A stretch of 64,000 nucleotides of DNA, from assembly GCA_022447205.1 (NCBI GenBank), contig JAKVBQ010000003.1, forward strand, positions 62,001 through 126,000, given 5' to 3'. This document shows positions 1-64,000 of the stretch, in pieces; position 1 is the first letter of the stretch, and each line of letters begins with the position of its first letter. Below the pieces are notes generated by a model. The model was not told where the DNA came from. It did not search any database and saw only the letters and a list, made by a program, of their open reading frames with translations. The stretch is from Phycisphaerales bacterium. GTDB lineage: Bacteria > Planctomycetota > Phycisphaerae > Phycisphaerales > SM1A02. The translations under genes were made by a program, and so were the position numbers.

Positions 1-2
1 GA

Positions 3-1301
3 GGGGCAGGTTCTCAACGGCCTGCCTCGATGGCCCGGGAGCTTCCTGGACTGGGTTGGGAGACCACCGTGGTCACCCGGTCCGACAGTCATCGACAGGG
101 CAGGTGGGAGTCCGGAGATGACTCGCTGCTCGAGCGGATCGGGCTGGAGGCCCTGGTCGAACGTGTGCCGGACCGGGAGGCCGAGGGTGGGGTGACACCA
201 TCCCTCCTGCCCGGTCTTCCGCCCATCGCACAGCCGCTTGGTCGCCGGGTCATCGAGGTTGCCCGACGTGAGCAGCCATCGGTCGTCCTCCTGACCATGA
301 GCCCCTTCTTCCTCTCCGAGCTGGTCGAACCCCTCCGTGCGGTCTGCGATGCCCGAATCGTCGTCGATCTTCGAGATCCCTGGGCTCTGGACTACTGGCC
401 GATCTACCGCGACCGTGGTCGATTCCGCAGACAGGAGGAGCTCATGCTCCGATGCCTGCGCTCCATCGACGGTGTCGTCATGAACACGCCTTCGGCACGG
501 ACCGAGGTCCTTCGATTCTTCGCCGGACGACTTCCGGACGGCTTCGAGAGCAGGATCGCGACGATCGAGAACGGCTATGACGCAGCCGACTTCGAGGGGA
601 TCCGAGAGTCATGCGATCGTGATGTCCTCGAGATCGTGCACACCGGCACCTTTCACTGTGAACACCTTCCCTGCAACCGTTCCTTCCTCGACCGTCTTCT
701 TGATTTTCGAAGACATGAACGAGCCGGGATCGATCGATCCGGTCGCACGCCACAACACCTTCTTCAGGCGGCATCCACCCTGTCCGAACGTTGCCGTGAC
801 TTCGACCGCGAGGTTCGCTTTCGTTTCGTCGGACATGTCGATCCATCCTTGGAGCGATGCATCGAGCATTCGGGGATCGCATCGAAGGTCGAACTTCCCG
901 GATACCTTCCGCATGAACAGAGCGTGACTGCACTGGGCCGAGCCGGCGCGCTCTTCCTGCCCGGGGCCGGTCTGCCGGCGGGCATCGAGGATCTCATCGT
1001 GCCCGGAAAGACCTACGAGTACATCGCATCCGGCCGCCCGATCCTCGCGGCGATCGGGCACGGTGACGGTCGCAGGCTGCTCGAGGAAGCGGGTGGTGCG
1101 TACATCTGCGATCCCTCCGATCCCGATTCGATCGTCGACCAGCTGAAGCGACTCCACCATGACTGGCGAACCGGCCTGTTCGAAGGTGAAGGAACGAGGG
1201 ACATGTCCGTCGTCCAGCGGTATGAGCGCGCGAACCTCGCGGCGAACCTTTCGGCGTTTCTCGAATCGATCCTTGAACATGCACCAGCGACCTGCGACTG
1301 A
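3..1301 (+). CDS. Glycosyltransferase family 4-like protein (5' end outside window)
   Basis: This is probably a cytoplasmic GT-B glycosyltransferase that adds a sugar from an activated donor during surface-polysaccharide assembly. The frame stays open to the window edge. The codons before the first ATG (position 30) read like the end of a typical GT4 glycine-rich N-terminal loop, so the true start lies upstream and the CDS is 5'-truncated here. The middle has a Rossmann-like segment (VVDLRDPW) and an N-x-Y-D motif (ENGYDAADF). The C-terminal donor-binding region has the GKTYEYIASGRP signature at about residues 325-336 counted from position 30, with the conserved acidic residue of retaining GT-B enzymes. 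It is followed in the same direction by an asparagine-synthase-like gene and an acyltransferase. The sugar specificity cannot be read from the sequence. Confidence 0.8.
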   Translation, partial: GAGSQRPASMARELPGLGWETTVVTRSDSHRQGRWESGDDSLLERIGLEALVERVPDREAEGGVTPSLLPGLPPIAQPLGRRVIEVARREQPSVVLLTMSPFFLSELVEPLRAVCDARIVVDLRDPWALDYWPIYRDRGRFRRQEELMLRCLRSIDGVVMNTPSARTEVLRFFAGRLPDGFESRIATIENGYDAADFEGIRESCDRDVLEIVHTGTFHCEHLPCNRSFLDRLLDFRRHERAGIDRSGRTPQHLLQAASTLSERCRDFDREVRFRFVGHVDPSLERCIEHSGIASKVELPGYLPHEQSVTALGRAGALFLPGAGLPAGIEDLIVPGKTYEYIASGRPILAAIGHGDGRRLLEEAGGAYICDPSDPDSIVDQLKRLHHDWRTGLFEGEGTRDMSVVQRYERANLAANLSAFLESILEHAPATCD

Positions 1302-1404
1302 AGATCCGGCAGTCGTGCGTCAAGTGACGATTTGCACCTGTCGCATCGAGTGCTCAGGAGGCCGAGATCCATCGGATCCGGGTGGTTTTCGATCGGTCGT
1401 GGCA

Positions 1405-1441
1405 TGCTCGAGGTGTCTCATGCATAGTATGTCCTCGAGCA
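1405..1441. other. Inverted repeat in the leader of the asparagine-synthase-like gene
   Basis: Nine bases TGCTCGAGG (1405-1413) are repeated as the exact reverse complement at 1433-1441, around a 19-nt loop. No T tract follows, so it does not look like an intrinsic terminator. It sits just before the GGAGG ribosome-binding site of the next gene and could be a leader hairpin or an operator. Its role is unknown. Confidence 0.35.
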
Positions 1442-1466
1442 GGCGCACCAACGGAGGCCCAGGGTC

Positions 1467-3035
1467 TTGAACTTTCGGGTAGCCAGAACCTACTTGTCGG
1501 ACGGCACACCGCTCATTGATGGTGACACCCATGCTGCCTTCGGGCTGGCCGTCCCGGATCAACATGGCAGGGAGTCGGGAGTCGCTGCGCACTGGTTGTG
1601 GGATGGAGAGCGGCTCGAGGTCCGTGCCGACCGCCACGGGTACATTCCCCTCTACTACCACCATGACGAGCGGACCTCGGAGTTCCATGTCTCCGACTCC
1701 CCACTGGCCCTGCTTGCTTCCGGGGTTCCTGCGGAATTCGATCGTGAGTCACTCGCCTTCTTCTGTCGTGCCGGGTTCCTCCTCGGGGACAGGACCCTCT
1801 ACCAGGGAATCAGTCGCGTTCCGGCGGGATCCACCATCCGCTGGTCCGCCGAAGGTCTGACGGTCACCACGTCGGAAGGTCGTTTCGATCAGGACTCCCC
1901 GACGTCGCTTGCTGCCGCGGTCGACGGCTGGATCGACCGGTTCCGTGTCGCGATGGCCAGAAGACAACCCCAGGATTCGGATTTCGGGGTCCCGCTGAGT
2001 GGTGGGCGTGACTCAAGGATGATGTTGATGGAACTCCGCTCGCTCGGCCATCATCCACGGGAGGTGATCTCCTTCGGACCGGGCTCAAGCGGTGAGAACG
2101 AGGATCTCCTCATCGCCCGCAGGATCGCCGGGCGACTCGGTCTGAAGCACACCATCGCGAGATCCGTGAAGAGCTGGCTCCAGACCGAACATGAGCGGCA
2201 TGCCTGGTGCGGCTGCGAGGCTCTCGAACATTCTTGGCTGGTCGGACTCTGGGGCTATCTTCGATCGACGCATCGATGCTGGTACGACGGACTCGGAGCC
2301 GGGGCGATGACTCGTGGCGAGCTCAACACGCCCCGCATGCTCGAACTCCTTCGTGCTGATGACATGAGCGCCCTTTGCGACGAGATCTACGTTCAGACCG
2401 CGGCCCCCTCCGAGCGATGGGTCGGGCGCATCCTCGAGGCGATGGATCTCGAACTGCCCGATCGGGCCGAGACGGCCGAATTCGTTCGCCGCGAGCTCGA
2501 TCGGCACATGGATGCGCCGAATCCGATCGCACTGTTCAGCTTCTGCAACTGGGGAAGACGTGGCATCGCACTGAATCCCTACGGGATCTGCCGCAACGTT
2601 CCCGAGGTACACACCCCGTTCATGGATCGGGACCTCGTCGACTGGGTTGCCGCGGTCCCTGCTGAATGGACTCATGAGGACGATCTCCAGACGACCGCGA
2701 GCCTGCGACTTCACCCGGAACTGGCCGACATCGAGTTCGATGGGCATGCCTCGGGCGGGTCCCGCGGCACCAGCCTTCTGAGACGGGTCGGGAACTGGAT
2801 CGACAAGGCCCGCTTCTTTTCCGGCCCTGGACGGGTCTTCAAGGGCCTTGCAGGCACTGCAATGCGGGAAAACCGGGGTGACCCCGACGCGAACCGGGCA
2901 TTGACGCTCATGGTTCACCTGGTTCTTGCCGATTCTTCAAGAGTGCCCGAACAGGCCCGAGCGTTGCTTCAACATGCGCCACGTCCCGAAGGTGGCGTAC
3001 GGTCGACACCGGAACCTCCCCATGAACAGGTCTGA
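1467..3035 (+). CDS. Asparagine synthase-like (PP-loop amidotransferase) protein
   Basis: The central region carries the ATP-pyrophosphatase motif SGGRDS at residues 178-183, followed by a conserved FGPG and an [11 protein letters not shown] segment, as in the synthetase half of AsnB enzymes. The N-terminal region (about residues 1-150) resembles the class II glutaminase fold but starts MNFRV, without the catalytic Cys2, so glutamine hydrolysis is unlikely from this protein. Members in polysaccharide clusters often modify sugars or amidate them; that is inference here. The start is a TTG preceded by GGAGG nine bases upstream, since no ATG fits the beginning of the domain. It overlaps the start of the next gene by 14 bases, suggesting one polysaccharide operon with the glycosyltransferase upstream. 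Confidence 0.75.
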
Positions 3036-3744
3036 ACATCCCGAGAATGACCCGGTTCGGAAGCTCGAGGAACGACTCGCCTCGAGAGGTGATGCCTTGA
3101 GCTCTCGCAGCATGCCTCGTGAATGGGATGTCGTCGATGTCCAGGCACCACGCTTTCCCTGGTACCGCATCCTGTTCAACAGGATCCGTTCCGGATTGCG
3201 GCGCTGGCACCTGGCTCGTGTCTTCGCCTCCTTCGGAAAGGGAAGTACGCTCGCCCGTCCATGTCATCTCTACGGGGCACGGTCGATCTCCATCGCCGAC
3301 CGGGTGACGATCTGGTGGGGTGCACGCCTTGTCGCGGTCAATCACGCTCCCGGCCGACGCATCATCTCGATCGGTGAAGGCACCGCGATACATCCGAACA
3401 GCCATGTCTCCGGAGCTCGCATGGTCCGGATCGGAAGGGACGTGCTGATCGCATCCAACTGCTACATCACGGACCACGACCACGACTGGCTGGACCCTGC
3501 GGAACCCCCTCGAACCAACGCCAGGATCATCGTTTCGCCGACGATCATCGGTGATCGCGCATGGCTTGGTGAGAAGGTGTCCGTGCTCAAGGGAGTCACC
3601 ATCGGAGAGTCGTCCGTGATCGGAGCGAACAGCGTCGTCACCACGGACATCCCTCCGTTTTCAGTGGCCGTCGGCTCACCCGCACGAGTTGTTCGACGAT
3701 GGGATCCCGGACTCGGTGCATGGATGCGGGTCGAAGGACCCTGA
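3022..3744 (+). CDS. Hexapeptide-repeat (left-handed beta-helix) acyltransferase
   Basis: The protein is about 240 residues. From about residue 70 it shows repeating I-x-x-x-x imperfect hexapeptides that form a left-handed beta helix, ending with the [24 protein letters not shown] block typical of WbbJ/WcaF-like O-acetyltransferases. The TDHDHDW segment near residue 155 holds the likely catalytic histidines. I chose the ATG at 3022 because the longer frame from 2926 would overlap the previous gene by 110 bases and the extra residues are not family-like. It probably acetylates a sugar of the surface glycan, using acetyl-CoA in the cytoplasm. It ends 17 bases before the convergent flippase gene. 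Confidence 0.85.
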
Positions 3745-3761
3745 CCGGGAAGCACACCGGA

Positions 3762-5279
3762 TCATCCGGCCCTCGATTTGCCGGTGACGAAGTCGCGGAC
3801 GTTCGAGTTCGTCACGAACATCAGCACGATCATGCCGGCAGTGACGAGGACTGAAATGGCCGCTCCGAGCCAGAGGGGCAGTCCGCCGACGAGTGCACGC
3901 TCGATCGCGGCGGTCACCACTGCTGCTGCACAGAACGCGATCGGCTTCAACCAGAGATCCCGGACGCCGAGTGCGAGCGGGCCTCGGTCAAGCAGGATGT
4001 TGCCCACCACCAGGGAGGAGATCTCGCCGAGTATCAGGCTTCCCGCGATCACCTCGAGGAGGATCGATGTCCCGTCGACACGCAGACTGTCCGCATAGAT
4101 GATCGCCACGAGAGTTCCAGCCAGTCCGACGAGGCTGGCGAGGTTGCACCAGAAGATGATCCCGCTTCGGCCGGTCGAAAGCGCAGCCGCCCTCATCGCG
4201 ACCCGACCAAGACGCAGCCCACCGTAGATCGACAGGACGGACACGACCCCCCCGATGCCTTCGAACTTCTCGGGAAAGAGCAGGTTCCCCCAGCTGTCTC
4301 CTGCACCGAGGAGGATGATGGTCGCCGCCGCGAGCATGTAGGAGACGGTCTGCATCTCCTTGAACATCCTCCGGAAGCCGTTCGGATCATCTCGCATGCG
4401 GGCCATGTGAGGCGACCAGGTCTGGGAGATGATCCGGCTGCCGATGCTCGATGGAAGCACGCACAACATCATCGCCACGCCGAAGACCCCGACCATGACC
4501 ATCGCCTGGTCGGCCGTGATCGAACCGAAATTGGTCGGTGCCGATGCAAGGAAGAGTTTCGGCCCGGAGTTCGAGAAGAAGACGAGTATGCCGGCGCCCG
4601 CCAGCGGGAGCATGAACTTGATGATGTTGATCGCGTGGCGCTTGTCGAAGCACAGGGCGAACCTGCGACGCGCCACACCGAACGACACGAGGATCGATGT
4701 CACACTCGAGACGATTCGAGCGGCGATGGGGAGCCAGAAGTTCTGGAACACCAGGCACAATCCGAAGGTCGCTGCGAGGGAGACGACGCTTGGAATCGAA
4801 TGAACCAGTGCGGTTGGGACATAGTTCCGCTTGCGAAGTTCCTTGTAGATGTCGACATGAATGAATCCGCCCAGCAGCGGGAAGAGGCCCACTGCCACGA
4901 ATCCGAGGAGGTTCTCCTCCTGCTCGAAGTAGATGGAGAGCGGCCAGGCAAGAAGGGCGATCAGTGCTCCGAAAAGGATGCCTCGGAGGAGCATGATCGC
5001 CTGGAGCGTGTGACGGAATCTACCGGAGCCGCCGGCAGGGTCCTGCACGAGCGTGATCCCCGGGTTCAGGTTCGTGAGTCGATTGAGGAACTCGCCGAAG
5101 AGGAGCATCGTGAACGCGATTCCCATCTGGTCCGGACCCACGAGGTTGGCCACGAACCAGGCTCGGATAAGTGATGCGCCCTGGCCGATTCCCTCCGACG
5201 CTCCGACGGTCAGGAAGGCTCCTCCCGTGGATGTGACACGTCGTCCTTCGGTGCGATCGTTTCGGCCGGATCTGCTCAT
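3762..5279 (-). CDS. Polysaccharide flippase (MATE/Wzx-like membrane protein)
   Basis: This is a 505-residue protein with about 12-14 hydrophobic segments, a charged cytoplasmic N-terminus (SGRNDRTEGRR) and small-residue-rich helices like those of O-antigen or polysaccharide export flippases of the MOP superfamily. It would move undecaprenyl-linked glycan units across the inner membrane. Its ATG (5279-5277) overlaps the TGA stop of the upstream sulfotransferase as ATGA, so the two are translationally coupled. A second flippase lies near 46-48 kb, so the genome has at least two polysaccharide export systems. Substrate unknown. Confidence 0.8.
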   Translation of the reverse strand: MSRSGRNDRTEGRRVTSTGGAFLTVGASEGIGQGASLIRAWFVANLVGPDQMGIAFTMLLFGEFLNRLTNLNPGITLVQDPAGGSGRFRHTLQAIMLLRGILFGALIALLAWPLSIYFEQEENLLGFVAVGLFPLLGGFIHVDIYKELRKRNYVPTALVHSIPSVVSLAATFGLCLVFQNFWLPIAARIVSSVTSILVSFGVARRRFALCFDKRHAINIIKFMLPLAGAGILVFFSNSGPKLFLASAPTNFGSITADQAMVMVGVFGVAMMLCVLPSSIGSRIISQTWSPHMARMRDDPNGFRRMFKEMQTVSYMLAAATIILLGAGDSWGNLLFPEKFEGIGGVVSVLSIYGGLRLGRVAMRAAALSTGRSGIIFWCNLASLVGLAGTLVAIIYADSLRVDGTSILLEVIAGSLILGEISSLVVGNILLDRGPLALGVRDLWLKPIAFCAAAVVTAAIERALVGGLPLWLGAAISVLVTAGMIVLMFVTNSNVRDFVTGKSRAG

Positions 5280-5890
5280 CTGAGTACCGGTACATCCTTC
5301 GAATAGCCCAGCCGCCTGAAGTCATTCGCATAGATGCGTCGGATGCGATCAATCGTGTTCTCGTCGAAGTCGAGGCGTGGGTGCTTCGTGAACTTGGCCT
5401 TGCCGAACCTGGGAATCGGTTCGGTGAAACCCAGTTCGTGTTCCTTCGAGAAGGCCTCGAAATCCTGATCGAGTCTTTCGATCTTGATCACTCGATCGAT
5501 GTTGTCATTCAGGAAGTCGGACTGGGGCCGCCAGTGGTTGTCCCAGTAGGTGAGGGTGTGCTTGAGTGACACCTCGACCCGATGGACGAAGTCGATGAAG
5601 TTCACCCTGGTCGTCCGCATGACGTTGCGTTGCCATCGCCATTCGGACACCATTCGCTTGTAGGGGTTGCGGACGATGCAGAATGACGGGATGTCATCGA
5701 GATCCAGGACCAGCTTCTTCAGTTCGTCATAGACACAATGGTGCATGGCCGGTGTGTTGGGGTGGGAGCATGGCTTGTAGAAATCCATCTCCCATCCCGA
5801 GCTCGTGAAGTGCATCTCGATGCTCGAGCCGGCGGCCTTCGGTATGTGTATGAAGGCGATCTTTCTGTCGCCCTTCCTGAAGATCGGCAT
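5276..5890 (-). CDS. Sulfotransferase family 2-like protein (PAPS-dependent)
   Basis: The 204-residue protein has the 5'-phosphosulfate-binding loop HIPKAAGSS at residues 15-23 and the 3'-phosphate-binding motif VRNPYKRMVSEW near residues 74-85, both hallmarks of sulfotransferases that use PAPS. This class usually sulfates carbohydrates. Lying upstream of and coupled to a flippase gene by a 4-base ATGA overlap, it likely sulfates the polysaccharide made by this locus. The start at 5890 is the first ATG before the motif and leaves a short N-terminus (MPIFRKGDRKIAF), which is normal for the family. Confidence 0.85.
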   Translation of the reverse strand: MPIFRKGDRKIAFIHIPKAAGSSIEMHFTSSGWEMDFYKPCSHPNTPAMHHCVYDELKKLVLDLDDIPSFCIVRNPYKRMVSEWRWQRNVMRTTRVNFIDFVHRVEVSLKHTLTYWDNHWRPQSDFLNDNIDRVIKIERLDQDFEAFSKEHELGFTEPIPRFGKAKFTKHPRLDFDENTIDRIRRIYANDFRRLGYSKDVPVLR

Positions 5891-5956
5891 TCGAGCCCTC
5901 GTCTGGGGTGGTCTTGTGGTGCGGCCTGGTCGGCCGAGGATACAGAATCGTCGGAA

Positions 5957-6916
5957 TCAACCCGAACCGTCATCCGAATTCACCGTGCCGGGTCCGACCA
6001 TGCAGGGGAGCTGCCCCTTCTTATTGACCGGAATCCGGAAGAGCTTGGCACCCGCAGTCACATAGAGGTGATCAAGACCCGGACCACCGAAGCAGACGTT
6101 GGATGGTGAACCCGGGAGCTTGACCGATGTCAGGCTCGTGCCGTCCGGTGCGAAGACCTCGATCATCCTGACTCTCGGCTGCGTGACGTAGAGGTTGCCC
6201 TCCGTGTCGCAGGTCAGGCCGTCACCACCGGATCGGAGCTCGGCAAGGTCCCGCCCTGGACCGATCTTCCCGGGGGCCTTGACGTCGTGCGCGATGAGTC
6301 GTCGTTCTCCCGTCGGCAGGATGTAGAGGGTCGTGCCATCCGGTGAAAGGAGAATGCCGTTCGGTCGTTTCAGGCCACTGGCGATCCTGGTGATGTCGCC
6401 ATCGGCATCGACGTAGTAGACAGCCTCGTCGACCTTGCTCTTCGGATGCCTCCAGTAGGCGGGGTCCGTGAAGTAGGCCCCACCATGGGCATCAAGGACA
6501 AGGTCGTTGGTGCTGAGGAAGGGGCCTCCGTCGATGTCATCCGCGACCGGGGTCACTTCAGAGGTCTCGATGTCGATCCGAACGACCCTGCCCTCGCCGC
6601 CCTGACATGCCCAGAGTCGACCTTCCTTGTCGAACATCAGGCCGTTGCAGCGGCCCGAGCTCTGCATGAAGATCTCACGTGTTCCATCCGGTCGATGGAT
6701 GTAGATCTTTTCCGCCGGAATGTCCGTGAAGTACACGTTGCCTTTCGCGTCGGGCGTCGGTCCTTCGGTGAACTCCATGCCCTTGTGGAGTTCTTCGGGG
6801 GTGCCGAGGACCGGGGCATCCGGCTTCACTTCCTCGCCCGAGGTCTCCTGGGCGTTCCCTGCCGTCAGCATGGCCATTGAAAGAGTTGCCGCGAGAAGTT
6901 CGTGCCATCTGTTCAT
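5957..6916 (-). CDS. Secreted SMP-30/gluconolactonase-like beta-propeller protein
   Basis: The mature region reads as a six-bladed beta propeller of the SMP-30/LRE family: EGPTPDAKGNVYFTD near the start, RLWACQGGEGRVVRID, a NDLVLDAHGGAYFTDP blade with the conserved N-D metal ligands, RPNGILLSPDGTTLYI, and LTCDTEGNLYVTQPRVRMIEVF. It is probably a lactonase acting on sugar lactones in the periplasm. I took the ATG at 6916, giving 319 residues with a Sec signal (MNRWHELLAATLSMAMLTAGNAQ); the frame open upstream lies within the MFS gene. The start overlaps the stop of the MFS gene as ATGA, so both are co-expressed. Confidence 0.85.
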   Translation of the reverse strand: MNRWHELLAATLSMAMLTAGNAQETSGEEVKPDAPVLGTPEELHKGMEFTEGPTPDAKGNVYFTDIPAEKIYIHRPDGTREIFMQSSGRCNGLMFDKEGRLWACQGGEGRVVRIDIETSEVTPVADDIDGGPFLSTNDLVLDAHGGAYFTDPAYWRHPKSKVDEAVYYVDADGDITRIASGLKRPNGILLSPDGTTLYILPTGERRLIAHDVKAPGKIGPGRDLAELRSGGDGLTCDTEGNLYVTQPRVRMIEVFAPDGTSLTSVKLPGSPSNVCFGGPGLDHLYVTAGAKLFRIPVNKKGQLPCMVGPGTVNSDDGSG

Positions 6917-8427
6917 GTCTGTCTGCCTGGTTTCCTGGAGAGTGTGATCGGGGCGATGAATACGATCATCATCGCAATCAGGGTCGCAGTCCAGACCCCC
7001 CAGGTGATTCCCGATCCCGTGATCTTCCTGAGTTCGGCCTCGATCTCGGGATGGGCGTCCAGGATCGTCTTCCTGGCATCCGCATCCCCAGACATCGCCT
7101 CGACCACGAGGGTGCGATTCGAACCGGTCCATCCGGGGTCTTCGGCCGAGAGGCGGTCGATGTTCGTCGCCTGCGTCGTCGCGATCACCGCGGCGATGAG
7201 TGTGAGACCGACCACCGAGCCGAACTGTCTGAACGTCTGGAGCACCCCACTGGCCATGCCCCGCTTGGCGGCCTCGACGCGACTCATGCCATCGGTGTTC
7301 GATGGCACCTGGATGAATGGAAGGCCGAACCCGATGATCGCCATGCCACATGCCATCACCCAGTACGTCTCGCCACCGGTTCCGATGGCAAGCGTCGCAA
7401 GCCCGGCCGTGACCCCGATGCCGCCGAGCGTCGCTGGGGTCCGTGCTCCTCTGCGGTCATAGGTTCTTCCTGCCGGGTACATCACCGCAAGAACCGGAAG
7501 CATCAGCGGCATGAGTGCGAATCCCGCCATGACCGGCGTGAACCCGAGCACGAGCTGCAGGTAGATGCCCACGAAGATCATCACGCCGGTCACCGCTGAC
7601 TGTGTCAGCATCAGCATCAGGGCGTCACCCATGAAGGCACGGTCCCTGAACAGGCCGAGCTGAACCACGGGGTGGCTTGAACGGAGCTCGACCTTGATGA
7701 ATGCGATGATCAGGACGATGCCGCCGGCAAGAAGTCCCAGCGTGAGTGGTGCGTCCCAACCCCAGGTGTTGCCTTGCTTCAATCCGAGTATGAAGGCCGG
7801 AAGTCCGACCACCAGGAGAAGAGCGCCCGGCCAGTCGAATCCCGATTTCGGATTCCGGGTGTCCGTGGGTTTCGTGATCAGAGCACCGGCCGCCACAAGG
7901 AGCGATACCGGAAGGTTGATGTAGAAACAGTAGCGCCACGAGGCGAATTCGGTGATCACTCCACCGACGACCGGCCCGATGGTGAGGAAGAGCAGGGAGA
8001 TACCCGCATAGATCCCCATGGCCTTGCCTCTTTCACCCGGTGCGAACGAACCGATGACCAGTGCACTGGACGCCGGTTGCATCAGGACCGCGGCGAGTCC
8101 CTGGAGCACTCTGAAGAACACGAGGGATCGTCCATCCCAAGCCATGCCGCAAAGCAGCGAGCAGACACCGAAGGCGAGCGCACCGATCACGAAGGCCTTC
8201 GGCTTCCCGATGATGTCGCCGACGTGTCCGCCCAGTGCCATCATCGAGGCGAGTACGAGGATGTAGGCGATGACCACCCACTCCAGCATGCCCTGGCCTA
8301 TGCCGAGATCCTCGTGAATGGCAGGCAGTGCGACCGTGATGATCGTCGTGTCGATCATGATCATCGACAACGAACCGGTCATTGCCAGGAGCACCCACCA
8401 TCGTCTTCGATCCGGGGGACTCGACAT
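6913..8427 (-). CDS. MFS exporter, DHA2 (14-TM, EmrB/QacA) type
   Basis: The protein has about 14 hydrophobic helices. TM1 begins WWVLLAMTGSLSMIMIDTTIITVALPAIHEDLG, with the D-T-T-I-V-x-V-A-L-P motif 'D1' typical of the DHA2 drug:H+ antiporters, and motif A appears as GHVGDIIGKPK. I prefer the ATG at 8427 (MSSPPDRRRWW), seven codons into the longer frame from 8448. It would export a small molecule, driven by protons. It is coupled by ATGA to the SMP-30-like gene downstream, which suggests the pair handles the same compound, perhaps a lactone or sugar acid; that link is inference. Confidence 0.85.
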   Translation of the reverse strand: MSSPPDRRRWWVLLAMTGSLSMIMIDTTIITVALPAIHEDLGIGQGMLEWVVIAYILVLASMMALGGHVGDIIGKPKAFVIGALAFGVCSLLCGMAWDGRSLVFFRVLQGLAAVLMQPASSALVIGSFAPGERGKAMGIYAGISLLFLTIGPVVGGVITEFASWRYCFYINLPVSLLVAAGALITKPTDTRNPKSGFDWPGALLLVVGLPAFILGLKQGNTWGWDAPLTLGLLAGGIVLIIAFIKVELRSSHPVVQLGLFRDRAFMGDALMLMLTQSAVTGVMIFVGIYLQLVLGFTPVMAGFALMPLMLPVLAVMYPAGRTYDRRGARTPATLGGIGVTAGLATLAIGTGGETYWVMACGMAIIGFGLPFIQVPSNTDGMSRVEAAKRGMASGVLQTFRQFGSVVGLTLIAAVIATTQATNIDRLSAEDPGWTGSNRTLVVEAMSGDADARKTILDAHPEIEAELRKITGSGITWGVWTATLIAMMIVFIAPITLSRKPGRQT

Positions 8428-8470
8428 CAACTGGATCCCATCACCCAACGTGTCCTGGTGTTGGTCGGAG

Positions 8471-8926
8471 TCACTTTCCCGATTCGGGCCTTGGTGCGAC
8501 GATCACTTCGAGTGAGTACTTCGGGGTGTCCTCGACCAGTCCCTGCCGTTCATTCGTGTAGACCAGGTTCAACCGGGTCCTGCCGGGTTGCTGGCCGATG
8601 AATCTCAGGTATTGCGTGACGACCTCCTCCTGTCGAGACTTCTGCTCGGAGGTCTGCGTCATCTTGTTGCCATCGGGGAGAAGCACCGCCCTGTCGATGG
8701 TCTGGTCGATCCGCCAGGCGTAGCCGGTGGCCGGGTTCGCATTGAGCTTGATCACGAGTTCCTGTTCCGGTGTGAGGCGCACCAGTGAGCCGGAGTCCGC
8801 GAGTCCGGTCATGGCAGCATCCGGCGCAACGCCCTGCGGGAGATTTGCGCAACCGACCATCGTGGTCATCGTGGTTCCAAGGATGAGTGCGACGACGCGC
8901 CGCCCGATGTTGATCTTCCTGGCCAT
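8471..8926 (-). CDS. Chagasin-like (I42) cysteine-protease inhibitor lipoprotein
   Basis: The 151-residue precursor has a lipobox (TMVGC, Cys at about residue 26), so it should be a lipid-anchored protein. The mature domain (about residues 50-150) shows the NPATGYAW loop matching the NPTTGY/F signature of chagasin inhibitors, then a GQQPGRTRLNLVY stretch matching the second and third inhibitory loops. Chagasin-type proteins bind papain-family cysteine proteases through three loops. It could defend the cell envelope against exogenous proteases or control a resident one. It lies 43 bases downstream of the MFS start region on the same strand, so shared transcription is possible. Confidence 0.75.
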   Translation of the reverse strand: MARKINIGRRVVALILGTTMTTMVGCANLPQGVAPDAAMTGLADSGSLVRLTPEQELVIKLNANPATGYAWRIDQTIDRAVLLPDGNKMTQTSEQKSRQEEVVTQYLRFIGQQPGRTRLNLVYTNERQGLVEDTPKYSLEVIVAPRPESGK

Positions 8927-8980
8927 GTGGCACCTCCTGCTGTGTTGTACAGACTATCGACAACCACGAGGGCGGGTGCG

Positions 8981-10147
8981 CTATGGCCCCTCGTTCCCCG
9001 CCTGCTTCAGCCTTCCACACGAGAGGAACCCGATCGGGTGTTTCGTTCCGCCCTCCAGGGCGAGATCCGCCAGAGCTTCTCCGAGGATCGGACAGAACTT
9101 GAATCCATGACCGCTGAATCCGCAGGCAATGGTCACCGAGGGATTGTCCGGGTGGACATCGAGCACGAAGTGTCGGTCCTCGGAGAGGGTGTAGAGGCAG
9201 GTCGATGCATGGGTCAGTGGACCTTCGGCCGCGGGAATCCGCTCTGCGAGGTGCTGCAGGAGCCAGGCCTCGTCATCTCCATCGATCGTTCTTCTGACCG
9301 TGTCAGGGTCGCACGGCACACCGTCCGAGTGACGGGCGAACTTCAGTCCCGTCGGACCGGGGAACCCGGCACAGATCGGGAACCCGTACTGGAATGAATC
9401 GCCTTCGTCATCAAAGCCCCAGACCGGCAAGCGCCCTTCCCGGAGCGGTTCCGGATCTTGTGGTCGCACCCAACCGAGGAGTTGACGGGTCACCTGCAAC
9501 CTCACCGATGGAAGTTCAACGAGCCGATCGCTCCAGGCACCTGCCGCCACCACCAGGCGGTTCACGCTGATCCGTCCCGATGTGGTCTCCAGGACGATGT
9601 CATTCCCCTCATGATCGATCCTGTCGACCTGGGTCTCGGTCCGGAGTTGTCCGCCGGCCTCCCGTCCCTCCCTGATCAGTGCAGCGATCGCGTTCTCGGG
9701 GCAGATCACACCAGTGTCCGCCTCGTGGAAGCAGATGGAGCCATCCGGCGGACGCAGTGCGGGCCATCGGTGACTTGTTTCCCCGGCATCCAGAAGTTCG
9801 TGCTCGAGGTCATGCCTTGTTGCCGCAAGAAGTGATCCCGCGACGATCTCGCAGTCCGGCGCTCCGATCCATGCCCCACCCGTCCGTACGAAGATCCGTT
9901 CCGGATTCCGGTCATCAAGCTCCTGCCAGAGCCTGCTCGAAGCCCTTGCGAGCGGAACGTAGTCGGGATGTTCGAAGTAGGCGATTCGGAAGATGCGTGA
10001 CTGACCGTGTGATGACCCATGTTCATGCGGAGGGGCCCACCGATCGATGCCGACCACGTCCACGCCCCTGCGTGCCAGTGCTGCGAAGGCCGCTGAACCG
10101 ATGCCCCCCAGTCCGAGCACCGCGACATCGTGGGTCTGATCAATCAT
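8981..10147 (-). CDS. FAD-dependent amine oxidase, sarcosine/N-methyltryptophan oxidase type
   Basis: The 388-residue protein starts with a dinucleotide-binding motif GLGGIG (residues 12-17) followed by GIDRWAPPHEHGSSHGQSR, the signature of MSOX/MTOX flavoproteins, which oxidatively demethylate secondary amino acids to give formaldehyde and peroxide. Near the C-terminus, TCLYTLSEDRHFVLDVHP aligns with the region that holds the cysteine carrying covalent FAD in this family, and GFSGHGFKF follows as in relatives. I chose the ATG at 10147 over the longer frame from 10300 because the added residues are not family-like. The exact amine substrate is unknown. Confidence 0.85.
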   Translation of the reverse strand: MIDQTHDVAVLGLGGIGSAAFAALARRGVDVVGIDRWAPPHEHGSSHGQSRIFRIAYFEHPDYVPLARASSRLWQELDDRNPERIFVRTGGAWIGAPDCEIVAGSLLAATRHDLEHELLDAGETSHRWPALRPPDGSICFHEADTGVICPENAIAALIREGREAGGQLRTETQVDRIDHEGNDIVLETTSGRISVNRLVVAAGAWSDRLVELPSVRLQVTRQLLGWVRPQDPEPLREGRLPVWGFDDEGDSFQYGFPICAGFPGPTGLKFARHSDGVPCDPDTVRRTIDGDDEAWLLQHLAERIPAAEGPLTHASTCLYTLSEDRHFVLDVHPDNPSVTIACGFSGHGFKFCPILGEALADLALEGGTKHPIGFLSCGRLKQAGNEGP

Positions 10148-10193
10148 CCACGGGACTGTACCCGTCCTCGGCATGACCTGCCGGTCGGTTTCG

Positions 10194-10715
10194 TCAGAAG
10201 TCGAATTCAAGCACGCTGGTGCGTTCCACGCCATCGGGCACCGCGGCCGCCTGGATCGTCCAGAGACCTGGTGCGAGGTGCAACGACCTGCGACTTTCAT
10301 CGAGGACGTGAATCGAACCTTCCTCGAAGTTGCGAAGGATCACCGCGACCTGATGCGTTCCACTCACCCCACTGGCACGCACCTGGATCGGACGAGGGTT
10401 CTCGAATCCGACCATGATCGATGCGTCGCCGTTGTTCCTCTCGGCGTTCGATGCAAGGGAGATGATGATCTCGGCGGAGTCCACGATGATCATCGCTTCG
10501 GAACTGCCGATTTCGCCACCTCCCGAGGAAACCCGCAACACCGACTCCTGCTCGAGCTCCTCGCGCACGATCCTGAGCTCGGGTCCATGTGGCGTCTCCA
10601 CGTGAGCCATGAGCATCGCGTTCGTCCACCTGACCGGATGCCGTCCTCCCCCACCGTGCTCATTGATCGTTCGGAAGCCTTCGCTTGTCGGCCTGCCGAT
10701 GTTGATTCGTCGCAT
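10194..10715 (-). CDS. Hypothetical protein, all-beta-looking
   Basis: I do not recognise this 173-residue protein. Its sequence alternates short hydrophobic strands with glycine- and serine-rich turns (for example QVAVILRNFEEGSIHVLD and LAPGLWTIQAAAVPDGVE), which suggests a beta-sandwich. There is no signal peptide or membrane helix from the ATG at 10715; the frame stays open for 15 codons before that without another ATG. It lies between the flavoprotein and the GH38 gene on the same strand, 46 bases from the former. A protein-like stretch in another frame just upstream (about 10667-10830) leaves the true 5' end uncertain. Confidence 0.5.
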   Translation of the reverse strand: MRRINIGRPTSEGFRTINEHGGGGRHPVRWTNAMLMAHVETPHGPELRIVREELEQESVLRVSSGGGEIGSSEAMIIVDSAEIIISLASNAERNNGDASIMVGFENPRPIQVRASGVSGTHQVAVILRNFEEGSIHVLDESRRSLHLAPGLWTIQAAAVPDGVERTSVLEFDF

Positions 10716-10805
10716 CGGGATACTCCAGCTGACCCTTGTTCCCGGGTGGTACGTCCGGGATCATCTCCAGGGTCGCTGGAATGTCGAGGTTCTCGAGGAA
10801 ACGCC

Positions 10806-13800
10806 TCAGCGCATCAGTATCGAGCGTATCTGGTAGGGACCGATCTTCACCTCGAGTCCGCCCGACCGGACCTCGATCGCCTCGTCCTCGATCGGATTCT
10901 CATGAAGATCCACCAGGGTGCCGGTGCTTCGGCCCGTGGGGAGTTCGATCCGGACGGATCCCGTTCCTCCCCTTCTTTCGACGATCCGCACCACGACGCC
11001 GTCCCCGGATTCCGAGGGCTTGCAGGCGGCGATCTCGACACTCGTGTCACTGCATGAAACAGGCAGCGCGCTCCAGCCGTCGTTGATCCGACCATGCACG
11101 CCTGCCGGTGCGGGAACGGAACGCATCCTGCACCCGAACGCTTCCGCTTCCTCGTCGACACCAGCGGAACGCCAGTCACCGCCGTGGGGCATCAATCCGT
11201 ATGAGAATTCGTGTCGTCCCCGGTCCGCTTCCGGATCGGGGAAGCTGGTGGCGCGAACCAGTGAGAGGCCCATGACGTTGTCGCGGCAGGAACGTCCGAA
11301 CCTCGAGCCGTCGTCAAGCACGGCGAGCCCACGTCCCGGTTGCGAGAGATCCATCCAGAGATGACCCGGGACCTCGAAGGCGGCCTTCTCCCAGGAGGTG
11401 TTGGCGTGCGTCGGCCGTTCGATCGAGCCGAACTGGATGCCGTAGGTGGCCGACCGTGCACGGATGCTCGGGGCGAATTCGGCACGGAGGATCGCATGGT
11501 CCTCCTGCCAGTCGAGATCGTTCTCGATCCTGAGGACCCTTGATCCCGCATCGAGGATGTATCGCTGGGTGATCGAACTCGACCTGCCGATCTTTCGGCT
11601 GACCCGTATCGATCCTCGAAGGGGACCATCATCCTGAACCGAGATCTCCGCACCGGACTCGACCTGGGGAATGCGGACATCGGTGTAGTCCCGGTCGAGA
11701 TCCCATGCCTCCCAGCGACGAGGGCGATCCGGATGGATCACCAGCGTGTTCATCGGATCATCGAATCCGACCGAATGCTCGTTCGATGCAAGTCTCCTGA
11801 TGCATCCTGCATCGTCGAGTTCGATCTCGAGGAGTCCGTTCGCCAGGCTGCGCGGACCGGTCTGGACCGATTCCTTCGGAGCTGCGTCGTCCGCGAGGTC
11901 GATGATCCTGATTCCAAGCCCCGGTACATCACGTGCGATGCGCAGTCCCGCCTCGCTCTCGACGACCGCGGTTCTCCCGGTCGAGCATGGATTCCATACG
12001 AGGAGTGGTCTCCTGGTGTGTCGTGTGTCGACCAGGGTCTCGATCCTTCGAAGACCCTCGGTGAGCTCATGCGTGCAGTCGAGATGGACCGCATCCAGGT
12101 CTCGATGCGCATCCTCGTAGACGGAACCGATCGAGGAGCCGGGGATGATGTCGTGGAACTGGTTCAGGAGGACCTGCTTCCAGGTCCGATCGAGCCATGG
12201 CCTGATGCCGTCGATGACCTCGCGATCCGCGACATCCCCGGCGGTGGTGAGGATCTCGATCTCGCGCAGGTCGCGTTCCGCTCGTCGGTTCGAGGCCTTG
12301 AGCCGTGCATGCGTCGTGTAGGTGCCGCGGTGGAGTTCAAGGTAGAGCTCGCCGTCCCAGACCGGAGGTGGTGGACCATCCTCGAACGAGGCGTGGAGTC
12401 GACGACAGAACTCCGTGGTCGAGCACGATGCGACATCCGGCATCCCTCGAGAGATCGCGGCGAGCTCCGCGTTCATGATCTGCTCTTCGTCCGGTCCGCC
12501 TCCCCCGTCACCCCACCCGTAGGGCTGGAGCCAGGTCATGGCACGCGTGCCGTCACTCGACAGCAGTCGTTCCTCGGCATCGACGAAGTCCTGCGGCATG
12601 ATCGAGGAGTTGTAGTTGTGCCCCGGCGTGAAGTGCGACATCACCTCGGATCCGTCGATCCCCCTCCAGTTGAAGGTGACATGCGGGAATCGATTGGTCT
12701 CCGACCACGCGATCTTGTTGGTGATGAACGTCTCGAGTCCTGCCAACCGGCAGATTTGCGGGAGGGATGCCGGGAAACCGAAGGTGTCCGGGAGATAGAG
12801 GAACTCCTGGGGTGCGGCGTCCCCGAAGCGATCCTTCCAGTACCTGGTTCCATGGACGATCTGTCGGATCAGGGACTCGCCGCTGGGGATGTTCGCGTCG
12901 GGTTCGATCCACATCGCCCCGGCCGCCTCCCATCGCCCATTCTCGACCTGCCTGCTGATGCGTTCGAAGAGGTCCGGTGAATCAGCCTCGACCCAGGCGT
13001 ACTGCTGTGGCTGGCTGCAGAGGAACCTGAAGTCCGGATGTCTCTCCAGGTTCTGCAGCTGCGTTGCAAACGTACGCAGGCACTTGCGCCGTGTCTCCCG
13101 GATCGGCCACAGCCAGGCGGTGTCGATGTGGGCGTGTCCCATGGCCACGCAGGTCGTCGGTCGCTTGTTTCCATCCTGGAGCAGCGCTTCCAGTTCGAGC
13201 AGGTGCTCCTTCGTGATGCTGATCCGATCCTCGGCAAGCAGGGCGCTTCTGATCTTCCTGAGTCCGGCATCAAGCTGGTGGGCGGTCGGTTCCGCGGCAT
13301 CGGCGGTCCGCATCAACCTCGTCGCGAACAACCAGGTCCGTGCGAACCGTTCCGCGAGATCGTCCCGGACCTGGAGTTCCGCCGCATCCAATCGACCCGG
13401 TCGGCTCTCCTTCCATCGTCCGTGCTCCTCGCCATGCTCCCACCAGAAGAGTGATGCGCCGAGCGGGCGGTTGCACGCGGCTTCGATGAGCAGTTCGATC
13501 GTCCCTTCACCCGCCGTGCCGAGCGGAGCGTGGTGGTGATACGGGTCGAAACCGTGTGCCGGTGTTCCGTTCCTCCAGAGAAGTGCCTCGGTACCGCTCG
13601 AGAAGTGGAGGACGATGGGGCGACCCCGCATCGATTCCGGAACATGCCCTCGAAGCCTGAACCACGCGGTGGACCAGATCGGCCCCCACCTGAACCCCGG
13701 CTCGACCTCCTCGTACGCTCGGCCGGCAGCCTCTTCCGACCCGATGTGATCCATGCACTGATGGACTGTCACATCCAGCGGGTGGGACTCGATGACGATC

Positions 13801-13868
13801 AGTGGTGCGAGAACCTCGTCGTGGAACGTCTCGAAGCCGAGTGCTGCATAGTCGATGTCGCCAAGCAT
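10806..13868 (-). CDS. Alpha-mannosidase, glycoside hydrolase family 38
   Basis: This 1020-residue protein matches class II alpha-mannosidases. After an N-terminal beta domain, the catalytic barrel begins with GHAHIDTAWLWP (zinc ligands H and D near residues 246-249). The zinc site and nucleophile follow in the block FLYLPDTFGF (Asp about residue 361), preceded by MWIEPDANIPSGESLIRQ. The C-terminal half is the beta-rich mannosidase domain. No signal peptide is visible, so it probably works in the cytoplasm on mannose oligosaccharides taken up or recycled. The length is usual for family members. It follows the terminator of the upstream dockerin gene and is probably transcribed alone or with the two genes downstream. 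Confidence 0.92.
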   Translation of the reverse strand: MLGDIDYAALGFETFHDEVLAPLIVIESHPLDVTVHQCMDHIGSEEAAGRAYEEVEPGFRWGPIWSTAWFRLRGHVPESMRGRPIVLHFSSGTEALLWRNGTPAHGFDPYHHHAPLGTAGEGTIELLIEAACNRPLGASLFWWEHGEEHGRWKESRPGRLDAAELQVRDDLAERFARTWLFATRLMRTADAAEPTAHQLDAGLRKIRSALLAEDRISITKEHLLELEALLQDGNKRPTTCVAMGHAHIDTAWLWPIRETRRKCLRTFATQLQNLERHPDFRFLCSQPQQYAWVEADSPDLFERISRQVENGRWEAAGAMWIEPDANIPSGESLIRQIVHGTRYWKDRFGDAAPQEFLYLPDTFGFPASLPQICRLAGLETFITNKIAWSETNRFPHVTFNWRGIDGSEVMSHFTPGHNYNSSIMPQDFVDAEERLLSSDGTRAMTWLQPYGWGDGGGGPDEEQIMNAELAAISRGMPDVASCSTTEFCRRLHASFEDGPPPPVWDGELYLELHRGTYTTHARLKASNRRAERDLREIEILTTAGDVADREVIDGIRPWLDRTWKQVLLNQFHDIIPGSSIGSVYEDAHRDLDAVHLDCTHELTEGLRRIETLVDTRHTRRPLLVWNPCSTGRTAVVESEAGLRIARDVPGLGIRIIDLADDAAPKESVQTGPRSLANGLLEIELDDAGCIRRLASNEHSVGFDDPMNTLVIHPDRPRRWEAWDLDRDYTDVRIPQVESGAEISVQDDGPLRGSIRVSRKIGRSSSITQRYILDAGSRVLRIENDLDWQEDHAILRAEFAPSIRARSATYGIQFGSIERPTHANTSWEKAAFEVPGHLWMDLSQPGRGLAVLDDGSRFGRSCRDNVMGLSLVRATSFPDPEADRGRHEFSYGLMPHGGDWRSAGVDEEAEAFGCRMRSVPAPAGVHGRINDGWSALPVSCSDTSVEIAACKPSESGDGVVVRIVERRGGTGSVRIELPTGRSTGTLVDLHENPIEDEAIEVRSGGLEVKIGPYQIRSILMR

Positions 13869-13898
13869 GCTCCGAGTGTACGTCCCCGATGTGAAAAG

Positions 13899-13930
13899 CG
13901 CCTCCCGTTCTCCGAGGAGAACGGGAGGCG
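13899..13930 (-). terminator. Rho-independent terminator of the dockerin-like gene
   Basis: A perfect 14-bp stem (13899-13912 with 13917-13930) closes a 4-base loop. Read on the minus strand the stem is followed by CTTTTC. It lies 34 bases past the stop of the dockerin-like gene and 30 bases before the GH38 start, so it separates the two transcription units. Confidence 0.9.
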
Positions 13931-13964
13931 ACGCAGAGGAGGAATGAGCCGTGTGGAGTCCTGT

Positions 13965-15011
13965 TCAGAGGCGACCCATCAGGATGACGATGTCCTTGAT
14001 GTCGACCTTGCCGTCGCGGTCGAGGTCACCCTTGGTCCTCGACTTCTTCGAGGTCCGGCTGGGGTCCTCGATGTCGACCTTGTCGTTGGAGGGCTTGTCC
14101 TGGTACCGGTCCGCGCCATTGTCGGAGAGCTGGGGACCGTACTGACCCGGCTGGCTGTTGCGATCGAAGGACTGCATGCTTCTGAACTGATCGCCCTTCG
14201 TCGATGAACCGGTTCCACACCGCTCGCCGGGCTTCCGTCCGGGCTTCTGACCGGGCTTCAGGTCGGGCTTGCGCGCGGGCTTCAGTCCGGGCTTCTGCGC
14301 CGGCTTCGGCTTCGGCATCGGGGTCACGTCACCGAGTCCCTTGCCCTTCTCCTTGTCCAGACCGGGCTTCCTGGCGTTGTTGTCGGAGAGCAGGGTGATC
14401 ATGTCGGCGAGGTCGAGGTGGTTGACCTTGCCGTCGCCGTTGATGTCGGCGGGGTCATCGGCATCGGACTGCTGCCAGTCGATTTCCGCCCAGACTGCAC
14501 TTCCATACTGGTCGGTCTCGATGGTGGCCCAGTAGGTGCCGGCACGGAGCTGGGTGACCTGGTCGGCGTGACCGAGTTCCGCGATCTGGTATTCACCATC
14601 CCAGAATCGAACGTTCGATCCTTCCAGGCATCGACTCATGCGGAAGAGCGTGGGGCGGTCCACGGTGAACTGCACCTCGACTGCGGCAGCTCCATTCCCA
14701 CCATCAACGACGATCCGACCGTCCTTGTCGTTCGAGTTTCCATTCTGACCGGGCACCGAGCTGCCGGCGGAAAGGATGAACCACGCATCATCGGTGTGCA
14801 GGTAGGCGGAGGTCATGCCGCCACCACAGGAGGAGTTGGCTTCGTAGGTGCCGTTGTACGTGATCTTCTCCTCGACGAGATCATGCTCGCTTCCGCTGAA
14901 GCAGTTGCTTTCAGCGCTGAGGATCGCTTCGCCGTACTGAAGATCGGCGCATGCGCCGGCGGTGAGGATCAGTGCGGTGGTGGTTCCGATGAGCTTTGTG
15001 CAGTTGGTCAT
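13965..15011 (-). CDS. Secreted protein with two dockerin-type calcium repeats and a Lys-Pro-rich linker
   Basis: The 348-residue precursor has a Sec signal peptide (residues 1-22, ending GACA). Residues 25-180 form an unknown domain with three or more cysteines and a beta-rich look, resembling pre-peptidase C-terminal-like domains (FTVDRPTLFRMSRC ... AGTYWATIETD). A first dockerin/EF-hand-like repeat, DINGDGKVNHLDLADMI, is at 189-205. Residues 232-262 are a KPG/KPxxKP-type repetitive linker. A second repeat, GDLDRDGKVDIKDIVILMG, ends the protein at 328-346, with a weak copy near 309-316. In Planctomycetota such repeats serve as calcium-binding sorting or assembly units rather than cellulosome parts. 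No cohesin is seen in the window. Confidence 0.75.
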   Translation of the reverse strand: MTNCTKLIGTTTALILTAGACADLQYGEAILSAESNCFSGSEHDLVEEKITYNGTYEANSSCGGGMTSAYLHTDDAWFILSAGSSVPGQNGNSNDKDGRIVVDGGNGAAAVEVQFTVDRPTLFRMSRCLEGSNVRFWDGEYQIAELGHADQVTQLRAGTYWATIETDQYGSAVWAEIDWQQSDADDPADINGDGKVNHLDLADMITLLSDNNARKPGLDKEKGKGLGDVTPMPKPKPAQKPGLKPARKPDLKPGQKPGRKPGERCGTGSSTKGDQFRSMQSFDRNSQPGQYGPQLSDNGADRYQDKPSNDKVDIEDPSRTSKKSRTKGDLDRDGKVDIKDIVILMGRL

Positions 15012-15195
15012 CTTGAGTGGTCTCCGTTGGGTGTTTCCTGCGTCAGGGCGGATTCGTCATCCGCTCACCCCCCCCTATGGAGCTGCTCGAGGAATGTGAC
15101 GGCAGACGTCGACGATCGCCGCGATTTCCCGGTCATCTGATTCACGTTTCGCCATTTCGCACCGTGCCTGGTCGAGGCAGCGGGTCGGTCCGGTG

Positions 15196-16632
15196 TCAGG
15201 TGCCCTGACGCGCCCTCTGCCGACCGGCTGCGCACCATGCGTTCCATCCGCCAGCCATGTTGATGACGGTATGCCCCTCTCTCTGGAGTGCGGAGCATGC
15301 ACTGGCGCTTCGGACGCCGCCGAGGCACTGCACCACCAGACCCTGCCCCTCCTCAGGGACTGGAATCAGGCTGCCATCGGCGAACAGCCTGGTATGCGGG
15401 AGGTTGCTGGCCCCCTCGAGATGTCCGGCATCGAACTCATCACCCCTGCGGACGTCGAGAATCTCGGGAACATCTCCTGCTTCGAATGCCTCGTGCAGGG
15501 TTTCGGCACTGATCTCCCTGATCGTGGCCAGGGTCTCTTGTGGTTGGCTGCCCCGCCAGGCCTCGAAGGCCTCGAGGCTGCACCAGGCGGTCAATCGGTC
15601 CAGGCCGATCCTGACCAATCCTCTCTTTACACGTTCCAGGTCAGCAGGCTTGCAGATCAGTGCAAGTTCTTGTTCAGGAAGGACATACGAACCAACCGTG
15701 GCCGAAAGGAATGCGCCGGTCTTCGACCAGATCGATCCGGGCAGGTGACCCGCTGCGAAGTCTGCCCAGGGCCTGAGGTCAATGACCTGACGGCCTCCAG
15801 ACGTAAGTTCCTGTGGAGAAACAGCTTCCGGATCGGGCAGCTGCCCGAGCCGGGGCACCCCATCCCGGTTCTGTTGCTTCATGCGAGCGAAGTAGAGGGG
15901 TGGGGCCGGCTGCCCGGTCAGCATGTTCGAGATGAAGGCATCCTCCTGCTCACTGAGCTTGAGGGCCTTGTTGAAACGTCGTTCGTACCCGACCGTCGAC
16001 TGTGGGATCGCGCCAAGGGCCTTCCCGCAGGCACTGCCTGCTCCATGGGCAGGCAGGATCTGCACGAAGTCCGGAAGTTCGAGGAAGGCACGGGCACTCT
16101 CGCCGAGATCCCGAGCTGCTGCCTCCATCACGCCTTCGACACCCGCTGCGGTCTCGAGCAGATCCGGTCGACCCAGGTCCCCGACGAAGACGAAGTCCCC
16201 ACTCAGGAGTGCCATGGGTTCATCCGCGCCTCCACCCAGATCGGTGACCAGGTAGCTCACGTGCTCGGGTGTGTGTCCGGGGGTGTGCAGGACGGTGAAC
16301 TTGATGCCACCGATCCGGAAGGTGTCCCCACCACGGTGTTCGACATGGTCATGGTCTGCGAGCCATCGTGAGCGCCAGTCATCGCCGCCTTCACCGGAGA
16401 CGTGGACGCGAGCGCCGGTCGCTTCGGCGAGTTCCCGCGCGCCCGAGAGGAAATCCGCGTGGATGTGGGTCTCCGCCACGTCGGTGATTCGAAGGTCGTG
16501 ACGTCGTGCCAGATCCAGATACTGATCGATGTCCCGTTCGGGGTCGATCACGATCGCCTCGCCGGTCTTCTGGCAACCGATCAACCAGGCCGCCTGGGCA
16601 AGGTCCTCGTCGAAGATCTGTCTCAGGAGCAT
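15196..16632 (-). CDS. MBL-fold hydrolase fused to two rhodanese domains (persulfide metabolism)
   Basis: Residues 1-250 form a metallo-beta-lactamase domain with THIHADFLSG, HTPGHTPEH and SGDFVFVGDLGRPD, the pattern of ETHE1/CstB-type persulfide dioxygenases in which the second metal site is reduced. LPAHGAGSACG follows, as in the family. A first rhodanese domain (about 275-350) has VIDLRPWADFAAGHLPGS, and its cysteine lies in an atypical loop, CKPADL. A second rhodanese domain (about 370-470) has ILDVRRGDEFDAGHLEGA and the standard active loop CLGGVRS. The enzyme likely oxidises glutathione- or protein-bound persulfides and moves sulfane sulfur in the cytoplasm. It is divergent from the AP/TPR/sulfotransferase gene. 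Confidence 0.88.
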   Translation of the reverse strand: MLLRQIFDEDLAQAAWLIGCQKTGEAIVIDPERDIDQYLDLARRHDLRITDVAETHIHADFLSGARELAEATGARVHVSGEGGDDWRSRWLADHDHVEHRGGDTFRIGGIKFTVLHTPGHTPEHVSYLVTDLGGGADEPMALLSGDFVFVGDLGRPDLLETAAGVEGVMEAAARDLGESARAFLELPDFVQILPAHGAGSACGKALGAIPQSTVGYERRFNKALKLSEQEDAFISNMLTGQPAPPLYFARMKQQNRDGVPRLGQLPDPEAVSPQELTSGGRQVIDLRPWADFAAGHLPGSIWSKTGAFLSATVGSYVLPEQELALICKPADLERVKRGLVRIGLDRLTAWCSLEAFEAWRGSQPQETLATIREISAETLHEAFEAGDVPEILDVRRGDEFDAGHLEGASNLPHTRLFADGSLIPVPEEGQGLVVQCLGGVRSASACSALQREGHTVINMAGGWNAWCAAGRQRARQGT

Positions 16633-16854
16633 GGTGCATCACCTCATGGAGAAGGTACGGACTGTCGGCGGGGCTCACGTGCGTGCGGCGATAATATGCG
16701 GTTTCCGGTGTCTGATCACCGACATGCCTCGTTGCGTCAACTGTACTCCATCATGACCCCGTGGATCCACTCCCGCGACCGGCTTCAAGCGAGCAAGGCT
16801 CCCTTCCTGCTGCATGTATGAAGGGGGCTTCTTCCTGAGTATGCTGGTCGGACC

Positions 16855-19812
16855 ATGAGCCCGACTGCAAACGACAGGAAAGTCCTGGTCATCGGCTGGG
16901 ATGCCGCCGACTGGCGCGTCATCGAGCCACTGATCGCCGAAGACAAGATGCCGAACCTCAAGCGGTTCATGGAAGACGGTGTTCACGGGAACAACTCGAC
17001 CCTGAACCCGGCGTTGAGTCCGATGCTCTGGACCTCGATCGCGACCGGCAAGCGGCCCTTCAAGCACGGCATCCACGGCTTTTCCGAACCCACTCCGGAC
17101 GGCAAGGGCGTCCGCCCGATCACCAACATCTCTCGAAGCACGAAGGCCGTCTGGAACATGCTTCAGCAGTGCGGCAAGCGCTCGATCGTGGTCGGCTGGT
17201 GGCCGTCGCATCCAGCGGAGCCGATCGACGGGGTCATGGTGAGCAACCACTACCAGCGTGCCGGGAAACTGCTCAACATCAAACCCGACGTCGAGGTCGG
17301 CAAGCCGAGATCAGGTCAGTTCGGCTGGGATCTCGAGCAGTGGCCGATGCAGCCGGGGACCGTGCATCCGGAGTCCATGGCGAAGAACCTGCAGGAGTTC
17401 AGGTTCCATCCATGGGAGATCGAGGCGGAACATGTCGCACCCTTCATTCCGAACTTCGCGAAGATCGACCAGAAGAAGGACAAGCGGTTGATCGGATTCT
17501 CGAAGACCCTCTCCGACACCGTCTCGATCCATGGTGCATCCACTGCCCTGATCCAGCTCGAGGACTGGGACCTGATGTGCATCTACTTCGACGGCATCGA
17601 CCACTTCTCGCATGGGTTCATGCGATTCCACCCTCCTCGTCAGGAGTGGATCTCCGAGGAGGACTTCGAGAACTACAAGGGTGTCGTCGAAGGCGGCTAC
17701 AGGTTCCATGACATGATGCTGGGTGCAACCCTGCAACTCGCTGGCGAGGACACGACGGTGATCCTGCTCAGCGACCACGGCTTCCACCCCGATCATCTTC
17801 GTCCCCAGTACATTCCGGTGGAGCCTGCGGGGCCGGCGATCGAGCACCGGAATCACGGAATCTTCCTGATGAAGGGTCCGGGCATCAAGAAGAACCATCG
17901 GATCCACGGTGCGGGCATCATGGATCTCTGTCCGACCGTCCTGACTCTCTTCGGCCTGCCGGTCGGAAGGGACATGGACGGCAAGCCGTTGGTCGATGCA
18001 TTCGAGGACGGTGTCGAGGTGGAGTCGATCGAATCCTGGGATGACGTCGAGGGTCAGTGCGGCATGCACGATCCCGATTCCCACATCGATCCCGTCGAGA
18101 GCGCGGAAGCCATGAGGCAACTCGTCGAGCTCGGCTACATCGAGGAGCCTGACGAGGACATCGACGTGGCGGTTCGGGAGACGGTTCGAGAACTCAAGTA
18201 CAACCTTGCACAGTCCTACATGGATGCCGGTGTCTTCAACGAGGCGATTCCGCTTCTCGAGGGAATCTGGAGTGAATTCCCGGGCGAGCACCGTTTCGGG
18301 ATCAACCTGATCAGCTGTCATCGCGCCGTAGAGGATCTGGATGGGCTGACCCGTTCCTCAACGACTCTCATGAAGAACATCGTGGAACAGAGGGATATCG
18401 CGCTGGATTCCCTCGAGGAACTCTCGACCGAAGCCGCCAGGTACGGGATCAGGTTGCCGACCGTGAAGGTCAACGAGGATGGTTCCCGGGAGCTTCTTCG
18501 GTCCGACGAGGGTGACATGATCGAAGGCAATGACTTCGAGGATCCTCCGAAGAAGCTGACCTTCAAGATCCGCAAGACGATGAGCTATCTCCAGCCCATG
18601 AACCATCTCTTCACCTGGGTGAGGCTTTCCCAGATGGTGCTGAGCGGGAATCAAAAGGATGCACTCCCGCTCCTGCGTCATATCGTCGAATCTGAAAGCG
18701 GCGTTCCGGAGCCCTACCTGCAGGCGGCCGCTTCCTTCATGAAGTTCGGACACCCTGAAGAGGCTGCAGCGGCGTATCGAAAGGCTCTCGAACTCGATTC
18801 GGAGAATGCCGTCGCGTTCTGCGGGCTCGCCAGCGCACTTCTCGAGATCGGGCAGGTGGAAGAAGCACTCGACCATGCACTGGAATCGACGGATCTCCTC
18901 TTCCACAATCCGAGGGCGCATCTCGTGATCGGTCGTTCCCTGATCAGGCTGGGCAACCTTGACATGGCGACCACCGCGCTCGGCCTGGCGTTGAAGCAGG
19001 CTTCCGCGTTCGCCGAGGCGCATGACGCCATGGCCGACCTGTTGGAAGACCACCTCGGCGACCCCGAAGGAGCGGAGCGGCATCGCGAAGACGCACGACA
19101 GGCCAGGGAATCGGTTCGAAGCAGATCGACCCTTGAGGATGAGACCGATCTCGATGCAGTGCAGGCCGGGATCGACCGTCGCAGGCAGGATCGCCTGCAG
19201 GCTGGTGGCAATCGGGAGGACTGGAGCGACGTGCCCCGCGACGAGATCATCACGATCGTCAGCGGCCTGCCTCGAAGCGGCACCTCGATGATGATGCAGA
19301 TGCTCCACCATGGCGGCATCGAACCCTTCGTGGACGGCGAGCGCGAGGCTGATCGGGACAACCCGAAGGGTTACTACGAGCACGAGAAGTCGACTCAGCT
19401 TGCCAGCGACAGTTCATGGATCCCCGAGGTCCGTGGTCGTTGCGTCAAGATCATGGCCCAGCTGCTGCCCATGCTTCCCACCGACCAGAAGTATCGCGTG
19501 GTCTTCATGGACCGTGATCTCCGGGAGATCGCGCGCAGCCAGAGGACCATGCTGGATCGACTCGGCAACAAGGGTGCTGACATCTCCGAAGCCAGGCTCA
19601 TGGCGACCCTCGACGCACAGGTCGCGGCCATAGAACTGTCGATGTCGGAGTCGAAGAACATCCAGTGCCTCCATCTCGACTACGGAGCGACCATCGCGGA
19701 TCCCCAGGGTGCGGCCCGGATGCTGGATGACTTCCTCGGGGGTTCGCTTGACGTTGGCGGCATGGTCGCCGCGGTCGACCCATCGCTTCGAAGGCAGAGC
19801 ATGAGCGGCTGA
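16855..19812 (+). CDS. Alkaline-phosphatase-superfamily enzyme fused to TPR repeats and a sulfotransferase domain
   Basis: This 985-residue protein joins three modules. Residues 1-390 are a type I phosphodiesterase/nucleotide-pyrophosphatase-like domain: metal-ligand Asp16 in IGWDAAD, likely nucleophile Ser55 in LSPMLWTSIATG, DGIDHFSH near 246-253, SDHGF near 305-309 and a late HGIF histidine, so it looks active. Residues about 430-770 hold TPR-like helix pairs (PEEAAAAYRKALELDSENA). Residues about 795-985 are a sulfotransferase domain with the PAPS loop SGLPRSGTSMM near 801 and the 3'-phosphate motif FMDRDLREIARSQ. There is no signal peptide or TM segment. It may transfer or remove phospho- or sulfo-groups on a glycan or lipid. 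It heads the cluster discussed in the findings. Confidence 0.85.
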   Translation: MSPTANDRKVLVIGWDAADWRVIEPLIAEDKMPNLKRFMEDGVHGNNSTLNPALSPMLWTSIATGKRPFKHGIHGFSEPTPDGKGVRPITNISRSTKAVWNMLQQCGKRSIVVGWWPSHPAEPIDGVMVSNHYQRAGKLLNIKPDVEVGKPRSGQFGWDLEQWPMQPGTVHPESMAKNLQEFRFHPWEIEAEHVAPFIPNFAKIDQKKDKRLIGFSKTLSDTVSIHGASTALIQLEDWDLMCIYFDGIDHFSHGFMRFHPPRQEWISEEDFENYKGVVEGGYRFHDMMLGATLQLAGEDTTVILLSDHGFHPDHLRPQYIPVEPAGPAIEHRNHGIFLMKGPGIKKNHRIHGAGIMDLCPTVLTLFGLPVGRDMDGKPLVDAFEDGVEVESIESWDDVEGQCGMHDPDSHIDPVESAEAMRQLVELGYIEEPDEDIDVAVRETVRELKYNLAQSYMDAGVFNEAIPLLEGIWSEFPGEHRFGINLISCHRAVEDLDGLTRSSTTLMKNIVEQRDIALDSLEELSTEAARYGIRLPTVKVNEDGSRELLRSDEGDMIEGNDFEDPPKKLTFKIRKTMSYLQPMNHLFTWVRLSQMVLSGNQKDALPLLRHIVESESGVPEPYLQAAASFMKFGHPEEAAAAYRKALELDSENAVAFCGLASALLEIGQVEEALDHALESTDLLFHNPRAHLVIGRSLIRLGNLDMATTALGLALKQASAFAEAHDAMADLLEDHLGDPEGAERHREDARQARESVRSRSTLEDETDLDAVQAGIDRRRQDRLQAGGNREDWSDVPRDEIITIVSGLPRSGTSMMMQMLHHGGIEPFVDGEREADRDNPKGYYEHEKSTQLASDSSWIPEVRGRCVKIMAQLLPMLPTDQKYRVVFMDRDLREIARSQRTMLDRLGNKGADISEARLMATLDAQVAAIELSMSESKNIQCLHLDYGATIADPQGAARMLDDFLGGSLDVGGMVAAVDPSLRRQSMSG

Positions 19813-19987
19813 TGACCGACTCACCGGGTCGATCACTGGACACGAGGGTGGTGGTTCCCTTTGGTCTCGGTGGGCCTGACCCTTCGGCCGGAGGGGTTCC
19901 GCGTCAGGGTCCGACAATCATGAACATCCGGTCATCATCATCATTTCAGCCGCAACAGGCACCGCGCATGCCTTATCGTGTCGGTCA

Positions 19988-20239
19988 ATGAGTGCCGTTG
20001 AACGCACATCCGAAGAGATGACGACCTGGATGCAGGATCGTGTTGCGCGAGAGCTCGAGTGCCCCGCCTCGGATGTCGACATCGACAAGCCTTTCGATCA
20101 GCTCGGTCTCGACTCTCTCGCGATCCTGATCGCGACCGGTGAGCTTGCGGAATGGCTGGGCATCGAACTCGAGGCAGCCACTCTCTTCGAGCATTCGACC
20201 ATTCGTCTGCTTGCGAAGCACATCGCTCAACGAGGCTGA
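19988..20239 (+). CDS. Acyl carrier protein
   Basis: The 83-residue protein has the phosphopantetheine attachment motif LGLDSL with Ser43, and the three-helix pattern of carrier proteins (WMQDRVARELECPASDVDIDKPF before the motif, then a helix around IATGELAEWLGIELEAATLF). It would be modified by a phosphopantetheinyl transferase and carry an acyl chain as a thioester. Next to it are a fatty-acyl-AMP ligase, a P450 and two GNATs but no FAS gene, so it is more likely a dedicated carrier for this cluster than the housekeeping AcpP. Its last 13 bases overlap the convergent GNAT gene. Confidence 0.9.
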   Translation: MSAVERTSEEMTTWMQDRVARELECPASDVDIDKPFDQLGLDSLAILIATGELAEWLGIELEAATLFEHSTIRLLAKHIAQRG

Positions 20240-21177
20240 GCCTCGCGTCGATCGTTCTTGCCCAGCTCGCGTTCGTAGCAAATCGCACTGTTGATCAGTC
20301 GGGCCTTGATCCTCTTGGACACGTTCCTCGTGTCAGGCTGTCTCCTGCCGGCCTCGTACTGCTGCACCAGGGCTCCGGCCTTGAATGCTCGCACGCCGTT
20401 GTCGATGAACAGACGCAGCTGCAATCCGGAGAGTCGATGTCTGGGATGGATTGCGAGTGCATGGACCTTGAGGGTGGTGTCACGCAACTTGCAGAGATGC
20501 AGGCCGATCACTCGTCCGTTCCGGATCGCAACCCTCGAGTGATTCGCATCGATCAAGCTGTCCAGTCCCGCAATGGCCCTGATGATGGTGTCCCGGTTCT
20601 GTTCCGCGTCCCCTCCGATGAATGCCGCCCATGCCCTGGCGATCTCCATGGCCATGTGTTCCTGGAGGGGGACGATCTCGATGTCCTCGGGGAACTTCAG
20701 ATTGCGTTCGATCCGTTCGAGCGTGTCCTTCCATGACTCGATGGTCTCTTCCAGATCCATCTCGTAGGTGTCGAAGGTCTCTCCCGGGATGAAGCCGTGT
20801 TCCTCGAGTTTCCGGCCCAGCGGAGCATCCGGTTGCAGGTGTTCCGTCGTCCTGAGTCTTCGCGCACCCCACTCCACGGTGCTTTCGATCACTGGTTGGA
20901 GGAGCAGATCGGCAAGATCCGTCTCCAGCCAGCTCGAAACGATCGAGAGGTGCATGCCCAGGCAGGCGAGTTCCGATTCGACGTAGCCCTTGGTGACCAC
21001 GATCGAGCCGACCACCGGCGCGAACTCCTCGTTCCCATCCACGGCGACCAGACTCCAGCCGCTTTCAGCCATGTACCGCATGTTCGGGTTCGTCATGGCG
21101 AGCGTGGCCCGGTCCTCCGGGCGAGCAGGCTCGATGCGGATGCGATCGAGGTCCGGTTGTCTGGTTGCATCGGTCAT
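20227..21177 (-). CDS. Double-GNAT acyltransferase-like protein (copy 1)
   Basis: The 316-residue protein looks like two GNAT folds in tandem. The N-terminal half (about 1-140) runs from IRIEPARPEDRATLA to a SGWSLVAVD/VVGSIVVTKGYVE beta hairpin and an ELACLGMHLSIV strand. The C-terminal half (about 165-290) has DIEIVPLQEHMAMEIARAWA, a VAIRNGRVIGLHLCKL hairpin and a LKVHALAIHPRHRLSGLQLRLFI segment like the acyl-CoA-binding motif A. It would move an acyl group from CoA or the neighbouring ACP to an amine. The gene is convergent with the ACP (13-base overlap) and its start is only 20-56 bases from the divergent AP-like/TPR gene. Confidence 0.65.
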   Translation of the reverse strand: MTDATRQPDLDRIRIEPARPEDRATLAMTNPNMRYMAESGWSLVAVDGNEEFAPVVGSIVVTKGYVESELACLGMHLSIVSSWLETDLADLLLQPVIESTVEWGARRLRTTEHLQPDAPLGRKLEEHGFIPGETFDTYEMDLEETIESWKDTLERIERNLKFPEDIEIVPLQEHMAMEIARAWAAFIGGDAEQNRDTIIRAIAGLDSLIDANHSRVAIRNGRVIGLHLCKLRDTTLKVHALAIHPRHRLSGLQLRLFIDNGVRAFKAGALVQQYEAGRRQPDTRNVSKRIKARLINSAICYERELGKNDRREAQPR

Positions 21178-21233
21178 CCACTGGTTAGGCTACACGGATG
21201 CCACCGTCCGGTCGTGATGACACCCTTGATTCC

Positions 21234-22754
21234 ATGGTCCTGCTCGTTCTCGAGGGCATGGGACCGATGTGGATCGACCGGCTCCGTTCGTGTCCCGGGA
21301 CTCGACTCGGTCGCCTCCTCGGATCCGGGTCATCATGCTCGGTGAAGATCCCGACCGGACCGGGCAGGAATGCGGTCGCCACGACGCTTGCGACCGGTGA
21401 CACCCCATCGAAGCACGTCGTGATCGGCCGGCGGGAGCCTGATCGGATCTCCATGGAGGTTCGCAACATCGATGCGCGTTCCTGGAGGCTCGAACCGTTC
21501 TGGTCCGAAGTCGTTCGGTCCCGCAGAACCACAGCCGTCGTCGGATGGCCGGTACTCGATCCGGTCACCGAATGGACCGTGTCTGGTGACGATCCGTCGA
21601 TCGGACAGACCCTGGTCGGCACCGATGCCTTGACCAGTCGCCAGGATCCGGCCGATGCCTGGTTGCTTCCTCCGATGTCGGTGCACCCCGAAGCAACACG
21701 ACCCCTGGTCCGGTCGAACCGTGTTCACGTCGATGAACGGGAGGACCTGACTCCCCTGCGTGCGTTCGGGGAGTCGATCGTCAACGTGAGCAGGGCCCTC
21801 CTCCTGGAGACGGAACCGGACCTCCTCGTGAGTTGGATTCCGTTTCCGGAGGAGTTCGATCGTGAGCGTGATCCCGCCGAGGTGGACTTCCTCGATCCAC
21901 TGCTTGAGTCGATTGGCGACCGACCGCTTGCGCTGCTCGCCCTGCCTCGGCTTCCCGCCCAACCCAACATGCTGCTTGCCCGACCGCCGGCACGCCTCTT
22001 CCTCCATGGATGCTCCCTTGGGCCGGATGAGGGATCTTCCATGTGGGACGTCGATCTCGCCGGCCTTGTCTGCCGACTCCTCGGACTCGACTTCAAGCCG
22101 ACCAGTCGACCGGTCGTCGATCCGGACCTCTTCCTCGAGCGAGCAAGGCAGCGTGCGGCCAGGTTCCTTGCATCGGGTTTCAACCCCTTCCGTACCCAGG
22201 CACGACGACGCGTCTACGCCTCGAGCATGTCGTACCGTGATGTCATCATCGGACTCGATCAGTTCGAGCGCGGAGATCTGGGCGCTGCCCGTGATTTCCT
22301 GACCGAGGTCGTTCAGTCGACGGCGAGCGAGATCGGCATCGTCTACCTGGCCCGCGCATTGATCGCATCCGGGAAACAGGATCACGTGGAACGTCTTGTC
22401 GAGTCACTGCCCTCGGGAAGCGATCTCCGACGTTCCGTCGCCGCCGCACACGCCGTCATGAAGGATGAGCCGACCATCGTCTCCGAGCTCCTGACGCAGC
22501 CTCCCACCTCCTCCGTGTGTCTCGGGTTCATGCTTGAGAGCCTGCTTCGAATCGGAGCAACCGATCGAGCATGTGCACTGCTGCATGGATCCGAGCGGGG
22601 GCAGCTCCTGGGATTGTCCTACAGGGACCGTCGCATCGGGATGATCTGCGCCCGGCGGTCGGGGAAGGCTCCGCTCTGCGCGGTTCTTGCCAGGCTCGTC
22701 CTGATGATGCGTCCGGACAGGGCCCGCCTTCGACGATTCCTTCGCCCCGGGTGA
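21234..22754 (+). CDS. Degenerate alkaline-phosphatase-superfamily protein (pseudoenzyme, copy 2)
   Basis: This protein parallels the enzyme domain at 16855: LLVLEGMGPMW replaces VLVIGWDAADW, ATTLATGDTPSKHVVIG parallels WTSIATGKRPFKHGIHG, and WDVDLAGLVCRLLGL parallels IMDLCPTVLTLFGL. The metal and catalytic residues are gone: the first Asp is Glu, no Ser/Thr nucleophile aligns, the D-x-x-D-H segment is SWIPFPEEFDRE, and SDHG is replaced by ALPRL. The C-terminal 170 residues are alpha-helical and TPR-like (RDVIIGLDQFERGDLGAARDFLTEV). I place the start at ATG 21234; an upstream ATG at 21198 is possible but leaves only 20 bases to the divergent GNAT gene. It may be a regulatory or scaffold partner. 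Confidence 0.65.
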   Translation: MVLLVLEGMGPMWIDRLRSCPGTRLGRLLGSGSSCSVKIPTGPGRNAVATTLATGDTPSKHVVIGRREPDRISMEVRNIDARSWRLEPFWSEVVRSRRTTAVVGWPVLDPVTEWTVSGDDPSIGQTLVGTDALTSRQDPADAWLLPPMSVHPEATRPLVRSNRVHVDEREDLTPLRAFGESIVNVSRALLLETEPDLLVSWIPFPEEFDRERDPAEVDFLDPLLESIGDRPLALLALPRLPAQPNMLLARPPARLFLHGCSLGPDEGSSMWDVDLAGLVCRLLGLDFKPTSRPVVDPDLFLERARQRAARFLASGFNPFRTQARRRVYASSMSYRDVIIGLDQFERGDLGAARDFLTEVVQSTASEIGIVYLARALIASGKQDHVERLVESLPSGSDLRRSVAAAHAVMKDEPTIVSELLTQPPTSSVCLGFMLESLLRIGATDRACALLHGSERGQLLGLSYRDRRIGMICARRSGKAPLCAVLARLVLMMRPDRARLRRFLRPG

Positions 22755-22771
22755 TCCCTGTCAGGATGACT

Positions 22772-24502
22772 TCAGATGACCGGGAGGGTTCCCTCTCGCC
22801 ATGAGGTGGCGGCCTCACCTCGACGCACCTTGCCACTCGTGGTCTTCGGGATCGAGCCTGACTTGAGGAGCACGCACTCCGAGAGTGCGACGGCATGATC
22901 CCTCGATATCGCGGAACGCACGGCTGCGGTGATCGACTCCTTCAGCACCCGCAGGGCCGCCTCGTCCTTTCTGGTCGCGCGCATCTGTTCCCTACTCAGT
23001 TCCACCAGCAACACGACCCCCTCTCCGCCATGGGCCATGGCGTCAGGGACGGCAAAGGCCGCGCATCCACCGCTGTCGACGGCCTCATGCGCTTCTCCTG
23101 CAGTGCGTTCCAGGTCCTGGGGGTGATGGTTCGATCCACCGACGATGATCAGGTCCTTGAGTCGACCTGCGATGACCAGTTCTCCATCGATGAAGCCACC
23201 CAGATCGCCCGTTCGCAACCATGGGCCGTTTCTTCCGTCGATCGACTCCGGGAATCTGTCCTCTTCCTCTCCACCTCGATAGCCGTGCGTGACACTCGGA
23301 CCTCGGACGCAGATCTCGCCAATCCCCCCTTCCTCATCCATGAAGCCGTCGTCTTCATCGAGTATCGCGACTGCGTGCCCCGGTATCGGCGCGCCGCAGG
23401 TGGTGATCGCCACGGCATCCTCCTGATCGGCCGGGCATCGCTCCAGTCGGTTTTCGGCAAGAGCCTTTGATGCGATGTGCTCCAGACCGAGTCGTGCACC
23501 CGGTCTCCGTGTCGAGACAACCAGGGTCGATTCCGCGAGTCCGTAGCAGGGTTGCATCGCCGAAACGTCGAACCCGCACGGCCCGAATGCCTCGATGAAC
23601 CGTTCGATCGTCTCCGGACGAACCGCTTCCGCACCGTTCATGGCGCTCTTCCAGCATCGGAGGTCGAGTTCGGCCCGATCTTCCGGAGTCGTGCGTTCAA
23701 CGCACAGGTTGAACGCGAAGTTGGGGCCTCCTGAATGTTCCGAACGTGTCCTGGAGATCGCCCGAAGCCAGCGCACCGGCCGCATGACGAACTCCTCCGG
23801 TGCCATCAGGTTGGCGGTGATGCCGTTGACGAGGCTGGTCATGACCAGGCCGATCAACCCCATGTCATGGAACAGGGGCAGCCAGCACACGGTACCGACC
23901 GACCCTTCGCGGTAGAAGAGGGAACTCATGGCGTCGAGGTTCGCGACGAGATTGCCGTGGGTCACCCTGACCGCGCGTGGATCGCTCGTCGAACCGGAGG
24001 TGTACTGGAACATCACCTCCCGGTCCGGATCGATTCCGGGAGGCTCATCGAGGTCATCTGTTCCGTATGCATCCTGGTCGGTGGCGATGAACTGAAGCGA
24101 CTTCAGCGAGGGGTCCCCGATCTCGAGGCAGCTCTCCACCGTCGACGTGCTGGCAAGTGCGCGGACCGGACCGGCATCCTTGATGATCGATTCGAGTCGA
24201 CCGGATCGGTCATTGGCCCTTGGAGCGTGGGCGGTCACCGCGATCGCGCCGGCCCGGATGCACGCAAGGTAGGCCACGACGTAATCGATGCCGTTTCGTT
24301 CCGGTATGAGCACGGGGCGCCCCACCGCCTCCGCACGGACGAGTTCGTCCGCGATCGCACCGGTCCGGTGCCACAGTTCACCATAGGACAGCGTCGATGT
24401 CGGCGTGCCCTCCGGACCAAGCCGGGTGAGAGCGACCGTGTCGGGGCGTTCCACGGCGTGTCGAAGGAGTCTTCCGGGTATCGAATCGATGGGTTCGCGC
24501 AT
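22772..24502 (-). CDS. Fatty-acyl-AMP ligase (FAAL-type adenylating enzyme)
   Basis: The 576-residue protein has the adenylation motifs in order: A3 QYTSGSTSDPRAVRVTHGN, the FAAL block VCWLPLFHDMGLIG, a GGPNFAFNLC segment, A5 CYGLAEST, A7 WLRTGDLG, A8 GRLKDLIIVGG followed by NHHPQDLE, and the C-terminal catalytic lysine in TSGKVRRGE. WLPLFHDMGLIG and NHHPQDLE mark the FAAL subgroup, which activates fatty acids as acyl-AMP and loads them on an ACP rather than CoA. The ATG at 24502 (MREPIDSIPG) is preferred over the 27-codon longer frame. It is divergent from the P450 across 100 bases and ends 17 bases from the convergent AP-like gene. Confidence 0.92.
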   Translation of the reverse strand: MREPIDSIPGRLLRHAVERPDTVALTRLGPEGTPTSTLSYGELWHRTGAIADELVRAEAVGRPVLIPERNGIDYVVAYLACIRAGAIAVTAHAPRANDRSGRLESIIKDAGPVRALASTSTVESCLEIGDPSLKSLQFIATDQDAYGTDDLDEPPGIDPDREVMFQYTSGSTSDPRAVRVTHGNLVANLDAMSSLFYREGSVGTVCWLPLFHDMGLIGLVMTSLVNGITANLMAPEEFVMRPVRWLRAISRTRSEHSGGPNFAFNLCVERTTPEDRAELDLRCWKSAMNGAEAVRPETIERFIEAFGPCGFDVSAMQPCYGLAESTLVVSTRRPGARLGLEHIASKALAENRLERCPADQEDAVAITTCGAPIPGHAVAILDEDDGFMDEEGGIGEICVRGPSVTHGYRGGEEEDRFPESIDGRNGPWLRTGDLGGFIDGELVIAGRLKDLIIVGGSNHHPQDLERTAGEAHEAVDSGGCAAFAVPDAMAHGGEGVVLLVELSREQMRATRKDEAALRVLKESITAAVRSAISRDHAVALSECVLLKSGSIPKTTSGKVRRGEAATSWREGTLPVI

Positions 24503-24602
24503 GGTGTCACCGGAACTTCGGATGGCTTCAGGGGAGACCCCGTGCTGCCCTGCACGGCCATACGTGGGTATCGACGGCGTCACTCTATATCATCCACACA
24601 AC
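24503..24602. promoter_or_regulatory. Divergent promoter region between FAAL and P450 genes
   Basis: One hundred bases separate two divergent starts, so both promoters must lie here or in the genes. Two small inverted repeats stand out: GGGG-AGA-CCCC at 24531-24541 and CGTGC-TGCCCT-GCACG at 24541-24556. An AT-rich CTATATCAT stretch lies just before the P450 start. One or both repeats could be an operator controlling the two genes together; no regulator gene is seen nearby. Confidence 0.35.
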
Positions 24603-25895
24603 ATGGATGATTCAGGCGAAGTCCCCCAGACCGAGAGTGCGATCGACCGACTGGAACGGCTCCGTTCCGAATCTGCCGGACATCGCGTGGTCTCCATTCC
24701 ACTGCTCAAGGGTTCAGGTCATCTCGTCGTCGATCACCTCCTCGTCCAGGAGATCTTCAAGTCACAGGATTTCGTCCGCCCTCCCTTCTTCAGGAAGGCT
24801 TTCGGCGATGGCCTTCTTCTCTCCGATGGAGAACGCTGGGCGCATTCCAGGAAGGTGATCCAGCCGGAGCTCTCACCGACCGCCGTCCGCTCGATGCAGG
24901 ACGTCATCGACGACTGCATCAAGGAGCTCCAGACGGACTGGTCGCGAGCATCAGAAGAGGATCGATCGGTCCCCCTGGTCGAGGACATCGCCTCCTGTGT
25001 CCTGCGCATCACGGTGCGCGTTCTCTTCGGTGTGGATCTCGGTGCCCGGGATCCCCGTGCACTCTCCGTGGTCCGACTGACTGCAGCATCCAACGAACTT
25101 GCCGGCCTCGGTGTCTTCGACCCTCGTGCAATGGTCGGTGGCCGCCTCATCAACGCGCTCCAGAAGGAACGCACCGACGTCGAATCACTTGCAGCCGAAC
25201 TGATCGCCTCTCGTCGTGATGCCCCGGATGCCGGAGCATGTCCGGTGGATCTCCTGGATCACCTGCTCGACCCCGCCTTCATCGAGGCTCCGGTGGCTGA
25301 TGGTGGTTGCCCTGTCGGTCACAAGGGCCTCATCGAGGAGATGGTCCTCCTCCTTCTGGCAAGTGTCGAGACCACGACGGCATCCACGTCGAACACCCTG
25401 CAACTGCTGGCCGATCATCCTGCATGCACCGAAAGGTTGAGGGCGGATCTACCGGATGGAACCTGGGTCCAGGCCTGCTTCCGGGAATCACTCCGCCTGC
25501 GTCCCCCGGTCTGGTTCAACGGTCGCGTCGCTCTCGAACGGTTCGAGTTGTCCAGCGGCGACACCATCGAGTCCGGGGATCACGTCTACGTCTGCCCCTA
25601 TCTCATCCACCGCGATCCCTTGCTCTGGGAGGAACCCGATCGTTTCCTTCCAGAACGCTTCATCGACGGGGTGGTTCGCGAGGGAGCCTCGTTCATGCCG
25701 TTCGGACTCGGTCGCCATTACTGCGTCGGATCAGGGCTTGCCACCGCTATCTCCACGAGTCTGGTCTCCAGCATCCTCGCGAATCACGATGTCTCGATCG
25801 AGGTGTCCTCCGATCACGAACCGGGCGGCGGTTTCCTGCTCGGGCCTTCCCTCGGATCACGTGCTCGGATCACTCCGACGTCCCGTCCGGGCTGA
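24603..25895 (+). CDS. Cytochrome P450
   Basis: The 430-residue soluble protein has the K-helix ExxR motif (Glu295-Arg298 in CFRESLRLRP), the I-helix ASVETTTAS pattern and the heme-binding loop FGLGRHYCVG with the axial Cys374. RFLPERFIDG precedes the loop, as in fatty-acid and class I bacterial P450s. It needs external ferredoxin and reductase partners, which are not in the window. Next to an FAAL and an ACP, it could hydroxylate an acyl chain held on the ACP, as known for some P450s acting on carrier-bound substrates; that is inference. The ATG at 24603 was chosen because the longer frame from 24405 would overlap the divergent FAAL. Its last 26 bases overlap the convergent GNAT gene. Confidence 0.93.
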   Translation: MDDSGEVPQTESAIDRLERLRSESAGHRVVSIPLLKGSGHLVVDHLLVQEIFKSQDFVRPPFFRKAFGDGLLLSDGERWAHSRKVIQPELSPTAVRSMQDVIDDCIKELQTDWSRASEEDRSVPLVEDIASCVLRITVRVLFGVDLGARDPRALSVVRLTAASNELAGLGVFDPRAMVGGRLINALQKERTDVESLAAELIASRRDAPDAGACPVDLLDHLLDPAFIEAPVADGGCPVGHKGLIEEMVLLLLASVETTTASTSNTLQLLADHPACTERLRADLPDGTWVQACFRESLRLRPPVWFNGRVALERFELSSGDTIESGDHVYVCPYLIHRDPLLWEEPDRFLPERFIDGVVREGASFMPFGLGRHYCVGSGLATAISTSLVSSILANHDVSIEVSSDHEPGGGFLLGPSLGSRARITPTSRPG

Positions 25896-26727
25896 ACGAC
25901 TTCGCCCACCATGCACTGCGACGGAAGCATGTGCCTCCGAGGTCTGCGATGACCGCAAGATCGAAGCTGGTGTCAGGGTTGCCGGGACCCCGCATCATGA
26001 TTCGCTCGATGTCGGAGGTGAGAGGATCGGCCAGTGCCTCGAGGAGCAGCGTCGTTCCTCGTTCGATCGAGCACGTCTCTGGTGCCCAGAGCGTGCTGGC
26101 AAGTGCGGAGTCACTTCGTTCCCGGAACAGCAGCAGTCCGATCGGCTCGACTTCCTCCGGGTTCTTGAAGTACAGGTGGCACGAACCGGGATCGCCTCGG
26201 ATCGCCTTTTGCACGGTGCCCGGGCGGATCCCATGCTCCGCTCGAAGATGGATCAGCTTCGGCAGGTCTTCGATTCCAGCCGCCCTGACGATGCCGGTCT
26301 TTGGCTCTCCATCTTCCGTCCGTCGAGCCGCCAGCTCCGCCAGTGTCGATCGTTCGATGCTCCAGAGCTCGAATCCCCTCACCGGCAGGAATCCGAGATC
26401 ACGTTTTCGGTCTGCGGGGGGGCCTTCGACCGCACTCGGTCCTGACAGCACGATCCCTGCCGCACCCCAGTCCCGACCGAGTTCGGCAAGCCGTTCGATC
26501 AGCTGGCGTCGGGTCTCATCGCGTTCCGAACCGGTGGTCGCGACCTTGATGGCGAGGTAACCGGGACTCGATCGGCCTGGAAGCAACTCGATCGTCCCGG
26601 CCCCGACCAGGCCTTCCGAGCCAGTTGCCGTGAGCAGGAGCCGGCCCTTTCCGTCGAATGCGCCCGGAAGCAGCTCCTGCACAGCCGGGAGATCGACTGC
26701 TTCAGCCTGTGCGATCCGCAGGGTCAT
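25870..26727 (-). CDS. Double-GNAT acyltransferase-like protein (copy 2)
   Basis: This 285-residue protein has the same plan as the one at 20227: an N-terminal GNAT-like half (MTLRIAQAEAVDLPAVQELLPGAF, GLVGAGTIELLPG hairpin, YLAIKVATTGSERDETRRQLIERL with a motif-A-like segment) and a second half from about residue 145 (TGIVRAAGIEDLPKLIHLRAEHG, EPIGLLLFRER hairpin). The first half looks the better preserved for acyl-CoA binding. It is convergent with the P450 (26-base overlap) and divergent from an AP-like/TPR gene 86 bases away, which repeats the arrangement of copy 1. Function is probably acyl transfer or recognition. Confidence 0.6.
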   Translation of the reverse strand: MTLRIAQAEAVDLPAVQELLPGAFDGKGRLLLTATGSEGLVGAGTIELLPGRSSPGYLAIKVATTGSERDETRRQLIERLAELGRDWGAAGIVLSGPSAVEGPPADRKRDLGFLPVRGFELWSIERSTLAELAARRTEDGEPKTGIVRAAGIEDLPKLIHLRAEHGIRPGTVQKAIRGDPGSCHLYFKNPEEVEPIGLLLFRERSDSALASTLWAPETCSIERGTTLLLEALADPLTSDIERIMMRGPGNPDTSFDLAVIADLGGTCFRRSAWWAKSFSPDGTSE

Positions 26728-26813
26728 CCTTGGAGGATAGCAGCCGGAATCGTCGATGATGACCGATTGGAGTCAGGTTCCTGCTTCAACACCCTCCTGC
26801 GTGGAGTGCTTTC

Positions 26814-28508
26814 GTGTCTCCTGTTGCCGTCATCAATTTCGACAGGTCACTTGCCGAGCCATCCTCGGAAGTGCTTGATTCGTTCAGGCAGGTCAGGCGT
26901 GTTCTCCTTGCCGGGAACAACGGAGATTCGGCCGTGGCGCGTGCCGCGATCATCGCTTCGGGCCTTCCGACTTCGGTGAGCGGAGTCGACCTGCCGCAGG
27001 TCCTTGTCCCGGAGCCGCTCCATGTCCGTCCACGGCGCGCTTCTGATTGTGCCTTCCCCTGGGTCTGGGACCTTGTGGTCGACGCGGGGATGCAGGCAGG
27101 CATCGTGGGGTGGCCGGGCCTTTCATCCGTCGAAGGATCCTCGGCTCGCATGGTCTCCATCGATGCGCTGAAGCAACAGGGACGAGGCTCCGATCACTGG
27201 CCGTTGGCGGCACCCTTCGTCACGCCTTCCAATTGTCGTGACGCCGTCGCAGCGGCACGCATCGCGACCGATGATCTCGATGTATCCCCCTATCGTGCGA
27301 TGCTGGACGTGCTGCCCACGAAGCAGATGGTGCATCGAGCGCGGGGTGCCATCGCAACCTGCCTGAGCGGCCTCGGCGCGATGGAGGTTCTTGGTGCCGA
27401 CGGGCTCGACCTTGCGATGTTCAACCTCCAGCTACCCCCCCTCTCACCGGCCCTGAAACCACTTGTCACCTGTCTCATCGATCTTTCGGCACGACGGATC
27501 CTCGATGTCACGGGCCCGGACACCACCTTGCTGGTCGTGTCCTCTTTTCGTGGTTCGAATCGTCTGCTCCTTGCAACGAGGGACACGGACGACGACGGTG
27601 AAACGACTCGTCAGGGCACCTTGCTCGACATCACCCCGACGATACTCGGGTGTCTCGGGATCACCCCGCCGGAGGACCTTGCTGGCAGTGATCAGGGTGT
27701 CGTTGGTGCGGGAGTCACGCCTCGGTTCGACATCGCCCCCGACAGTGATGATCAAGGCATGGATCTTGATCACCTGATCGAACGGCTTCTCGTGGGTGAT
27801 GCTGACGGGATGACTGCTCGAAGGCGGGATGCGCTCCTTCGATTCACGTTGACGACGCTGCATGCCAAGCGGATCAAGGCCTATCGAGCCCTGGACTTCG
27901 GTCTCGTTCGCAAATGGACCGAGCGGCTTCTTCGATTCACACCCTCGGCAAGGAACATGTGGGAGCTGGCCTTTGCGTGCAATCGACTCGGTGATCACGA
28001 AGGTGCGGCTGCGGCCTCGCGCGAACTGCTCGACAAGCACCCCGGCTCTTCGGAAGCCGTGCTCTCTGCGGCACTCCTTGATCAGGGACGGAACAACACC
28101 TCCGAATTGAAGGTCATCGTGGAATCGGTCGACCCCACCGGACTGAGGAGCCCATCCATTTCAGGAGTCTGGGGTCGACTGGCCATCCGAGTCGGGAACA
28201 TGGAAGAGGGGATGGCTGCCCTGATCACCCTGGTGGAACGAGGGGTTGCCCTCCCCATCGATCGGTTTGCCCTCGTTCGGGCCTGCATGCAGTTGGGTGA
28301 ACACGAGAAGGCCGCGAAGTACATCGGTGGGCTCGGCAGCGGCCGACGGGGTCTCTTGAAATGGCGCATCCTCAGGGCCCGGGTTCTCTTGAAGGTCGGT
28401 CGCAAGGACGAAGCGCTCCAGATTGCCGAGAGCATCCTGGTGTCCCACCCAATGGAGAAGAACGCCGTTGAGATTCGAGACCTTGTGAATCGTTCAAAAA
28501 TTGATTGA
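26814..28508 (+). CDS. Degenerate alkaline-phosphatase-superfamily protein with TPR region (pseudoenzyme, copy 3)
   Basis: The 564-residue protein again follows the layout of the 16855 protein: VAVINFDRS at the start (Asp10 kept), AGIVGWPGLSS parallel to SIVVGWWPSHP, LLVVSSFRGSNRLLLA where the active form has ILLSDHGF, and LLDITPTILGCLGI parallel to MDLCPTVLTLFGL. The SDHG metal site and nucleophile are missing, so catalysis is unlikely. Residues about 350-560 are TPR-like helix pairs (ARNMWELAFACNRLGDHEGAAAASRELLDKHPGS). The start is a GTG at 26814 with TGGAG seven bases before it. It could be a scaffold or substrate-binding partner of the active paralogue. Confidence 0.65.
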   Translation: MSPVAVINFDRSLAEPSSEVLDSFRQVRRVLLAGNNGDSAVARAAIIASGLPTSVSGVDLPQVLVPEPLHVRPRRASDCAFPWVWDLVVDAGMQAGIVGWPGLSSVEGSSARMVSIDALKQQGRGSDHWPLAAPFVTPSNCRDAVAAARIATDDLDVSPYRAMLDVLPTKQMVHRARGAIATCLSGLGAMEVLGADGLDLAMFNLQLPPLSPALKPLVTCLIDLSARRILDVTGPDTTLLVVSSFRGSNRLLLATRDTDDDGETTRQGTLLDITPTILGCLGITPPEDLAGSDQGVVGAGVTPRFDIAPDSDDQGMDLDHLIERLLVGDADGMTARRRDALLRFTLTTLHAKRIKAYRALDFGLVRKWTERLLRFTPSARNMWELAFACNRLGDHEGAAAASRELLDKHPGSSEAVLSAALLDQGRNNTSELKVIVESVDPTGLRSPSISGVWGRLAIRVGNMEEGMAALITLVERGVALPIDRFALVRACMQLGEHEKAAKYIGGLGSGRRGLLKWRILRARVLLKVGRKDEALQIAESILVSHPMEKNAVEIRDLVNRSKID

Positions 28509-28738
28509 CCGAGCCAGGGATCTTGTATTATCGGACAATTTTCGCGCCCAGATCGACTCACCTCGCACGGCTCGCTGCGGAAATGTGGAAAAGACATAAG
28601 CTTGCTTTGGGTCGTGATTTCCACGACGATGTCGAGGCGTTTTAGATGGCGTTTCAGGACGATTTCGCCACATCTTGGATGATGAAAGATGCTCAGGACC
28701 ACTCAGGAGGTGGTCCCGGGTTGGTTGGAAGAAGAAGC

Positions 28739-29548
28739 ATGTCAGATCAAGATCTCTCCGGAGCTCGCTTCGAGCGATATCTGGCTCTTGCGGCACTGCC
28801 CGTCGTGGGCCTTGCTGGCTCTGCTTGTGCCGACATCATCCACTACGGCGGAGAGACGATTCGGATTGACCGCTTCAGCGATGCAGGTGGCCAGTATGGC
28901 GAGTCCCTGCTTGGTCTTCCGTCGAGCTTCGATGCGGATGCTGCACTTGGACGGAATCAGTCGATGACCGCTGCCATGTCCAGTCAGTTCGCCTTTGCAA
29001 GCGCAGCGATGCGTGTCGGCGTGTTCTCCAATGGTGGTGCCGAAGGTCTTGGTTTCGCGATCTGTCCCGATGGCAGTTTCGGCCAGCTTGGTGGACTTGC
29101 CGGGAGCATGTTCGGCAGTGATTTCGCTGCAGGATGCCAGTTCCTTCATTTCCTCGAATCCGGATCCGAGATCGACGGGCAGCTTGAATTCGCGGCAAAC
29201 GGTGCCGTTGCCATGTCGGTTTCCGCCATGGCGACCGTCTTTGGTGACGTGGTCGCTGAAGAGGCGTTTTCCGCTGGTGAATGGGGCGTTCTTGGCTCGG
29301 AGGATGAAGCACGGGGCTTCGTGGCCTGGCAGCTCGATACCACCGATGGCACGGGCTACGGCTGGATGGATGTCGCCTGGGATGGCGACGTGCTGTCCAT
29401 CTTCGACTGGGCGTTCTCGACCGATGGCTCGATCGCCGCGGGCCAGACGAGTGAGATGACCTCGGTTCCCGGGGGTGCCGGACTGGCCGCTCTCGCTCTT
29501 GGTGCCGCCGGATTCCGTCGGCGTCGCAATCGGCCCCAGCAGGCCTGA
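28739..29548 (+). CDS. Secreted protein with PEP-CTERM-like sorting tail (tandem copy 1)
   Basis: The ~269-residue protein has an N-terminal hydrophobic segment (RYLALAALPVVGLAGSACA) acting as an export signal. A HYGGETIRIDR strand follows, then a beta-rich body with the repeat-family core EARGFVAWQ ... GYGWMDVAWDGDVLSIFDWAF, and a C-terminal sorting signal: VPGGAGLAALALGAAG and FRRRRNR. The tail has the tripartite layout of PEP-CTERM/GlyGly-CTERM proteins, which are cut by an exosortase-like or rhombosortase-like enzyme. I chose the ATG at 28739, preceded by GGAAGAAG, instead of the earlier one at 28646. It is the first of three paralogues. Confidence 0.8.
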   Translation: MSDQDLSGARFERYLALAALPVVGLAGSACADIIHYGGETIRIDRFSDAGGQYGESLLGLPSSFDADAALGRNQSMTAAMSSQFAFASAAMRVGVFSNGGAEGLGFAICPDGSFGQLGGLAGSMFGSDFAAGCQFLHFLESGSEIDGQLEFAANGAVAMSVSAMATVFGDVVAEEAFSAGEWGVLGSEDEARGFVAWQLDTTDGTGYGWMDVAWDGDVLSIFDWAFSTDGSIAAGQTSEMTSVPGGAGLAALALGAAGFRRRRNRPQQA

Positions 29549-29724
29549 CCCACCAGCACATTCGATCCATGGTTTGATCCACTGCGGTTTTCTCAAAACA
29601 GCAGGGTTATTTAACTGTTTGGGTCGTCATTACACCGGTGCGGACGCACTGGTCCCTTGTGTAAGCTGGCTGGAGCGCGAGCAATCGGCTTTTGCTCGAC
29701 CCAGCCTGAAGGAGAAAGACCGCC

Positions 29725-30465
29725 ATGGCACGTACCACCGAGAATAGACTTCATCTGTATGCGACCTATGCCGCAGTTCCCACTGCCGGGCTGGTTGCCG
29801 GAACCTCGGTCGCGGGTGACTCGGACTTCTACCATTACGGTGGCCCGGCTATCGAGATCACCAGGAACATGTCCGACACCTTTGAACAGGCCGGTTCCCG
29901 AAGCTACGTTCAGTACGGGGTTTTCTTTGGTACGCTCGAAGGAGGATCCGCCACGGTCAAGAATGCCGACTTCGGGATGAAGAACGCAGCAGCACAGTTG
30001 AGGGACCTTGAGGGGGACCTGCTGGGAAGTGACCGTAAGGCAGTCATGGCGGCCCCCAACGCCGCATTCGGCAAAAAGCGGGTCGAGGACGAGGGCGTCC
30101 TCATCGACCGCAACATGTCCTTCAAGGACAACGTTGCCATGTTGTCGGCCAGCATCAACTCCCAGACCGAATTCGGTGACTTCGAACGAGACCAATACGG
30201 ATCCTGGCAGACCGATGGAGAGGAAGTTCGTGGGTTCCTGGCGCTCGCCGGTCCGTTGGATGGCGATGGGTTTGAGGGTTACGGTTGGATGGATATCGGC
30301 TGGGATGGTGACACGCTCACCCTCTACGACTGGGCCGTCAACTTTGCCGGCACCATCGAGACCGGCCAGACCAGCGCTTCGAGCGCGGTTCCCGGCGCCG
30401 GTGGCCTTGCCGCACTCGCCATGGGCGCGGCCGGCCTGCGTCGCCGACGCAAGCGCAGCGCCTGA
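29725..30465 (+). CDS. Secreted protein with PEP-CTERM-like sorting tail (tandem copy 2)
   Basis: The 246-residue protein is a paralogue of copies 1 and 3. It has an N-terminal RLHLYATYAAVPTAGLVAG export segment, FYHYGGPAIEITR at the start of the mature part, EEVRGFLALAG and GYGWMDIGWDGDTLTLYDWAVNFAG near the end, then AVPGAGGLAALAMG followed by LRRRRKRSA. The middle (about residues 70-140) differs most between copies. A start at ATG 29725 fits, with GAAGGAGAAAG just upstream. The body is not recognised; it may be a surface or appendage protein. A terminator follows at 30499. Confidence 0.8.
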   Translation: MARTTENRLHLYATYAAVPTAGLVAGTSVAGDSDFYHYGGPAIEITRNMSDTFEQAGSRSYVQYGVFFGTLEGGSATVKNADFGMKNAAAQLRDLEGDLLGSDRKAVMAAPNAAFGKKRVEDEGVLIDRNMSFKDNVAMLSASINSQTEFGDFERDQYGSWQTDGEEVRGFLALAGPLDGDGFEGYGWMDIGWDGDTLTLYDWAVNFAGTIETGQTSASSAVPGAGGLAALAMGAAGLRRRRKRSA

Positions 30466-30498
30466 AGCGACACGGGCAACACTTCGATTGATCTATTG

Positions 30499-30529
30499 CG
30501 ACCGACCCTTTCTGGGGTCGGTCGTTCTT
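30499..30529 (+). terminator. Rho-independent terminator after tandem copy 2
   Basis: A perfect 10-bp stem (CGACCGACCC at 30499-30508 with GGGTCGGTCG at 30515-30524) and a 6-base loop are followed by TTCTT. It lies 34 bases after the stop codon and ends the transcript before copy 3. Confidence 0.85.
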
Positions 30530-30725
30530 ATGAGACGACACGATGCCTGCCCTCGTCCTTATCCTTCACTTGTTACCTCACGACTGGCACATAATCAGCG
30601 AACCTTCTTCATGATCTGGAGGAGCTCGTGTTTTCTCATGGCCGGTGTTCGGAACCACCTTTAGACTTGATGTTCACCGGATCTTCCGGTGATCCCGACA
30701 TCAATGAAGAAGAGGAAGCACTGAC

Positions 30726-31460
30726 ATGCCGAACGCCCCGGAATCGAATCGACTTCAGCGATATGCGATGTATGCCGCATTGCCCACCCTTGGTGCCGGA
30801 ACCGGCCTGCAGGCAGGAGACACCGTGGACTTCCTCCACTACGGGGGTCCTGCGATCGTCATCGAGCGTGACAACATCCTGTCCGGCTCGGTGACCGGAA
30901 GCACCGGTTATGGAGAGGTCTACACCGCTCCGTTCTCCGTGTTGAACCTGAACGTCAACAAGAACAAGGGCGATGATCCGAAGCAGCTCAACGGAGCTTT
31001 GATTCGTTCACTCGAATCGGGAAACGGAAAAAGTTCCGGCATCGCAATCGGAAACCGTGGGGACCAGAAAGGTCCCTGGGCGGCCATGCTGGGCTTTGGA
31101 GATGAAATCGGCGGTGGATCAACCAGCTTCGGATACCAGACCGCAGCACTTGCCTTCCGACAGAACGGCACATTCAAGGGGGATGATGTCTCCACGAGCA
31201 TCGGTGACTGGCTCACGTCGGATGATGAGGAAGTCCGTGGCTTCCTCGGATTCGCCGAACTCGGCGGTGAAGGTCGCGGCTGGCTTGACATCGGATGGGA
31301 TGGCAATGTCCTCACGATCTACGACTACGCGGTGAATTTCGCCGGTGGCATCACCGCGGGGCAGACCGAAGCCGCCTCCGCCGTCCCCGGTGCCGGTGGG
31401 CTTGCCGCACTCGCGATGGGCGCTGCCGGGCTTCGCCGTCGAAGGAAGCGCACCGCCTGA
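30726..31460 (+). CDS. Secreted protein with PEP-CTERM-like sorting tail (tandem copy 3)
   Basis: The 244-residue protein is closest to copy 2: RLQRYAMYAALPTLGAGTG at the N-terminus, FLHYGGPAIVIERD, EEVRGFLGFAELGG and GRGWLDIGWDGNVLTIYDYAVNFAGG, then AVPGAGGLAALAMG and LRRRRKRTA at the end. The nearly identical tail in copies 2 and 3 contrasts with a divergent middle, as expected if the tail is a sorting signal. GAAGAAGAGGAAGCACTGAC precedes the ATG at 30726. Its function is unknown and it is followed by its own terminator. Confidence 0.8.
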   Translation: MPNAPESNRLQRYAMYAALPTLGAGTGLQAGDTVDFLHYGGPAIVIERDNILSGSVTGSTGYGEVYTAPFSVLNLNVNKNKGDDPKQLNGALIRSLESGNGKSSGIAIGNRGDQKGPWAAMLGFGDEIGGGSTSFGYQTAALAFRQNGTFKGDDVSTSIGDWLTSDDEEVRGFLGFAELGGEGRGWLDIGWDGNVLTIYDYAVNFAGGITAGQTEAASAVPGAGGLAALAMGAAGLRRRRKRTA

Positions 31461-31490
31461 ACCAGGATCCGTGTTCCACGATCTATTCTG

Positions 31491-31520
31491 CAAGCCACTC
31501 CCAGGGGGTGGCTTGTTTTT
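31491..31520 (+). terminator. Rho-independent terminator after tandem copy 3
   Basis: The stem pairs CAAGCCACTCC (31491-31501) with GGGGTGGCTTG (31505-31515), including one T-G pair, around a CAG loop, and is followed by TTTTT (31516-31520). It lies 30 bases after the stop of copy 3 and separates it from the oxidoreductase gene. Confidence 0.88.
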
Positions 31521-31580
31521 CATCGGATCCCGATATGCTGGATGACAGGACGTCGGTGCATCAAGAGACGGAGGATCACG

Positions 31581-33059
31581 ATGGCAATGAACAGACGCGA
31601 TTTCGTGGGACGGGGTGCGGCACTCGTCGCCGGCGGCGGGCTCGCGGTACCCGGTCTCCTGGTGGGGAAGGCGACCGGACAGGATCCGGTCATCCCGACA
31701 TCTTCCGAGCCTCCGGTTCGCCTCGGGGTGGTCGGCCTCAATGGTCGAGGCGGCTCCCTCATGAACGCCTTCCACAACCTCCCCGAAGCCAGCATCGTCG
31801 GACTCTGCGATGTCGACAGCACCGTGCTGGATCGGCGTGCATTGGAGATCGAGGAGAAGGGCGCGACCGTCGCAACCTATCGGGACTTCCGACGGATGAT
31901 CGATTCGGATGAGATCGATGCGGTCGTGATCGCGACCCCGAACCACTGGCATGCACTCATGTCGGTCTGGGCAGCGGACGCCGGCAAGCACGTCTACGTC
32001 GAAAAGCCGGTTTCCCACAACGTTCTCGAGGGGCGCGCGATCGTCTCCGCCGCGGAGCGCAACGGCATCTGCTGCCAGACCGGGACCCAGTCCAGATCAT
32101 CCTCCGCGGTTCGTTCCGCGATCGACTTCGCCCGATCCGGTGCGCTCGGCAAGATCACCTGCGTGCGCGGGCTCTGCTACAAGCCGAGAAGGTCGATCGG
32201 TAAGGTTCGCGGCCCCGGCTTCGTCCCCGAGACGATCGACTACCACCGATGGCTCGGTCCTGCACCGTACGAACCACTGAACAGAGGTCGCCTTCACTAT
32301 GACTGGCACTGGCACGACCAGACCGGCAATGGTGATCTCGGCAATCAGGGTGTGCATCAGATGGACATCGCACGCTGGGGTGCAGGACATGATCGCCTGC
32401 CGGATCGTGCCTGGAGTGTCGGCGGCCGGGTCGGATACGACGATGACGGCAACACCCCGAACACTCAGGTCATCGTTCTCGAATACGAGGATGGAGCCCC
32501 CATGGTCTTCGAGGTCCGGGGGCTGCCCCGTGACCTCAAGCAGCAGACCGACAAGTGGGACATGGACACCCATCATGGGATGAGCATCGGCGTCATCCTC
32601 CACTGCGAGCAGGGTGAAGTCCGGATACCGAAGGGATATTCACGAGGCTTCGCACTCGACCTGGATGGCAACGAACTCCAGAAATGGGAAGGCGGTGGCA
32701 ACCATCAGGCGAACTTCATCGAGGCGGTTCGTGCCGATGATCCCTCGCTCTTGAATGCTCCCATCAGCGAAGGTCACCTTTCGAGCGCCTGCTGCCACGT
32801 GGGCATGGTCAGCCATGAACTCGGTGGCCAGGGGACGATTGATGATGCCCGCACTGCGGCGGTCGGTGAAATCGAACGCGAAGCCGTTGTTCGCATGCAG
32901 GGACACATGGAGGCAAACGGACTCGGGGATGCCCCGATGACGATCGGTCGACGAATCGCGATCGACTCCGCCGGTGAATCCGCACCGGATCCCGTCGTGA
33001 ATGCACGATTCACGAGGACGTGCCGGCAGCCCTTCGTCTTCCCTGATCATGGATCCTGA
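31581..33059 (+). CDS. Tat-exported Gfo/Idh/MocA family oxidoreductase
   Basis: The 492-residue protein begins with a twin-arginine signal (NRRDFVGRGAALVAGGG), so it should be exported folded, with bound cofactor. The NAD(P)-binding Rossmann domain follows (LGVVGLNGRGGSL) with the family motif EKPVS at residues 141-145. The C-terminal substrate domain includes YDWHWHDQTGNGDLGNQGVHQMDIARWG, the usual active-site helix with its lysine/histidine region in planctomycete members. Such proteins oxidise or epimerise sugars or sugar derivatives. GGAGGA five bases before ATG 31581 supports this start over 31542. It is two bases from the next gene, so the two form an operon. Confidence 0.9.
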   Translation: MAMNRRDFVGRGAALVAGGGLAVPGLLVGKATGQDPVIPTSSEPPVRLGVVGLNGRGGSLMNAFHNLPEASIVGLCDVDSTVLDRRALEIEEKGATVATYRDFRRMIDSDEIDAVVIATPNHWHALMSVWAADAGKHVYVEKPVSHNVLEGRAIVSAAERNGICCQTGTQSRSSSAVRSAIDFARSGALGKITCVRGLCYKPRRSIGKVRGPGFVPETIDYHRWLGPAPYEPLNRGRLHYDWHWHDQTGNGDLGNQGVHQMDIARWGAGHDRLPDRAWSVGGRVGYDDDGNTPNTQVIVLEYEDGAPMVFEVRGLPRDLKQQTDKWDMDTHHGMSIGVILHCEQGEVRIPKGYSRGFALDLDGNELQKWEGGGNHQANFIEAVRADDPSLLNAPISEGHLSSACCHVGMVSHELGGQGTIDDARTAAVGEIEREAVVRMQGHMEANGLGDAPMTIGRRIAIDSAGESAPDPVVNARFTRTCRQPFVFPDHGS

Positions 33060-33061
33060 CG

Positions 33062-34798
33062 GTGCCTGTCGAGCCGACTTCGGAGTTTGATCGTCGTACG
33101 GTGCTCGCCGCTGCGATGGGCGTCACCGCGTCCGCGATCCTGCCGTTTCCTGCAGGGTTCGGTTCGGATCGGCATGACTCCGGTATCGGATTCGGCATGG
33201 TGACCTACCTCTGGGGTCGTGATCTGGCACTGACCCCCCTGCTTCAGGCGTGTTCGGTTTCCGGTGTGTCCGGTGTCGAACTCCGCTCCACCCATGCCCA
33301 CGGTGTCGAGCCCTCGCTCGACCAGCGGCAACGGGAAGAGGTCCGTGGCTTGATCACGGAATCCGGGGTCAAGCTCGTCGGACTCGGCAGCGATGAGCGG
33401 TTCGATTCGCCCGATCCGGCGACCTTGCGCTCGGCCATCGATGCCACGAAGTCCTTCCTCAAGCTCAGTCATGATCTCGGCGGCGGTGGCGTGAAGGTCA
33501 AGCCTGATCGATTCCACGAGGGCGTGCCTCGCGAACGGACGATCGAACAGATCGCAGCCAGTCTTCGTGAGGTCGGGAAGTACGCTTCGGATCTCGATCA
33601 GGAGGTTCGTCTCGAGGTTCATGGTGGCTGTTCCGAGCCTGCGGTCATACGACGGATCATCGAGGAGGCCGACCACCCATCGGTTCGTGTCTGCTGGAAC
33701 TGCAACGCCCGGGATCTCGATGCACCGGGACTCGAGGACAACTTCCGCCTCCTCCGGCCCTTCTTCGGTGACACGCTCCACGTTCGCGAACTTGATTCGT
33801 CCGACTATCCGTATCGTCATCTCACTCGCCTGCTCGTCGAGAGCGACTGGAAGGGCTGGATGCTTCTTGAGGCTCACTCCAGTCCGGGCCCCGTCGAGCA
33901 AAGGGCCGATGATCTTCGTGCGCAACGACTCCTGCACCTCGAGATGCTCGCTGATGCCGGGAGGACGCGTGAGCCACGGCCTCTTCGCATCCGCACACGA
34001 CGAATCGAATCGGGGATCGAGGTCCTTGCCGGTGAGACGGTCCTTGCTGCGACCCATCTCACACCAAAGGGTCCCATCCTCTTTCCCGTGAACGTGCCGG
34101 GTGCGGGTTGCATCGTCCGTCGCCATCCGATGGCGACCCATCCTGGTGAATCAACCGACCACCCCCACCACCGTTCACTCTGGCTCGCGCATGGCGATGT
34201 CGACGGACATGATTTCTGGCACGACCCTGATGCACGGGTCCATCTCGTCTCGGAGAAGGTGCTGCCCTCCGACGAGGATTCGGCGGTCATCGAGTGGAAT
34301 GCAGAATGGCGGGTCGGTGATGATGTCGTCCTGGTCGAGCGTCGCTTGATGACCTTCCGTGCCACCAATGGATCCGGTCATGTCGAGTTCGACATCACGC
34401 TGGCCCCGCCCACGGGAACGGTCACCTTCGGAGACACCAAGGAAGGGTTCTTCGCGATCCGGCTTGCACCATCGCTGAAGGTCGATGGTGGACCGAGTGC
34501 TCGCGGACGCCTCGAGAATGCAGAGGGCTCCGCCGATCGATCCGCCTGGGGAAAACGGTCGTCGACGATGACGATCGAGGGTCCTCTGGACGGTCGACTG
34601 GTGCGCATCCTCCTCACCGATCACCCGGACAACCCACGCCATCCGACCTGGTGGCATGCCAGGACCTACGGCCTGGTGGCAGCCAATCCCTTCGGCATTC
34701 GTGCCTTCGAAGGCGGTGACTCGGAATCCGGTGCGATGACCGTGTCCGCGGATCACCCGCTCCGTCTCCGCTACGGACTGGATTGCCACGCTTTCTAG
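33062..34798 (+). CDS. Tat-signal protein: sugar-isomerase-like TIM barrel fused to a DUF6807 (PmoA-like) domain
   Basis: The 578-residue protein starts with a GTG two bases after the oxidoreductase stop. A DRRTVLAAAMG stretch near residues 10-20 looks like a Tat signal. Residues about 40-300 are an xylose-isomerase-like TIM barrel (GFGMVTYLWG, VSGVELRS, GVKVKPDRFHEG, LEVHGGCSEPAVI, VCWNCNARD, LLEAHSSPGP). Residues about 310-578 are a DUF6807/PmoA-family domain with the hallmark PHHRSLWLAHGDVDGHDFWHD near 368-388. Both parts are usually separate secreted proteins linked to sugar breakdown in Planctomycetota. The fusion suggests they act in sequence with the upstream oxidoreductase on one sugar. 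Confidence 0.85.
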   Translation: MPVEPTSEFDRRTVLAAAMGVTASAILPFPAGFGSDRHDSGIGFGMVTYLWGRDLALTPLLQACSVSGVSGVELRSTHAHGVEPSLDQRQREEVRGLITESGVKLVGLGSDERFDSPDPATLRSAIDATKSFLKLSHDLGGGGVKVKPDRFHEGVPRERTIEQIAASLREVGKYASDLDQEVRLEVHGGCSEPAVIRRIIEEADHPSVRVCWNCNARDLDAPGLEDNFRLLRPFFGDTLHVRELDSSDYPYRHLTRLLVESDWKGWMLLEAHSSPGPVEQRADDLRAQRLLHLEMLADAGRTREPRPLRIRTRRIESGIEVLAGETVLAATHLTPKGPILFPVNVPGAGCIVRRHPMATHPGESTDHPHHRSLWLAHGDVDGHDFWHDPDARVHLVSEKVLPSDEDSAVIEWNAEWRVGDDVVLVERRLMTFRATNGSGHVEFDITLAPPTGTVTFGDTKEGFFAIRLAPSLKVDGGPSARGRLENAEGSADRSAWGKRSSTMTIEGPLDGRLVRILLTDHPDNPRHPTWWHARTYGLVAANPFGIRAFEGGDSESGAMTVSADHPLRLRYGLDCHAF

Positions 34799-34919
34799 GC
34801 CACAGGGCGGATTGACGGAAAATGCGATTCCAGCTGAGAGATTTGAAACCAGTCCGCGGAATACCTGTAGAGCCAACGGCTCCATGTTGAACTGATCGAA
34901 TTGCATCTCTTCTCTTTCT
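34799..34919. other. Non-coding spacer before the candidate small RNA
   Basis: No gene is seen. A TTGACG at 34812 and a pyrimidine-rich tract at about 34906-34930 are the only notable elements. This stretch and the next feature together make a 290-base gap between genes. Confidence 0.5.
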
Positions 34920-35032
34920 CTTCTTATTCAGCGTATCCGTCCGCGGTCCGGGGAAACACCGCAGGGCGACATGCAGGGATGGTGCTCCCTATGCAGAGGT
35001 GCGGGTCCTCACGGTCCCGCACCTCTTTTTTT
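34920..35032 (+). ncRNA. Candidate structured small RNA with intrinsic terminator
   Basis: Three hairpins follow one another in a region with no ORF: GCGGT (34943-34947) with ACCGC (34958-34962); TGCAGGGA (34972-34979) with TCCC-TA-TGCA (34986-34995); and a strong terminator of 10 bp (34996-35005 with 35016-35025) followed by seven T. The terminator is about 200 bases past the upstream stop codon, so either the upstream mRNA has a long structured 3' end or a separate small RNA is made. It does not match the SRP RNA, tmRNA or RNase P cores that I can recall. The 5' end is a guess. Confidence 0.4.
34996..35032 (+). terminator. Strong rho-independent terminator
   Basis: A perfect 10-bp GC-rich stem (GAGGTGCGGG / CCCGCACCTC) with a 10-base loop is followed by TTTTTTT at 35026-35032. 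It ends whatever transcript enters from the left and lies 57 bases before the LOG-family start. Confidence 0.92.
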
Positions 35033-35088
35033 CGGCCATGGGGGTTTCGCCGTGACGGGCACGCGCCTTGATTCGATATCGTGTCGGC

Positions 35089-35916
35089 ATGACTGAAAGC
35101 ACGCCAGAGTTCGAAAGACAGCACCGTTACCGTGAGCAGTTGCGCAGGCGCGTGGATTCCACGCTCTTCCCGGAGGAGGATGCGCCCTCGCCCATCCATG
35201 AGATCCGGTTCCTTGAAGGTCCACAGCAGACCAACAGCGACCAGAAGATCCTCGACACCGTCAACCAGGAGTTCGAGCGATCCTTCAGCACCTTTGGAGA
35301 GCTTGGTCCGTGCATCGCCTTCTTCGGAAGTGCCCGAACGGATCCCGATGATCCGCTCTATCGCATGTGTCGTGAAACCGCCGAACTCGTTTCGCGTGAA
35401 GGGTTCACGATCATGACCGGCGGCGGGCCCGGAATGATGCAGGCAGCGAACCAGGGTGCGAATGATGCCGGTGGCCGGTCGGTTGCGTGTGCGATCGAGC
35501 TTCCCAACGAAGAGTCCACCAATCCATACGTCAACCGCGGGGTTGATTTCAAGCATTTCTTCGTGCGGAAGGTGGTGATGGTCAAGTACTCCTTCGGGTT
35601 CGTCATCCTCCCTGGAGGTGTCGGCACGATGGATGAGATGTTCGAGATCCTCACCCTCATCCAGACCGGGAAGATCCGTGAATTCCCCGTCGTTTTGATG
35701 GGTCGTGCATACTGGTCGAAACTGCTTGAATTCCTCGAGACCATGGTCGAGTACGGAACGATCAGTTCCGATGATCTCGATCTCTTTCACGTCACGGATG
35801 ATCCAAGGGCCGCCTGTGACTACATCACCGCGGTCGCGACGAGACGTTTCGACCTGCAGAAGGGTGCGCCAGCGGCGTGCCGACTGGATTGGGAGCAGAT
35901 GCGTGGCAATTCATGA
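35089..35916 (+). CDS. LOG-family (TIGR00730-like) nucleotide phosphoribohydrolase
   Basis: The 275-residue protein has the Rossmann-like LOG signature: FFGSAR near the start, GGGPG at 111-115 and PGGVGTMDE at 175-183 with the catalytic Arg/Glu region. Family members cut the N-glycosidic bond of nucleoside monophosphates, in plants and actinobacteria releasing cytokinin bases; in most bacteria the true substrate is unknown. I chose ATG 35089 (MTESTPEFER), as the frame upstream has no family-like residues. Its stop overlaps the next gene by 14 bases, so it heads a three-gene operon with YtoQ and a nitrilase-like protein. Confidence 0.9.
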   Translation: MTESTPEFERQHRYREQLRRRVDSTLFPEEDAPSPIHEIRFLEGPQQTNSDQKILDTVNQEFERSFSTFGELGPCIAFFGSARTDPDDPLYRMCRETAELVSREGFTIMTGGGPGMMQAANQGANDAGGRSVACAIELPNEESTNPYVNRGVDFKHFFVRKVVMVKYSFGFVILPGGVGTMDEMFEILTLIQTGKIREFPVVLMGRAYWSKLLEFLETMVEYGTISSDDLDLFHVTDDPRAACDYITAVATRRFDLQKGAPAACRLDWEQMRGNS

Positions 35917-36388
35917 ACCGAATCTGACGGTCCTTCTTTCCGGTGAAGTGCATTCCGACTGGCGTGAACGCATCATCGAGCTTGCCGGCGAGCAAGGTCT
36001 TCCAGTCATCTTCACCGCACCGATCACGGATCACGCTTCCAGTGATGACTGCGGCGTGGCGATCCTCGGCAGCGAGGACTCTCCGTTCTGGCGTGATCAC
36101 AAGGGTGCTCGGGTCAATGCGATCCGGACCCGGACACTGATGCAGCGGGCCGATCTCGTCGTGGTTCGGTTCGGTGAGAAGTACCGCCAGTGGAATGCGG
36201 CATTCGATGCGGGGATGGCTGCCGCAACCGGGAAGCCGATCATCACGCTGCATCCCGAGGAGCATGATCATGCTCTCAAGGAGGTTGATGGCGCCGCCCT
36301 GGCAGTCGCCCGGACCCCGGAGCAGGTGGTGGACCTGCTCGCATACGTCATCCGGGGTGAACTCAAGACATCGGTTGAAGCGTCATGA
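35903..36388 (+). CDS. ytoQ: YtoQ-family protein (nucleoside 2-deoxyribosyltransferase-like)
   Basis: The 161-residue protein matches YtoQ: VLLSGEVHSDWRERI near the start, PITDHASSD, FWRDHKGARVNAIRTRTLMQRADLVVVRFGEKYRQWNAAFDAGMA, then GKPIITLHPEEHDHALKEVDGAA. The fold is related to nucleoside 2-deoxyribosyltransferases, though the reaction of YtoQ is not established to my knowledge. The start is a GTG at 35903, with GGGAG eight bases upstream inside the end of the LOG gene; no ATG fits. The stop overlaps the next ATG as ATGA. Two enzymes of base-sugar bond chemistry in one operon suggest nucleotide salvage or clean-up. Confidence 0.85.
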   Translation: MAIHEPNLTVLLSGEVHSDWRERIIELAGEQGLPVIFTAPITDHASSDDCGVAILGSEDSPFWRDHKGARVNAIRTRTLMQRADLVVVRFGEKYRQWNAAFDAGMAAATGKPIITLHPEEHDHALKEVDGAALAVARTPEQVVDLLAYVIRGELKTSVEAS

Positions 36389-37233
36389 CCGCAGATCACC
36401 CGGGTGGAGGCACCATGGTCACCGTTGCACTCATCAGTGAGGTCTTTTGGAAGGAAGATGGGCTGGATCGCCTTCGTGCGTGCCTTCAAGAGGCACGTTC
36501 TGGAGGCGCGCAACTTGCTGTCCTGCCTGAACTTCCGCTCAATCCCTGGTCTGCGGCAACCAGTTCCTCTCGTGATGATGACTGTGAGCCGCCGGAAGGA
36601 CCTCGCTGGTCGGCGCAAGCCAGGATCGCTCGTGAAGTGGGGATCGGCCTGGTTGGTGGCGCGATCGTCGTCGGTGATGATGGCCAACGGCGAAATACGG
36701 CCCTGCTCTTCTCCCCCGAAGGCGATCTCCTGGGGACCTGGGAGAAGGCACATATCCCGGACGAACCGGGATTTCGTGAAGCGGACCACTATGTCCGGGG
36801 GCGAGACATCCCCACGCCTTTCAGCTTCTCTGGCATGCCGATGGGCATGCAGATCTGCTCCGATGTCAATCGGCCGGAAGGAACGCATCTCCTTGCAGCA
36901 CAAGGAGCTGAGTTGGTCGTTGCTCCCCGTTCCACCGAGCTTGCGACCTGGCATCGCTGGCGCCCCGTCCTGATCGCGAACGCCTTGACCAGCTGTTGCT
37001 GGGTGGCCACCGTCAATCGCCCCGCTCCCGAACAGGATGTGCTGATCGGCGGGCCATCCTTCGCCGTGGCTCCGGACGGTGAAATCCTCCTCGAGACGAC
37101 CGACACCATCGGCCTCTTCAGTTTCGATCGGTCAGAGCTGCCCGAACGGCGCCGTGAGTACCCCGGCTACCTCGATATCAGGTCGGATCTGTACGAACCC
37201 GGATGGCGCCGACTGAACGACGGTCGGCACTGA
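36385..37233 (+). CDS. Carbon-nitrogen hydrolase (nitrilase superfamily)
   Basis: The 282-residue protein carries the Glu-Lys-Cys catalytic triad: Glu49 (LPEL), Lys121 (EKAHI) and Cys158 (QICSD). These enzymes hydrolyse amides, carbamoyl groups or nitriles in the cytoplasm. The length is usual. The ATG at 36385 overlaps the upstream stop as ATGA, and a second ATG at 36415 (MVTVALISE) lies just before the domain and could be the real start. In context it may deamidate or decarbamoylate a product of the LOG/YtoQ steps; that is inference. Confidence 0.9.
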   Translation: MTADHPGGGTMVTVALISEVFWKEDGLDRLRACLQEARSGGAQLAVLPELPLNPWSAATSSSRDDDCEPPEGPRWSAQARIAREVGIGLVGGAIVVGDDGQRRNTALLFSPEGDLLGTWEKAHIPDEPGFREADHYVRGRDIPTPFSFSGMPMGMQICSDVNRPEGTHLLAAQGAELVVAPRSTELATWHRWRPVLIANALTSCCWVATVNRPAPEQDVLIGGPSFAVAPDGEILLETTDTIGLFSFDRSELPERRREYPGYLDIRSDLYEPGWRRLNDGRH

Positions 37234-37374
37234 AGGACCGGGTTGGTGCCCATCGGGTCACCATCCGCTTCGACACCCGGCCACTTCCTGACACAAACGA
37301 GTCACTCCGGTTCAGCGATCTATACTCGCCTGGACCTTTGATGTTCCTTCGTTTGTGAGTCAGGAGTTGGCACC

Positions 37375-40074
37375 ATGCCCGTGAAGTCATGCCTTGTTCC
37401 GGTCGTACTGCAGTCCGTCTTCCTCTCCGTCTGCATGACGGATTCCGCCGGAGCGCAGTTCGCCAGTGAATGGCACCGTGATCAGGATCGGATCTGGGTT
37501 GGTCCCGAGTATCACGCGAATCGTTGGCAGGACTGGCGAATCCGGGATGGCAGGGCTGAATGCACCGAGGTCGGCAAGCGCCTTCCGATGAGGACGGTGC
37601 AGGTCCTGACGAACATCCTCGAGCCCGAAGACGGTGTCATCGATCTTGCCGTTCGGACCGGACCCATCGACTGGGAAGCCGAACCCGGCGAGAACGCCTG
37701 GGCCGGACTTTCCGTCGGAGCGGGTGGTCCGGGTATCGACCATCGAAGGACCGCAATGGTGCATCACATGCCCGCACCGGATGGCGGCATCATGATCGTC
37801 GTCGATGGACTCGGTCGAGTCGCCATTCGAGACAACGAGCAGACCATCGGGAACACACCGACCTGGTCGATCTCCCGTGACGTCACAGCCGAGGAACTAC
37901 CTGAACTTCCAGGGACGACATCCGGTGAAGGCATCCGCATCGGTCGTGATGGTGTCGAACTCCGAGTCCGGATCGAACCCGATGACGGTGACGGCTTTCG
38001 AGTCACCTCCGTGGTGCTGGATGCGGAAGGTACCCGGGAACTGTCACGTGCCGTCGCCATGAATGTTCCGCTCGGCAAGGTTCAGGGCGGCTTCGGAATC
38101 GTCTCCCACCACGGTCCAAGCGGGTCGAGTGACGGTTGGTGGTTCTCGAATCTCGTTGCAGAAGGTCCCGGTGTCATCGAGACATCAGGCCGGGAGTTCG
38201 GGCCGATCATCGGAACCCTGTACACCGTCGATGATCGCGTGCTGAAGATGACCGCACAGTTTCCGCCCCTTGGCAAGCATGACGACTGGTCGACCTCGTT
38301 GCAGGTCCAGGATGCACCCGGGGCGTACTGGAGGACGGTTGCCACCGCACCGATCGACAAGGACAGCCGTACCGCGACATTTCGTGTCGAGGACTGGCCG
38401 GCGGATGACACGGTCCCCTATCGCGTGGTGTATTCCATCGAGCGAAAGGATGGAACGCGAAAGGCGTACACATACTCCGGCACCGTGCGGGCCGAGCCAT
38501 CCCCCCAAAAACCCCTTGTTTTAGGCTCATTGACGTGCCACAAGACCTATACCGGCGGCCTGCAGTGGAACGGAGACGGGCTCTGGTTCCCTCATGAGGA
38601 ACTCGTCTCGGCGGTGGCGGAACGGAATCCGGATCTCCTCTACTTCTCTGGTGACCAGATCTATGAAGGTGACCTGACTCCTGCGGGTCAGCGCAACGAG
38701 GATGCGGTGATTCTCGACTATCTCTGGAAGTACACCCACTGGATCTGGGCGTTTCGCGAACTCACTCGTGATCGTCCCACGATCGTGATTCCGGATGACC
38801 ACGACGTGTACCACGGCAACATCTGGGGGGCGGGCGGTCGTCGAGCGGTCAGGAAGGATGGCATGACCGCACAGGATTCCGGTGGGTACAAACATGCCCC
38901 GAGAATGGTCAACGCCGTGCACCGGACCCAGACGGCCCACCTCCCGGATCCGGTCGACCCGGAACCGATCGGTGAGGGGTACACGGTCTACTTCACAGAC
39001 ATGGACTATGGGGGTGTGTCCTTCGCGATCCTGTCCGATCGACAGTTCAAGGAGTCCCCCACCGTCGCGGTGCCTGAAGGTGTCGTCAAGAACGGTTGGT
39101 TCACGGCTGAAGGGTTCGATCCCGTCGTGGACGGCGATGCACCGGATGCTCCCCTGCTCGGCGAACGACAGGAACGTTTTCTCCAGGACTGGATCAATTC
39201 GTGGGAACACGACACCTGGACGAAGGTCCTGTTGACTCAGACACCGTTTGCCTGCGTGCAGACGCTTCCCCGTGGTCGCAAGGGTGGCGGTCAACCAGGA
39301 CTGACGGTCTTCGAACTCGGCAGCTATGCGGAAGATGATGTTCCATGCCAGGACGCGGACAGCAACGGTTGGCCGCAGACGGGACGCAATCGTGCACTCG
39401 ACATTCTCCAGCCTGCACAGATCATGCACTTGTGCGGTGACCAGCACCTTGCTTTCGTCGCGCAGTACGGTGTGCGCGAACATCGCGATGGCGGAGTCGT
39501 CTTCTGCACGCCGGCGATCGCGAACACCTGGCCGCGACGATGGATGCCGCGTACCGATGGTGAACCCAGGCCGTATGGAGATCACCTTGATGGATTCGGC
39601 AATCGTGTTTCCGTCGATGCAGTCGCCAATCCTCATCGACGCGGATTCGATCCTGCCGCCCTGCATGATCGCAGTCCCGGTTTCGGCATTGTTCGTTTCG
39701 ACCCCGGGTCGGCGACGATCGAGCTTGAAGCATGGCCTCGCTCGGTCGGATTCGACGCATCCGTCGAACAGTACGAGGGATGGCCGGTCGAGGTCGCCAT
39801 CGGTGACCTGACGGGGCGCGGATGGGAGTACGCGCTTCCATTGGGCGGGCATCACCCCCATGCGGTGCATCCGGGTATGCGCTTTGAAGTTCGCCGGGCC
39901 GACACGGGTCAGTTGATCAGGACGGCTCGCTTGGTTGGTCCTCAGCTCGGAGTCTGGCGTGTTCCAGATGAGGGGCCGTTCACGATCACCTGGCTGAACG
40001 ATGATGGGGTGGCATTCCATTCCGAGACGTTCAAGGGGGCTCGCGTGGCAGGTGATGGCGCTGCTTCCGAGTGA
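37375..40074 (+). CDS. Secreted PhoD-like phosphatase/phosphodiesterase
   Basis: The 899-residue precursor has a Sec signal (MPVKSCLVPVVLQSVFLSVCMTDSAGA would be cut near residue 25-27). Residues about 30-270 look like a jelly-roll, lectin-like domain, and about 275-375 like a fibronectin-type domain. The PhoD metallophosphatase domain follows: GSLTCHK, GDQIYEGD at 426-433, PDDHDVYHGN near 473-482, and CGDQHLAFVAQYG near 690. PhoD enzymes use iron and calcium to hydrolyse phosphodiesters or monoesters outside the cytoplasmic membrane. CAGGAG precedes the ATG at 37375. It is probably monocistronic, with a 141-base upstream spacer. Confidence 0.9.
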   Translation: MPVKSCLVPVVLQSVFLSVCMTDSAGAQFASEWHRDQDRIWVGPEYHANRWQDWRIRDGRAECTEVGKRLPMRTVQVLTNILEPEDGVIDLAVRTGPIDWEAEPGENAWAGLSVGAGGPGIDHRRTAMVHHMPAPDGGIMIVVDGLGRVAIRDNEQTIGNTPTWSISRDVTAEELPELPGTTSGEGIRIGRDGVELRVRIEPDDGDGFRVTSVVLDAEGTRELSRAVAMNVPLGKVQGGFGIVSHHGPSGSSDGWWFSNLVAEGPGVIETSGREFGPIIGTLYTVDDRVLKMTAQFPPLGKHDDWSTSLQVQDAPGAYWRTVATAPIDKDSRTATFRVEDWPADDTVPYRVVYSIERKDGTRKAYTYSGTVRAEPSPQKPLVLGSLTCHKTYTGGLQWNGDGLWFPHEELVSAVAERNPDLLYFSGDQIYEGDLTPAGQRNEDAVILDYLWKYTHWIWAFRELTRDRPTIVIPDDHDVYHGNIWGAGGRRAVRKDGMTAQDSGGYKHAPRMVNAVHRTQTAHLPDPVDPEPIGEGYTVYFTDMDYGGVSFAILSDRQFKESPTVAVPEGVVKNGWFTAEGFDPVVDGDAPDAPLLGERQERFLQDWINSWEHDTWTKVLLTQTPFACVQTLPRGRKGGGQPGLTVFELGSYAEDDVPCQDADSNGWPQTGRNRALDILQPAQIMHLCGDQHLAFVAQYGVREHRDGGVVFCTPAIANTWPRRWMPRTDGEPRPYGDHLDGFGNRVSVDAVANPHRRGFDPAALHDRSPGFGIVRFDPGSATIELEAWPRSVGFDASVEQYEGWPVEVAIGDLTGRGWEYALPLGGHHPHAVHPGMRFEVRRADTGQLIRTARLVGPQLGVWRVPDEGPFTITWLNDDGVAFHSETFKGARVAGDGAASE

Positions 40075-40732
40075 ACGCTGCTTCTCGCTCCGTCACGTGT
40101 CCACAATTCTGACGTTGACCCGTTCGCGTGCCGTTCCGCTTTGCGCTGATCAGCATTAACTACGCGAAAAGCCGCCTAAATAGCAGGAAACAACACCTAA
40201 ATGCGGCGAAGATGCTCACTTGACGTCTTCCCGCGCGCTGTCATGACCGCTTCATCCTGTTCTCAATGCGCAGCGATCTGCTGAGTTCTGCGTCGAACAG
40301 CATCGATCTTGCGTAGGTGGGCGTGCTCTACTCTATTGACAGAAAGAGGCTTCGTTGCGGCCCAAAGTGGCCCCATTTGCATCGAACATGGTGGCTTTGG
40401 ATGCGAACGTGCTTGATTGGGCGGTTTGTACGTCAGGCTTTGTCAGCGGTACTCCCCCACTTCGAATGACTGTCCTGTTTGTTCTGGCAGCTGTGCCGCC
40501 TGGCTCAGCCCGGCCATGAACGTCTGATAACACATACTGTCCAGCGATGTGGCGTTGTCGGGCTCTTGGCATCTCCGTGGGCTTGCATGCCGGCGTCCTG
40601 GCTGTCCATGGAAGGCTGAGCGGTGCGGTTGGGGGTGTTTGACGTTCGTGGTCCTTCTTGGGATAACTCGTGCACGGAGCTGTTGGCAGGCTGGCCTTCG
40701 GTTGTTGTTTTTCCTGTGCGAAAGGATTCGAC
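40075..40732. other. 658-base intergenic region upstream of parB
   Basis: I see no convincing gene; the open frames here are shadows or short. It contains a hairpin-capable stretch around 40170-40206 (GCCGC ... GCGGC enclosing two CCTAAAT copies) and a TTGACAGAAAGAGG near 40336 that could be a -35 element. No good DnaA boxes were found, so there is no support for an origin of replication. It presumably holds the parB promoter. Confidence 0.5.
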
Positions 40733-41896
40733 ATGGCAGATTCAAAGCGCTCTACGCCCCGCAAGTCTGATGCGACTGCGTCCTCGGGTTCCACGGGGAA
40801 CACATCGGATAAGGCGTCAACCAAGCCAAAGAAGCGACGACTGGGTCGTGGCCTGGGGAGTCTGCTTTCTGTTCCTGTTGATGTGGATTCGGGCGTTCCC
40901 CGTGGAACAGAAGAGTCTGGACGTAAGGCGACACGGCGGGCGGCAAGCAAGGTGGGGGCGGTTGCTGAGGCTGTTCGTGGCCTGGCAGGGGGCCGTGAGG
41001 GTGATCAGAAGGACGAAGTACCTGCCTCGGCTGGTGTGAACGAGGAGGCTTCTGGTGACTCAGAGCTGACCCAGGTTCAGTTGCTGGAGGTGTCGCTCAT
41101 CCAGCCCAATCGCCATCAGCCTCGCACGGAATTTGATGAAGAGGCGCTTCAGGAGCTTGCCCAGTCGATCGGTCAGTCTGGCCTGATGCAGCCAATCGTG
41201 GTCCGTTCTACGGGGAACAGTGGGGAGTTGCCTTGGGAGCTCGTGGCGGGGGAACGGCGCCTGCGCGCGATCAAGATCCTTGATCGCACGGTGGTTCCGG
41301 CTCTGGTCATCGAAGCTGATGATCGAGCCTCCGCGGAGTTGGCGCTGATCGAGAACCTCCAGCGAGAGGATCTCAATCCCCTGGATCGGGCGGCTGCGCT
41401 GGCGAATTTGCGGGACACCTTTGGCCTCAATCAGGGAGAGCTTGCCGAACGCGTTGGCCTTGATCGCTCCTCGGTTGCCAATCTGCTGCGCGTGCTTGAG
41501 CTTGATGATTTCTGCGCAGCAGCGGTTCGGCGGGGGACCTTGAGCCTGGGTCACGCCAAGGCACTGCTGGCGATTTCCGATGATGTCTTGCGACGGACGA
41601 CCGCTGCCGCGTCTTTGAATGCGGGCTGGTCTGTCCGTGAGCTTGAGCGCAGGATCCGGCATCTTCAGGGTGGGGCAGAGGGCCGGTCAGGCGGGGGCAA
41701 GGACCGTCCGATAACTTCAAAGCAAGCCAACGTGGTCGATCTTGAACGACGACTCGGCGAGATCCTCGGTATGCGCGTCAACATCACCCTCGGGCGGAAG
41801 AAGGGGTGTGGAAAACTCCAGGTCGAGTTCAACTCGCTTGAACAGTTCGACACCCTGACCGACTTGCTGGGACTTGGGCCAGGAGAGCCTTCCTGA
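40733..41896 (+). CDS. parB: Chromosome-partitioning protein ParB
   Basis: The 387-residue protein has the ParA-contacting KRRLGRGLGSLL box at about residues 36-47, then a long low-complexity linker. The ParB/Srx CTPase domain begins at VSLIQPNRHQPRTEFDEEALQELAQSI and has the GERRLRA motif at 173-179. The helix-turn-helix parS-binding domain follows (LNQGELAERVGLDRSSVANLLRVLEL) and a C-terminal dimerisation region. ParB binds parS, slides as a CTP clamp and segregates the origin with ParA. AAAGGA precedes ATG 40733. No parA is next to it, which is unusual, and three parS-like sites lie inside the gene. Codon and base use look less GC-rich than in neighbours. Confidence 0.93.
   Translation: MADSKRSTPRKSDATASSGSTGNTSDKASTKPKKRRLGRGLGSLLSVPVDVDSGVPRGTEESGRKATRRAASKVGAVAEAVRGLAGGREGDQKDEVPASAGVNEEASGDSELTQVQLLEVSLIQPNRHQPRTEFDEEALQELAQSIGQSGLMQPIVVRSTGNSGELPWELVAGERRLRAIKILDRTVVPALVIEADDRASAELALIENLQREDLNPLDRAAALANLRDTFGLNQGELAERVGLDRSSVANLLRVLELDDFCAAAVRRGTLSLGHAKALLAISDDVLRRTTAAASLNAGWSVRELERRIRHLQGGAEGRSGGGKDRPITSKQANVVDLERRLGEILGMRVNITLGRKKGCGKLQVEFNSLEQFDTLTDLLGLGPGEPS
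40788..40801. promoter_or_regulatory. parS-like site 1 inside parB
   Basis: GTTCCACGGGGAAC differs by one base from the palindromic parS core GTTCCACGTGGAAC. It lies within the first part of the parB coding sequence and is the exact reverse complement of site 2. Confidence 0.6.
40895..40908. promoter_or_regulatory. parS-like site 2 inside parB
   Basis: GTTCCCCGTGGAAC differs by one base from the parS core and is the exact reverse complement of site 1, 107 bases away. It encodes part of the disordered linker (VPRGTEE), where the amino-acid sequence is probably free to vary. Confidence 0.6.
41205..41218. promoter_or_regulatory. parS-like site 3 inside parB
   Basis: GTTCTACGGGGAAC has two mismatches to the parS core GTTCCACGTGGAAC and one to site 1. 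It lies in the CTPase-domain coding region (RSTGNSGE), in a loop where such codons are not family-conserved. Confidence 0.45.
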
Positions 41897-42174
41897 GGCT
41901 CTGGGAGCAGCTCGACCATTGACGGTGCCTTGTTGGTCGGCCTGCGCCCTCGAGCAGACGCATAAAGCGATGCAATAAAAGAGCTTACGCGGCCTTCGCG
42001 TCTGAGCATGCTGCTCAGTTCGTTCGGAATCCGCATTTTATGCCACAACACATCGGCCTTGCCTTCAGTCGGTCCTTGAACCCGTCGATGGTTGGACTCG
42101 TAGGTTTCAACACTGGCACGTTGCTTCCATCAAGCAGGTGCCATCAGGTGCGAGTTCCCGAAGGACATTGACCG
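41897..42174. other. 278-base spacer between parB and the flagellar genes
   Basis: No gene is supported. Inverted repeats are present: AGAGCCT-TCCTG-AGGCTCT at 41884-41902 over the parB stop, CAGACGC (41955-41961) with GCGTCTG (41998-42004), and CTGAGC-ATGCT-GCTCAG at 42002-42018. None is followed by a T tract. The right part holds a sigma-54-like promoter motif. Confidence 0.45.
42114..42129 (+). promoter_or_regulatory. Possible sigma-54 promoter upstream of fliD
   Basis: TGGCAC at 42114-42119, five bases, then TTCCA match the sigma-54 pattern TGGCAC-N5-TTGCA except that the -12 GC is CC. Flagellar genes are often under sigma-54, so the position 55 bases before a small ORF and about 300 before fliD is suggestive, but the changed -12 base weakens it. 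Confidence 0.3.
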
Positions 42175-42357
42175 ATGACCATTCCAAGTCAACTCGAAGC
42201 AGAACGGCAGGTCGCCCAGGCCAGAGCCATGTATGGGCGGTTTCTCTCGATCTGGGCATCCCAGTTGCTTGAGTTGGAGCGAATAGGATCGCGTCGCCCG
42301 TCCCTTGACCCGATCGCACCAGACCACGGATTGGATCACTGGTCGATCGCTGCCTGA
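42175..42357 (+). CDS. Small hypothetical protein upstream of fliD
   Basis: A 60-residue ORF (MTIPSQLEAERQVAQARAMY at the start) looks alpha-helical in its first 40 residues. AAGGAC lies about 7 bases before the ATG. It ends 67 bases before fliD on the same strand and could be a small flagellar accessory or chaperone, but it is not recognised and may not be translated. Confidence 0.35.
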   Translation: MTIPSQLEAERQVAQARAMYGRFLSIWASQLLELERIGSRRPSLDPIAPDHGLDHWSIAA

Positions 42358-42424
42358 GGTCACGGCACACTGCCCAGCTCAGTACGGGGGCGGAGGCGCG
42401 TGAAATGCGCCCCGGGAGTCTTGC

Positions 42425-45400
42425 ATGGGTTCCATTTCCACTGGTGTCGGCCTGATGAGCGGTATCGATACCGCGTCGTTGATCGAGAGTCTTCTTGCGA
42501 TCGACCAGCGTGGCAAGATCCCGATCCAGATCCGACTTGCGCAGCTTTCTACGGCAAAATCTGCGCTTCTGGATGTCAATTCCCGCTTGCTCGGTCTGAA
42601 GACGGCGGCGAGTGCATTTCGCAGCAATCAGATTTTTCAATCCGTCCTGACCACGTCATCCCATCCTGATCTGGTCGGTGTCACCGCAACCGGGACACCT
42701 CGACCCGGATCCTATTCGCTCCTGGTCAAGCAACTGGCGACCCGATCGCAGTTCCTCACCTCTGGTTTCGCCTCACGTGATGAGTCGCCGCTCGGACTTG
42801 AAGGGTTGAGCTTCGAGTTCGGCAACGGGCGACTCAACAGGTCGACCGACCTCTCTGCACTGAACGGCGGAAACGGCGTCGAGCGCGGTCACATCTGGAT
42901 CACGGATCGAAGTGGTGCAAAGGCCCAGGTCGACCTCACGGAAGCGACGACGATGGAGGAGGTCGTCACCGCGATCAACACGACCAGCGGCATCTCCGTC
43001 GAGGCCCGGATCGGTGTGGAGAAACTCGTCATCGAAGATGCCTCCGGTGGGAACGGGATGTTCATCATCGAGAATACGGTCGGTTCTTCGACCGCAACGG
43101 ATCTCGGCATCGAGATCTCCACGAACTCCGACATCATCACCGGCGGCGACATCAACACGATGGGCTATGACACGTCACTCGCCTCCTTGAATGACGGACG
43201 TGGTGTCCTGATTCGTGACGGCGTGACCGATTTCGTGGTGTCCGTCGGTGGCATCGACTACGACATCGACCTTGGCCGCGTCGACGCGCCCATCAACGGC
43301 AGCACCCTGCTCGAGAAACTCAATGGTGGTTCCGGAATCTCGATCAACGAGGACCCGGACGAACCCGACTTCACGATCACGACTTCGACCGGTCAGTCCA
43401 TTTCGATCGACCTGGGCCGAACCTTCGATGAGGACGGGTTGGTGGATCTCGAGGAGGTCGAGACCGTTCAGGAACTCATCGATCGGGTGAATGGGGCACT
43501 TGCCGATGAATTCGGCGTCGGACAGGTCACGATGACCATCAATGCCGATGGCAATGGGTTCGTCATCACCGATTCGATGGGGGGTGGAGCAGATCTGTCG
43601 GTGAGTGGGGCGGGCCCGGGTGGAGATTCCACCGCCGAGGACCTCGGGATACTCGGCTCCGCGCCCTCCGGCATCCTTGAAGGCAGCATCCTCCGGAACG
43701 AGGTGCAGACCGCACGCGCTGAATCGGTCGGTGACATTCGTGATCGCATCGAGGAAGCGACAGGCGGCCTGGTTCAGTTGGAGATCGGTCAGTTCGGACG
43801 GGAACTCAAGTTCTCTGCGGACGGCCAGGTCGTCGAGCTGAAGTCCGGTGCCCCCGGTTTCACCGGAGATGCTCCAGACATTCCGGATCGGACCCTCTCC
43901 GATCTCGGTTTCGAGGTCGGCTCCAGTGGCACCACTCTTCTCGGGACCAGACTTCGTTCGAGTCTGGGATCGGTCCTGCTCAGCGGCCTGCAGGGTGGTG
44001 CAGGGCTCGGGGGAGCGGATTCGATCACCATCACCGACCAGAGCGGTGCCAGCACGACGATCATCGGTCTTTCGCCGCTCAGGACGATGTCCGACCTGCT
44101 TGATGTGATCAACGTCCAGCTGGAGGATGCCGGAGTGTCAGCCGAAGTCCGCCTGGATGCGGCAGGCATAGGCGTCGAGGTCGTCGACAACAGTTCCGGA
44201 TCCGGATCGCTCACCGTGTCCGGCGACATGGCGGTCGCCCTCGGGGTGGACGGGACGACTGACGAGGACGCCATCAGCGGGATGAACCTCGAACTGCAGT
44301 ATGTCTCCGAGTCCTCCAATCTTTCCGATCTCAACTACGGACGAGGCGTTGGAACCGGCACGTTCAGGCTCACCGACTCGACAGGTGCGACCGCCTCCGT
44401 GACCATCGGCGCAGATGATCGTTCGCTCTACGACGTCATGAAGATGATCAATACGCGTGGACTCGAGATCAGGGCTGAGATCAATTCAAACGGCGACGGA
44501 CTGGTCCTTGTCGACACCACGAGCGAGAACGGTTCCACGGCCGTCTCCGCCATTCAGGTCGAGGACACTTCCGGGACGGTCGCATCCGCGCTTCGGATCG
44601 CGGGCAGTGCGGATGCCGCCGGCGAGAATCTCGAGGGTTCGTATGCCGTCTCCCTTGATCTCGATGTCAATGACACCATGGATGACCTGATCTCGAAGCT
44701 CGACGACGAGGACATCCCGATGACGGCGACCGTCCTCAACACCGGAGCCGGCACGCGTCCTTACTACCTCAGCTTCACATCCTCGATCTCGGGGCTCGCC
44801 GGCGATCTCGTGATCGACACCAATGGCGTGGATCTCGGTCTTGATGAACTCGTCGAAGCCCGGGATGCGAAGGCGTTCCTCGGTTCCGACGATCCGACTC
44901 GTTCACTTCTCGTGACTTCGTCAACGAATGAACTCGACGTCATCGACGGACTGCAGATCGATCTGCTCGCTGCCGGTCCCGACCTCGTGACCATCGACAT
45001 CGCCACCGACGAGGAACGGATCGTCGGTTCCGTCCAGGAGTTCGTCGATGCGTTCAACGATGCGATCACGAGGATCAAGGAATACGACAGCTACAACCAG
45101 GAGACCGAGGTGCGCGGGCCGTTGCTCGGCGATCCCACGGTGGCACAGGTCCGGAATTCCCTCTACTCGACGTTGCAGCGTGCCGCCAAGAACGTCGACG
45201 GTCCCTACCAGTACCTGAGCCAGATCGGAGTCACGATCGGTTCGGCCGGATCGGTCGAGTTCGATGTCGACCGTTTCACGCAGGCATGGGAGGCGGACCC
45301 CGAAGGTGTCGAGGCGCTCTTCGTGAGTTTCGATTCACAGACCTCCTCATCGGAGGAGATCTCCGAAGGCATCACCGTGGAACGTGATGAGACCTACTAC

Positions 45401-45673
45401 TCCTCGCTGGGCTTCGGCGATCTCTTCGACCAGATGCTGGACGGACTCACATCGACCACCGGCGGGACCCTCACGCGTGCGGATGAACGATTCCAGCTCC
45501 TCATGGACTCGCAGAACGAGCGGATCGAGCGAATCGACGAACGCATCGCCGCGAAGCGAGAGCGGCTTCAGCGCGAGTTCGCGGCCATGGAAGCGGCCCT
45601 TGCTCAATTGCAGGGTCAGCAGGGGGCCTTGATGGGAATGTCCTCGAATCTCTCGATGGCGGGGCTCAGGTAG
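42425..45673 (+). CDS. fliD: Flagellar hook-associated protein 2 (filament cap) FliD, unusually long
   Basis: The N-terminus (GSISTGVGLMSGIDTASLIESLLAID) is the classic FliD start, followed by the FliD_N coiled region to about residue 110. The C-terminal FliD domain (LLGDPTVAQVRNSLYSTLQ ... YLSQIGVTIGSAGSVEFDVDRF) is at about 905-960 and ends in a coiled coil (QNERIERIDERIAAKRERLQREFAAMEAAL). At 1082 residues it is over twice the length of enterobacterial FliD. The middle holds about four or five flagellin hook-IN-like modules, each with a GTFRLTDSTGATASVTIG-type hairpin followed by a helix and DGNGFVITD-like turn. It caps the growing filament. FliS follows directly. Confidence 0.92.
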   Translation: MGSISTGVGLMSGIDTASLIESLLAIDQRGKIPIQIRLAQLSTAKSALLDVNSRLLGLKTAASAFRSNQIFQSVLTTSSHPDLVGVTATGTPRPGSYSLLVKQLATRSQFLTSGFASRDESPLGLEGLSFEFGNGRLNRSTDLSALNGGNGVERGHIWITDRSGAKAQVDLTEATTMEEVVTAINTTSGISVEARIGVEKLVIEDASGGNGMFIIENTVGSSTATDLGIEISTNSDIITGGDINTMGYDTSLASLNDGRGVLIRDGVTDFVVSVGGIDYDIDLGRVDAPINGSTLLEKLNGGSGISINEDPDEPDFTITTSTGQSISIDLGRTFDEDGLVDLEEVETVQELIDRVNGALADEFGVGQVTMTINADGNGFVITDSMGGGADLSVSGAGPGGDSTAEDLGILGSAPSGILEGSILRNEVQTARAESVGDIRDRIEEATGGLVQLEIGQFGRELKFSADGQVVELKSGAPGFTGDAPDIPDRTLSDLGFEVGSSGTTLLGTRLRSSLGSVLLSGLQGGAGLGGADSITITDQSGASTTIIGLSPLRTMSDLLDVINVQLEDAGVSAEVRLDAAGIGVEVVDNSSGSGSLTVSGDMAVALGVDGTTDEDAISGMNLELQYVSESSNLSDLNYGRGVGTGTFRLTDSTGATASVTIGADDRSLYDVMKMINTRGLEIRAEINSNGDGLVLVDTTSENGSTAVSAIQVEDTSGTVASALRIAGSADAAGENLEGSYAVSLDLDVNDTMDDLISKLDDEDIPMTATVLNTGAGTRPYYLSFTSSISGLAGDLVIDTNGVDLGLDELVEARDAKAFLGSDDPTRSLLVTSSTNELDVIDGLQIDLLAAGPDLVTIDIATDEERIVGSVQEFVDAFNDAITRIKEYDSYNQETEVRGPLLGDPTVAQVRNSLYSTLQRAAKNVDGPYQYLSQIGVTIGSAGSVEFDVDRFTQAWEADPEGVEALFVSFDSQTSSSEEISEGITVERDETYYSSLGFGDLFDQMLDGLTSTTGGTLTRADERFQLLMDSQNERIERIDERIAAKRERLQREFAAMEAALAQLQGQQGALMGMSSNLSMAGLR

Positions 45674-45732
45674 ATCCCGCAACGACGTCCCGGGTGATCG
45701 GGCACGTCACAACGGTTGAATGGAACGACTTG

Positions 45733-46323
45733 ATGAGCATGCATCAGAACAACGCGGGCCTCTATGGCCGGAACGACGGGCAGCGTTCCGTGTCAAGACC
45801 CGAAGCGAATGGAACGACTCCCAACCGGACCGTGGAGGAACCCAACGTCTACCTGAAGACGAAGGTCCTCACCGCATCGCCTGCCGAACTGCGTCTCATG
45901 CTGATCGATGGCGCGATCAGGTTCATCGAGCAGGCTCGAGCCGGTCTCCTCGAGAGGAACCATGAGCGGAGCTTCGAGGGGTTCTCGAAAGCCCGCGCGA
46001 TCGTCACCGAATTGATCTCCGGTCTCAATCCCCAGGCGGATCCCGAGCTCTGCGACCGACTCACGGGACTCTATACCTTCATCTTCACGCGCCTCGTCGA
46101 TGCGGCCAGCGAGCGTTCGATCGAGATCGTTGACGAGGTGCTCGAGATCTTCCGCTTCGAGCGCGAGACGTGGTCCCTGCTGGTCGAGAGTCTCGCCAAT
46201 GAGAACACCTCGGCATCATCGGTCACGAGTGTTCCAGACGTGAAGCCTGACACGATGCAGAAGCAGCCCGGTACGCAACCGGGAGGACTTCCGACCGCAG
46301 GCCGCATTTCCACCACCGGTTGA
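45733..46323 (+). CDS. fliS: Flagellin export chaperone FliS
   Basis: The core (about residues 35-150) matches FliS: YLKTKVLTASPAELRLMLIDGAIRFIEQA, then RSFEGFSKARAIVTELISGL, and a LYTFIFTRLVDAASERSIEIVDEVLEIFR helix. FliS binds the C-terminus of flagellin and keeps it unfolded for export. The N-terminal 30 and C-terminal 40 residues are extra, low-complexity extensions. I chose ATG 45733 (MSMHQNNAG); an ATG at 45739 is equally possible. It lies 59 bases after fliD and converges on the flippase gene. No flagellin gene is in the window. Confidence 0.88.
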   Translation: MSMHQNNAGLYGRNDGQRSVSRPEANGTTPNRTVEEPNVYLKTKVLTASPAELRLMLIDGAIRFIEQARAGLLERNHERSFEGFSKARAIVTELISGLNPQADPELCDRLTGLYTFIFTRLVDAASERSIEIVDEVLEIFRFERETWSLLVESLANENTSASSVTSVPDVKPDTMQKQPGTQPGGLPTAGRISTTG

Positions 46324-46351
46324 ACGGATGCCGCTCGGATTCAGGGGCGCA

Positions 46352-48253
46352 TCAACCGTTCTTGAGCGACTTGAGGAAGGCAAGGTTGCCGGTCAACCGC
46401 TTTCCGATGTTGACGAATTCGCTGAAGCGGGTCGGGTCCAGGTACTTCAGGATCAGCACGTAGATGCTGCCTCCCACCAGTCCTGCCAGTGGACACCAGA
46501 CCAGCAGGCCGACCCAGCTCGGGCCGATCGACAGCGAGATGTATCCGACGATCACCAGCGGGCTTCCCGCAATGAACGGCACGCCATGCACGCGAAGGAT
46601 GTCGGTGATCGATGCATAGCCTCGCGAGCAGATGTAGATGCCGAACGGAGCGAAGATCGCCTGCTGTCCGAGCGTCACCCAGGCGACCGTGATGATCGAG
46701 CCCTTCCAGGCGGCGAGCGCGACGGCGATGACGTACGTCGTGCTCTGGGCGAGCTGCCAGAACAACCAGGTCTTGTAGCGTCCGGATCCCTTGAGCAGTG
46801 AGGCACTCGTCGAATTGCTGCTGGCGAAGGACTGCGCGACCATGAGGATCATCAGGATCGGGACGGCAGGGGCCCATTTGTCGGTGTAGATCTGGGGGAT
46901 GAAGATCGGTGCGGTTGCGCCTGCACAAAGCAGGAAGAGCATCGTGACCGCGGTGATCGCGCTGGTGCTTCGCAGGTATGCGGTCGCGAGACGCTCCGGG
47001 CTTTCCTGGAGCTTGCTGAAGATCGGCGTGAATGCCTGGCTGAGGTTGTACGACAGCAGTGCGATGAGCTGGATCGACAGCATGGTGGCGAAGTAGAAGA
47101 ACCCCGCGTCCTCCGTGCTGGCGAAGTAGCCGAGGAGGAGCATCGGCGTCAGGAGACCTGCACTGTGCACCCACTGGGCGAGCCACAGAGTGCAGCTGTC
47201 CTTGAGCAGCGGCTTCACCGGTTCGCGATCCTCGACCGGTACCCTCGGGATCTTGCCCACGAACGGAATCATGATCAGTGCCGTGATCAACGGCACGGCG
47301 ATCTGGCTCATCAGGAGAGCGACCGAGCCGGCGCCGAGGACAGCGAGCGTGACGGCCATGAAGCCTCCGCCGATCGTTGCACCGAAGTTCGATGCGGCAA
47401 TCGCGCCGAACTGCAGTCGCAGGCGGAGCAGCGCGGCCAGGGGCAGCTTCAGGAGTCCGATCAGCGGGACCACCCCCAGCATCAGCAGCAGGAGTGTCAG
47501 GGGCCTCGAGCGGAACCTGAACCCGAGTGCGTCCAGGGCCGAGCCTTCCGCGGTGGACCAGGTCCTGATCGGTATCTCCGCTCCTGTCTCGTCGATGATC
47601 CGGAGTTTCGACTTCGCCTCGTTGAAATCGACATTGAGCTTCAGGCCATCCGAGGACCGGTTCAGCTCCTCGTCGAGCTGCGCCATGTACTCCTGCAGCT
47701 TGATCGAGATGTCGTTCATCTTCGGCAGCCGGTTCTGCTTCCAGGCGCCATCGACGCGAATCTCGAAGGAACCCTCCACCTCGTTGACGAGGGTCTTGAT
47801 CTCCTCCCCACGGGCGAGCTCCTCGATGGTCGTACCGACCGTGACCGGAGCGCCCGAGGTGCTCTTCAGGTCCTGCCCGGGGCGGATGCCCGCCCAGATC
47901 GATGAACATGCGATCACGATCGCAAGCAGGACGCTGGTCACCGTCGCGATCCTGAGAATGTTGGGCAGGGCCTTCGTGACCCCTCGCTGGACCAGGAGAT
48001 CCACAAGCGGAAGGGGGGAGCAGATCGTCAGCGCGGCCGCGATCGCCAGGGCGATTCCCGCGAGACCCCAGTCGCCGGGAAGAAGCCAGGTCGCGAGCAG
48101 CCACTGGACCACGAGCATGATGCCCTTGGAGCCGATCGTTTGTGTGATGCTCCAGATCGAACCACGGACCGCAGCCCCGGTGTACGTCGGCGAAGAGGAC
48201 GCATCTTCTCGCGAGGCATCCGTGGGCTCAGATTTGTGATCCTGATCGCTCAT
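46352..48253 (-). CDS. Polysaccharide flippase-like membrane protein with a large soluble insertion
   Basis: The ~633-residue protein starts with a charged, disordered tail and then MOP-type membrane helices (GSIWSITQTIGSKGIMLVVQWLLATWLLPGDWG), as in Wzx/PST flippases. Between the fourth helix (VTSVLLAIVIACSSIWAG) and the next (LTLLLLMLGVVPLIGLL) lies about 120 residues of charged, soluble sequence (GTTIEELARGEEIKTLV ... DFNEAKSKLRIIDETG) that normal flippases lack. The ATG at 48253 (MSDQDHKSEP) is preferred over 48307, which would overlap the divergent ligase region. It would export glycan units for the second polysaccharide island. Confidence 0.78.
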   Translation of the reverse strand: MSDQDHKSEPTDASREDASSSPTYTGAAVRGSIWSITQTIGSKGIMLVVQWLLATWLLPGDWGLAGIALAIAAALTICSPLPLVDLLVQRGVTKALPNILRIATVTSVLLAIVIACSSIWAGIRPGQDLKSTSGAPVTVGTTIEELARGEEIKTLVNEVEGSFEIRVDGAWKQNRLPKMNDISIKLQEYMAQLDEELNRSSDGLKLNVDFNEAKSKLRIIDETGAEIPIRTWSTAEGSALDALGFRFRSRPLTLLLLMLGVVPLIGLLKLPLAALLRLRLQFGAIAASNFGATIGGGFMAVTLAVLGAGSVALLMSQIAVPLITALIMIPFVGKIPRVPVEDREPVKPLLKDSCTLWLAQWVHSAGLLTPMLLLGYFASTEDAGFFYFATMLSIQLIALLSYNLSQAFTPIFSKLQESPERLATAYLRSTSAITAVTMLFLLCAGATAPIFIPQIYTDKWAPAVPILMILMVAQSFASSNSTSASLLKGSGRYKTWLFWQLAQSTTYVIAVALAAWKGSIITVAWVTLGQQAIFAPFGIYICSRGYASITDILRVHGVPFIAGSPLVIVGYISLSIGPSWVGLLVWCPLAGLVGGSIYVLILKYLDPTRFSEFVNIGKRLTGNLAFLKSLKNG

Positions 48254-48370
48254 TTGTGACGTCGTGTGCTGGGAATGTAGCCGGATGGGAGTCTGCACGT
48301 GCAGCATCCGGGCTGCTCGGTCGATAATAGGTTAAGGAAATCCCACCCCCTCCCACGTCTGCGAGGCCTG

Positions 48371-49744
48371 ATGGTACTTGCCCTCGGCATTCTCTTTCTG
48401 ATCGTCTTGATCTGTGCATTTGCTGCAGCGATCGTCCGCCCCTGGCTCGCATTCGTCCTGATCGTCAGCTTTCCGGTCATCGAGCAGACGCTCCAGAGCT
48501 ACTTCCCGATCTTCATCACCTACAGGACCCTGTTCAACTACCTGATCGCAGGTGTCGTTGCGGTCACACTCCTGATTCGGTTCCTGAAGGATCCGATGAT
48601 GCTGGGAGGCGCGCTCAACCCCGTATCGAAGCTGGTCATCGCCCTTCAGGCGCTCAGTTTCATCAGTCTCGTCTGGACCGCCGATCTGGCCAATGGCTGG
48701 ACCCTGACGGTCGGACGTCTCCAGTACGCGCTGCTGTTCATGGTGATGGCACCGCTGCTCATCAGCTCTCTGGAGGATTTCAAGCAGCTCCGCTTCCCGC
48801 TGATGGTGCTCGGTTCCCTCGCCCTGCTCGGCATCATCCTCAGTCCCAGCGCTTCCTTCTACGGGACGCGTCTCATGATCCACTACAGCTCGACCCAGCA
48901 GGCGAATGCCCTGGCACTTGGAGAACTTGGTGCGATCCTGCTCCTCTTCGCGGTCCTGACCACCCAGAAGGGGGTCGGTCGACTGGTCGTGCCCTTCCAG
49001 ATCGCGGTGGGCATGTTCGGTTTCGGGATGGGTCTCCTGAGCGGGGCACGGGGGCAGGTCATCGCAGGCGGTCTGATTTCCTTCCTCTTCTTCCCCGTTG
49101 CACGCCGCATCAAGAACAGCATGGGCTACCTCGGCGTCGGCTTCGGCGTCGGTTTCGTTGTCCTGCTTCTGTACGTGAGCGTCCAGTTCTTCATCACCTC
49201 GGACAACATCGATCGTTGGACGATGCAGAGCCTGACCGACGGCGTCATGACCCGATACAGGATCGCCTCGACTGCGCTCGCCCCATGGATGTCGGATCCC
49301 TTCGCGTGGATCTTCGGTCGAGGAGCCGGCGCGTTCACCACCACCGGACTGGTCGACTCCTATCCTCACAATCACCTGATCGAGGCGCTCACGGAACTGG
49401 GACTGATCGGTGCGACCGTGTACGTCCTGATCCTCTACTTCACGGTTCGCGCCCTCATCGGTCTCTTCAGGATCTACCGTGACGACGATGAGATGCGTCC
49501 CGCGATCGCGCTGCTCGGCTCGGTTTCGGCATTCGTCTTCCTGATCTCCTTGAAGCAGGGAACGGTCCACGATCCCGGCTTCGTGTTCATGTGGTACATG
49601 GTGGTGGCACGCGTGTACTGGTACGAGCTGAAGATGCAGGAGCAGCGTGAGGATGAGTACGATGAGTTCGAGGAGGTCGATGACGAAGACGCCTGGGACG
49701 AGGATGGACACGACCACGAGGACGAGAACCTCGTGAGCGGTTGA
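48371..49744 (+). CDS. O-antigen ligase/polymerase-like (Wzy/WaaL) membrane protein
   Basis: The ~457-residue protein has about ten membrane helices and the O-antigen-ligase signature near GRGAGAFTTTGLVDSYPHNHLIEALTELGLIGATVY, where the H-N-x-x-[IL]-E block follows the large periplasmic loop. It would polymerise or ligate the glycan on the periplasmic side. The last 35 residues are a very acidic tail (EDEYDEFEEVDDEDAWDED and following) that should face the cytoplasm; its role is unknown. ATG 48371 begins directly before TM1 and is preferred over 48299. It is convergent with the unknown secreted protein gene. Confidence 0.82.
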   Translation: MVLALGILFLIVLICAFAAAIVRPWLAFVLIVSFPVIEQTLQSYFPIFITYRTLFNYLIAGVVAVTLLIRFLKDPMMLGGALNPVSKLVIALQALSFISLVWTADLANGWTLTVGRLQYALLFMVMAPLLISSLEDFKQLRFPLMVLGSLALLGIILSPSASFYGTRLMIHYSSTQQANALALGELGAILLLFAVLTTQKGVGRLVVPFQIAVGMFGFGMGLLSGARGQVIAGGLISFLFFPVARRIKNSMGYLGVGFGVGFVVLLLYVSVQFFITSDNIDRWTMQSLTDGVMTRYRIASTALAPWMSDPFAWIFGRGAGAFTTTGLVDSYPHNHLIEALTELGLIGATVYVLILYFTVRALIGLFRIYRDDDEMRPAIALLGSVSAFVFLISLKQGTVHDPGFVFMWYMVVARVYWYELKMQEQREDEYDEFEEVDDEDAWDEDGHDHEDENLVSG

Positions 49745-49756
49745 CTCTTCAGACGG

Positions 49757-51229
49757 TCAACGCGAACCTCTCGAGTTCACCCGTTCGGTCAGACGCATCA
49801 TCATCGGCCTCGTCCTTGGTTTGACGCGGATTCGGTTCCTCTCCTCGGCCTTCGCGTCTTCCGCGGCCTTCTCTGCATCGCTCTCCACCGCCGGGGATGT
49901 TGAAGGGGGAAGTGCCCCGCTTCGCATCCGACTTGCGACCGCCGCGACGTACCTGATCTGCCGGTTTCCGAGTGCCTTGCTGAATTCTCGTTTCAGGCTC
50001 GCGCTCTTCCAGTCCGGGACCTCGTTCGCGTCGAGGACACCCATCGACCTGAAGAAGGCCAGGGCGGCCTCCCGCAGTTCGTCACTGATCTGGTCGGGTG
50101 GCCTGAACAACGAGCCGAGCATCCACATCTCGTACCCCTCCCAGAGCATGAGCCCATCCGCTCCGTTCTTCATGGCGGGGTCCAGCTGCTCGTGGATGAA
50201 TTCATCGACCGGAATGTCCTTGTGCACCCACTCCTCGTAGCCCGATGCCCCACCCGTCCATGAGGTCCTGCCGATCGGGATGATCTTCCTGTCGGGACGA
50301 TCCGATGTCTTCACGTAGTTCCGAAGCCAGCGCACGATCGCCGCCCGGTGTTCGAGCTCCGCGGCGACGTGCCGATCACGCCATTCATCGGGCAGCTCCG
50401 GGCTCGGGATGAAGTCGTAGTAGCGTGGGCAGAACCAGTCCAGTTCGTCGAGCACGGGCCTCAGCGCCTCGACTCTTTCGTAGTACTCCGCCCTGCATTC
50501 GTCGCTGAGATCGTTCCAGCCCGCGGTCCGCCCATCCTCGGTCGTGCCCCAGAAGGGGAGCGAGGGGATGTTGTAGTGAGTCACGACCGCTTCCGGAAAG
50601 ACCCTCTTGAATCTCCGGACGAACTCCACGAGGTTCCCCATGGTCTCTTCGAACTTCGGCTTCGTCGGTCCGCCATGCAGGATGTCGAAGAATGGATCCT
50701 CCCAGTCCAGGCTCACGTACCCCTGGATGCCGTCCGGATATCGATCGGAGAGTCGACCGAGCACGCCGTCGATGTCGATCACCCCGGATTCGAACGACTG
50801 AGGGTCCTCTCCCTGTCCGATGTTGAGGACCTCGTCGCAACCGAGGACCGAGTATGCGGAATTCGTGTACGGGTCGAAGGTGCCGTCGTGAAGCAATGAC
50901 CAGCCTCGCAATGGATGCTGCTCGTGGTTCGGTGGGTCCTTCGTCTTCCCTCCATCATCGTCCTGGTCGGTCTTCCCCGGTTTGCCCTTGCCGTCGATGG
51001 CGGCGGTCGAAAGCACGACTTGCCTCCCGCTGGATGGCGCCGATTTCATCCGCCCGGTCCTGGAAGCCGTCACGCGATGCTTCGCACCCTTCGCTCGTAC
51101 GCCCTCCCCCGACTTCGCAACGTTCTTCGATCGAACGACATCGTCGCTCCCTGCCGCCAGACCCAGGGTCAGTGCGAGCGGCAGCGTGCATCCCACGGCA
51201 CGGCCGATGGTGGCCTTCAGACTCGTCAT
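49757..51229 (-). CDS. Secreted protein of unknown function, TIM-barrel-like
   Basis: The ~490-residue precursor has a Sec signal (MTSLKATIGRAVGCTLPLALTLGLAAG). A basic disordered region runs to about residue 105. The body looks like a (beta/alpha)8 hydrolase domain: GWSLLHDGTFDPYTNS, GYVSLDWEDPFFDILHG, AVVTHYNIPSLPFWG, LDWFCPRYYDFIPS, KIIPIGRTSWTGG and GADGLMLWEGYEMW in order, each resembling a barrel strand with acidic residues at its end. I do not recognise the family; a glycoside hydrolase is a reasonable guess. It lies between the ligase and gmd genes, which suggests a role in glycan processing. Confidence 0.6.
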   Translation of the reverse strand: MTSLKATIGRAVGCTLPLALTLGLAAGSDDVVRSKNVAKSGEGVRAKGAKHRVTASRTGRMKSAPSSGRQVVLSTAAIDGKGKPGKTDQDDDGGKTKDPPNHEQHPLRGWSLLHDGTFDPYTNSAYSVLGCDEVLNIGQGEDPQSFESGVIDIDGVLGRLSDRYPDGIQGYVSLDWEDPFFDILHGGPTKPKFEETMGNLVEFVRRFKRVFPEAVVTHYNIPSLPFWGTTEDGRTAGWNDLSDECRAEYYERVEALRPVLDELDWFCPRYYDFIPSPELPDEWRDRHVAAELEHRAAIVRWLRNYVKTSDRPDRKIIPIGRTSWTGGASGYEEWVHKDIPVDEFIHEQLDPAMKNGADGLMLWEGYEMWMLGSLFRPPDQISDELREAALAFFRSMGVLDANEVPDWKSASLKREFSKALGNRQIRYVAAVASRMRSGALPPSTSPAVESDAEKAAEDAKAEERNRIRVKPRTRPMMMRLTERVNSRGSR

Positions 51230-51385
51230 TGGACTCTCCCCGAAACAGGTCATACAACTCAACCGATGAATCCTCTTTCGAACCGATGACCCGACGATCG
51301 GAGTATGAACTTCGGCTTTCACGCCTGATGCTCCCGAACATGAGAGTCATGCGGTCTGAAGGGGCATGAGCCCGGTTGATTCATA

Positions 51386-52435
51386 CTATTGGTCGTGCCC
51401 CGAGGATGCGGGAAGTTCGTGCCCTGCGTCACGAAGGGTCTTCTCCCGACGTGCGATCTCGAGGTCCTGATCCACCATCATGGCGGCGAGTTGTTCGACG
51501 CTGGTCGTCGCCTCCCACCCCAGCTTCTCCTTCGCCTTCGTGCAGTCTCCGAGAAGCTGCTCGACTTCCGCCGGCCTGAAGTAGCGGGGATCGATCTCGA
51601 TGTAGTCCTCGTAGTTCAGACCGAGATGTTCGAAGGAGAGCCTGCAGAACTCGCGCACCGAGATCATCTTCCCGGTGGAGACCACGTAGTCGTCGGGCTG
51701 GTCCTGCTGGACCATTCGCCACATCGCATCGACGTAGTCGCCGGCATACCCCCAGTCACGCTGCGCATCCAGGTTGCCGAGGTACAGCTTGTCCTGCATG
51801 CCCAGCTTGATCCGTCCCACTGCACGAGTGATCTTCCTGGTGACGAAGGTCTCGCCACGGCGGGGACTCTCGTGATTGAAGAGGATGCCGCAGCTCGCGT
51901 GGATGTCGTACGACTCCCGGTAGTTGATCGTCAGCCAGTGTGCGAACACCTTCGCGCAGCCGTACGGTGAGCGCGGGTAGAACGGGGTCTTTTCGGTCTG
52001 GGGCACTTCCTGGACCTTGCCGAACATCTCCGAGGAGCTTGCCTGGTAGTAGCGGATCTGCTTGCCCAGGATCTGCTGTCCGTCGCGGAGCGCCTCGAGC
52101 AGCATGCCCGTTCCCATGCCCACGATGTCCATGGTGTCGATCGGCTGGTCGAAGCTCACCCGCACGTGACTCTGTGCACCCAGGTTGTAGATCTCATCCG
52201 GGGCGATCTCGCGGACCAGGGAAGCCATGCGGGAGCCATCGGTCAGGTCCCCGTAGTGGAGCTTCAGCCTCGTGCCCTTGTCATGGGGGTCCTGGTAGAT
52301 GTGATCGATCCGGTCGGTGTTGAAGGTCGAAGCCCTTCGGATGATCCCGTGGACCTCGTAGCCCTTCTCAAGGAGGAGCTCTGCAAGGTAGGAGCCGTCC
52401 TGCCCCGTGATGCCGGTGATGAGTGCCTTTTTCAT
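51386..52435 (-). CDS. gmd: GDP-mannose 4,6-dehydratase
   Basis: The ~349-residue protein is a short-chain dehydrogenase of the GMD type: NAD(P)-binding [15 protein letters not shown] at 8-22, [11 protein letters not shown], the active-site [12 protein letters not shown] (Tyr-x-x-x-Lys) and [27 protein letters not shown], which is diagnostic. It converts GDP-mannose to GDP-4-keto-6-deoxymannose, the first step to GDP-fucose and related sugars. ATG 52435 (MKKALITG) is preferred over 52489. It is divergent from the GDP-fucose synthase-like gene, with a 148-base shared promoter region. Confidence 0.97.
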
Positions 52436-52583
52436 GAGTTCCGATTCGCCTCTGGCGAGATGCTCCTGCTGGGCCCCTGCTGGGTGCATTGTGTCTGGAT
52501 GGATCTTGAAGGTGAACTTCCTGTATCCGTCATCGGTTCTCGATGGTACGGTTCCGAACAGGAATTCTCAGGAGAGTTCATCT

Positions 52584-53528
52584 GTGGATCTTTCAAAGAA
52601 ACGCGTGGCGGTTACCGGTGGATCAGGCTTCCTGGGCGCCGCTCTTCTCGAATTACTGGCCAGCAGGGGCGTTTCCGACGTCTTCGTGCCGCGTCGGAAG
52701 GACTATGACCTGACCACCGAGGACGGGGTCAGGCGCTTCTACGCCGATGGAAAGCCGGATGTGGTCATCCATCTTGCCGCGGAAGTCGGCGGAATCGGGG
52801 CCAATCAGGACAATCCAGGGCGGTATTTCTATGCCAACATGGCCATGGCGCTGCATCTGATCGAGCATGCTCGCCTCAACGGCATCGAAAAATTCGTCCA
52901 AACCGGGACGATCTGCGCCTATCCCAACCTGACTCCGGTCCCGTTCAAGGAAGATGACCTCTGGAACGGCTATCCAGAGGTCACCAATGCGCCCTATGGG
53001 ATCGCCAAGAAGGCGGCCATGGTGATGCTTGAGGGCTATCGGCAGCAGTATGGACTGCCAGGAGCGTTCGTCCTTCCGGTCAACTTGTATGGGCCAAGAG
53101 ACAACTTCGACCTCCACTCATCGCACGTAATTCCTGCTCTCATAAGGAAATGCGTTGAAGCACAGGATCGTGGGGACGCCTTCATCGAGTGTTGGGGCAC
53201 CGGCTCGGCAAGTCGGGAGTTCCTGTATGTCGAGGATGCTGCGGAGGGGATCATCCGAGCGACGGAGGTTCTGGATGAGCCGGTCCCCGTGAATCTGGGC
53301 ACCTGCATGGAGATCACGATCAAGGATCTGGTCGAATTGATCGCCCGTTTGACCGAGTTCAAGGGTGAGATCAGGTGGGATTCCACCAAGCCCGACGGGC
53401 AACCCCGGCGGTGTCTTGATACGGATCGTGCCAAGGCGATGCTGGGCTGGGAGGCCAAGGTGGGGTTCGAAGACGGGCTCAGGACCACCATCGACTGGTT
53501 CCGGGCCAATCAGGATTCCATTGCGTGA
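52584..53528 (+). CDS. fcl: GDP-L-fucose synthase-like NAD-dependent epimerase/reductase
   Basis: The 314-residue SDR protein has GGSGFLG at 12-18, [23 protein letters not shown], the GTICAYP active-site block, and YGIAKK with Tyr138 and Lys142, all features of GDP-4-keto-6-deoxymannose 3,5-epimerase/4-reductase. [23 protein letters not shown] and [13 protein letters not shown] complete the pattern. The start is a GTG at 52584 with AGGAGA about eight bases upstream; no ATG suits. With gmd it would make GDP-fucose for the surface polysaccharide. Some close relatives make other 6-deoxysugars. Confidence 0.9.
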
Positions 53529-53583
53529 CGATGTCCTGGAACTGAAGCCGCGAAGCACTCATTGACCCGAGGGTCGATCACGG

Positions 53584-54435
53584 ATGTCATCCGCCTCTCC
53601 GATCAACGCGCTCTCCTTCGACATCGAGGACTGGTTCCACATGGTGGATATCGAGTCCCTCGACGATCCTTCGAAGTGGGCCGACTTCCCGTCGATCGTC
53701 GAACGGGAGACCGAGTGGATCCTCGAGACGCTCGCCGAACGTGATATCACCGCCACCTTCTTCGTTCTCGGCTGGATCGCGGAGCGCTATCCCGACCTTG
53801 TTCGCGCCATCCACGATGCCGGCCACGAGATCGGCAGCCATTCCTTCTGGCATCGACGTGTCGACACGCTCTCTCCCGAGGAGTTCCGAAAGGATGTCCA
53901 GGATTCACTGGATGCGATTCGAGCGGCCGGCGTCGAACACTGCCCCGGATTCCGAGCCCCGACGTTCTCGATCGTTCCAGGGACGGAGTGGGCGATCGAC
54001 ACCCTCCTCGACCTCGGATTCGAATACGACGCCAGTCTGTTCCCGACCCCGCGGGAACATGGCGGCTATCCCTGTTCGCGGGATCCGCATCTCTCCCGCA
54101 TCGCACCCAGCGGACGAACGATGCCCGAACTCCCCATGAGCATCATGGACATCGGCCCGAAATCGACTGCTTTCTCCGGAGGGGGCTTCTTCCGCCCGTT
54201 TCCCCGATCGATCATCCGGAGAGGTTTCGACCAGTGTGCTGCTGCGGGACGACCGGTCGTGGTGTACATGCATCCGCGTGACTTCGCACTCGGCACTCCG
54301 CATGTCAAGATGAATCCGGTTCGCAGGTTCAAGTGCTACTTCGGCATCAAGGGGGCACGCAAGAAGTTTCTTTGGATGCTCGACAACTGGGATTTCACCA
54401 GTTGTTCCGAGGTCCTTGCGTCAATCCGTCGCTGA
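53584..54435 (+). CDS. Polysaccharide deacetylase (NodB fold, exosortase-locus type)
   Basis: The 283-residue protein has the NodB metal site: FDIEDWF with Asp13/Asp16, and His86 and His90 in GSHSFWH. The N-terminal FDIEDWFHMVD and the C-terminal VVYMHPRDFALGTP and RRFKCYFGI blocks match the deacetylases found in XrtA/PEP-CTERM exopolysaccharide loci. It removes acetyl groups from N-acetyl sugars. It starts 55 bases after the fucose-synthase gene and ends over the convergent acyltransferase gene (15-base overlap). The link to exosortase loci fits the sorting-tail proteins at 28-31 kb, but no exosortase is in the window. Confidence 0.9.
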   Translation: MSSASPINALSFDIEDWFHMVDIESLDDPSKWADFPSIVERETEWILETLAERDITATFFVLGWIAERYPDLVRAIHDAGHEIGSHSFWHRRVDTLSPEEFRKDVQDSLDAIRAAGVEHCPGFRAPTFSIVPGTEWAIDTLLDLGFEYDASLFPTPREHGGYPCSRDPHLSRIAPSGRTMPELPMSIMDIGPKSTAFSGGGFFRPFPRSIIRRGFDQCAAAGRPVVVYMHPRDFALGTPHVKMNPVRRFKCYFGIKGARKKFLWMLDNWDFTSCSEVLASIRR

Positions 54436-55020
54436 TGCCTGTCCTGGCGCTCTCGGGAACTCGCGATCCTTGATCGGCTTGCAGGGGTTCCCGACGCAGA
54501 TCTTCCACGCCGGCATGTCCTTGGTGACGACACTGCGAGATCCGATCACGGCACCATCCCCGATCTTCACACCGGGTGCGACGAAGACCTGTGCAAAGAG
54601 CAGTGCATCCACGCCGATCTCGACCGTTCCGACCGTGAGGGGGAGTTCCACCTGGCTGATGTCGTGGCTTCCGGTGCAGAGATAGCAGTGCTGAGAGACC
54701 GTCGAGCGTTCCCTGAGGATGATCTCGCCCAGTGCGTACACCTCCGCACCCGGCCCGATCGCGGCCCGGTCCTCGAGGGTCACGTTCCAGGGGGTCGAGA
54801 TCCTGGCGCTGGGTGCGACATAGGGTCGCCCGGAGATCCTGGTGCCGAACAGGCGAAGGATGAACAGGCGCCATCGATTCAGCGGATTCGGCGTGAACCG
54901 GCAGGTCAGCACCCAGACCATGCTGAACATCACGCGCATCACCTTGGTGGTGAGGGACCAGGGCGACTGGTAGGGGTTGTCCTGCGGAGCGACTTGTTTG
55001 AGGCGAGCATTGCCACCCAT
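54421..55020 (-). CDS. WcaF-like hexapeptide acetyltransferase
   Basis: The 199-residue protein has the beta-helix repeats (VAPSARISTPWNVTLEDRAAIGPGAEVYALGEIILRERSTVSQHCYLCTGSHDI in part) and the closing GDGAVIGSRSVVTKDMPAWKICVGNPCKPIKDR of colanic-acid WcaF-type O-acetyltransferases. LCTGSHDIS holds the probable catalytic His. It would acetylate fucose or another residue of the glycan. ATG 55020 (MGGNARLKQVAPQDNPYQSPWS) is chosen because the longer frame lacks family features. It is divergent from cysS by 89 bases and convergent with the deacetylase. Confidence 0.88.
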   Translation of the reverse strand: MGGNARLKQVAPQDNPYQSPWSLTTKVMRVMFSMVWVLTCRFTPNPLNRWRLFILRLFGTRISGRPYVAPSARISTPWNVTLEDRAAIGPGAEVYALGEIILRERSTVSQHCYLCTGSHDISQVELPLTVGTVEIGVDALLFAQVFVAPGVKIGDGAVIGSRSVVTKDMPAWKICVGNPCKPIKDREFPRAPGQASATD

Positions 55021-55109
55021 TCGGGGCCTCCCTCGAGGAGATGGGGAACGGTACGTTCTCCAAGGTACCATAGGCGCAGTCCATACCCCGAAAACGTGAC
55101 CAGATCGAC

Positions 55110-56639
55110 ATGACCCTTCGACTCTACAACACCATCTCTCGTACGACCGAACCCTTCGAGCCCCTCGCAGGTGGTGCCGGTCCCGTGACCTTCTACACCT
55201 GCGGGCCCACCGTCTACGACTATGCACACATCGGGAATTTCCGTTCGTTCCTGAATGCCGACGTGCTGCGTCGGGTGCTCGAGCTCCTGGGGCATGACGT
55301 GATCCACGTGATGAACATCACCGATGTCGGGCACATGACCGACGATGAGAATGCGGATGGCGGGGGAGAGGACAAGATGGAGGTCGCCTCGAGGCGCCTC
55401 CTGGAGGCGAAGAAGTCCGGAGCACTGCCGGAGGGATCCGACGTCGACCCCGGTGATCCGCTCGCCATCGCGGACTTCTATGCGGATGCGTTCCTTGAAG
55501 ATGCCAGGCTGCTCGGCCTGCGGGTCGCGCTCGAGGCCGACGAGCATCCCGAACGACTGCCGCGACCGACACGCTACGTGGGTGAGATGATCGCCTTGGT
55601 GGAAAACCTTGTCGATCGCGGTCATGCCTACGTCGCCGATGATGGTGTCGTCTACTTCGATGTCGCGAGTTTTCCCGAGTACGGCAAGCTGAGCGGCAAC
55701 ACGGTGGAGGCCCTGCGTGAAGGCGAGGGTGGGCGGATCGCGGAGGAGCACCAGATGTTCAAGCGATCACCTGCCGACTTCATGCTTTGGAAGCCGGATG
55801 AGTCGCACCTGATGCGCTGGCCGAGTCCCTGGGGCGAGGGCTATCCCGGCTGGCACCTCGAGTGCTCCGCCATGGCGGAGTCGCTTCTCGGCGTGGATGG
55901 CCAGATCGACCTGCACTCCGGTGGTGAGGACAACATCTTCCCCCACCATGAATGCGAAATCGCCCAGAGCAGGTGTTCCACGGGCGCGCAGGCCTTCTCC
56001 CGTTACTGGTTCCACACGCGTCACCTCATCGTCGAGGGCGAGAAGATGTCCAAGAGCAAGGGCAACTTCTTCACCGTTCGCGACATGCTCGAGAAGGGTG
56101 CGAGCCCTGCCGCGCTTCGGCTTGAACTGATCCGGACGCACTATCGACAGAATGCCAACTTCACCATGCAGGGCCTCCGCGACTGCCAGCGTCAGGTTGA
56201 TCGCTGGTGCCGGCTTGCGGAGCGGCTTGCCCGGGCGGAACCCCGCTCCGATGCGGAAGCAGGACCCATGGAGCAGGCACTCGAGGGATTCACGCGGGCG
56301 CTCGCCGACGACCTGAACGTTCAGGGTGCGATCGGCGTGCTCAGCGAGGCGGTCGGTCGTCATCCTGCCGAAGGCGATCTCGTGGGTGATCCCCAACGTG
56401 AGCTTGCGGCGCTTCGCAGGATGGATTCAGTGCTCGGGGTCCTGGACCGAAATGAAGTCTCGAGTGATGGCGACGATGAGCTTGGCGCGCAGGTTGAGGC
56501 GTTGATCGCCGCTCGGGAACAGGCTCGTGCCGACAAGGACTGGGGGGCAGCCGATCGGATTCGGGATGAGATCGCGGATCTCGGCGTGATGATCAAGGAT
56601 GGTCCGGAAGGGACCACCTGGTCCAGGGTGGTGGAATGA
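55110..56639 (+). CDS. cysS: Cysteinyl-tRNA synthetase
   Basis: The 509-residue protein has the class I signature YTCGPTVYDYAHIGN at 29-43, zinc-binding residues including that Cys and the GWHLECSAMA and HHECEIAQS blocks, and KMSKS at 312-316. It charges tRNA-Cys with cysteine using ATP. The insertion between about residues 80 and 115 (ENADGGGEDKMEVASRRLLE) is longer than in E. coli. The stop overlaps the coaE start as ATGA, so the two genes are coupled. Confidence 0.97.
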   Translation: MTLRLYNTISRTTEPFEPLAGGAGPVTFYTCGPTVYDYAHIGNFRSFLNADVLRRVLELLGHDVIHVMNITDVGHMTDDENADGGGEDKMEVASRRLLEAKKSGALPEGSDVDPGDPLAIADFYADAFLEDARLLGLRVALEADEHPERLPRPTRYVGEMIALVENLVDRGHAYVADDGVVYFDVASFPEYGKLSGNTVEALREGEGGRIAEEHQMFKRSPADFMLWKPDESHLMRWPSPWGEGYPGWHLECSAMAESLLGVDGQIDLHSGGEDNIFPHHECEIAQSRCSTGAQAFSRYWFHTRHLIVEGEKMSKSKGNFFTVRDMLEKGASPAALRLELIRTHYRQNANFTMQGLRDCQRQVDRWCRLAERLARAEPRSDAEAGPMEQALEGFTRALADDLNVQGAIGVLSEAVGRHPAEGDLVGDPQRELAALRRMDSVLGVLDRNEVSSDGDDELGAQVEALIAAREQARADKDWGAADRIRDEIADLGVMIKDGPEGTTWSRVVE

Positions 56640-57250
56640 GCGGTCCGCCGGTCATCGGACTGCTTGGCGGAATCGGTTCCGGCAAGAGCACCGTGGCCCG
56701 CGTCTTCAAGGACCTCGGCTGTGTCGTCGCCGATGCCGATGCCGATGCGCACCAGGTCCTCTCGGAAACCGAGGTGGTGGAAGCCCTGCGGGAACGCTGG
56801 GGTGATGGCGTGGTCCGCCCCGACGGCACGCCCGATCGACGGGAGATCGGTCGTATCGTCTTCGATGATCCTGCGGAACGTGCGTGGCTGGAATCGGTCG
56901 TGCATCCACGGGTGTCCATGCTCAGGAAGGAACGCTTCGAGGCGGCTCCCGAAGACGCAACGGCTCTTCTGGTCGACGCACCCCTGATCCTCGAGGCGAA
57001 TCTCGATGAGGAATGCGACCATCTCGTCTTCATCGAGTGCCCGATCGAGGTCCGTCTGTCCAGGGTGGACTCCACGAGGGGTTGGGATGCGGAGGAACTG
57101 GCCCGTCGCGAGGCGGCTCAGGTGTCCCTGGAGGAGAAACGGTCGAGGGCGGACGAGCTCATCACGAACACCGGCAGCCTCGCCGAGCTGGAAGAGCAGG
57201 TTCGATCGATCCTCTCAAGGGTTCGGGGCGGGTCAGGCGGAAGAGCTTGA
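56636..57250 (+). CDS. coaE: Dephospho-CoA kinase
   Basis: The 204-residue protein has the P-loop GGIGSGKST at 11-19, DADADAHQVL, the HPRV motif after the lid region and a LLVDAPLILEANLDEECD strand, all typical of CoaE. It phosphorylates dephospho-CoA in the last step of coenzyme A synthesis. It begins at an ATGA overlap with cysS and is followed by a 263-base leader for rho. Confidence 0.95.
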   Translation: MSGPPVIGLLGGIGSGKSTVARVFKDLGCVVADADADAHQVLSETEVVEALRERWGDGVVRPDGTPDRREIGRIVFDDPAERAWLESVVHPRVSMLRKERFEAAPEDATALLVDAPLILEANLDEECDHLVFIECPIEVRLSRVDSTRGWDAEELARREAAQVSLEEKRSRADELITNTGSLAELEEQVRSILSRVRGGSGGRA

Positions 57251-57513
57251 CCAGCAGCTGACTCTCCCTGATAATCATTCTCGAACCGGGACATCGATCC
57301 CGATTCGGACGCGAGTCATCGTTGCCTGCCTGACCGGAAGGCACACGAGCCAGGCTCGATCACGTCCAGTCGAATGCAATCCGCAGGCTGACTTCAGAGG
57401 CGATGCCCGTTCAAGGGGTCGCCCACCCTCCACGCTTCGTTGCGTGTCAGGGAGACAGGGACCCACCCTCAATTTCACAGTCGGGCTCTTTCGACAAGGA
57501 GCACCCCCGAACG
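57251..57513 (+). other. Leader region of rho
   Basis: This 263-base gap has no supported gene. It contains hairpin-capable stretches (CGGGA-CATCGA-TCCCG near 57286-57301 and GCCT-GACCGGA-AGGC near 57328) and many C-rich segments. Long leaders before rho are common and can mediate autoregulation; that is inference here. Confidence 0.4.
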
Positions 57514-58959
57514 ATGAGTACCAGCAAGCGACGTCGAGGCCGAAGGAAAAGTGGTGGTGGTGGCGGCGGCGGCGGCGGCGCTCCCACGATCGCCCTCCCA
57601 CCGGGTTCCGTTCCCACCGACGAGCAGCTCGAGGAGGAGCTTCGGGAGCTCGAGAAGAAGACGAAGGGCAAGTACGAGTTCGCCAAGAACGACGACTACA
57701 ACCTCGCCACCCTTCAGAAGATGACGACCGACAAGCTCGTCAAGATCGCGAAGAAGGAGAAGATCTCCGATCCGCAGACCATGGCGAAGCAGAAGCTGGT
57801 CTTCGAGATCCTCAAGGCGAGAGCCGAGAAGCACGGCCTGATGATGGCCGAAGGCACCCTCGAAGTGATGCCCGACGGATTCGGTTTCCTTCGGAGTCCC
57901 GAGTATTCCTACATGCCATGCGCGGACGACGTGTACGTGAGTCCGGCACAGATCCGTCGATTCGGACTTCGAAAGGGGCATGTCGTCAAGGGTGTCATCC
58001 GGCCTCCCAAGGAAGCCGAGACGTATTTCGCCCTGCTCCGCGTCGAGGAGGTCGGCGGTCGCGATCCCAAGAAGATCCATGATCTCCCCGCCTTCGAGAA
58101 CCTCACGCCCCTGCATCCGAACAAGCGCATCCAGCTCGAGGTCCTCGGTGAACCCGACAAGCTCGAGACCCGGGTCATCGACATGGTCACTCCCCTTGGT
58201 TTCGGTCAGCGTGCGCTCATCGTCGCACCACCACGAACCGGCAAGACCGTGATCCTTCAGCAGATCACCCAGGCGATCTCGAAGAACCATCCCGACGTTC
58301 ATGTCATGGTCCTGCTCGTCGACGAACGTCCCGAGGAGGTCACTGACTTCCGCCGCAACACCGCGGATTCGGTCGAGGTCGTCGCGAGCACCTTCGACGA
58401 GGAGCCGCATCGGCACATCCAGGTCGCCGAGATGCTGATCGAGAAGGCGCGTCGTCTCGTCGAGCTTGGCGAGCATGTCGTGATCCTGCTTGATTCGATC
58501 ACCCGACTTGCGCGCGGTTACCAGGCGGCGATGGGTTCCGGTGGCGCCGTCACCTCCGGCGGCATCAATCCCAAGGCGCTGATTCCACCGAAGAAGTTCT
58601 TCGGATCCGCACGAAACATCGAGGATGGTGGTTCCCTGACGATTCTCGGCACCGCTCTGGTCGATACGAATGCGCGTAGTGACGAGGTCATCTTCGAGGA
58701 GTTCAAGGGCACGGGTAACTCCGAACTGCACCTTGATCGCAAGTTGGTCGAGAAGCGGGTCTGGCCTGCGATCAACATCCCTGCAAGCGGTACTCGTCGC
58801 GAGGAGTTGCTGCTGGATCCGAAGGAACACGAGCTGATCGTTCGATTGAGGAAGGTCGTCGCCGACATGAACGTCGTCGAGGCGATGGAGCTGCTCCAGA
58901 GCCGCCTCTCCAAGTCCAAGTCGAACGGCGAGTTCCTGATGACCATGAACATGGGTTGA
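57514..58959 (+). CDS. rho: Transcription termination factor Rho
   Basis: The 481-residue protein has the Rho RNA-binding OSB/CSD part (GTLEVMPDGFGFLRSPEYSYMPCADDVYVSP), Walker A PPRTGKT at 239-245, Walker B MVLLVDERPEEVTDF, and the Q/R-loop SGGINPKALIPPKKFFGSARNIEDGGSLTI. Rho is a hexameric RNA helicase that ends transcription. The N-terminus has a basic RRRGRRK stretch and a run of nine or more glycines (about residues 14-22). ATG 57514 follows AAGGAG and is preferred over the frame start at 57403. Confidence 0.97.
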   Translation: MSTSKRRRGRRKSGGGGGGGGGAPTIALPPGSVPTDEQLEEELRELEKKTKGKYEFAKNDDYNLATLQKMTTDKLVKIAKKEKISDPQTMAKQKLVFEILKARAEKHGLMMAEGTLEVMPDGFGFLRSPEYSYMPCADDVYVSPAQIRRFGLRKGHVVKGVIRPPKEAETYFALLRVEEVGGRDPKKIHDLPAFENLTPLHPNKRIQLEVLGEPDKLETRVIDMVTPLGFGQRALIVAPPRTGKTVILQQITQAISKNHPDVHVMVLLVDERPEEVTDFRRNTADSVEVVASTFDEEPHRHIQVAEMLIEKARRLVELGEHVVILLDSITRLARGYQAAMGSGGAVTSGGINPKALIPPKKFFGSARNIEDGGSLTILGTALVDTNARSDEVIFEEFKGTGNSELHLDRKLVEKRVWPAINIPASGTRREELLLDPKEHELIVRLRKVVADMNVVEAMELLQSRLSKSKSNGEFLMTMNMG

Positions 58960-59192
58960 GACCGGTATCCTTCCGAAAGGCATCGGCACACCGGTCTGGA
59001 GCCCCCGGCATGGCTGAAACCCCGTCAGTCGGGCCCAACCATGCGATCCGCGGGAACTGAACCGGCCCGAGAGGGGTATCCTTTAGGAGGGTGTCGACGC
59101 GTGCAGAGTCCTCGTTTTCTTCACGTAGACACATCCAGGGACGCCGTCTCTTCGGGGACCACGAACACTTCTCACAGAGGGTCTTCTTCAAG
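58960..59192. other. Spacer between rho and the pseudopilin gene
   Basis: This 233-base region has GACCGGT (58959-58965) and ACCGGTC (58992-58998) as an inverted repeat after rho, without a T tract. No gene is supported. Confidence 0.4.
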
Positions 59193-60131
59193 ATGAACCA
59201 GACAAGCCCATCCTCGAACCTCCCCATCAGGTCCCGTCACCGCGGCATGACCGTGGTCGAGATCATCGCGGTGGTCGGGATCATCGTTCTTCTGCTGGGC
59301 ATCCTGCTCCCTGCGCTCAACCTCGGTGCGGCGAATGCGCGCTGGGCGAGCAGCCAGAACAACATGCGGCAGATCTACCAGCTGATGCAGGAATACACGA
59401 ACGACAACCGGGAGACCATCGTCCCCGCCGCGTTCGACTACTCCGGCAACACGTTCCCTTCGAAGGTTCGTTCCCTGGATCCTCCCGGATCCTCCATGCC
59501 GCTCACCGAGCTCGGGACGCGAGCCGGCTACGGGACCTGGTCCGACCTCCTGTGGACCTACGCTGAATTCGGTCCGGCTCCGGCCATCGGCGCCCCGTCC
59601 TCCGGAACGCCCTATGGCTACATGTACGACTCACCCGATCGCGTCTACTACGACTATGACGGGTACGCCCGCAACGACATCTTCCGCTCCACTGTCGGCA
59701 TGACGCGGACTCCCGGAGGCACCGAAGCACTTCCGTTCGGGACAGGCGCCCAACGAAGCGAAGAGAGCGACCCCGGTTACTTCGCGGCGAATCTCCTGTT
59801 CGATGCTCGTCCGCAATCCGATTCCGATGGCCAGTACACCAACGAGTTCGGCGACTGGAGAACCACCGCGGAGGTCCGTCGTCCGAGCCAGACCGTGTAT
59901 CTCGTCGACTCCTGGTACGGGGAAGTGATCGAGCCGACGGCTGAGGGATTCGGCAGTCCGGACCCTGCTGGCGGTGGTGGTGAGGAGCCCACCGAGGGCC
60001 AGGTCGATTTCCGGTACCCCGGTGAATCCTGCCTGATGCTCTTCCTCGATGGGCATATCCAGACGGAAGGCCAGTGGGACGTCTTCACCGACCTCAAGGA
60101 CATTCGGAACATCCGGGTCGACGAGCTCTAG
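59193..60131 (+). CDS. Type II/IV pseudopilin-like protein with prepilin signal
   Basis: The 312-residue protein has a prepilin peptidase site RHRG|MTVVE near residue 18-19, with Glu at +5, followed by a hydrophobic helix (IIAVVGIIVLLLGILLPAL). The globular part has a typical planctomycete pseudopilin look (NNMRQIYQLMQEYTNDN, FDARP, VYLVDSWYGEVI) and ends with GESCLMLFLDGHIQTEGQW, the DGH block of DUF1559-like or related pilins. It would be cut by PilD and assembled in an inner-membrane-based filament. ATG 59193 is chosen over 59091, which would add a non-prepilin leader. Confidence 0.88.
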   Translation: MNQTSPSSNLPIRSRHRGMTVVEIIAVVGIIVLLLGILLPALNLGAANARWASSQNNMRQIYQLMQEYTNDNRETIVPAAFDYSGNTFPSKVRSLDPPGSSMPLTELGTRAGYGTWSDLLWTYAEFGPAPAIGAPSSGTPYGYMYDSPDRVYYDYDGYARNDIFRSTVGMTRTPGGTEALPFGTGAQRSEESDPGYFAANLLFDARPQSDSDGQYTNEFGDWRTTAEVRRPSQTVYLVDSWYGEVIEPTAEGFGSPDPAGGGGEEPTEGQVDFRYPGESCLMLFLDGHIQTEGQWDVFTDLKDIRNIRVDEL

Positions 60132-60453
60132 GAAAACGGCTCCCGACACCGCTCCAGGGCCTCTCTTGCGGATTTTTTCAGTACGCCTGTTTCCCTCTTG
60201 CTGAAGGCCGAAAATCAAACGAATGTTTGAGGTTCTGATAGTACCCCCTCCTGCAGGTGTTGAAGGGGTCATTCATGGCCCAGATGGCCTGGGTAGGCCT
60301 CGATTCGTTGCTCCAGACCCGTTTTCTGACGGTGTACAGTCGCTCATCAGGCGGTCCAGCCGGTCTGGTCGGACTTGCTTCCGTGGGTGAAACCAGTACC
60401 ATCTTCCATCCGCCCCATTGGGGCGGTTTTTACTCGGGCGTGCCCGGCGTATG
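60132..60453. other. 322-base gap before tRNA-Thr
   Basis: No convincing gene is present on either strand. The region contains small hairpins (for example TCCAG-CCGGT-CTGG near 60355-60368) and ends in the terminator listed next. The tRNA-tuf operon promoter should be here or between the terminator and the tRNA, which leaves only 22 bases, so read-through from upstream is likely. Confidence 0.45.
60410..60431 (+). terminator. Rho-independent terminator upstream of tRNA-Thr
   Basis: CCGCCCC (60410-60416) pairs with GGGGCGG (60420-60426) around an ATT loop and is followed by TTTTT. It is nearly 280 bases past the pseudopilin stop. Confidence 0.8.
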
Positions 60454-60525
60454 GCCACCGTAGCTCAGTGGTAGAGCACACCCTTGGTAAGGGTGAGGTC
60501 ACGGGTTCAAGTCCCGTTGGTGGCT
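60454..60525 (+). tRNA. tRNA-Thr (anticodon GGT)
   Basis: A complete cloverleaf can be drawn: acceptor GCCACCG with TGGTGGC (ending in a G-U pair), D arm GCTC/GAGC, anticodon stem CACCC/GGGTG with loop TTGGTAA and anticodon GGT at 60486-60488, and T arm ACGGG-TTCAAGT-CCCGT. The 3' CCA is not encoded. It precedes tuf, as in many bacteria. Confidence 0.95.
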
Positions 60526-60661
60526 TCCCGCGGGTTCCTTTCTACGGCCCGCACTACTGTTGGAGAAGTGAGTCGAACGTACGGCTTGCCGATCCAGTTC
60601 AATCATCCGGCCTCACTCGTGCGAGCAGAGGTCAACGCAGCGTCTGTGGAGTTTCCATCCG

Positions 60662-61873
60662 ATGGCCAAGGAAGTTTTTAACAGGACAAAACCGCACGTA
60701 AACGTCGGCACCATTGGTCACGTCGACCATGGAAAGACGACGCTCACTGCGGCAATCACCGCGGTCCAGGCTGCTAAGGGCCTGGCAGACTTCACCTCGT
60801 ACGACGATGTTGCAAAGGCATCGGAATCTGAAGGTCGTCGTGACCCAACGAAGATTCTGACCATTGCAACCAGTCACGTCGAGTATGAGTCACCGAACCG
60901 CCACTACGCCCACGTTGACTGCCCGGGTCACGCGGACTACGTGAAGAACATGATCACCGGCGCGGCGCAGATGGACGGGGCAATCCTCGTCGTCTCCGCT
61001 TCGGACGGCCCCATGCCCCAGACTCGTGAGCACATCCTGCTTGCTCGTCAGGTCGGTGTGCCCAAGATCGTGGTCTTCCTCAACAAGTGCGACCTCGTCG
61101 ACGACGAGGAGCTCCTCGAGCTGGTCGAGATGGAAGTTCGCGAGCTTCTCGACAAGTACGACTTCCCCGGCGACGACACCCCGGTCATCCGTGGTGCCGC
61201 CTTCCCGGCGCTTTCCGCTCCGGATGATGACAGCAAGAACGCCTGCATCGGTGAACTGATGGACGCGCTCGACAGCTACATCCCCGAGCCCGAGCGAGAG
61301 GTCGACAAGCCGTTCCTCATGTCGATCGAGGACGTGTTCTCGATCAAGGGCCGCGGTACCGTCGCCACCGGTCGTATCGAGCGTGGCGTGATCAAGGTCG
61401 GCGATGCCGCCGAGATCGTCGGACTCCGCCCCGATGCGATGAAGACCACCATCACTGGTGTCGAGATGTTCCAGAAGACCCTCGACGAAGGTCAGGCCGG
61501 CGACAACGTCGGTTGCCTCCTCCGTGGTGTTGAAAAGGACGAGATCCAGCGTGGTCAGGTTCTCTGCAAGCCCGGTTCCATCAGCCCCCACACCGGCTTC
61601 GAAGGTGAGATCTACGTGCTGACCAAGGATGAAGGTGGCCGTCACACGCCGTTCTTCACCGGGTACAAGCCGCAGTTCTACTTCCGAACGACGGACATCA
61701 CGGGCAAGGTCGAACTGCAGGGCGGCGCCGAGATGTGCATGCCTGGTGACAACGTCTCCGTGAAGGTCGACCTTGAAGGCAAGGGCGTCGCCATGGAAGA
61801 AGGCGTTCGTTTCGCTGTCCGTGAAGGCGGCCGTACGGTCGGCTCCGGCGTCGTTTCGAAGGTCACCAGCTGA
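60662..61873 (+). CDS. tuf: Elongation factor Tu
   Basis: The 403-residue protein is EF-Tu: G1 GHVDHGKT at 19-26, G3 [29 protein letters not shown]4 NKCD, and the domain 2/3 blocks [37 protein letters not shown] and [13 protein letters not shown]. It delivers aminoacyl-tRNA to the ribosome. Switch I is odd: where most EF-Tus have R-G-I-T-I-N-T-S-H-V-E-Y, this one has [17 protein letters not shown] at 59-75, a five-residue insertion with the invariant RG lost; Thr67 seems to take the place of the Mg-binding Thr. I recall similar switch I changes in other Planctomycetota. Confidence 0.98.
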
Positions 61874-61887
61874 TCGTTGAATAGTCC

Positions 61888-61925
61888 CATCCTGCCAGCG
61901 CACACCACGCTGGCAGGATGGTTTT
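61888..61925 (+). terminator. Rho-independent terminator after tuf
   Basis: A perfect 13-bp stem (61888-61900 with 61908-61920), a 7-base loop and GTTTT follow the tuf stop by 14 bases. Confidence 0.93.
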
Positions 61926-62007
61926 CCGGCCCCATCAGGGGTCATCAAGCCCTGGTCACCCCAGGGTGAGACGCGGGCAAGACCCGCTTGTGAAACGGAG
62001 CGGTGCG

Positions 62008-62187
62008 ATGGCAAAAAGAGCCATGGATCGCGAGTACGTCTGGCTTCAGTGCTCGGAATCCGGTGATCTCAACTACCGGACGAATATCCGCGTGAAGGGT
62101 GGCATTCCTGAAAAGGTGAAGGGTGGCTTCAAGAAGTACAGCCCGCGCCTCAGGAAGCACACGCTCCACAAGATCAAGCGGAAGTGA
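62008..62187 (+). CDS. rpmG: Ribosomal protein L33 (single-Cys variant)
   Basis: The 59-residue protein has the L33 pattern: EYVWLQCSESGDLNYRTN, then FKKYSPRLRKHTLHKIKRK, matching KKYCPRCKKHTLH of zinc-type L33. Only the first cysteine is left; the second C-x-x-C pair is S and L/R, so zinc binding is unlikely. It is part of the 50S subunit. ATG 62008 with CGGAG upstream is the start; the longer frame is not family-like. It sits between tuf and tRNA-Trp, the usual place. Confidence 0.92.
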   Translation: MAKRAMDREYVWLQCSESGDLNYRTNIRVKGGIPEKVKGGFKKYSPRLRKHTLHKIKRK

Positions 62188-62221
62188 TCGCCTCGATATC
62201 TGCGCTCCTCGGAGCGCATGG

Positions 62222-62294
<73 letters not shown>

Positions 62295-62441
62295 ATTCAA
62301 GTCCGGCTGCCAGCCAGCCCCGGAGAACCACCGGGTTTGAAGCAGACGGCGAAGCGGCCCGCGACGGATCCTGCGGGCCTTGCAGAAGAACGGGTTGGTC
62401 GCTGAGGGCCACCCATGAACGACCAGAAGGAGCGTCCGGCA

Positions 62442-62852
62442 ATGGCGTTGGGCATCTACAAGAAGGGTCAGGGCTACTACACACGGCTCTGCACGACCAT
62501 CGCCTACGCGGCTTTGATCGCGATGGGAGCATGGTGGGTCTCTCGCCAGTTCTCAGGCGTCGATTTCGGATTCCCCTCCGTCTACGCGAGTGCCGGCGCA
62601 GCCGTCATCGTTCTCACCGTCTTCGGTTTGATCGGTTACTGGCTGATCGGGCGACGACCCAAGACGGTCGATTTCCTGGTCGCGACCGAAGGCGAGATGA
62701 AGAAGGTCAACTGGTCGACTCGGCGTGAGGTGATCGGTTCCACATTCATCGTGCTGGTCATCTCCTTCATGATCGCGCTGCTGTGTGCGGCTTTCGATCT
62801 GGTCTTTGCCTGGTTCTTCACGCTTATCGATGTTCTTGAACCGACGGTCTGA
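62442..62852 (+). CDS. secE: Preprotein translocase subunit SecE
   Basis: The 136-residue protein has two N-terminal membrane helices (about residues 15-35 and 47-70) before the conserved SecE block FLVATEGEMKKVNWSTRREVIGSTFIVLVISFMIALL. SecE holds SecY in the translocon. The amphipathic EMKKVNWSTRREV helix is the family mark. I chose ATG 62442 (MALGIYKKGQG) because AAGGAG lies eight bases before it, inside the slightly longer frame that starts at 62415. It is ten bases from nusG. Confidence 0.93.
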   Translation: MALGIYKKGQGYYTRLCTTIAYAALIAMGAWWVSRQFSGVDFGFPSVYASAGAAVIVLTVFGLIGYWLIGRRPKTVDFLVATEGEMKKVNWSTRREVIGSTFIVLVISFMIALLCAAFDLVFAWFFTLIDVLEPTV

Positions 62853-62862
62853 GTGACAACCC

Positions 62863-63756
62863 ATGGAGTTCGCACAGGCGATGAACCCTACTGACGAACA
62901 ACCCGGAATCGACGGCGACGGCACCGTCCAGCCCGATTCCAACGCCATGCCCGAGGAATCCGCCTCCACCGGTACGCCGGAGGAGTCCGCGGAAGCGGCG
63001 ACTGAGCCGCAAGCCTCCGAGGCTGAGGCCCCCAAGAAGCGACTTTCCACCGGACGTGATGCCGCAGCACATGCGAAGGGTGCGAGCCTGAAGTCACTGG
63101 GTGTCGCCACGATCCGCATGGCGGTCGAAGCCGAGAAGGCCGATCTCCCGACGGAAGAAGCTGGTGAGTTCGATCCCGCATCCGATCTTCCGATGTACCG
63201 ACCGGGCATGGACTGGTTCGTCCTTCGTGTCGCAAGCAACAAGGAAGGGCCGGTTCGAGAGACCCTGCTTCGTAAGGTCCAGATCGAGGGCATGGAGGAT
63301 CTTGTCGGCCGCATCATGGTGCCGACCGAGAAGACCAAGACCCTCAAGGGGCGAAAGCAGCGGATCACCGAGACCAAGCTCTATCCCGGTTACGTGTTCG
63401 TCGAGATGCGTCTCGAACCTGACGGCCGCATTCCCCAGGATGTCTTCTTCCTGATCAAGGAAACCACGGGAGTCGGCGATTTCGTGGGTACCGCAGGTCG
63501 ACCGACCCCGATGGGACCGAACGAGGTCGAGAAGATGCTCTTCGACTCCCGTCGCCCCGAGGAAACCCCTCAGGTCAAGATGGAGTTCGAGCCCGGCGAC
63601 AACGTCACGATCAAGGAAGGTCCCTTCGAGAACTACGAAGGCACCGTCGACGACATCATTCCCGAGAAGGGTCTTGTTCGCGTCCTCGTCACGATCTTCG
63701 GCCGGCAGGCGCCGGTCGAGCTGGAATATTGGCAGATCGTCAAGGCAGAGGAATAG
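62863..63756 (+). CDS. nusG: Transcription antitermination factor NusG with long acidic N-terminal extension
   Basis: The NGN domain begins near residue 116 (MDWFVLRVASNKEGPVRETLLRKV) and includes LYPGYVFVEMRLEPDG and VGDFVGTAGRPTPM. The KOW domain is at about 243-266 (FEPGDNVTIKEGPFENYEGTV). NusG couples RNA polymerase to Rho and the ribosome. The first ~115 residues are an acidic, Ala/Glu/Pro-rich tail absent from E. coli NusG. A second ATG at 62881 is an alternative start. Confidence 0.95.
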   Translation: MEFAQAMNPTDEQPGIDGDGTVQPDSNAMPEESASTGTPEESAEAATEPQASEAEAPKKRLSTGRDAAAHAKGASLKSLGVATIRMAVEAEKADLPTEEAGEFDPASDLPMYRPGMDWFVLRVASNKEGPVRETLLRKVQIEGMEDLVGRIMVPTEKTKTLKGRKQRITETKLYPGYVFVEMRLEPDGRIPQDVFFLIKETTGVGDFVGTAGRPTPMGPNEVEKMLFDSRRPEETPQVKMEFEPGDNVTIKEGPFENYEGTVDDIIPEKGLVRVLVTIFGRQAPVELEYWQIVKAEE

Positions 63757-63787
63757 TCCGCTCGAGACATTGCCAGGAGCTCTTGAG

Positions 63788-64000
63788 ATGGCCAGACGAC
63801 ACAATCTTCGACAGCATGTCCTCGCAGCTTCATTGCTGATCATGCTTCCGCTGCTCGGTGCATGCTCAAGCTTCTCGACCTATCCCCCGGATGGCATCGG
63901 TCTCAGGACCTATCCCTGGATTGCACCGGGTCCCGAGGTGATGGCGACCGGTTTGCGTCAGGCTCATGCCAGGGTCGCTCCCGAATCGCCCCTGGTCTTC
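63788..64000 (+). CDS. Lipoprotein (3' end outside window)
   Basis: The first 71 codons of a gene are visible. The N-terminus MARRHNLRQHVLAASLL leads to a lipobox LLGAC with Cys26, so the product should be a lipid-anchored envelope protein. The visible mature part (STYPPDGIGLRTYPWIAPGPEVMATGLRQ) is not recognised. CAGGAG lies eight bases before the ATG. It follows nusG by 31 bases on the same strand, where rplK would be expected in many bacteria. Confidence 0.7.
   Translation, partial: MARRHNLRQHVLAASLLIMLPLLGACSSFSTYPPDGIGLRTYPWIAPGPEVMATGLRQAHARVAPESPLVF

Follow-up and report, generated by a model that had tools for sequence, protein, structure and literature searches.

What could be made or modified by a gene cluster that unites an AP-superfamily/TPR protein fused to a sulfotransferase, two further AP-like/TPR proteins, a stand-alone acyl carrier protein (ACP), a fatty acyl-AMP ligase (FAAL), a cytochrome P450, and two GNAT acyltransferases? 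Such a cluster is located in the window, i.e. the whole stretch of 64,000 nucleotides analysed here, from a bacterium of the order Phycisphaerales. A sequence-only reading of this DNA knew of no described pathway with this set of genes, and open-access full-text searches found none.

Organization of the locus

The coordinates and strands assigned to the eight open reading frames (ORFs) in that reading agree with the ORF check, as do the overlaps of 13 bases between ACP and GNAT1 (20227-20239) and of 26 bases between P450 and GNAT2 (25870-25895), and the gap of 17 bases between the second AP gene (pAP1) and FAAL (22754/22772). Three PEP-CTERM-like genes, PC1-PC3 (28646-31460), which had been missed, lie directly 3' of the eight-gene cluster. 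The features are as follows:

16855-19812, + strand: fusion of an AP-superfamily (type I phosphodiesterase) domain, TPR, and sulfotransferase (ORF, Pfam, catalytic residues, 63% identical orthologue in genome G001)
19988-20239, + strand: ACP, stand-alone, with LGLDSL motif (ORF, Pfam)
20227-21177, - strand: GNAT1, probable tandem GNAT acyltransferase (sequence, AlphaFold model)
21198-22754, + strand: pAP1, AP/TPR protein lacking the catalytic residues (hhalign, residue check)
22772-24583, likely start 24502, - strand: probable FAAL (Pfam, NCBIfam, PDB matches)
24603-25895, + strand: cytochrome P450; the ORF reaches 24405, likely start 24603 (Pfam)
25870-26727, - strand: GNAT2, putative divergent tandem-GNAT paralogue (profile comparison)
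26814-28508, + strand: pAP2, AP/TPR protein lacking the catalytic residues (hhalign, residue check)
28646-29548, + strand: PC1, secreted-looking PEP-CTERM-like protein, no core lysine
29725-30465, + strand: PC2, PEP-CTERM-like paralogue, 6 core lysines
30726-31460, + strand: PC3, PEP-CTERM-like paralogue, 6 core lysines

The starts of FAAL (24502) and P450 (24603) are internal to their ORFs and were judged by eye. GNAT1 and pAP1 are divergent, with 20 bases separating their starts. A polysaccharide synthesis protein and a GDP-mannose dehydratase are encoded 18-24 kb downstream in the window.

Predicted fatty acid activation and the tandem GNATs

The ACP matches PF00550 (58.2 bits) and the P450 matches PF00067 (167.1 bits; both Pfam). 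The AMP-binding protein matches PF00501 (196.7 bits, Pfam) and carries a DIP2-like C-terminal domain; its high-scoring NCBIfam models are fatty-acid--AMP ligases, and in PDB it is matched best by FAALs and FAAL domains. By sequence it is closest to FAALs, not to CoA ligases. As in the FAAL-ACP loading pairs of polyketide and lipopeptide pathways, a FAAL homologous to 7r7g and FadD23/FadD32 is accompanied by a stand-alone ACP; unlike in those pathways, neither PKS nor NRPS was found among the eight proteins (Pfam).

GNAT1 scores under its Pfam cut-off (16.1 vs 20.7). Its AlphaFold model, of moderate confidence (mean pLDDT 71), superimposes on the tandem GNAT 7q3a (Foldseek, E 3.4e-13, TM 0.65/0.61), and the protein is accordingly modelled as two GNAT folds in one chain. 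For GNAT2, the Pfam search gave no match and the AlphaFold model is of low confidence (pLDDT 35); an end-to-end alignment to the GNAT1-family profile (hhalign, probability 75%, E 2.5e-5) points to a tandem-GNAT paralogue, an assignment made by profile only. Neither protein has an NCBIfam match at E 0.01, the models for N-acyl amino acid synthases and exosortase-associated acyltransferases included. The motif R/Q-x-x-G-x-G/A, which we take to mark the CoA pyrophosphate loop, is absent at the N-domain position from GNAT1, GNAT2, the GNATs of genera g33 and g394, and those of f4, G051, and G383; it is present in the GNATs of G173, G028, G142, G147, G213, G730, G110, and G056. A single-sequence search with P0003 gave matches in 18 of 301 Phycisphaerales genomes. 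A profile search gave matches in 30 of 400 genomes, and the same profile in 19 of 392 genomes of a phylum sample, mostly partial matches of single-GNAT length from outside the order.

AP/TPR proteins with and without catalytic residues

The protein encoded at 16855-19812 matches PF01663 (93.5 bits), TPR (47.4 bits), and the sulfotransferase family PF13469 (38.5 bits; all Pfam). It keeps all of D16, S55, D249, H253, D307, H308, and H331, which we take, from NPP structures, to be the seven catalytic and metal positions of the AP domain; its residues 1-515 gave no match against PDB at E 0.01 (phmmer). Membership of pAP1 and pAP2 in the AP/TPR family, as proposed earlier, is borne out (hhalign, E 5e-11 and 9.7e-15). 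Of the three proteins, only the first keeps the catalytic residues; the residue check did not find them in pAP1 and pAP2, which look catalytically dead. This speaks against the suggested link to phospho/sulfo chemistry for two of the three AP domains, from which the residues it needs are missing.

This division extends beyond the window. GNAT-paired AP proteins are dead by residue check in 17 of 18 cases, 7 of the 17 stemming from one genus, whereas the main APs of the two locus sets described below are intact in 41 of 41, a contrast that is partly selected, since intact queries were used to find these. Dead APs also occur without a GNAT, as in six second AP copies that follow main APs. By eye, the AP/TPR partner is apparently devoid of a signal peptide.

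Linkage of AP/TPR genes to PEP-CTERM-like genes

The AP/TPR genes of the order are physically tied to PEP-CTERM-like genes, an association that is well supported. In a first set of 20 AP loci, a PEP-CTERM-like gene lies upstream in 11 (profile), 8-248 bases away; without L147, L163, L165, and L166, which had been picked with a known PEP-CTERM-like match nearby, the count is 9 of 16. To test this, a second set was assembled from the 20 loci next by E-value (G133:C1 skipped), with 21 AP/TPR genes. A same-strand upstream gene of the PC family or with a PEP-CTERM tail is present for 20 of the 21 (16 by profile within 300 bases, three by tail only, one with a sulfotransferase in between), including a fragment of 63 residues where the contig stops (L168) and a case where the nearest PC-profile match has no basic tail (L184); the 21st gene lies at a contig end. 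Stop/start overlaps of PC and AP genes (ATGA, GTGA) occur in G213 and G730. Among AP relatives outside the order, none of 25 has a PEP-CTERM-like gene upstream in the flank read (at most 1.5 kb), which is visible in 21, the AP frame reaching the upstream edge in L195, L203, L213, and L216; six small ORFs there fit the tail pattern, none directly upstream on the same strand.

The second partner varies. Where seen, it is either a PAPS-type sulfotransferase or a tandem GNAT: a sulfotransferase is fused or encoded within the fetched stretch at 28 of 40 AP loci and was not found in the stretch read at 12 of 40, and an AP gene adjoins the GNAT gene in 15 of the 19 strong GNAT loci read. The related GNAT in four f4 genomes has no adjacent AP. 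Of six AP-sulfotransferase orthologues from g33 and g28, five are without an adjacent PC-type gene and the sixth is truncated at the end of its contig. No feature of the system is as constant as the PEP-CTERM-like partner genes.

A correlation between PEP-CTERM/exosortase systems and exopolysaccharide genes has been reported (PMC1569441). Decoration of polysaccharides or glycolipids would be an alternative: the sulfotransferase and the GNAT might modify the exopolysaccharide or lipid precursors that PEP-CTERM proteins become attached to, with the AP/TPR protein acting on a phospho-intermediate. This explanation, with which the polysaccharide-related genes farther downstream in the window would agree, is rated as unlikely: no glycosyltransferase was found among the eight proteins (Pfam), and the AP/TPR genes abut the PEP-CTERM-like gene itself.

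Recurrence of the locus in related genomes

The syntenic locus of G001, a genome from the same genus, consists only of the AP-sulfotransferase gene (63% identical), a pAP2 counterpart directly after it (31% identical), and one PEP-CTERM-like gene, the PC1 counterpart, in the same place (65% identical); ACP, GNAT1, pAP1, FAAL, P450, and GNAT2 are all missing there, and PC2 and PC3 have no separate copies. The long-standing co-evolution of all eight genes, which had been proposed from the overlapping or closely spaced gene ends, is thus rejected. On another contig, G001 encodes a FAAL/P450/ACP/P450 set next to a thioesterase and a leader-peptide-like gene (nitrile-hydratase-leader-like); none of the GNATs and APs of the window had a match within the 16 kb read there, up to the contig end. 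Since these genes stand without GNAT and AP, the FAAL arm can serve something else. A RiPP reading, prompted by the leader-like gene, was dropped, as no precursor was recognised by eye among the small ORFs outside the main genes (15001-34000).

It would be conceivable from G001, with its six inner genes missing and its FAAL set elsewhere, that an AP-sulfotransferase/PEP-CTERM module and an unrelated FAAL lipid pathway came together by chance in the genome of the window. This is considered improbable, as five of the six inner genes (FAAL, P450, ACP, GNAT, and AP-like/TPR) recur together in two other genera, g33 and g394, mostly by a PEP-CTERM-like gene and in another gene order. The arrangement is PC-FAAL-P450-P450-ACP-GNAT-pAP in G033, G091, G133, and G674; in G760, the 15.7 kb read contains FAAL, P450s, ACP, GNAT, and pseudo-AP and lacks a PC-type gene. 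In G173, from another family, a different FAAL-ACP fusion is found near GNAT, AP, and a PEP-CTERM protein. Together, these loci suggest that genes for fatty acid activation and transfer joined an older PEP-CTERM-associated gene set.

Proposed mechanism

We favour, at a probability of roughly 0.35, a function of the locus as a modification station for the adjacent secreted PEP-CTERM-like surface proteins, with one arm for sulfation and an added one for fatty acylation. Support is good for the association of the genes; the chemistry is inferred. FAAL would adenylate a fatty acid and load it on the ACP, where the P450 would oxidise the bound chain. The tandem GNAT would then move the chain to an amine, most likely of lysines in the neighbouring PEP-CTERM-like proteins, in the cytoplasm and prior to export, while the dead AP/TPR protein might serve as an adaptor that holds the client. 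The AP-sulfotransferase may play the corresponding part for sulfate. In the last step, the C-terminal tail would be cleaved and the product anchored by exosortases, whose genes lie elsewhere in the genome.

The main competitor, itself a tentative but serious proposal, is a small molecule: the FAAL/ACP/P450/GNAT arm would join an oxidised fatty acid to a free amine, yielding an N-acyl amino acid or aminolipid for export to the biofilm matrix, and the PEP-CTERM-like neighbours would be co-regulated matrix proteins instead of substrates. An N-acyl-amino-acid pathway has already been linked to PEP-CTERM genes, the FAAL/P450/ACP sets of G001 and G048 show no GNAT or AP match in the stretches read, and the Foldseek matches include tandem GNATs acting on small molecules (e.g. 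MshD) and a complex with N-myristoyl histidine. However, the GNAT is still paired with AP/TPR and PEP-CTERM-like genes in G028, G142, G147, G213, and G730, for which neither FAAL nor ACP nor P450 was detected, the same AP/TPR and PEP-CTERM-like pair accompanies a sulfotransferase at other loci, and neither GNAT matches an NCBIfam model at E 0.01. N-acyl amino acid synthase clusters (FeeM-type, e.g. the stieleriacine cluster of Stieleria maiorica, likewise a planctomycete) also combine an acyltransferase proposed to use acyl-ACP with a PEP-CTERM gene. The window differs in its GNAT, which is tandem-domain and unmatched in NCBIfam, in having FAAL and P450, and in its additional AP/TPR pseudo-enzymes and sulfotransferase fusion; moreover, the AP/TPR to PEP-CTERM-like link holds without fatty acid genes.

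Known systems resemble each of the two proposed arms. Selidamides and goadvionins are GNAT-acylated ribosomal lipopeptides, and a GNAT moving a fatty acyl group to a ribosomal product would follow equal logic, although the proposed substrate here is a protein of about 250 residues and no RiPP precursor was recognised. RaxX is sulfated by RaxST in the cytoplasm before export; the sulfotransferase likewise acts on a peptide prior to secretion, whereas the one described here is fused to AP/TPR and linked to PEP-CTERM-like proteins. In PEP-CTERM/EpsH (exosortase) sorting with the TPR protein PrsT, TPR proteins have been suggested as adaptors (PMC1569441). Common to that system are C-terminal tails, exosortases in the same genomes, and the suggested TPR adaptors; in contrast, the TPR partner here has an AP domain, apparently no signal peptide (by eye), and is often paired with a sulfotransferase or GNAT.

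A more far-reaching version, put forward as speculative, is a so far undescribed, modular platform for bacterial protein modification in which AP/TPR adaptors, active or dead, would hold adjacent PEP-CTERM-like proteins as clients and dock interchangeable transferases (sulfotransferase, tandem GNAT), with oxidised fatty acids being placed, in this lineage, onto surface-protein lysines before export. If true, this would constitute a lipoprotein route unrelated to Lgt/Lnt, in which the FAAL-ACP-P450 arm feeds the GNAT. The attachment targets of exosortases for PEP-CTERM proteins and the roles of the associated acyl and sulfate genes are poorly known; a near-constant AP/TPR neighbour with two alternative transferases provides a concrete partner set for a class of surface proteins that is abundant in planctomycetes. 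That a dead-enzyme family keeps its genomic place suggests an adaptor role.

Tails and lysines of the PEP-CTERM-like proteins

PC1-PC3 look secreted and appear to end in a hydrophobic stretch and a basic C-terminus (by eye and alignment). TIGR02595 (cut-off 16 bits) was not reported for them at E up to 1; they match MYXO-CTERM below that model's cut-off, and PC2 is a marginal match to the LPXTG anchor model (16.0 vs 15.9). The homologue of PC1-PC3 in G033 scores 20.8 for TIGR02595, whose cut-off is passed by 8 of 10 AP-linked relatives. Exosortase genes were found in 16 of 16 genomes tested.

Mean lysine content of PC proteins is 3.3% at FAAL loci (n 8), 1.0% at loci with GNAT only (n 9), and 0.7% at other AP loci (n 34), means that omit L113:11872-12666 (G674) and the genes of G091 and G173 and keep one other with an over-long start. 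On recount, the omitted proteins have 6 (G674), 7 (G091), and 4 (G173) core lysines. PC2 and PC3 have six each, PC1 and its G001 counterpart zero, and PC-like proteins elsewhere in the same genomes 0-8. Against the latter, the enrichment has a two-sided P of 0.049 with PC1 and 0.011 without it in a post hoc comparison of one family, and P values are not strict, given the common ancestry of loci within an order. Tyrosine sulfation is not clearly supported, because the tyrosine content of AP(-sulfotransferase)-linked and GNAT-linked PC proteins shows no difference (4.55% vs 4.54%); in FAAL-linked PC proteins it is lower (2.65%).

Genes of the locus

The eight genes that the sequence-only reading had described as a possible acyl/sulfo-modification cluster are correct in their open reading frames, strands and overlaps on an ORF check, and domain scans uphold the assignments of the first protein (alkaline-phosphatase superfamily (AP), TPR and sulfotransferase parts), ACP, FAAL and P450. 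The second and third AP-like proteins are likewise placed in the AP/TPR family. GNAT1 is too divergent in sequence to reach the Pfam cut-off, but its structure model (seven homologues used, pLDDT 71) matches tandem GNAT structures (best 7q3a, E 3.4e-13); the GNAT1-family profile aligns over the length of GNAT2 (E 2.5e-5). Three genes for secreted-looking proteins of one family (PC1-PC3) follow.

16855-28508: AP-TPR-sulfotransferase (+, 16855-19812), ACP (+), GNAT1 (-), pseudo-AP1 (+), FAAL (-), P450 (+), GNAT2 (-), pseudo-AP2 (+)
28646-29548, +: PC1, secreted-looking, directly downstream of the eight genes
29725-30465, +: PC2, secreted-looking, same family as PC1 and PC3
30726-31460, +: PC3, secreted-looking, same family as PC1 and PC2

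The tails of PC1-PC3 have the form 'VPGAGGLAALAMGAAGLRRRRK'. Their scores lie below the curated PEP-CTERM cut-off; since a homologue beside the FAAL gene of the relative G033 exceeds it (20.8 vs 16 bits), they are termed PEP-CTERM-like. Some of the compared genomes are rich in such tails (between 14 and 149 matches per genome, E up to 1, ten genomes scanned), so that one nearby tail gene alone says little. Elsewhere in the window (G000:C23:62001-126000 in the genome set), positions 42425-45673 encode a large flagellar cap protein of the FliD type (1082 aa), shortly after a ParB gene (40670-41896).

Pairing of PEP-CTERM-like and AP/TPR genes

The neighbourhood is real and conserved, and its common thread is a PEP-CTERM-like protein with an AP/TPR partner, accompanied by different transferases. 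This pairing makes the locus of greater interest than first described, but on other grounds. Of 151 genomes searched from the order, 59 contain a match to the window AP-TPR-sulfotransferase, some of them via the sulfotransferase part alone. In a first set of AP loci, 11/20 have a same-strand PC-family gene 8-248 bases upstream (9/16 by profile without the four picked knowing of a nearby PC hit). One further locus (L165) has a PEP-CTERM-like tail protein at this position, and in G001, a genome of the same genus as the window, such a gene lies downstream. The next 20 loci by E-value (G133:C1 skipped), with 21 AP genes, served as a test and were fetched after the PC profile had been built. A same-strand upstream PC-family or PEP-CTERM-tailed gene is present for 20 of the 21, 16 by the PC profile at less than 300 bases and three by the tail only (L170, L172, L176); in L182 a sulfotransferase gene sits between the PC gene and the AP, and at the 21st gene (L183) the sequence ends 338 bases upstream. 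That such a gene stands directly upstream in almost all cases of the test set hardly looks coincidental, though the loci share ancestry, and the gene association is strong. AP relatives outside the order have no such upstream gene in any of 25 loci within flanks of up to 1.5 kb, the upstream side being visible except in four.

Haft 2006 (PMC1569441) considered TPR domains to be possible adaptors in PEP-CTERM systems. In open-access full text on PEP-CTERM/exosortase with sulfotransferase, alkaline phosphatase plus tetratricopeptide, GNAT or Phycisphaera, and on the FAAL/GNAT/P450/ACP set, no description of the arrangement came up, PMC11631085 and PMC12078418 included.

Partner transferases and the AP domain

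In 28/40 loci of the two sets together, the AP/TPR protein carries a fused sulfotransferase or one lies within the fetched stretch; in the GNAT loci, the neighbour of the AP/TPR gene is a tandem GNAT. Seven residues (D16, S55, D249, H253, D307, H308 and H331 of the 16855-19812 protein), which by homology to nucleotide pyrophosphatases we take to be catalytic, are all present in 41/41 main APs of the two sets and in the window AP-sulfotransferase. In contrast, they are broken in 17/18 GNAT-paired APs, seven of the 17 coming from genus g33; the exception is G173. This difference suggests that AP chemistry accompanies the sulfotransferase and that the GNAT needs the scaffold only. It calls for caution, however, since the 41 were retrieved with intact queries and since second copies of the AP, lying behind a main AP in six cases, are broken too without a GNAT.

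Of 400 genomes searched from the order, 30 match the GNAT1-family profile, and in 20 the E-value is below 1e-40. The eight named relatives from a GNAT scan are MAGs; seven bear the label Phycisphaerales, Phycisphaerae or Phycisphaera, and one is labelled Planctomycetia. Nineteen of the 20 strong loci were read (G047 left out); 15 of them have an AP/TPR gene next to the GNAT, and the four without it belong to one family, f4. A PC-type gene is present in 11 of the 15, five of which had trained the PC profile; three of the 15 reach a contig end before any such gene, and none occurs within the 15.7 kb read at the GNAT-AP locus of G760. The order PC, FAAL, P450, P450, ACP, GNAT, pseudo-AP is common to G033, G091, G133 and G674 (genera g33 and g394), and G173, of another family, combines GNAT, intact AP/TPR, a PEP-CTERM protein, a FAAL-ACP fusion and P450. 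Five further genomes (G028, G142, G147, G213, G730) carry a PC, AP/TPR and GNAT module; FAAL, ACP and P450 genes were not found in these stretches. The PC stop codon overlaps the AP start codon in G213 and G730 (ATGA, GTGA), suggesting translational coupling.

Other GNAT arrangements were also seen. In f4 genomes (L056, L060), related tandem GNATs without AP adjoin VCBS-repeat-like proteins with a common C-terminal 'DSVKTPF' element (by eye), another GNAT pairing with a possibly secreted protein. Outside the order, G383 (L120:8467-14805) has two dead-AP and tandem-GNAT pairs in succession and several PEP-CTERM-tailed genes in the same stretch. In G056 (L118:9790-11534), 17 bases separate a PEP-CTERM-tailed gene from the weakly matching GNAT behind it, with no AP.

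A possible acylation of surface proteins

FAALs adenylate fatty acids and hand them to ACPs, and certain P450s oxidise substrates bound to a carrier; GNATs transfer acyl groups onto amines, and sulfotransferases use PAPS. As the enzymes of the locus appear to lack signal peptides, both synthesis and transfer of the acyl group would take place in the cytoplasm. Two observations hint at a protein as acceptor: the GNAT keeps the AP/TPR and PC genes where the fatty-acid genes are absent, and lysine is abundant in the PC proteins of loci that bear a FAAL (3.3%, n 8, vs 1.0% in GNAT-only loci, n 9, and 0.7% in other AP loci, n 34). The latter hint is weak and post hoc. Core lysines are absent from PC1 and its G001 counterpart, number six each in PC2 and PC3, and range from 0 to 8 in PC-like proteins elsewhere in the same genomes (P 0.049 with PC1 and 0.011 without; 0.065 and 0.014 with one locus protein fewer). 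The canonical CoA loop, kept in the GNATs of FAAL-free relatives and G173, is absent from those of the window and of genera g33 and g394, which would fit an ACP-bound donor, though GNATs of f4, G051 and G383 also lack it with no FAAL found nearby. The main rival, and the nearest precedent, is the N-acyl-amino-acid pathway, already tied to PEP-CTERM genes; at E 0.01, no NCBIfam model matches either window GNAT. As a hypothesis, the fatty-acylation of surface proteins has a chance of about one in three.

History of the window locus

G001 is collinear with the window on both flanks and has, in order, a rhodanese gene, AP-sulfotransferase (63% identity), pseudo-AP2 (31%), one PC gene (65% to PC1) and an oxidoreductase gene. 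ACP, GNAT1, pseudo-AP1, FAAL, P450 and GNAT2 have no counterpart at this locus, nor have PC2 and PC3 separate copies. The window thus combines a sulfotransferase-type locus with the acyl module, which in g33 and g394 is arranged differently; the AP-sulfotransferase of g33 lies on a different contig from this module.

In G001, a FAAL, P450, ACP, P450 set occupies another contig, where a thioesterase and a nitrile-hydratase-leader-like gene accompany it, and no GNAT1 relative was found in the genome; it follows that the FAAL arm can serve other ends. The small leader-like gene (L021:15035-15346; PF02979, 34.1 bits) encodes a Cys-containing end stretch after a GG motif, and the set may represent a lipidated ribosomal peptide cluster. 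In G048 (L023), FAAL, ACP-thioesterase and P450 lie near methyltransferase-like and FkbH-like proteins (by eye), probably a separate lipid natural-product cluster.
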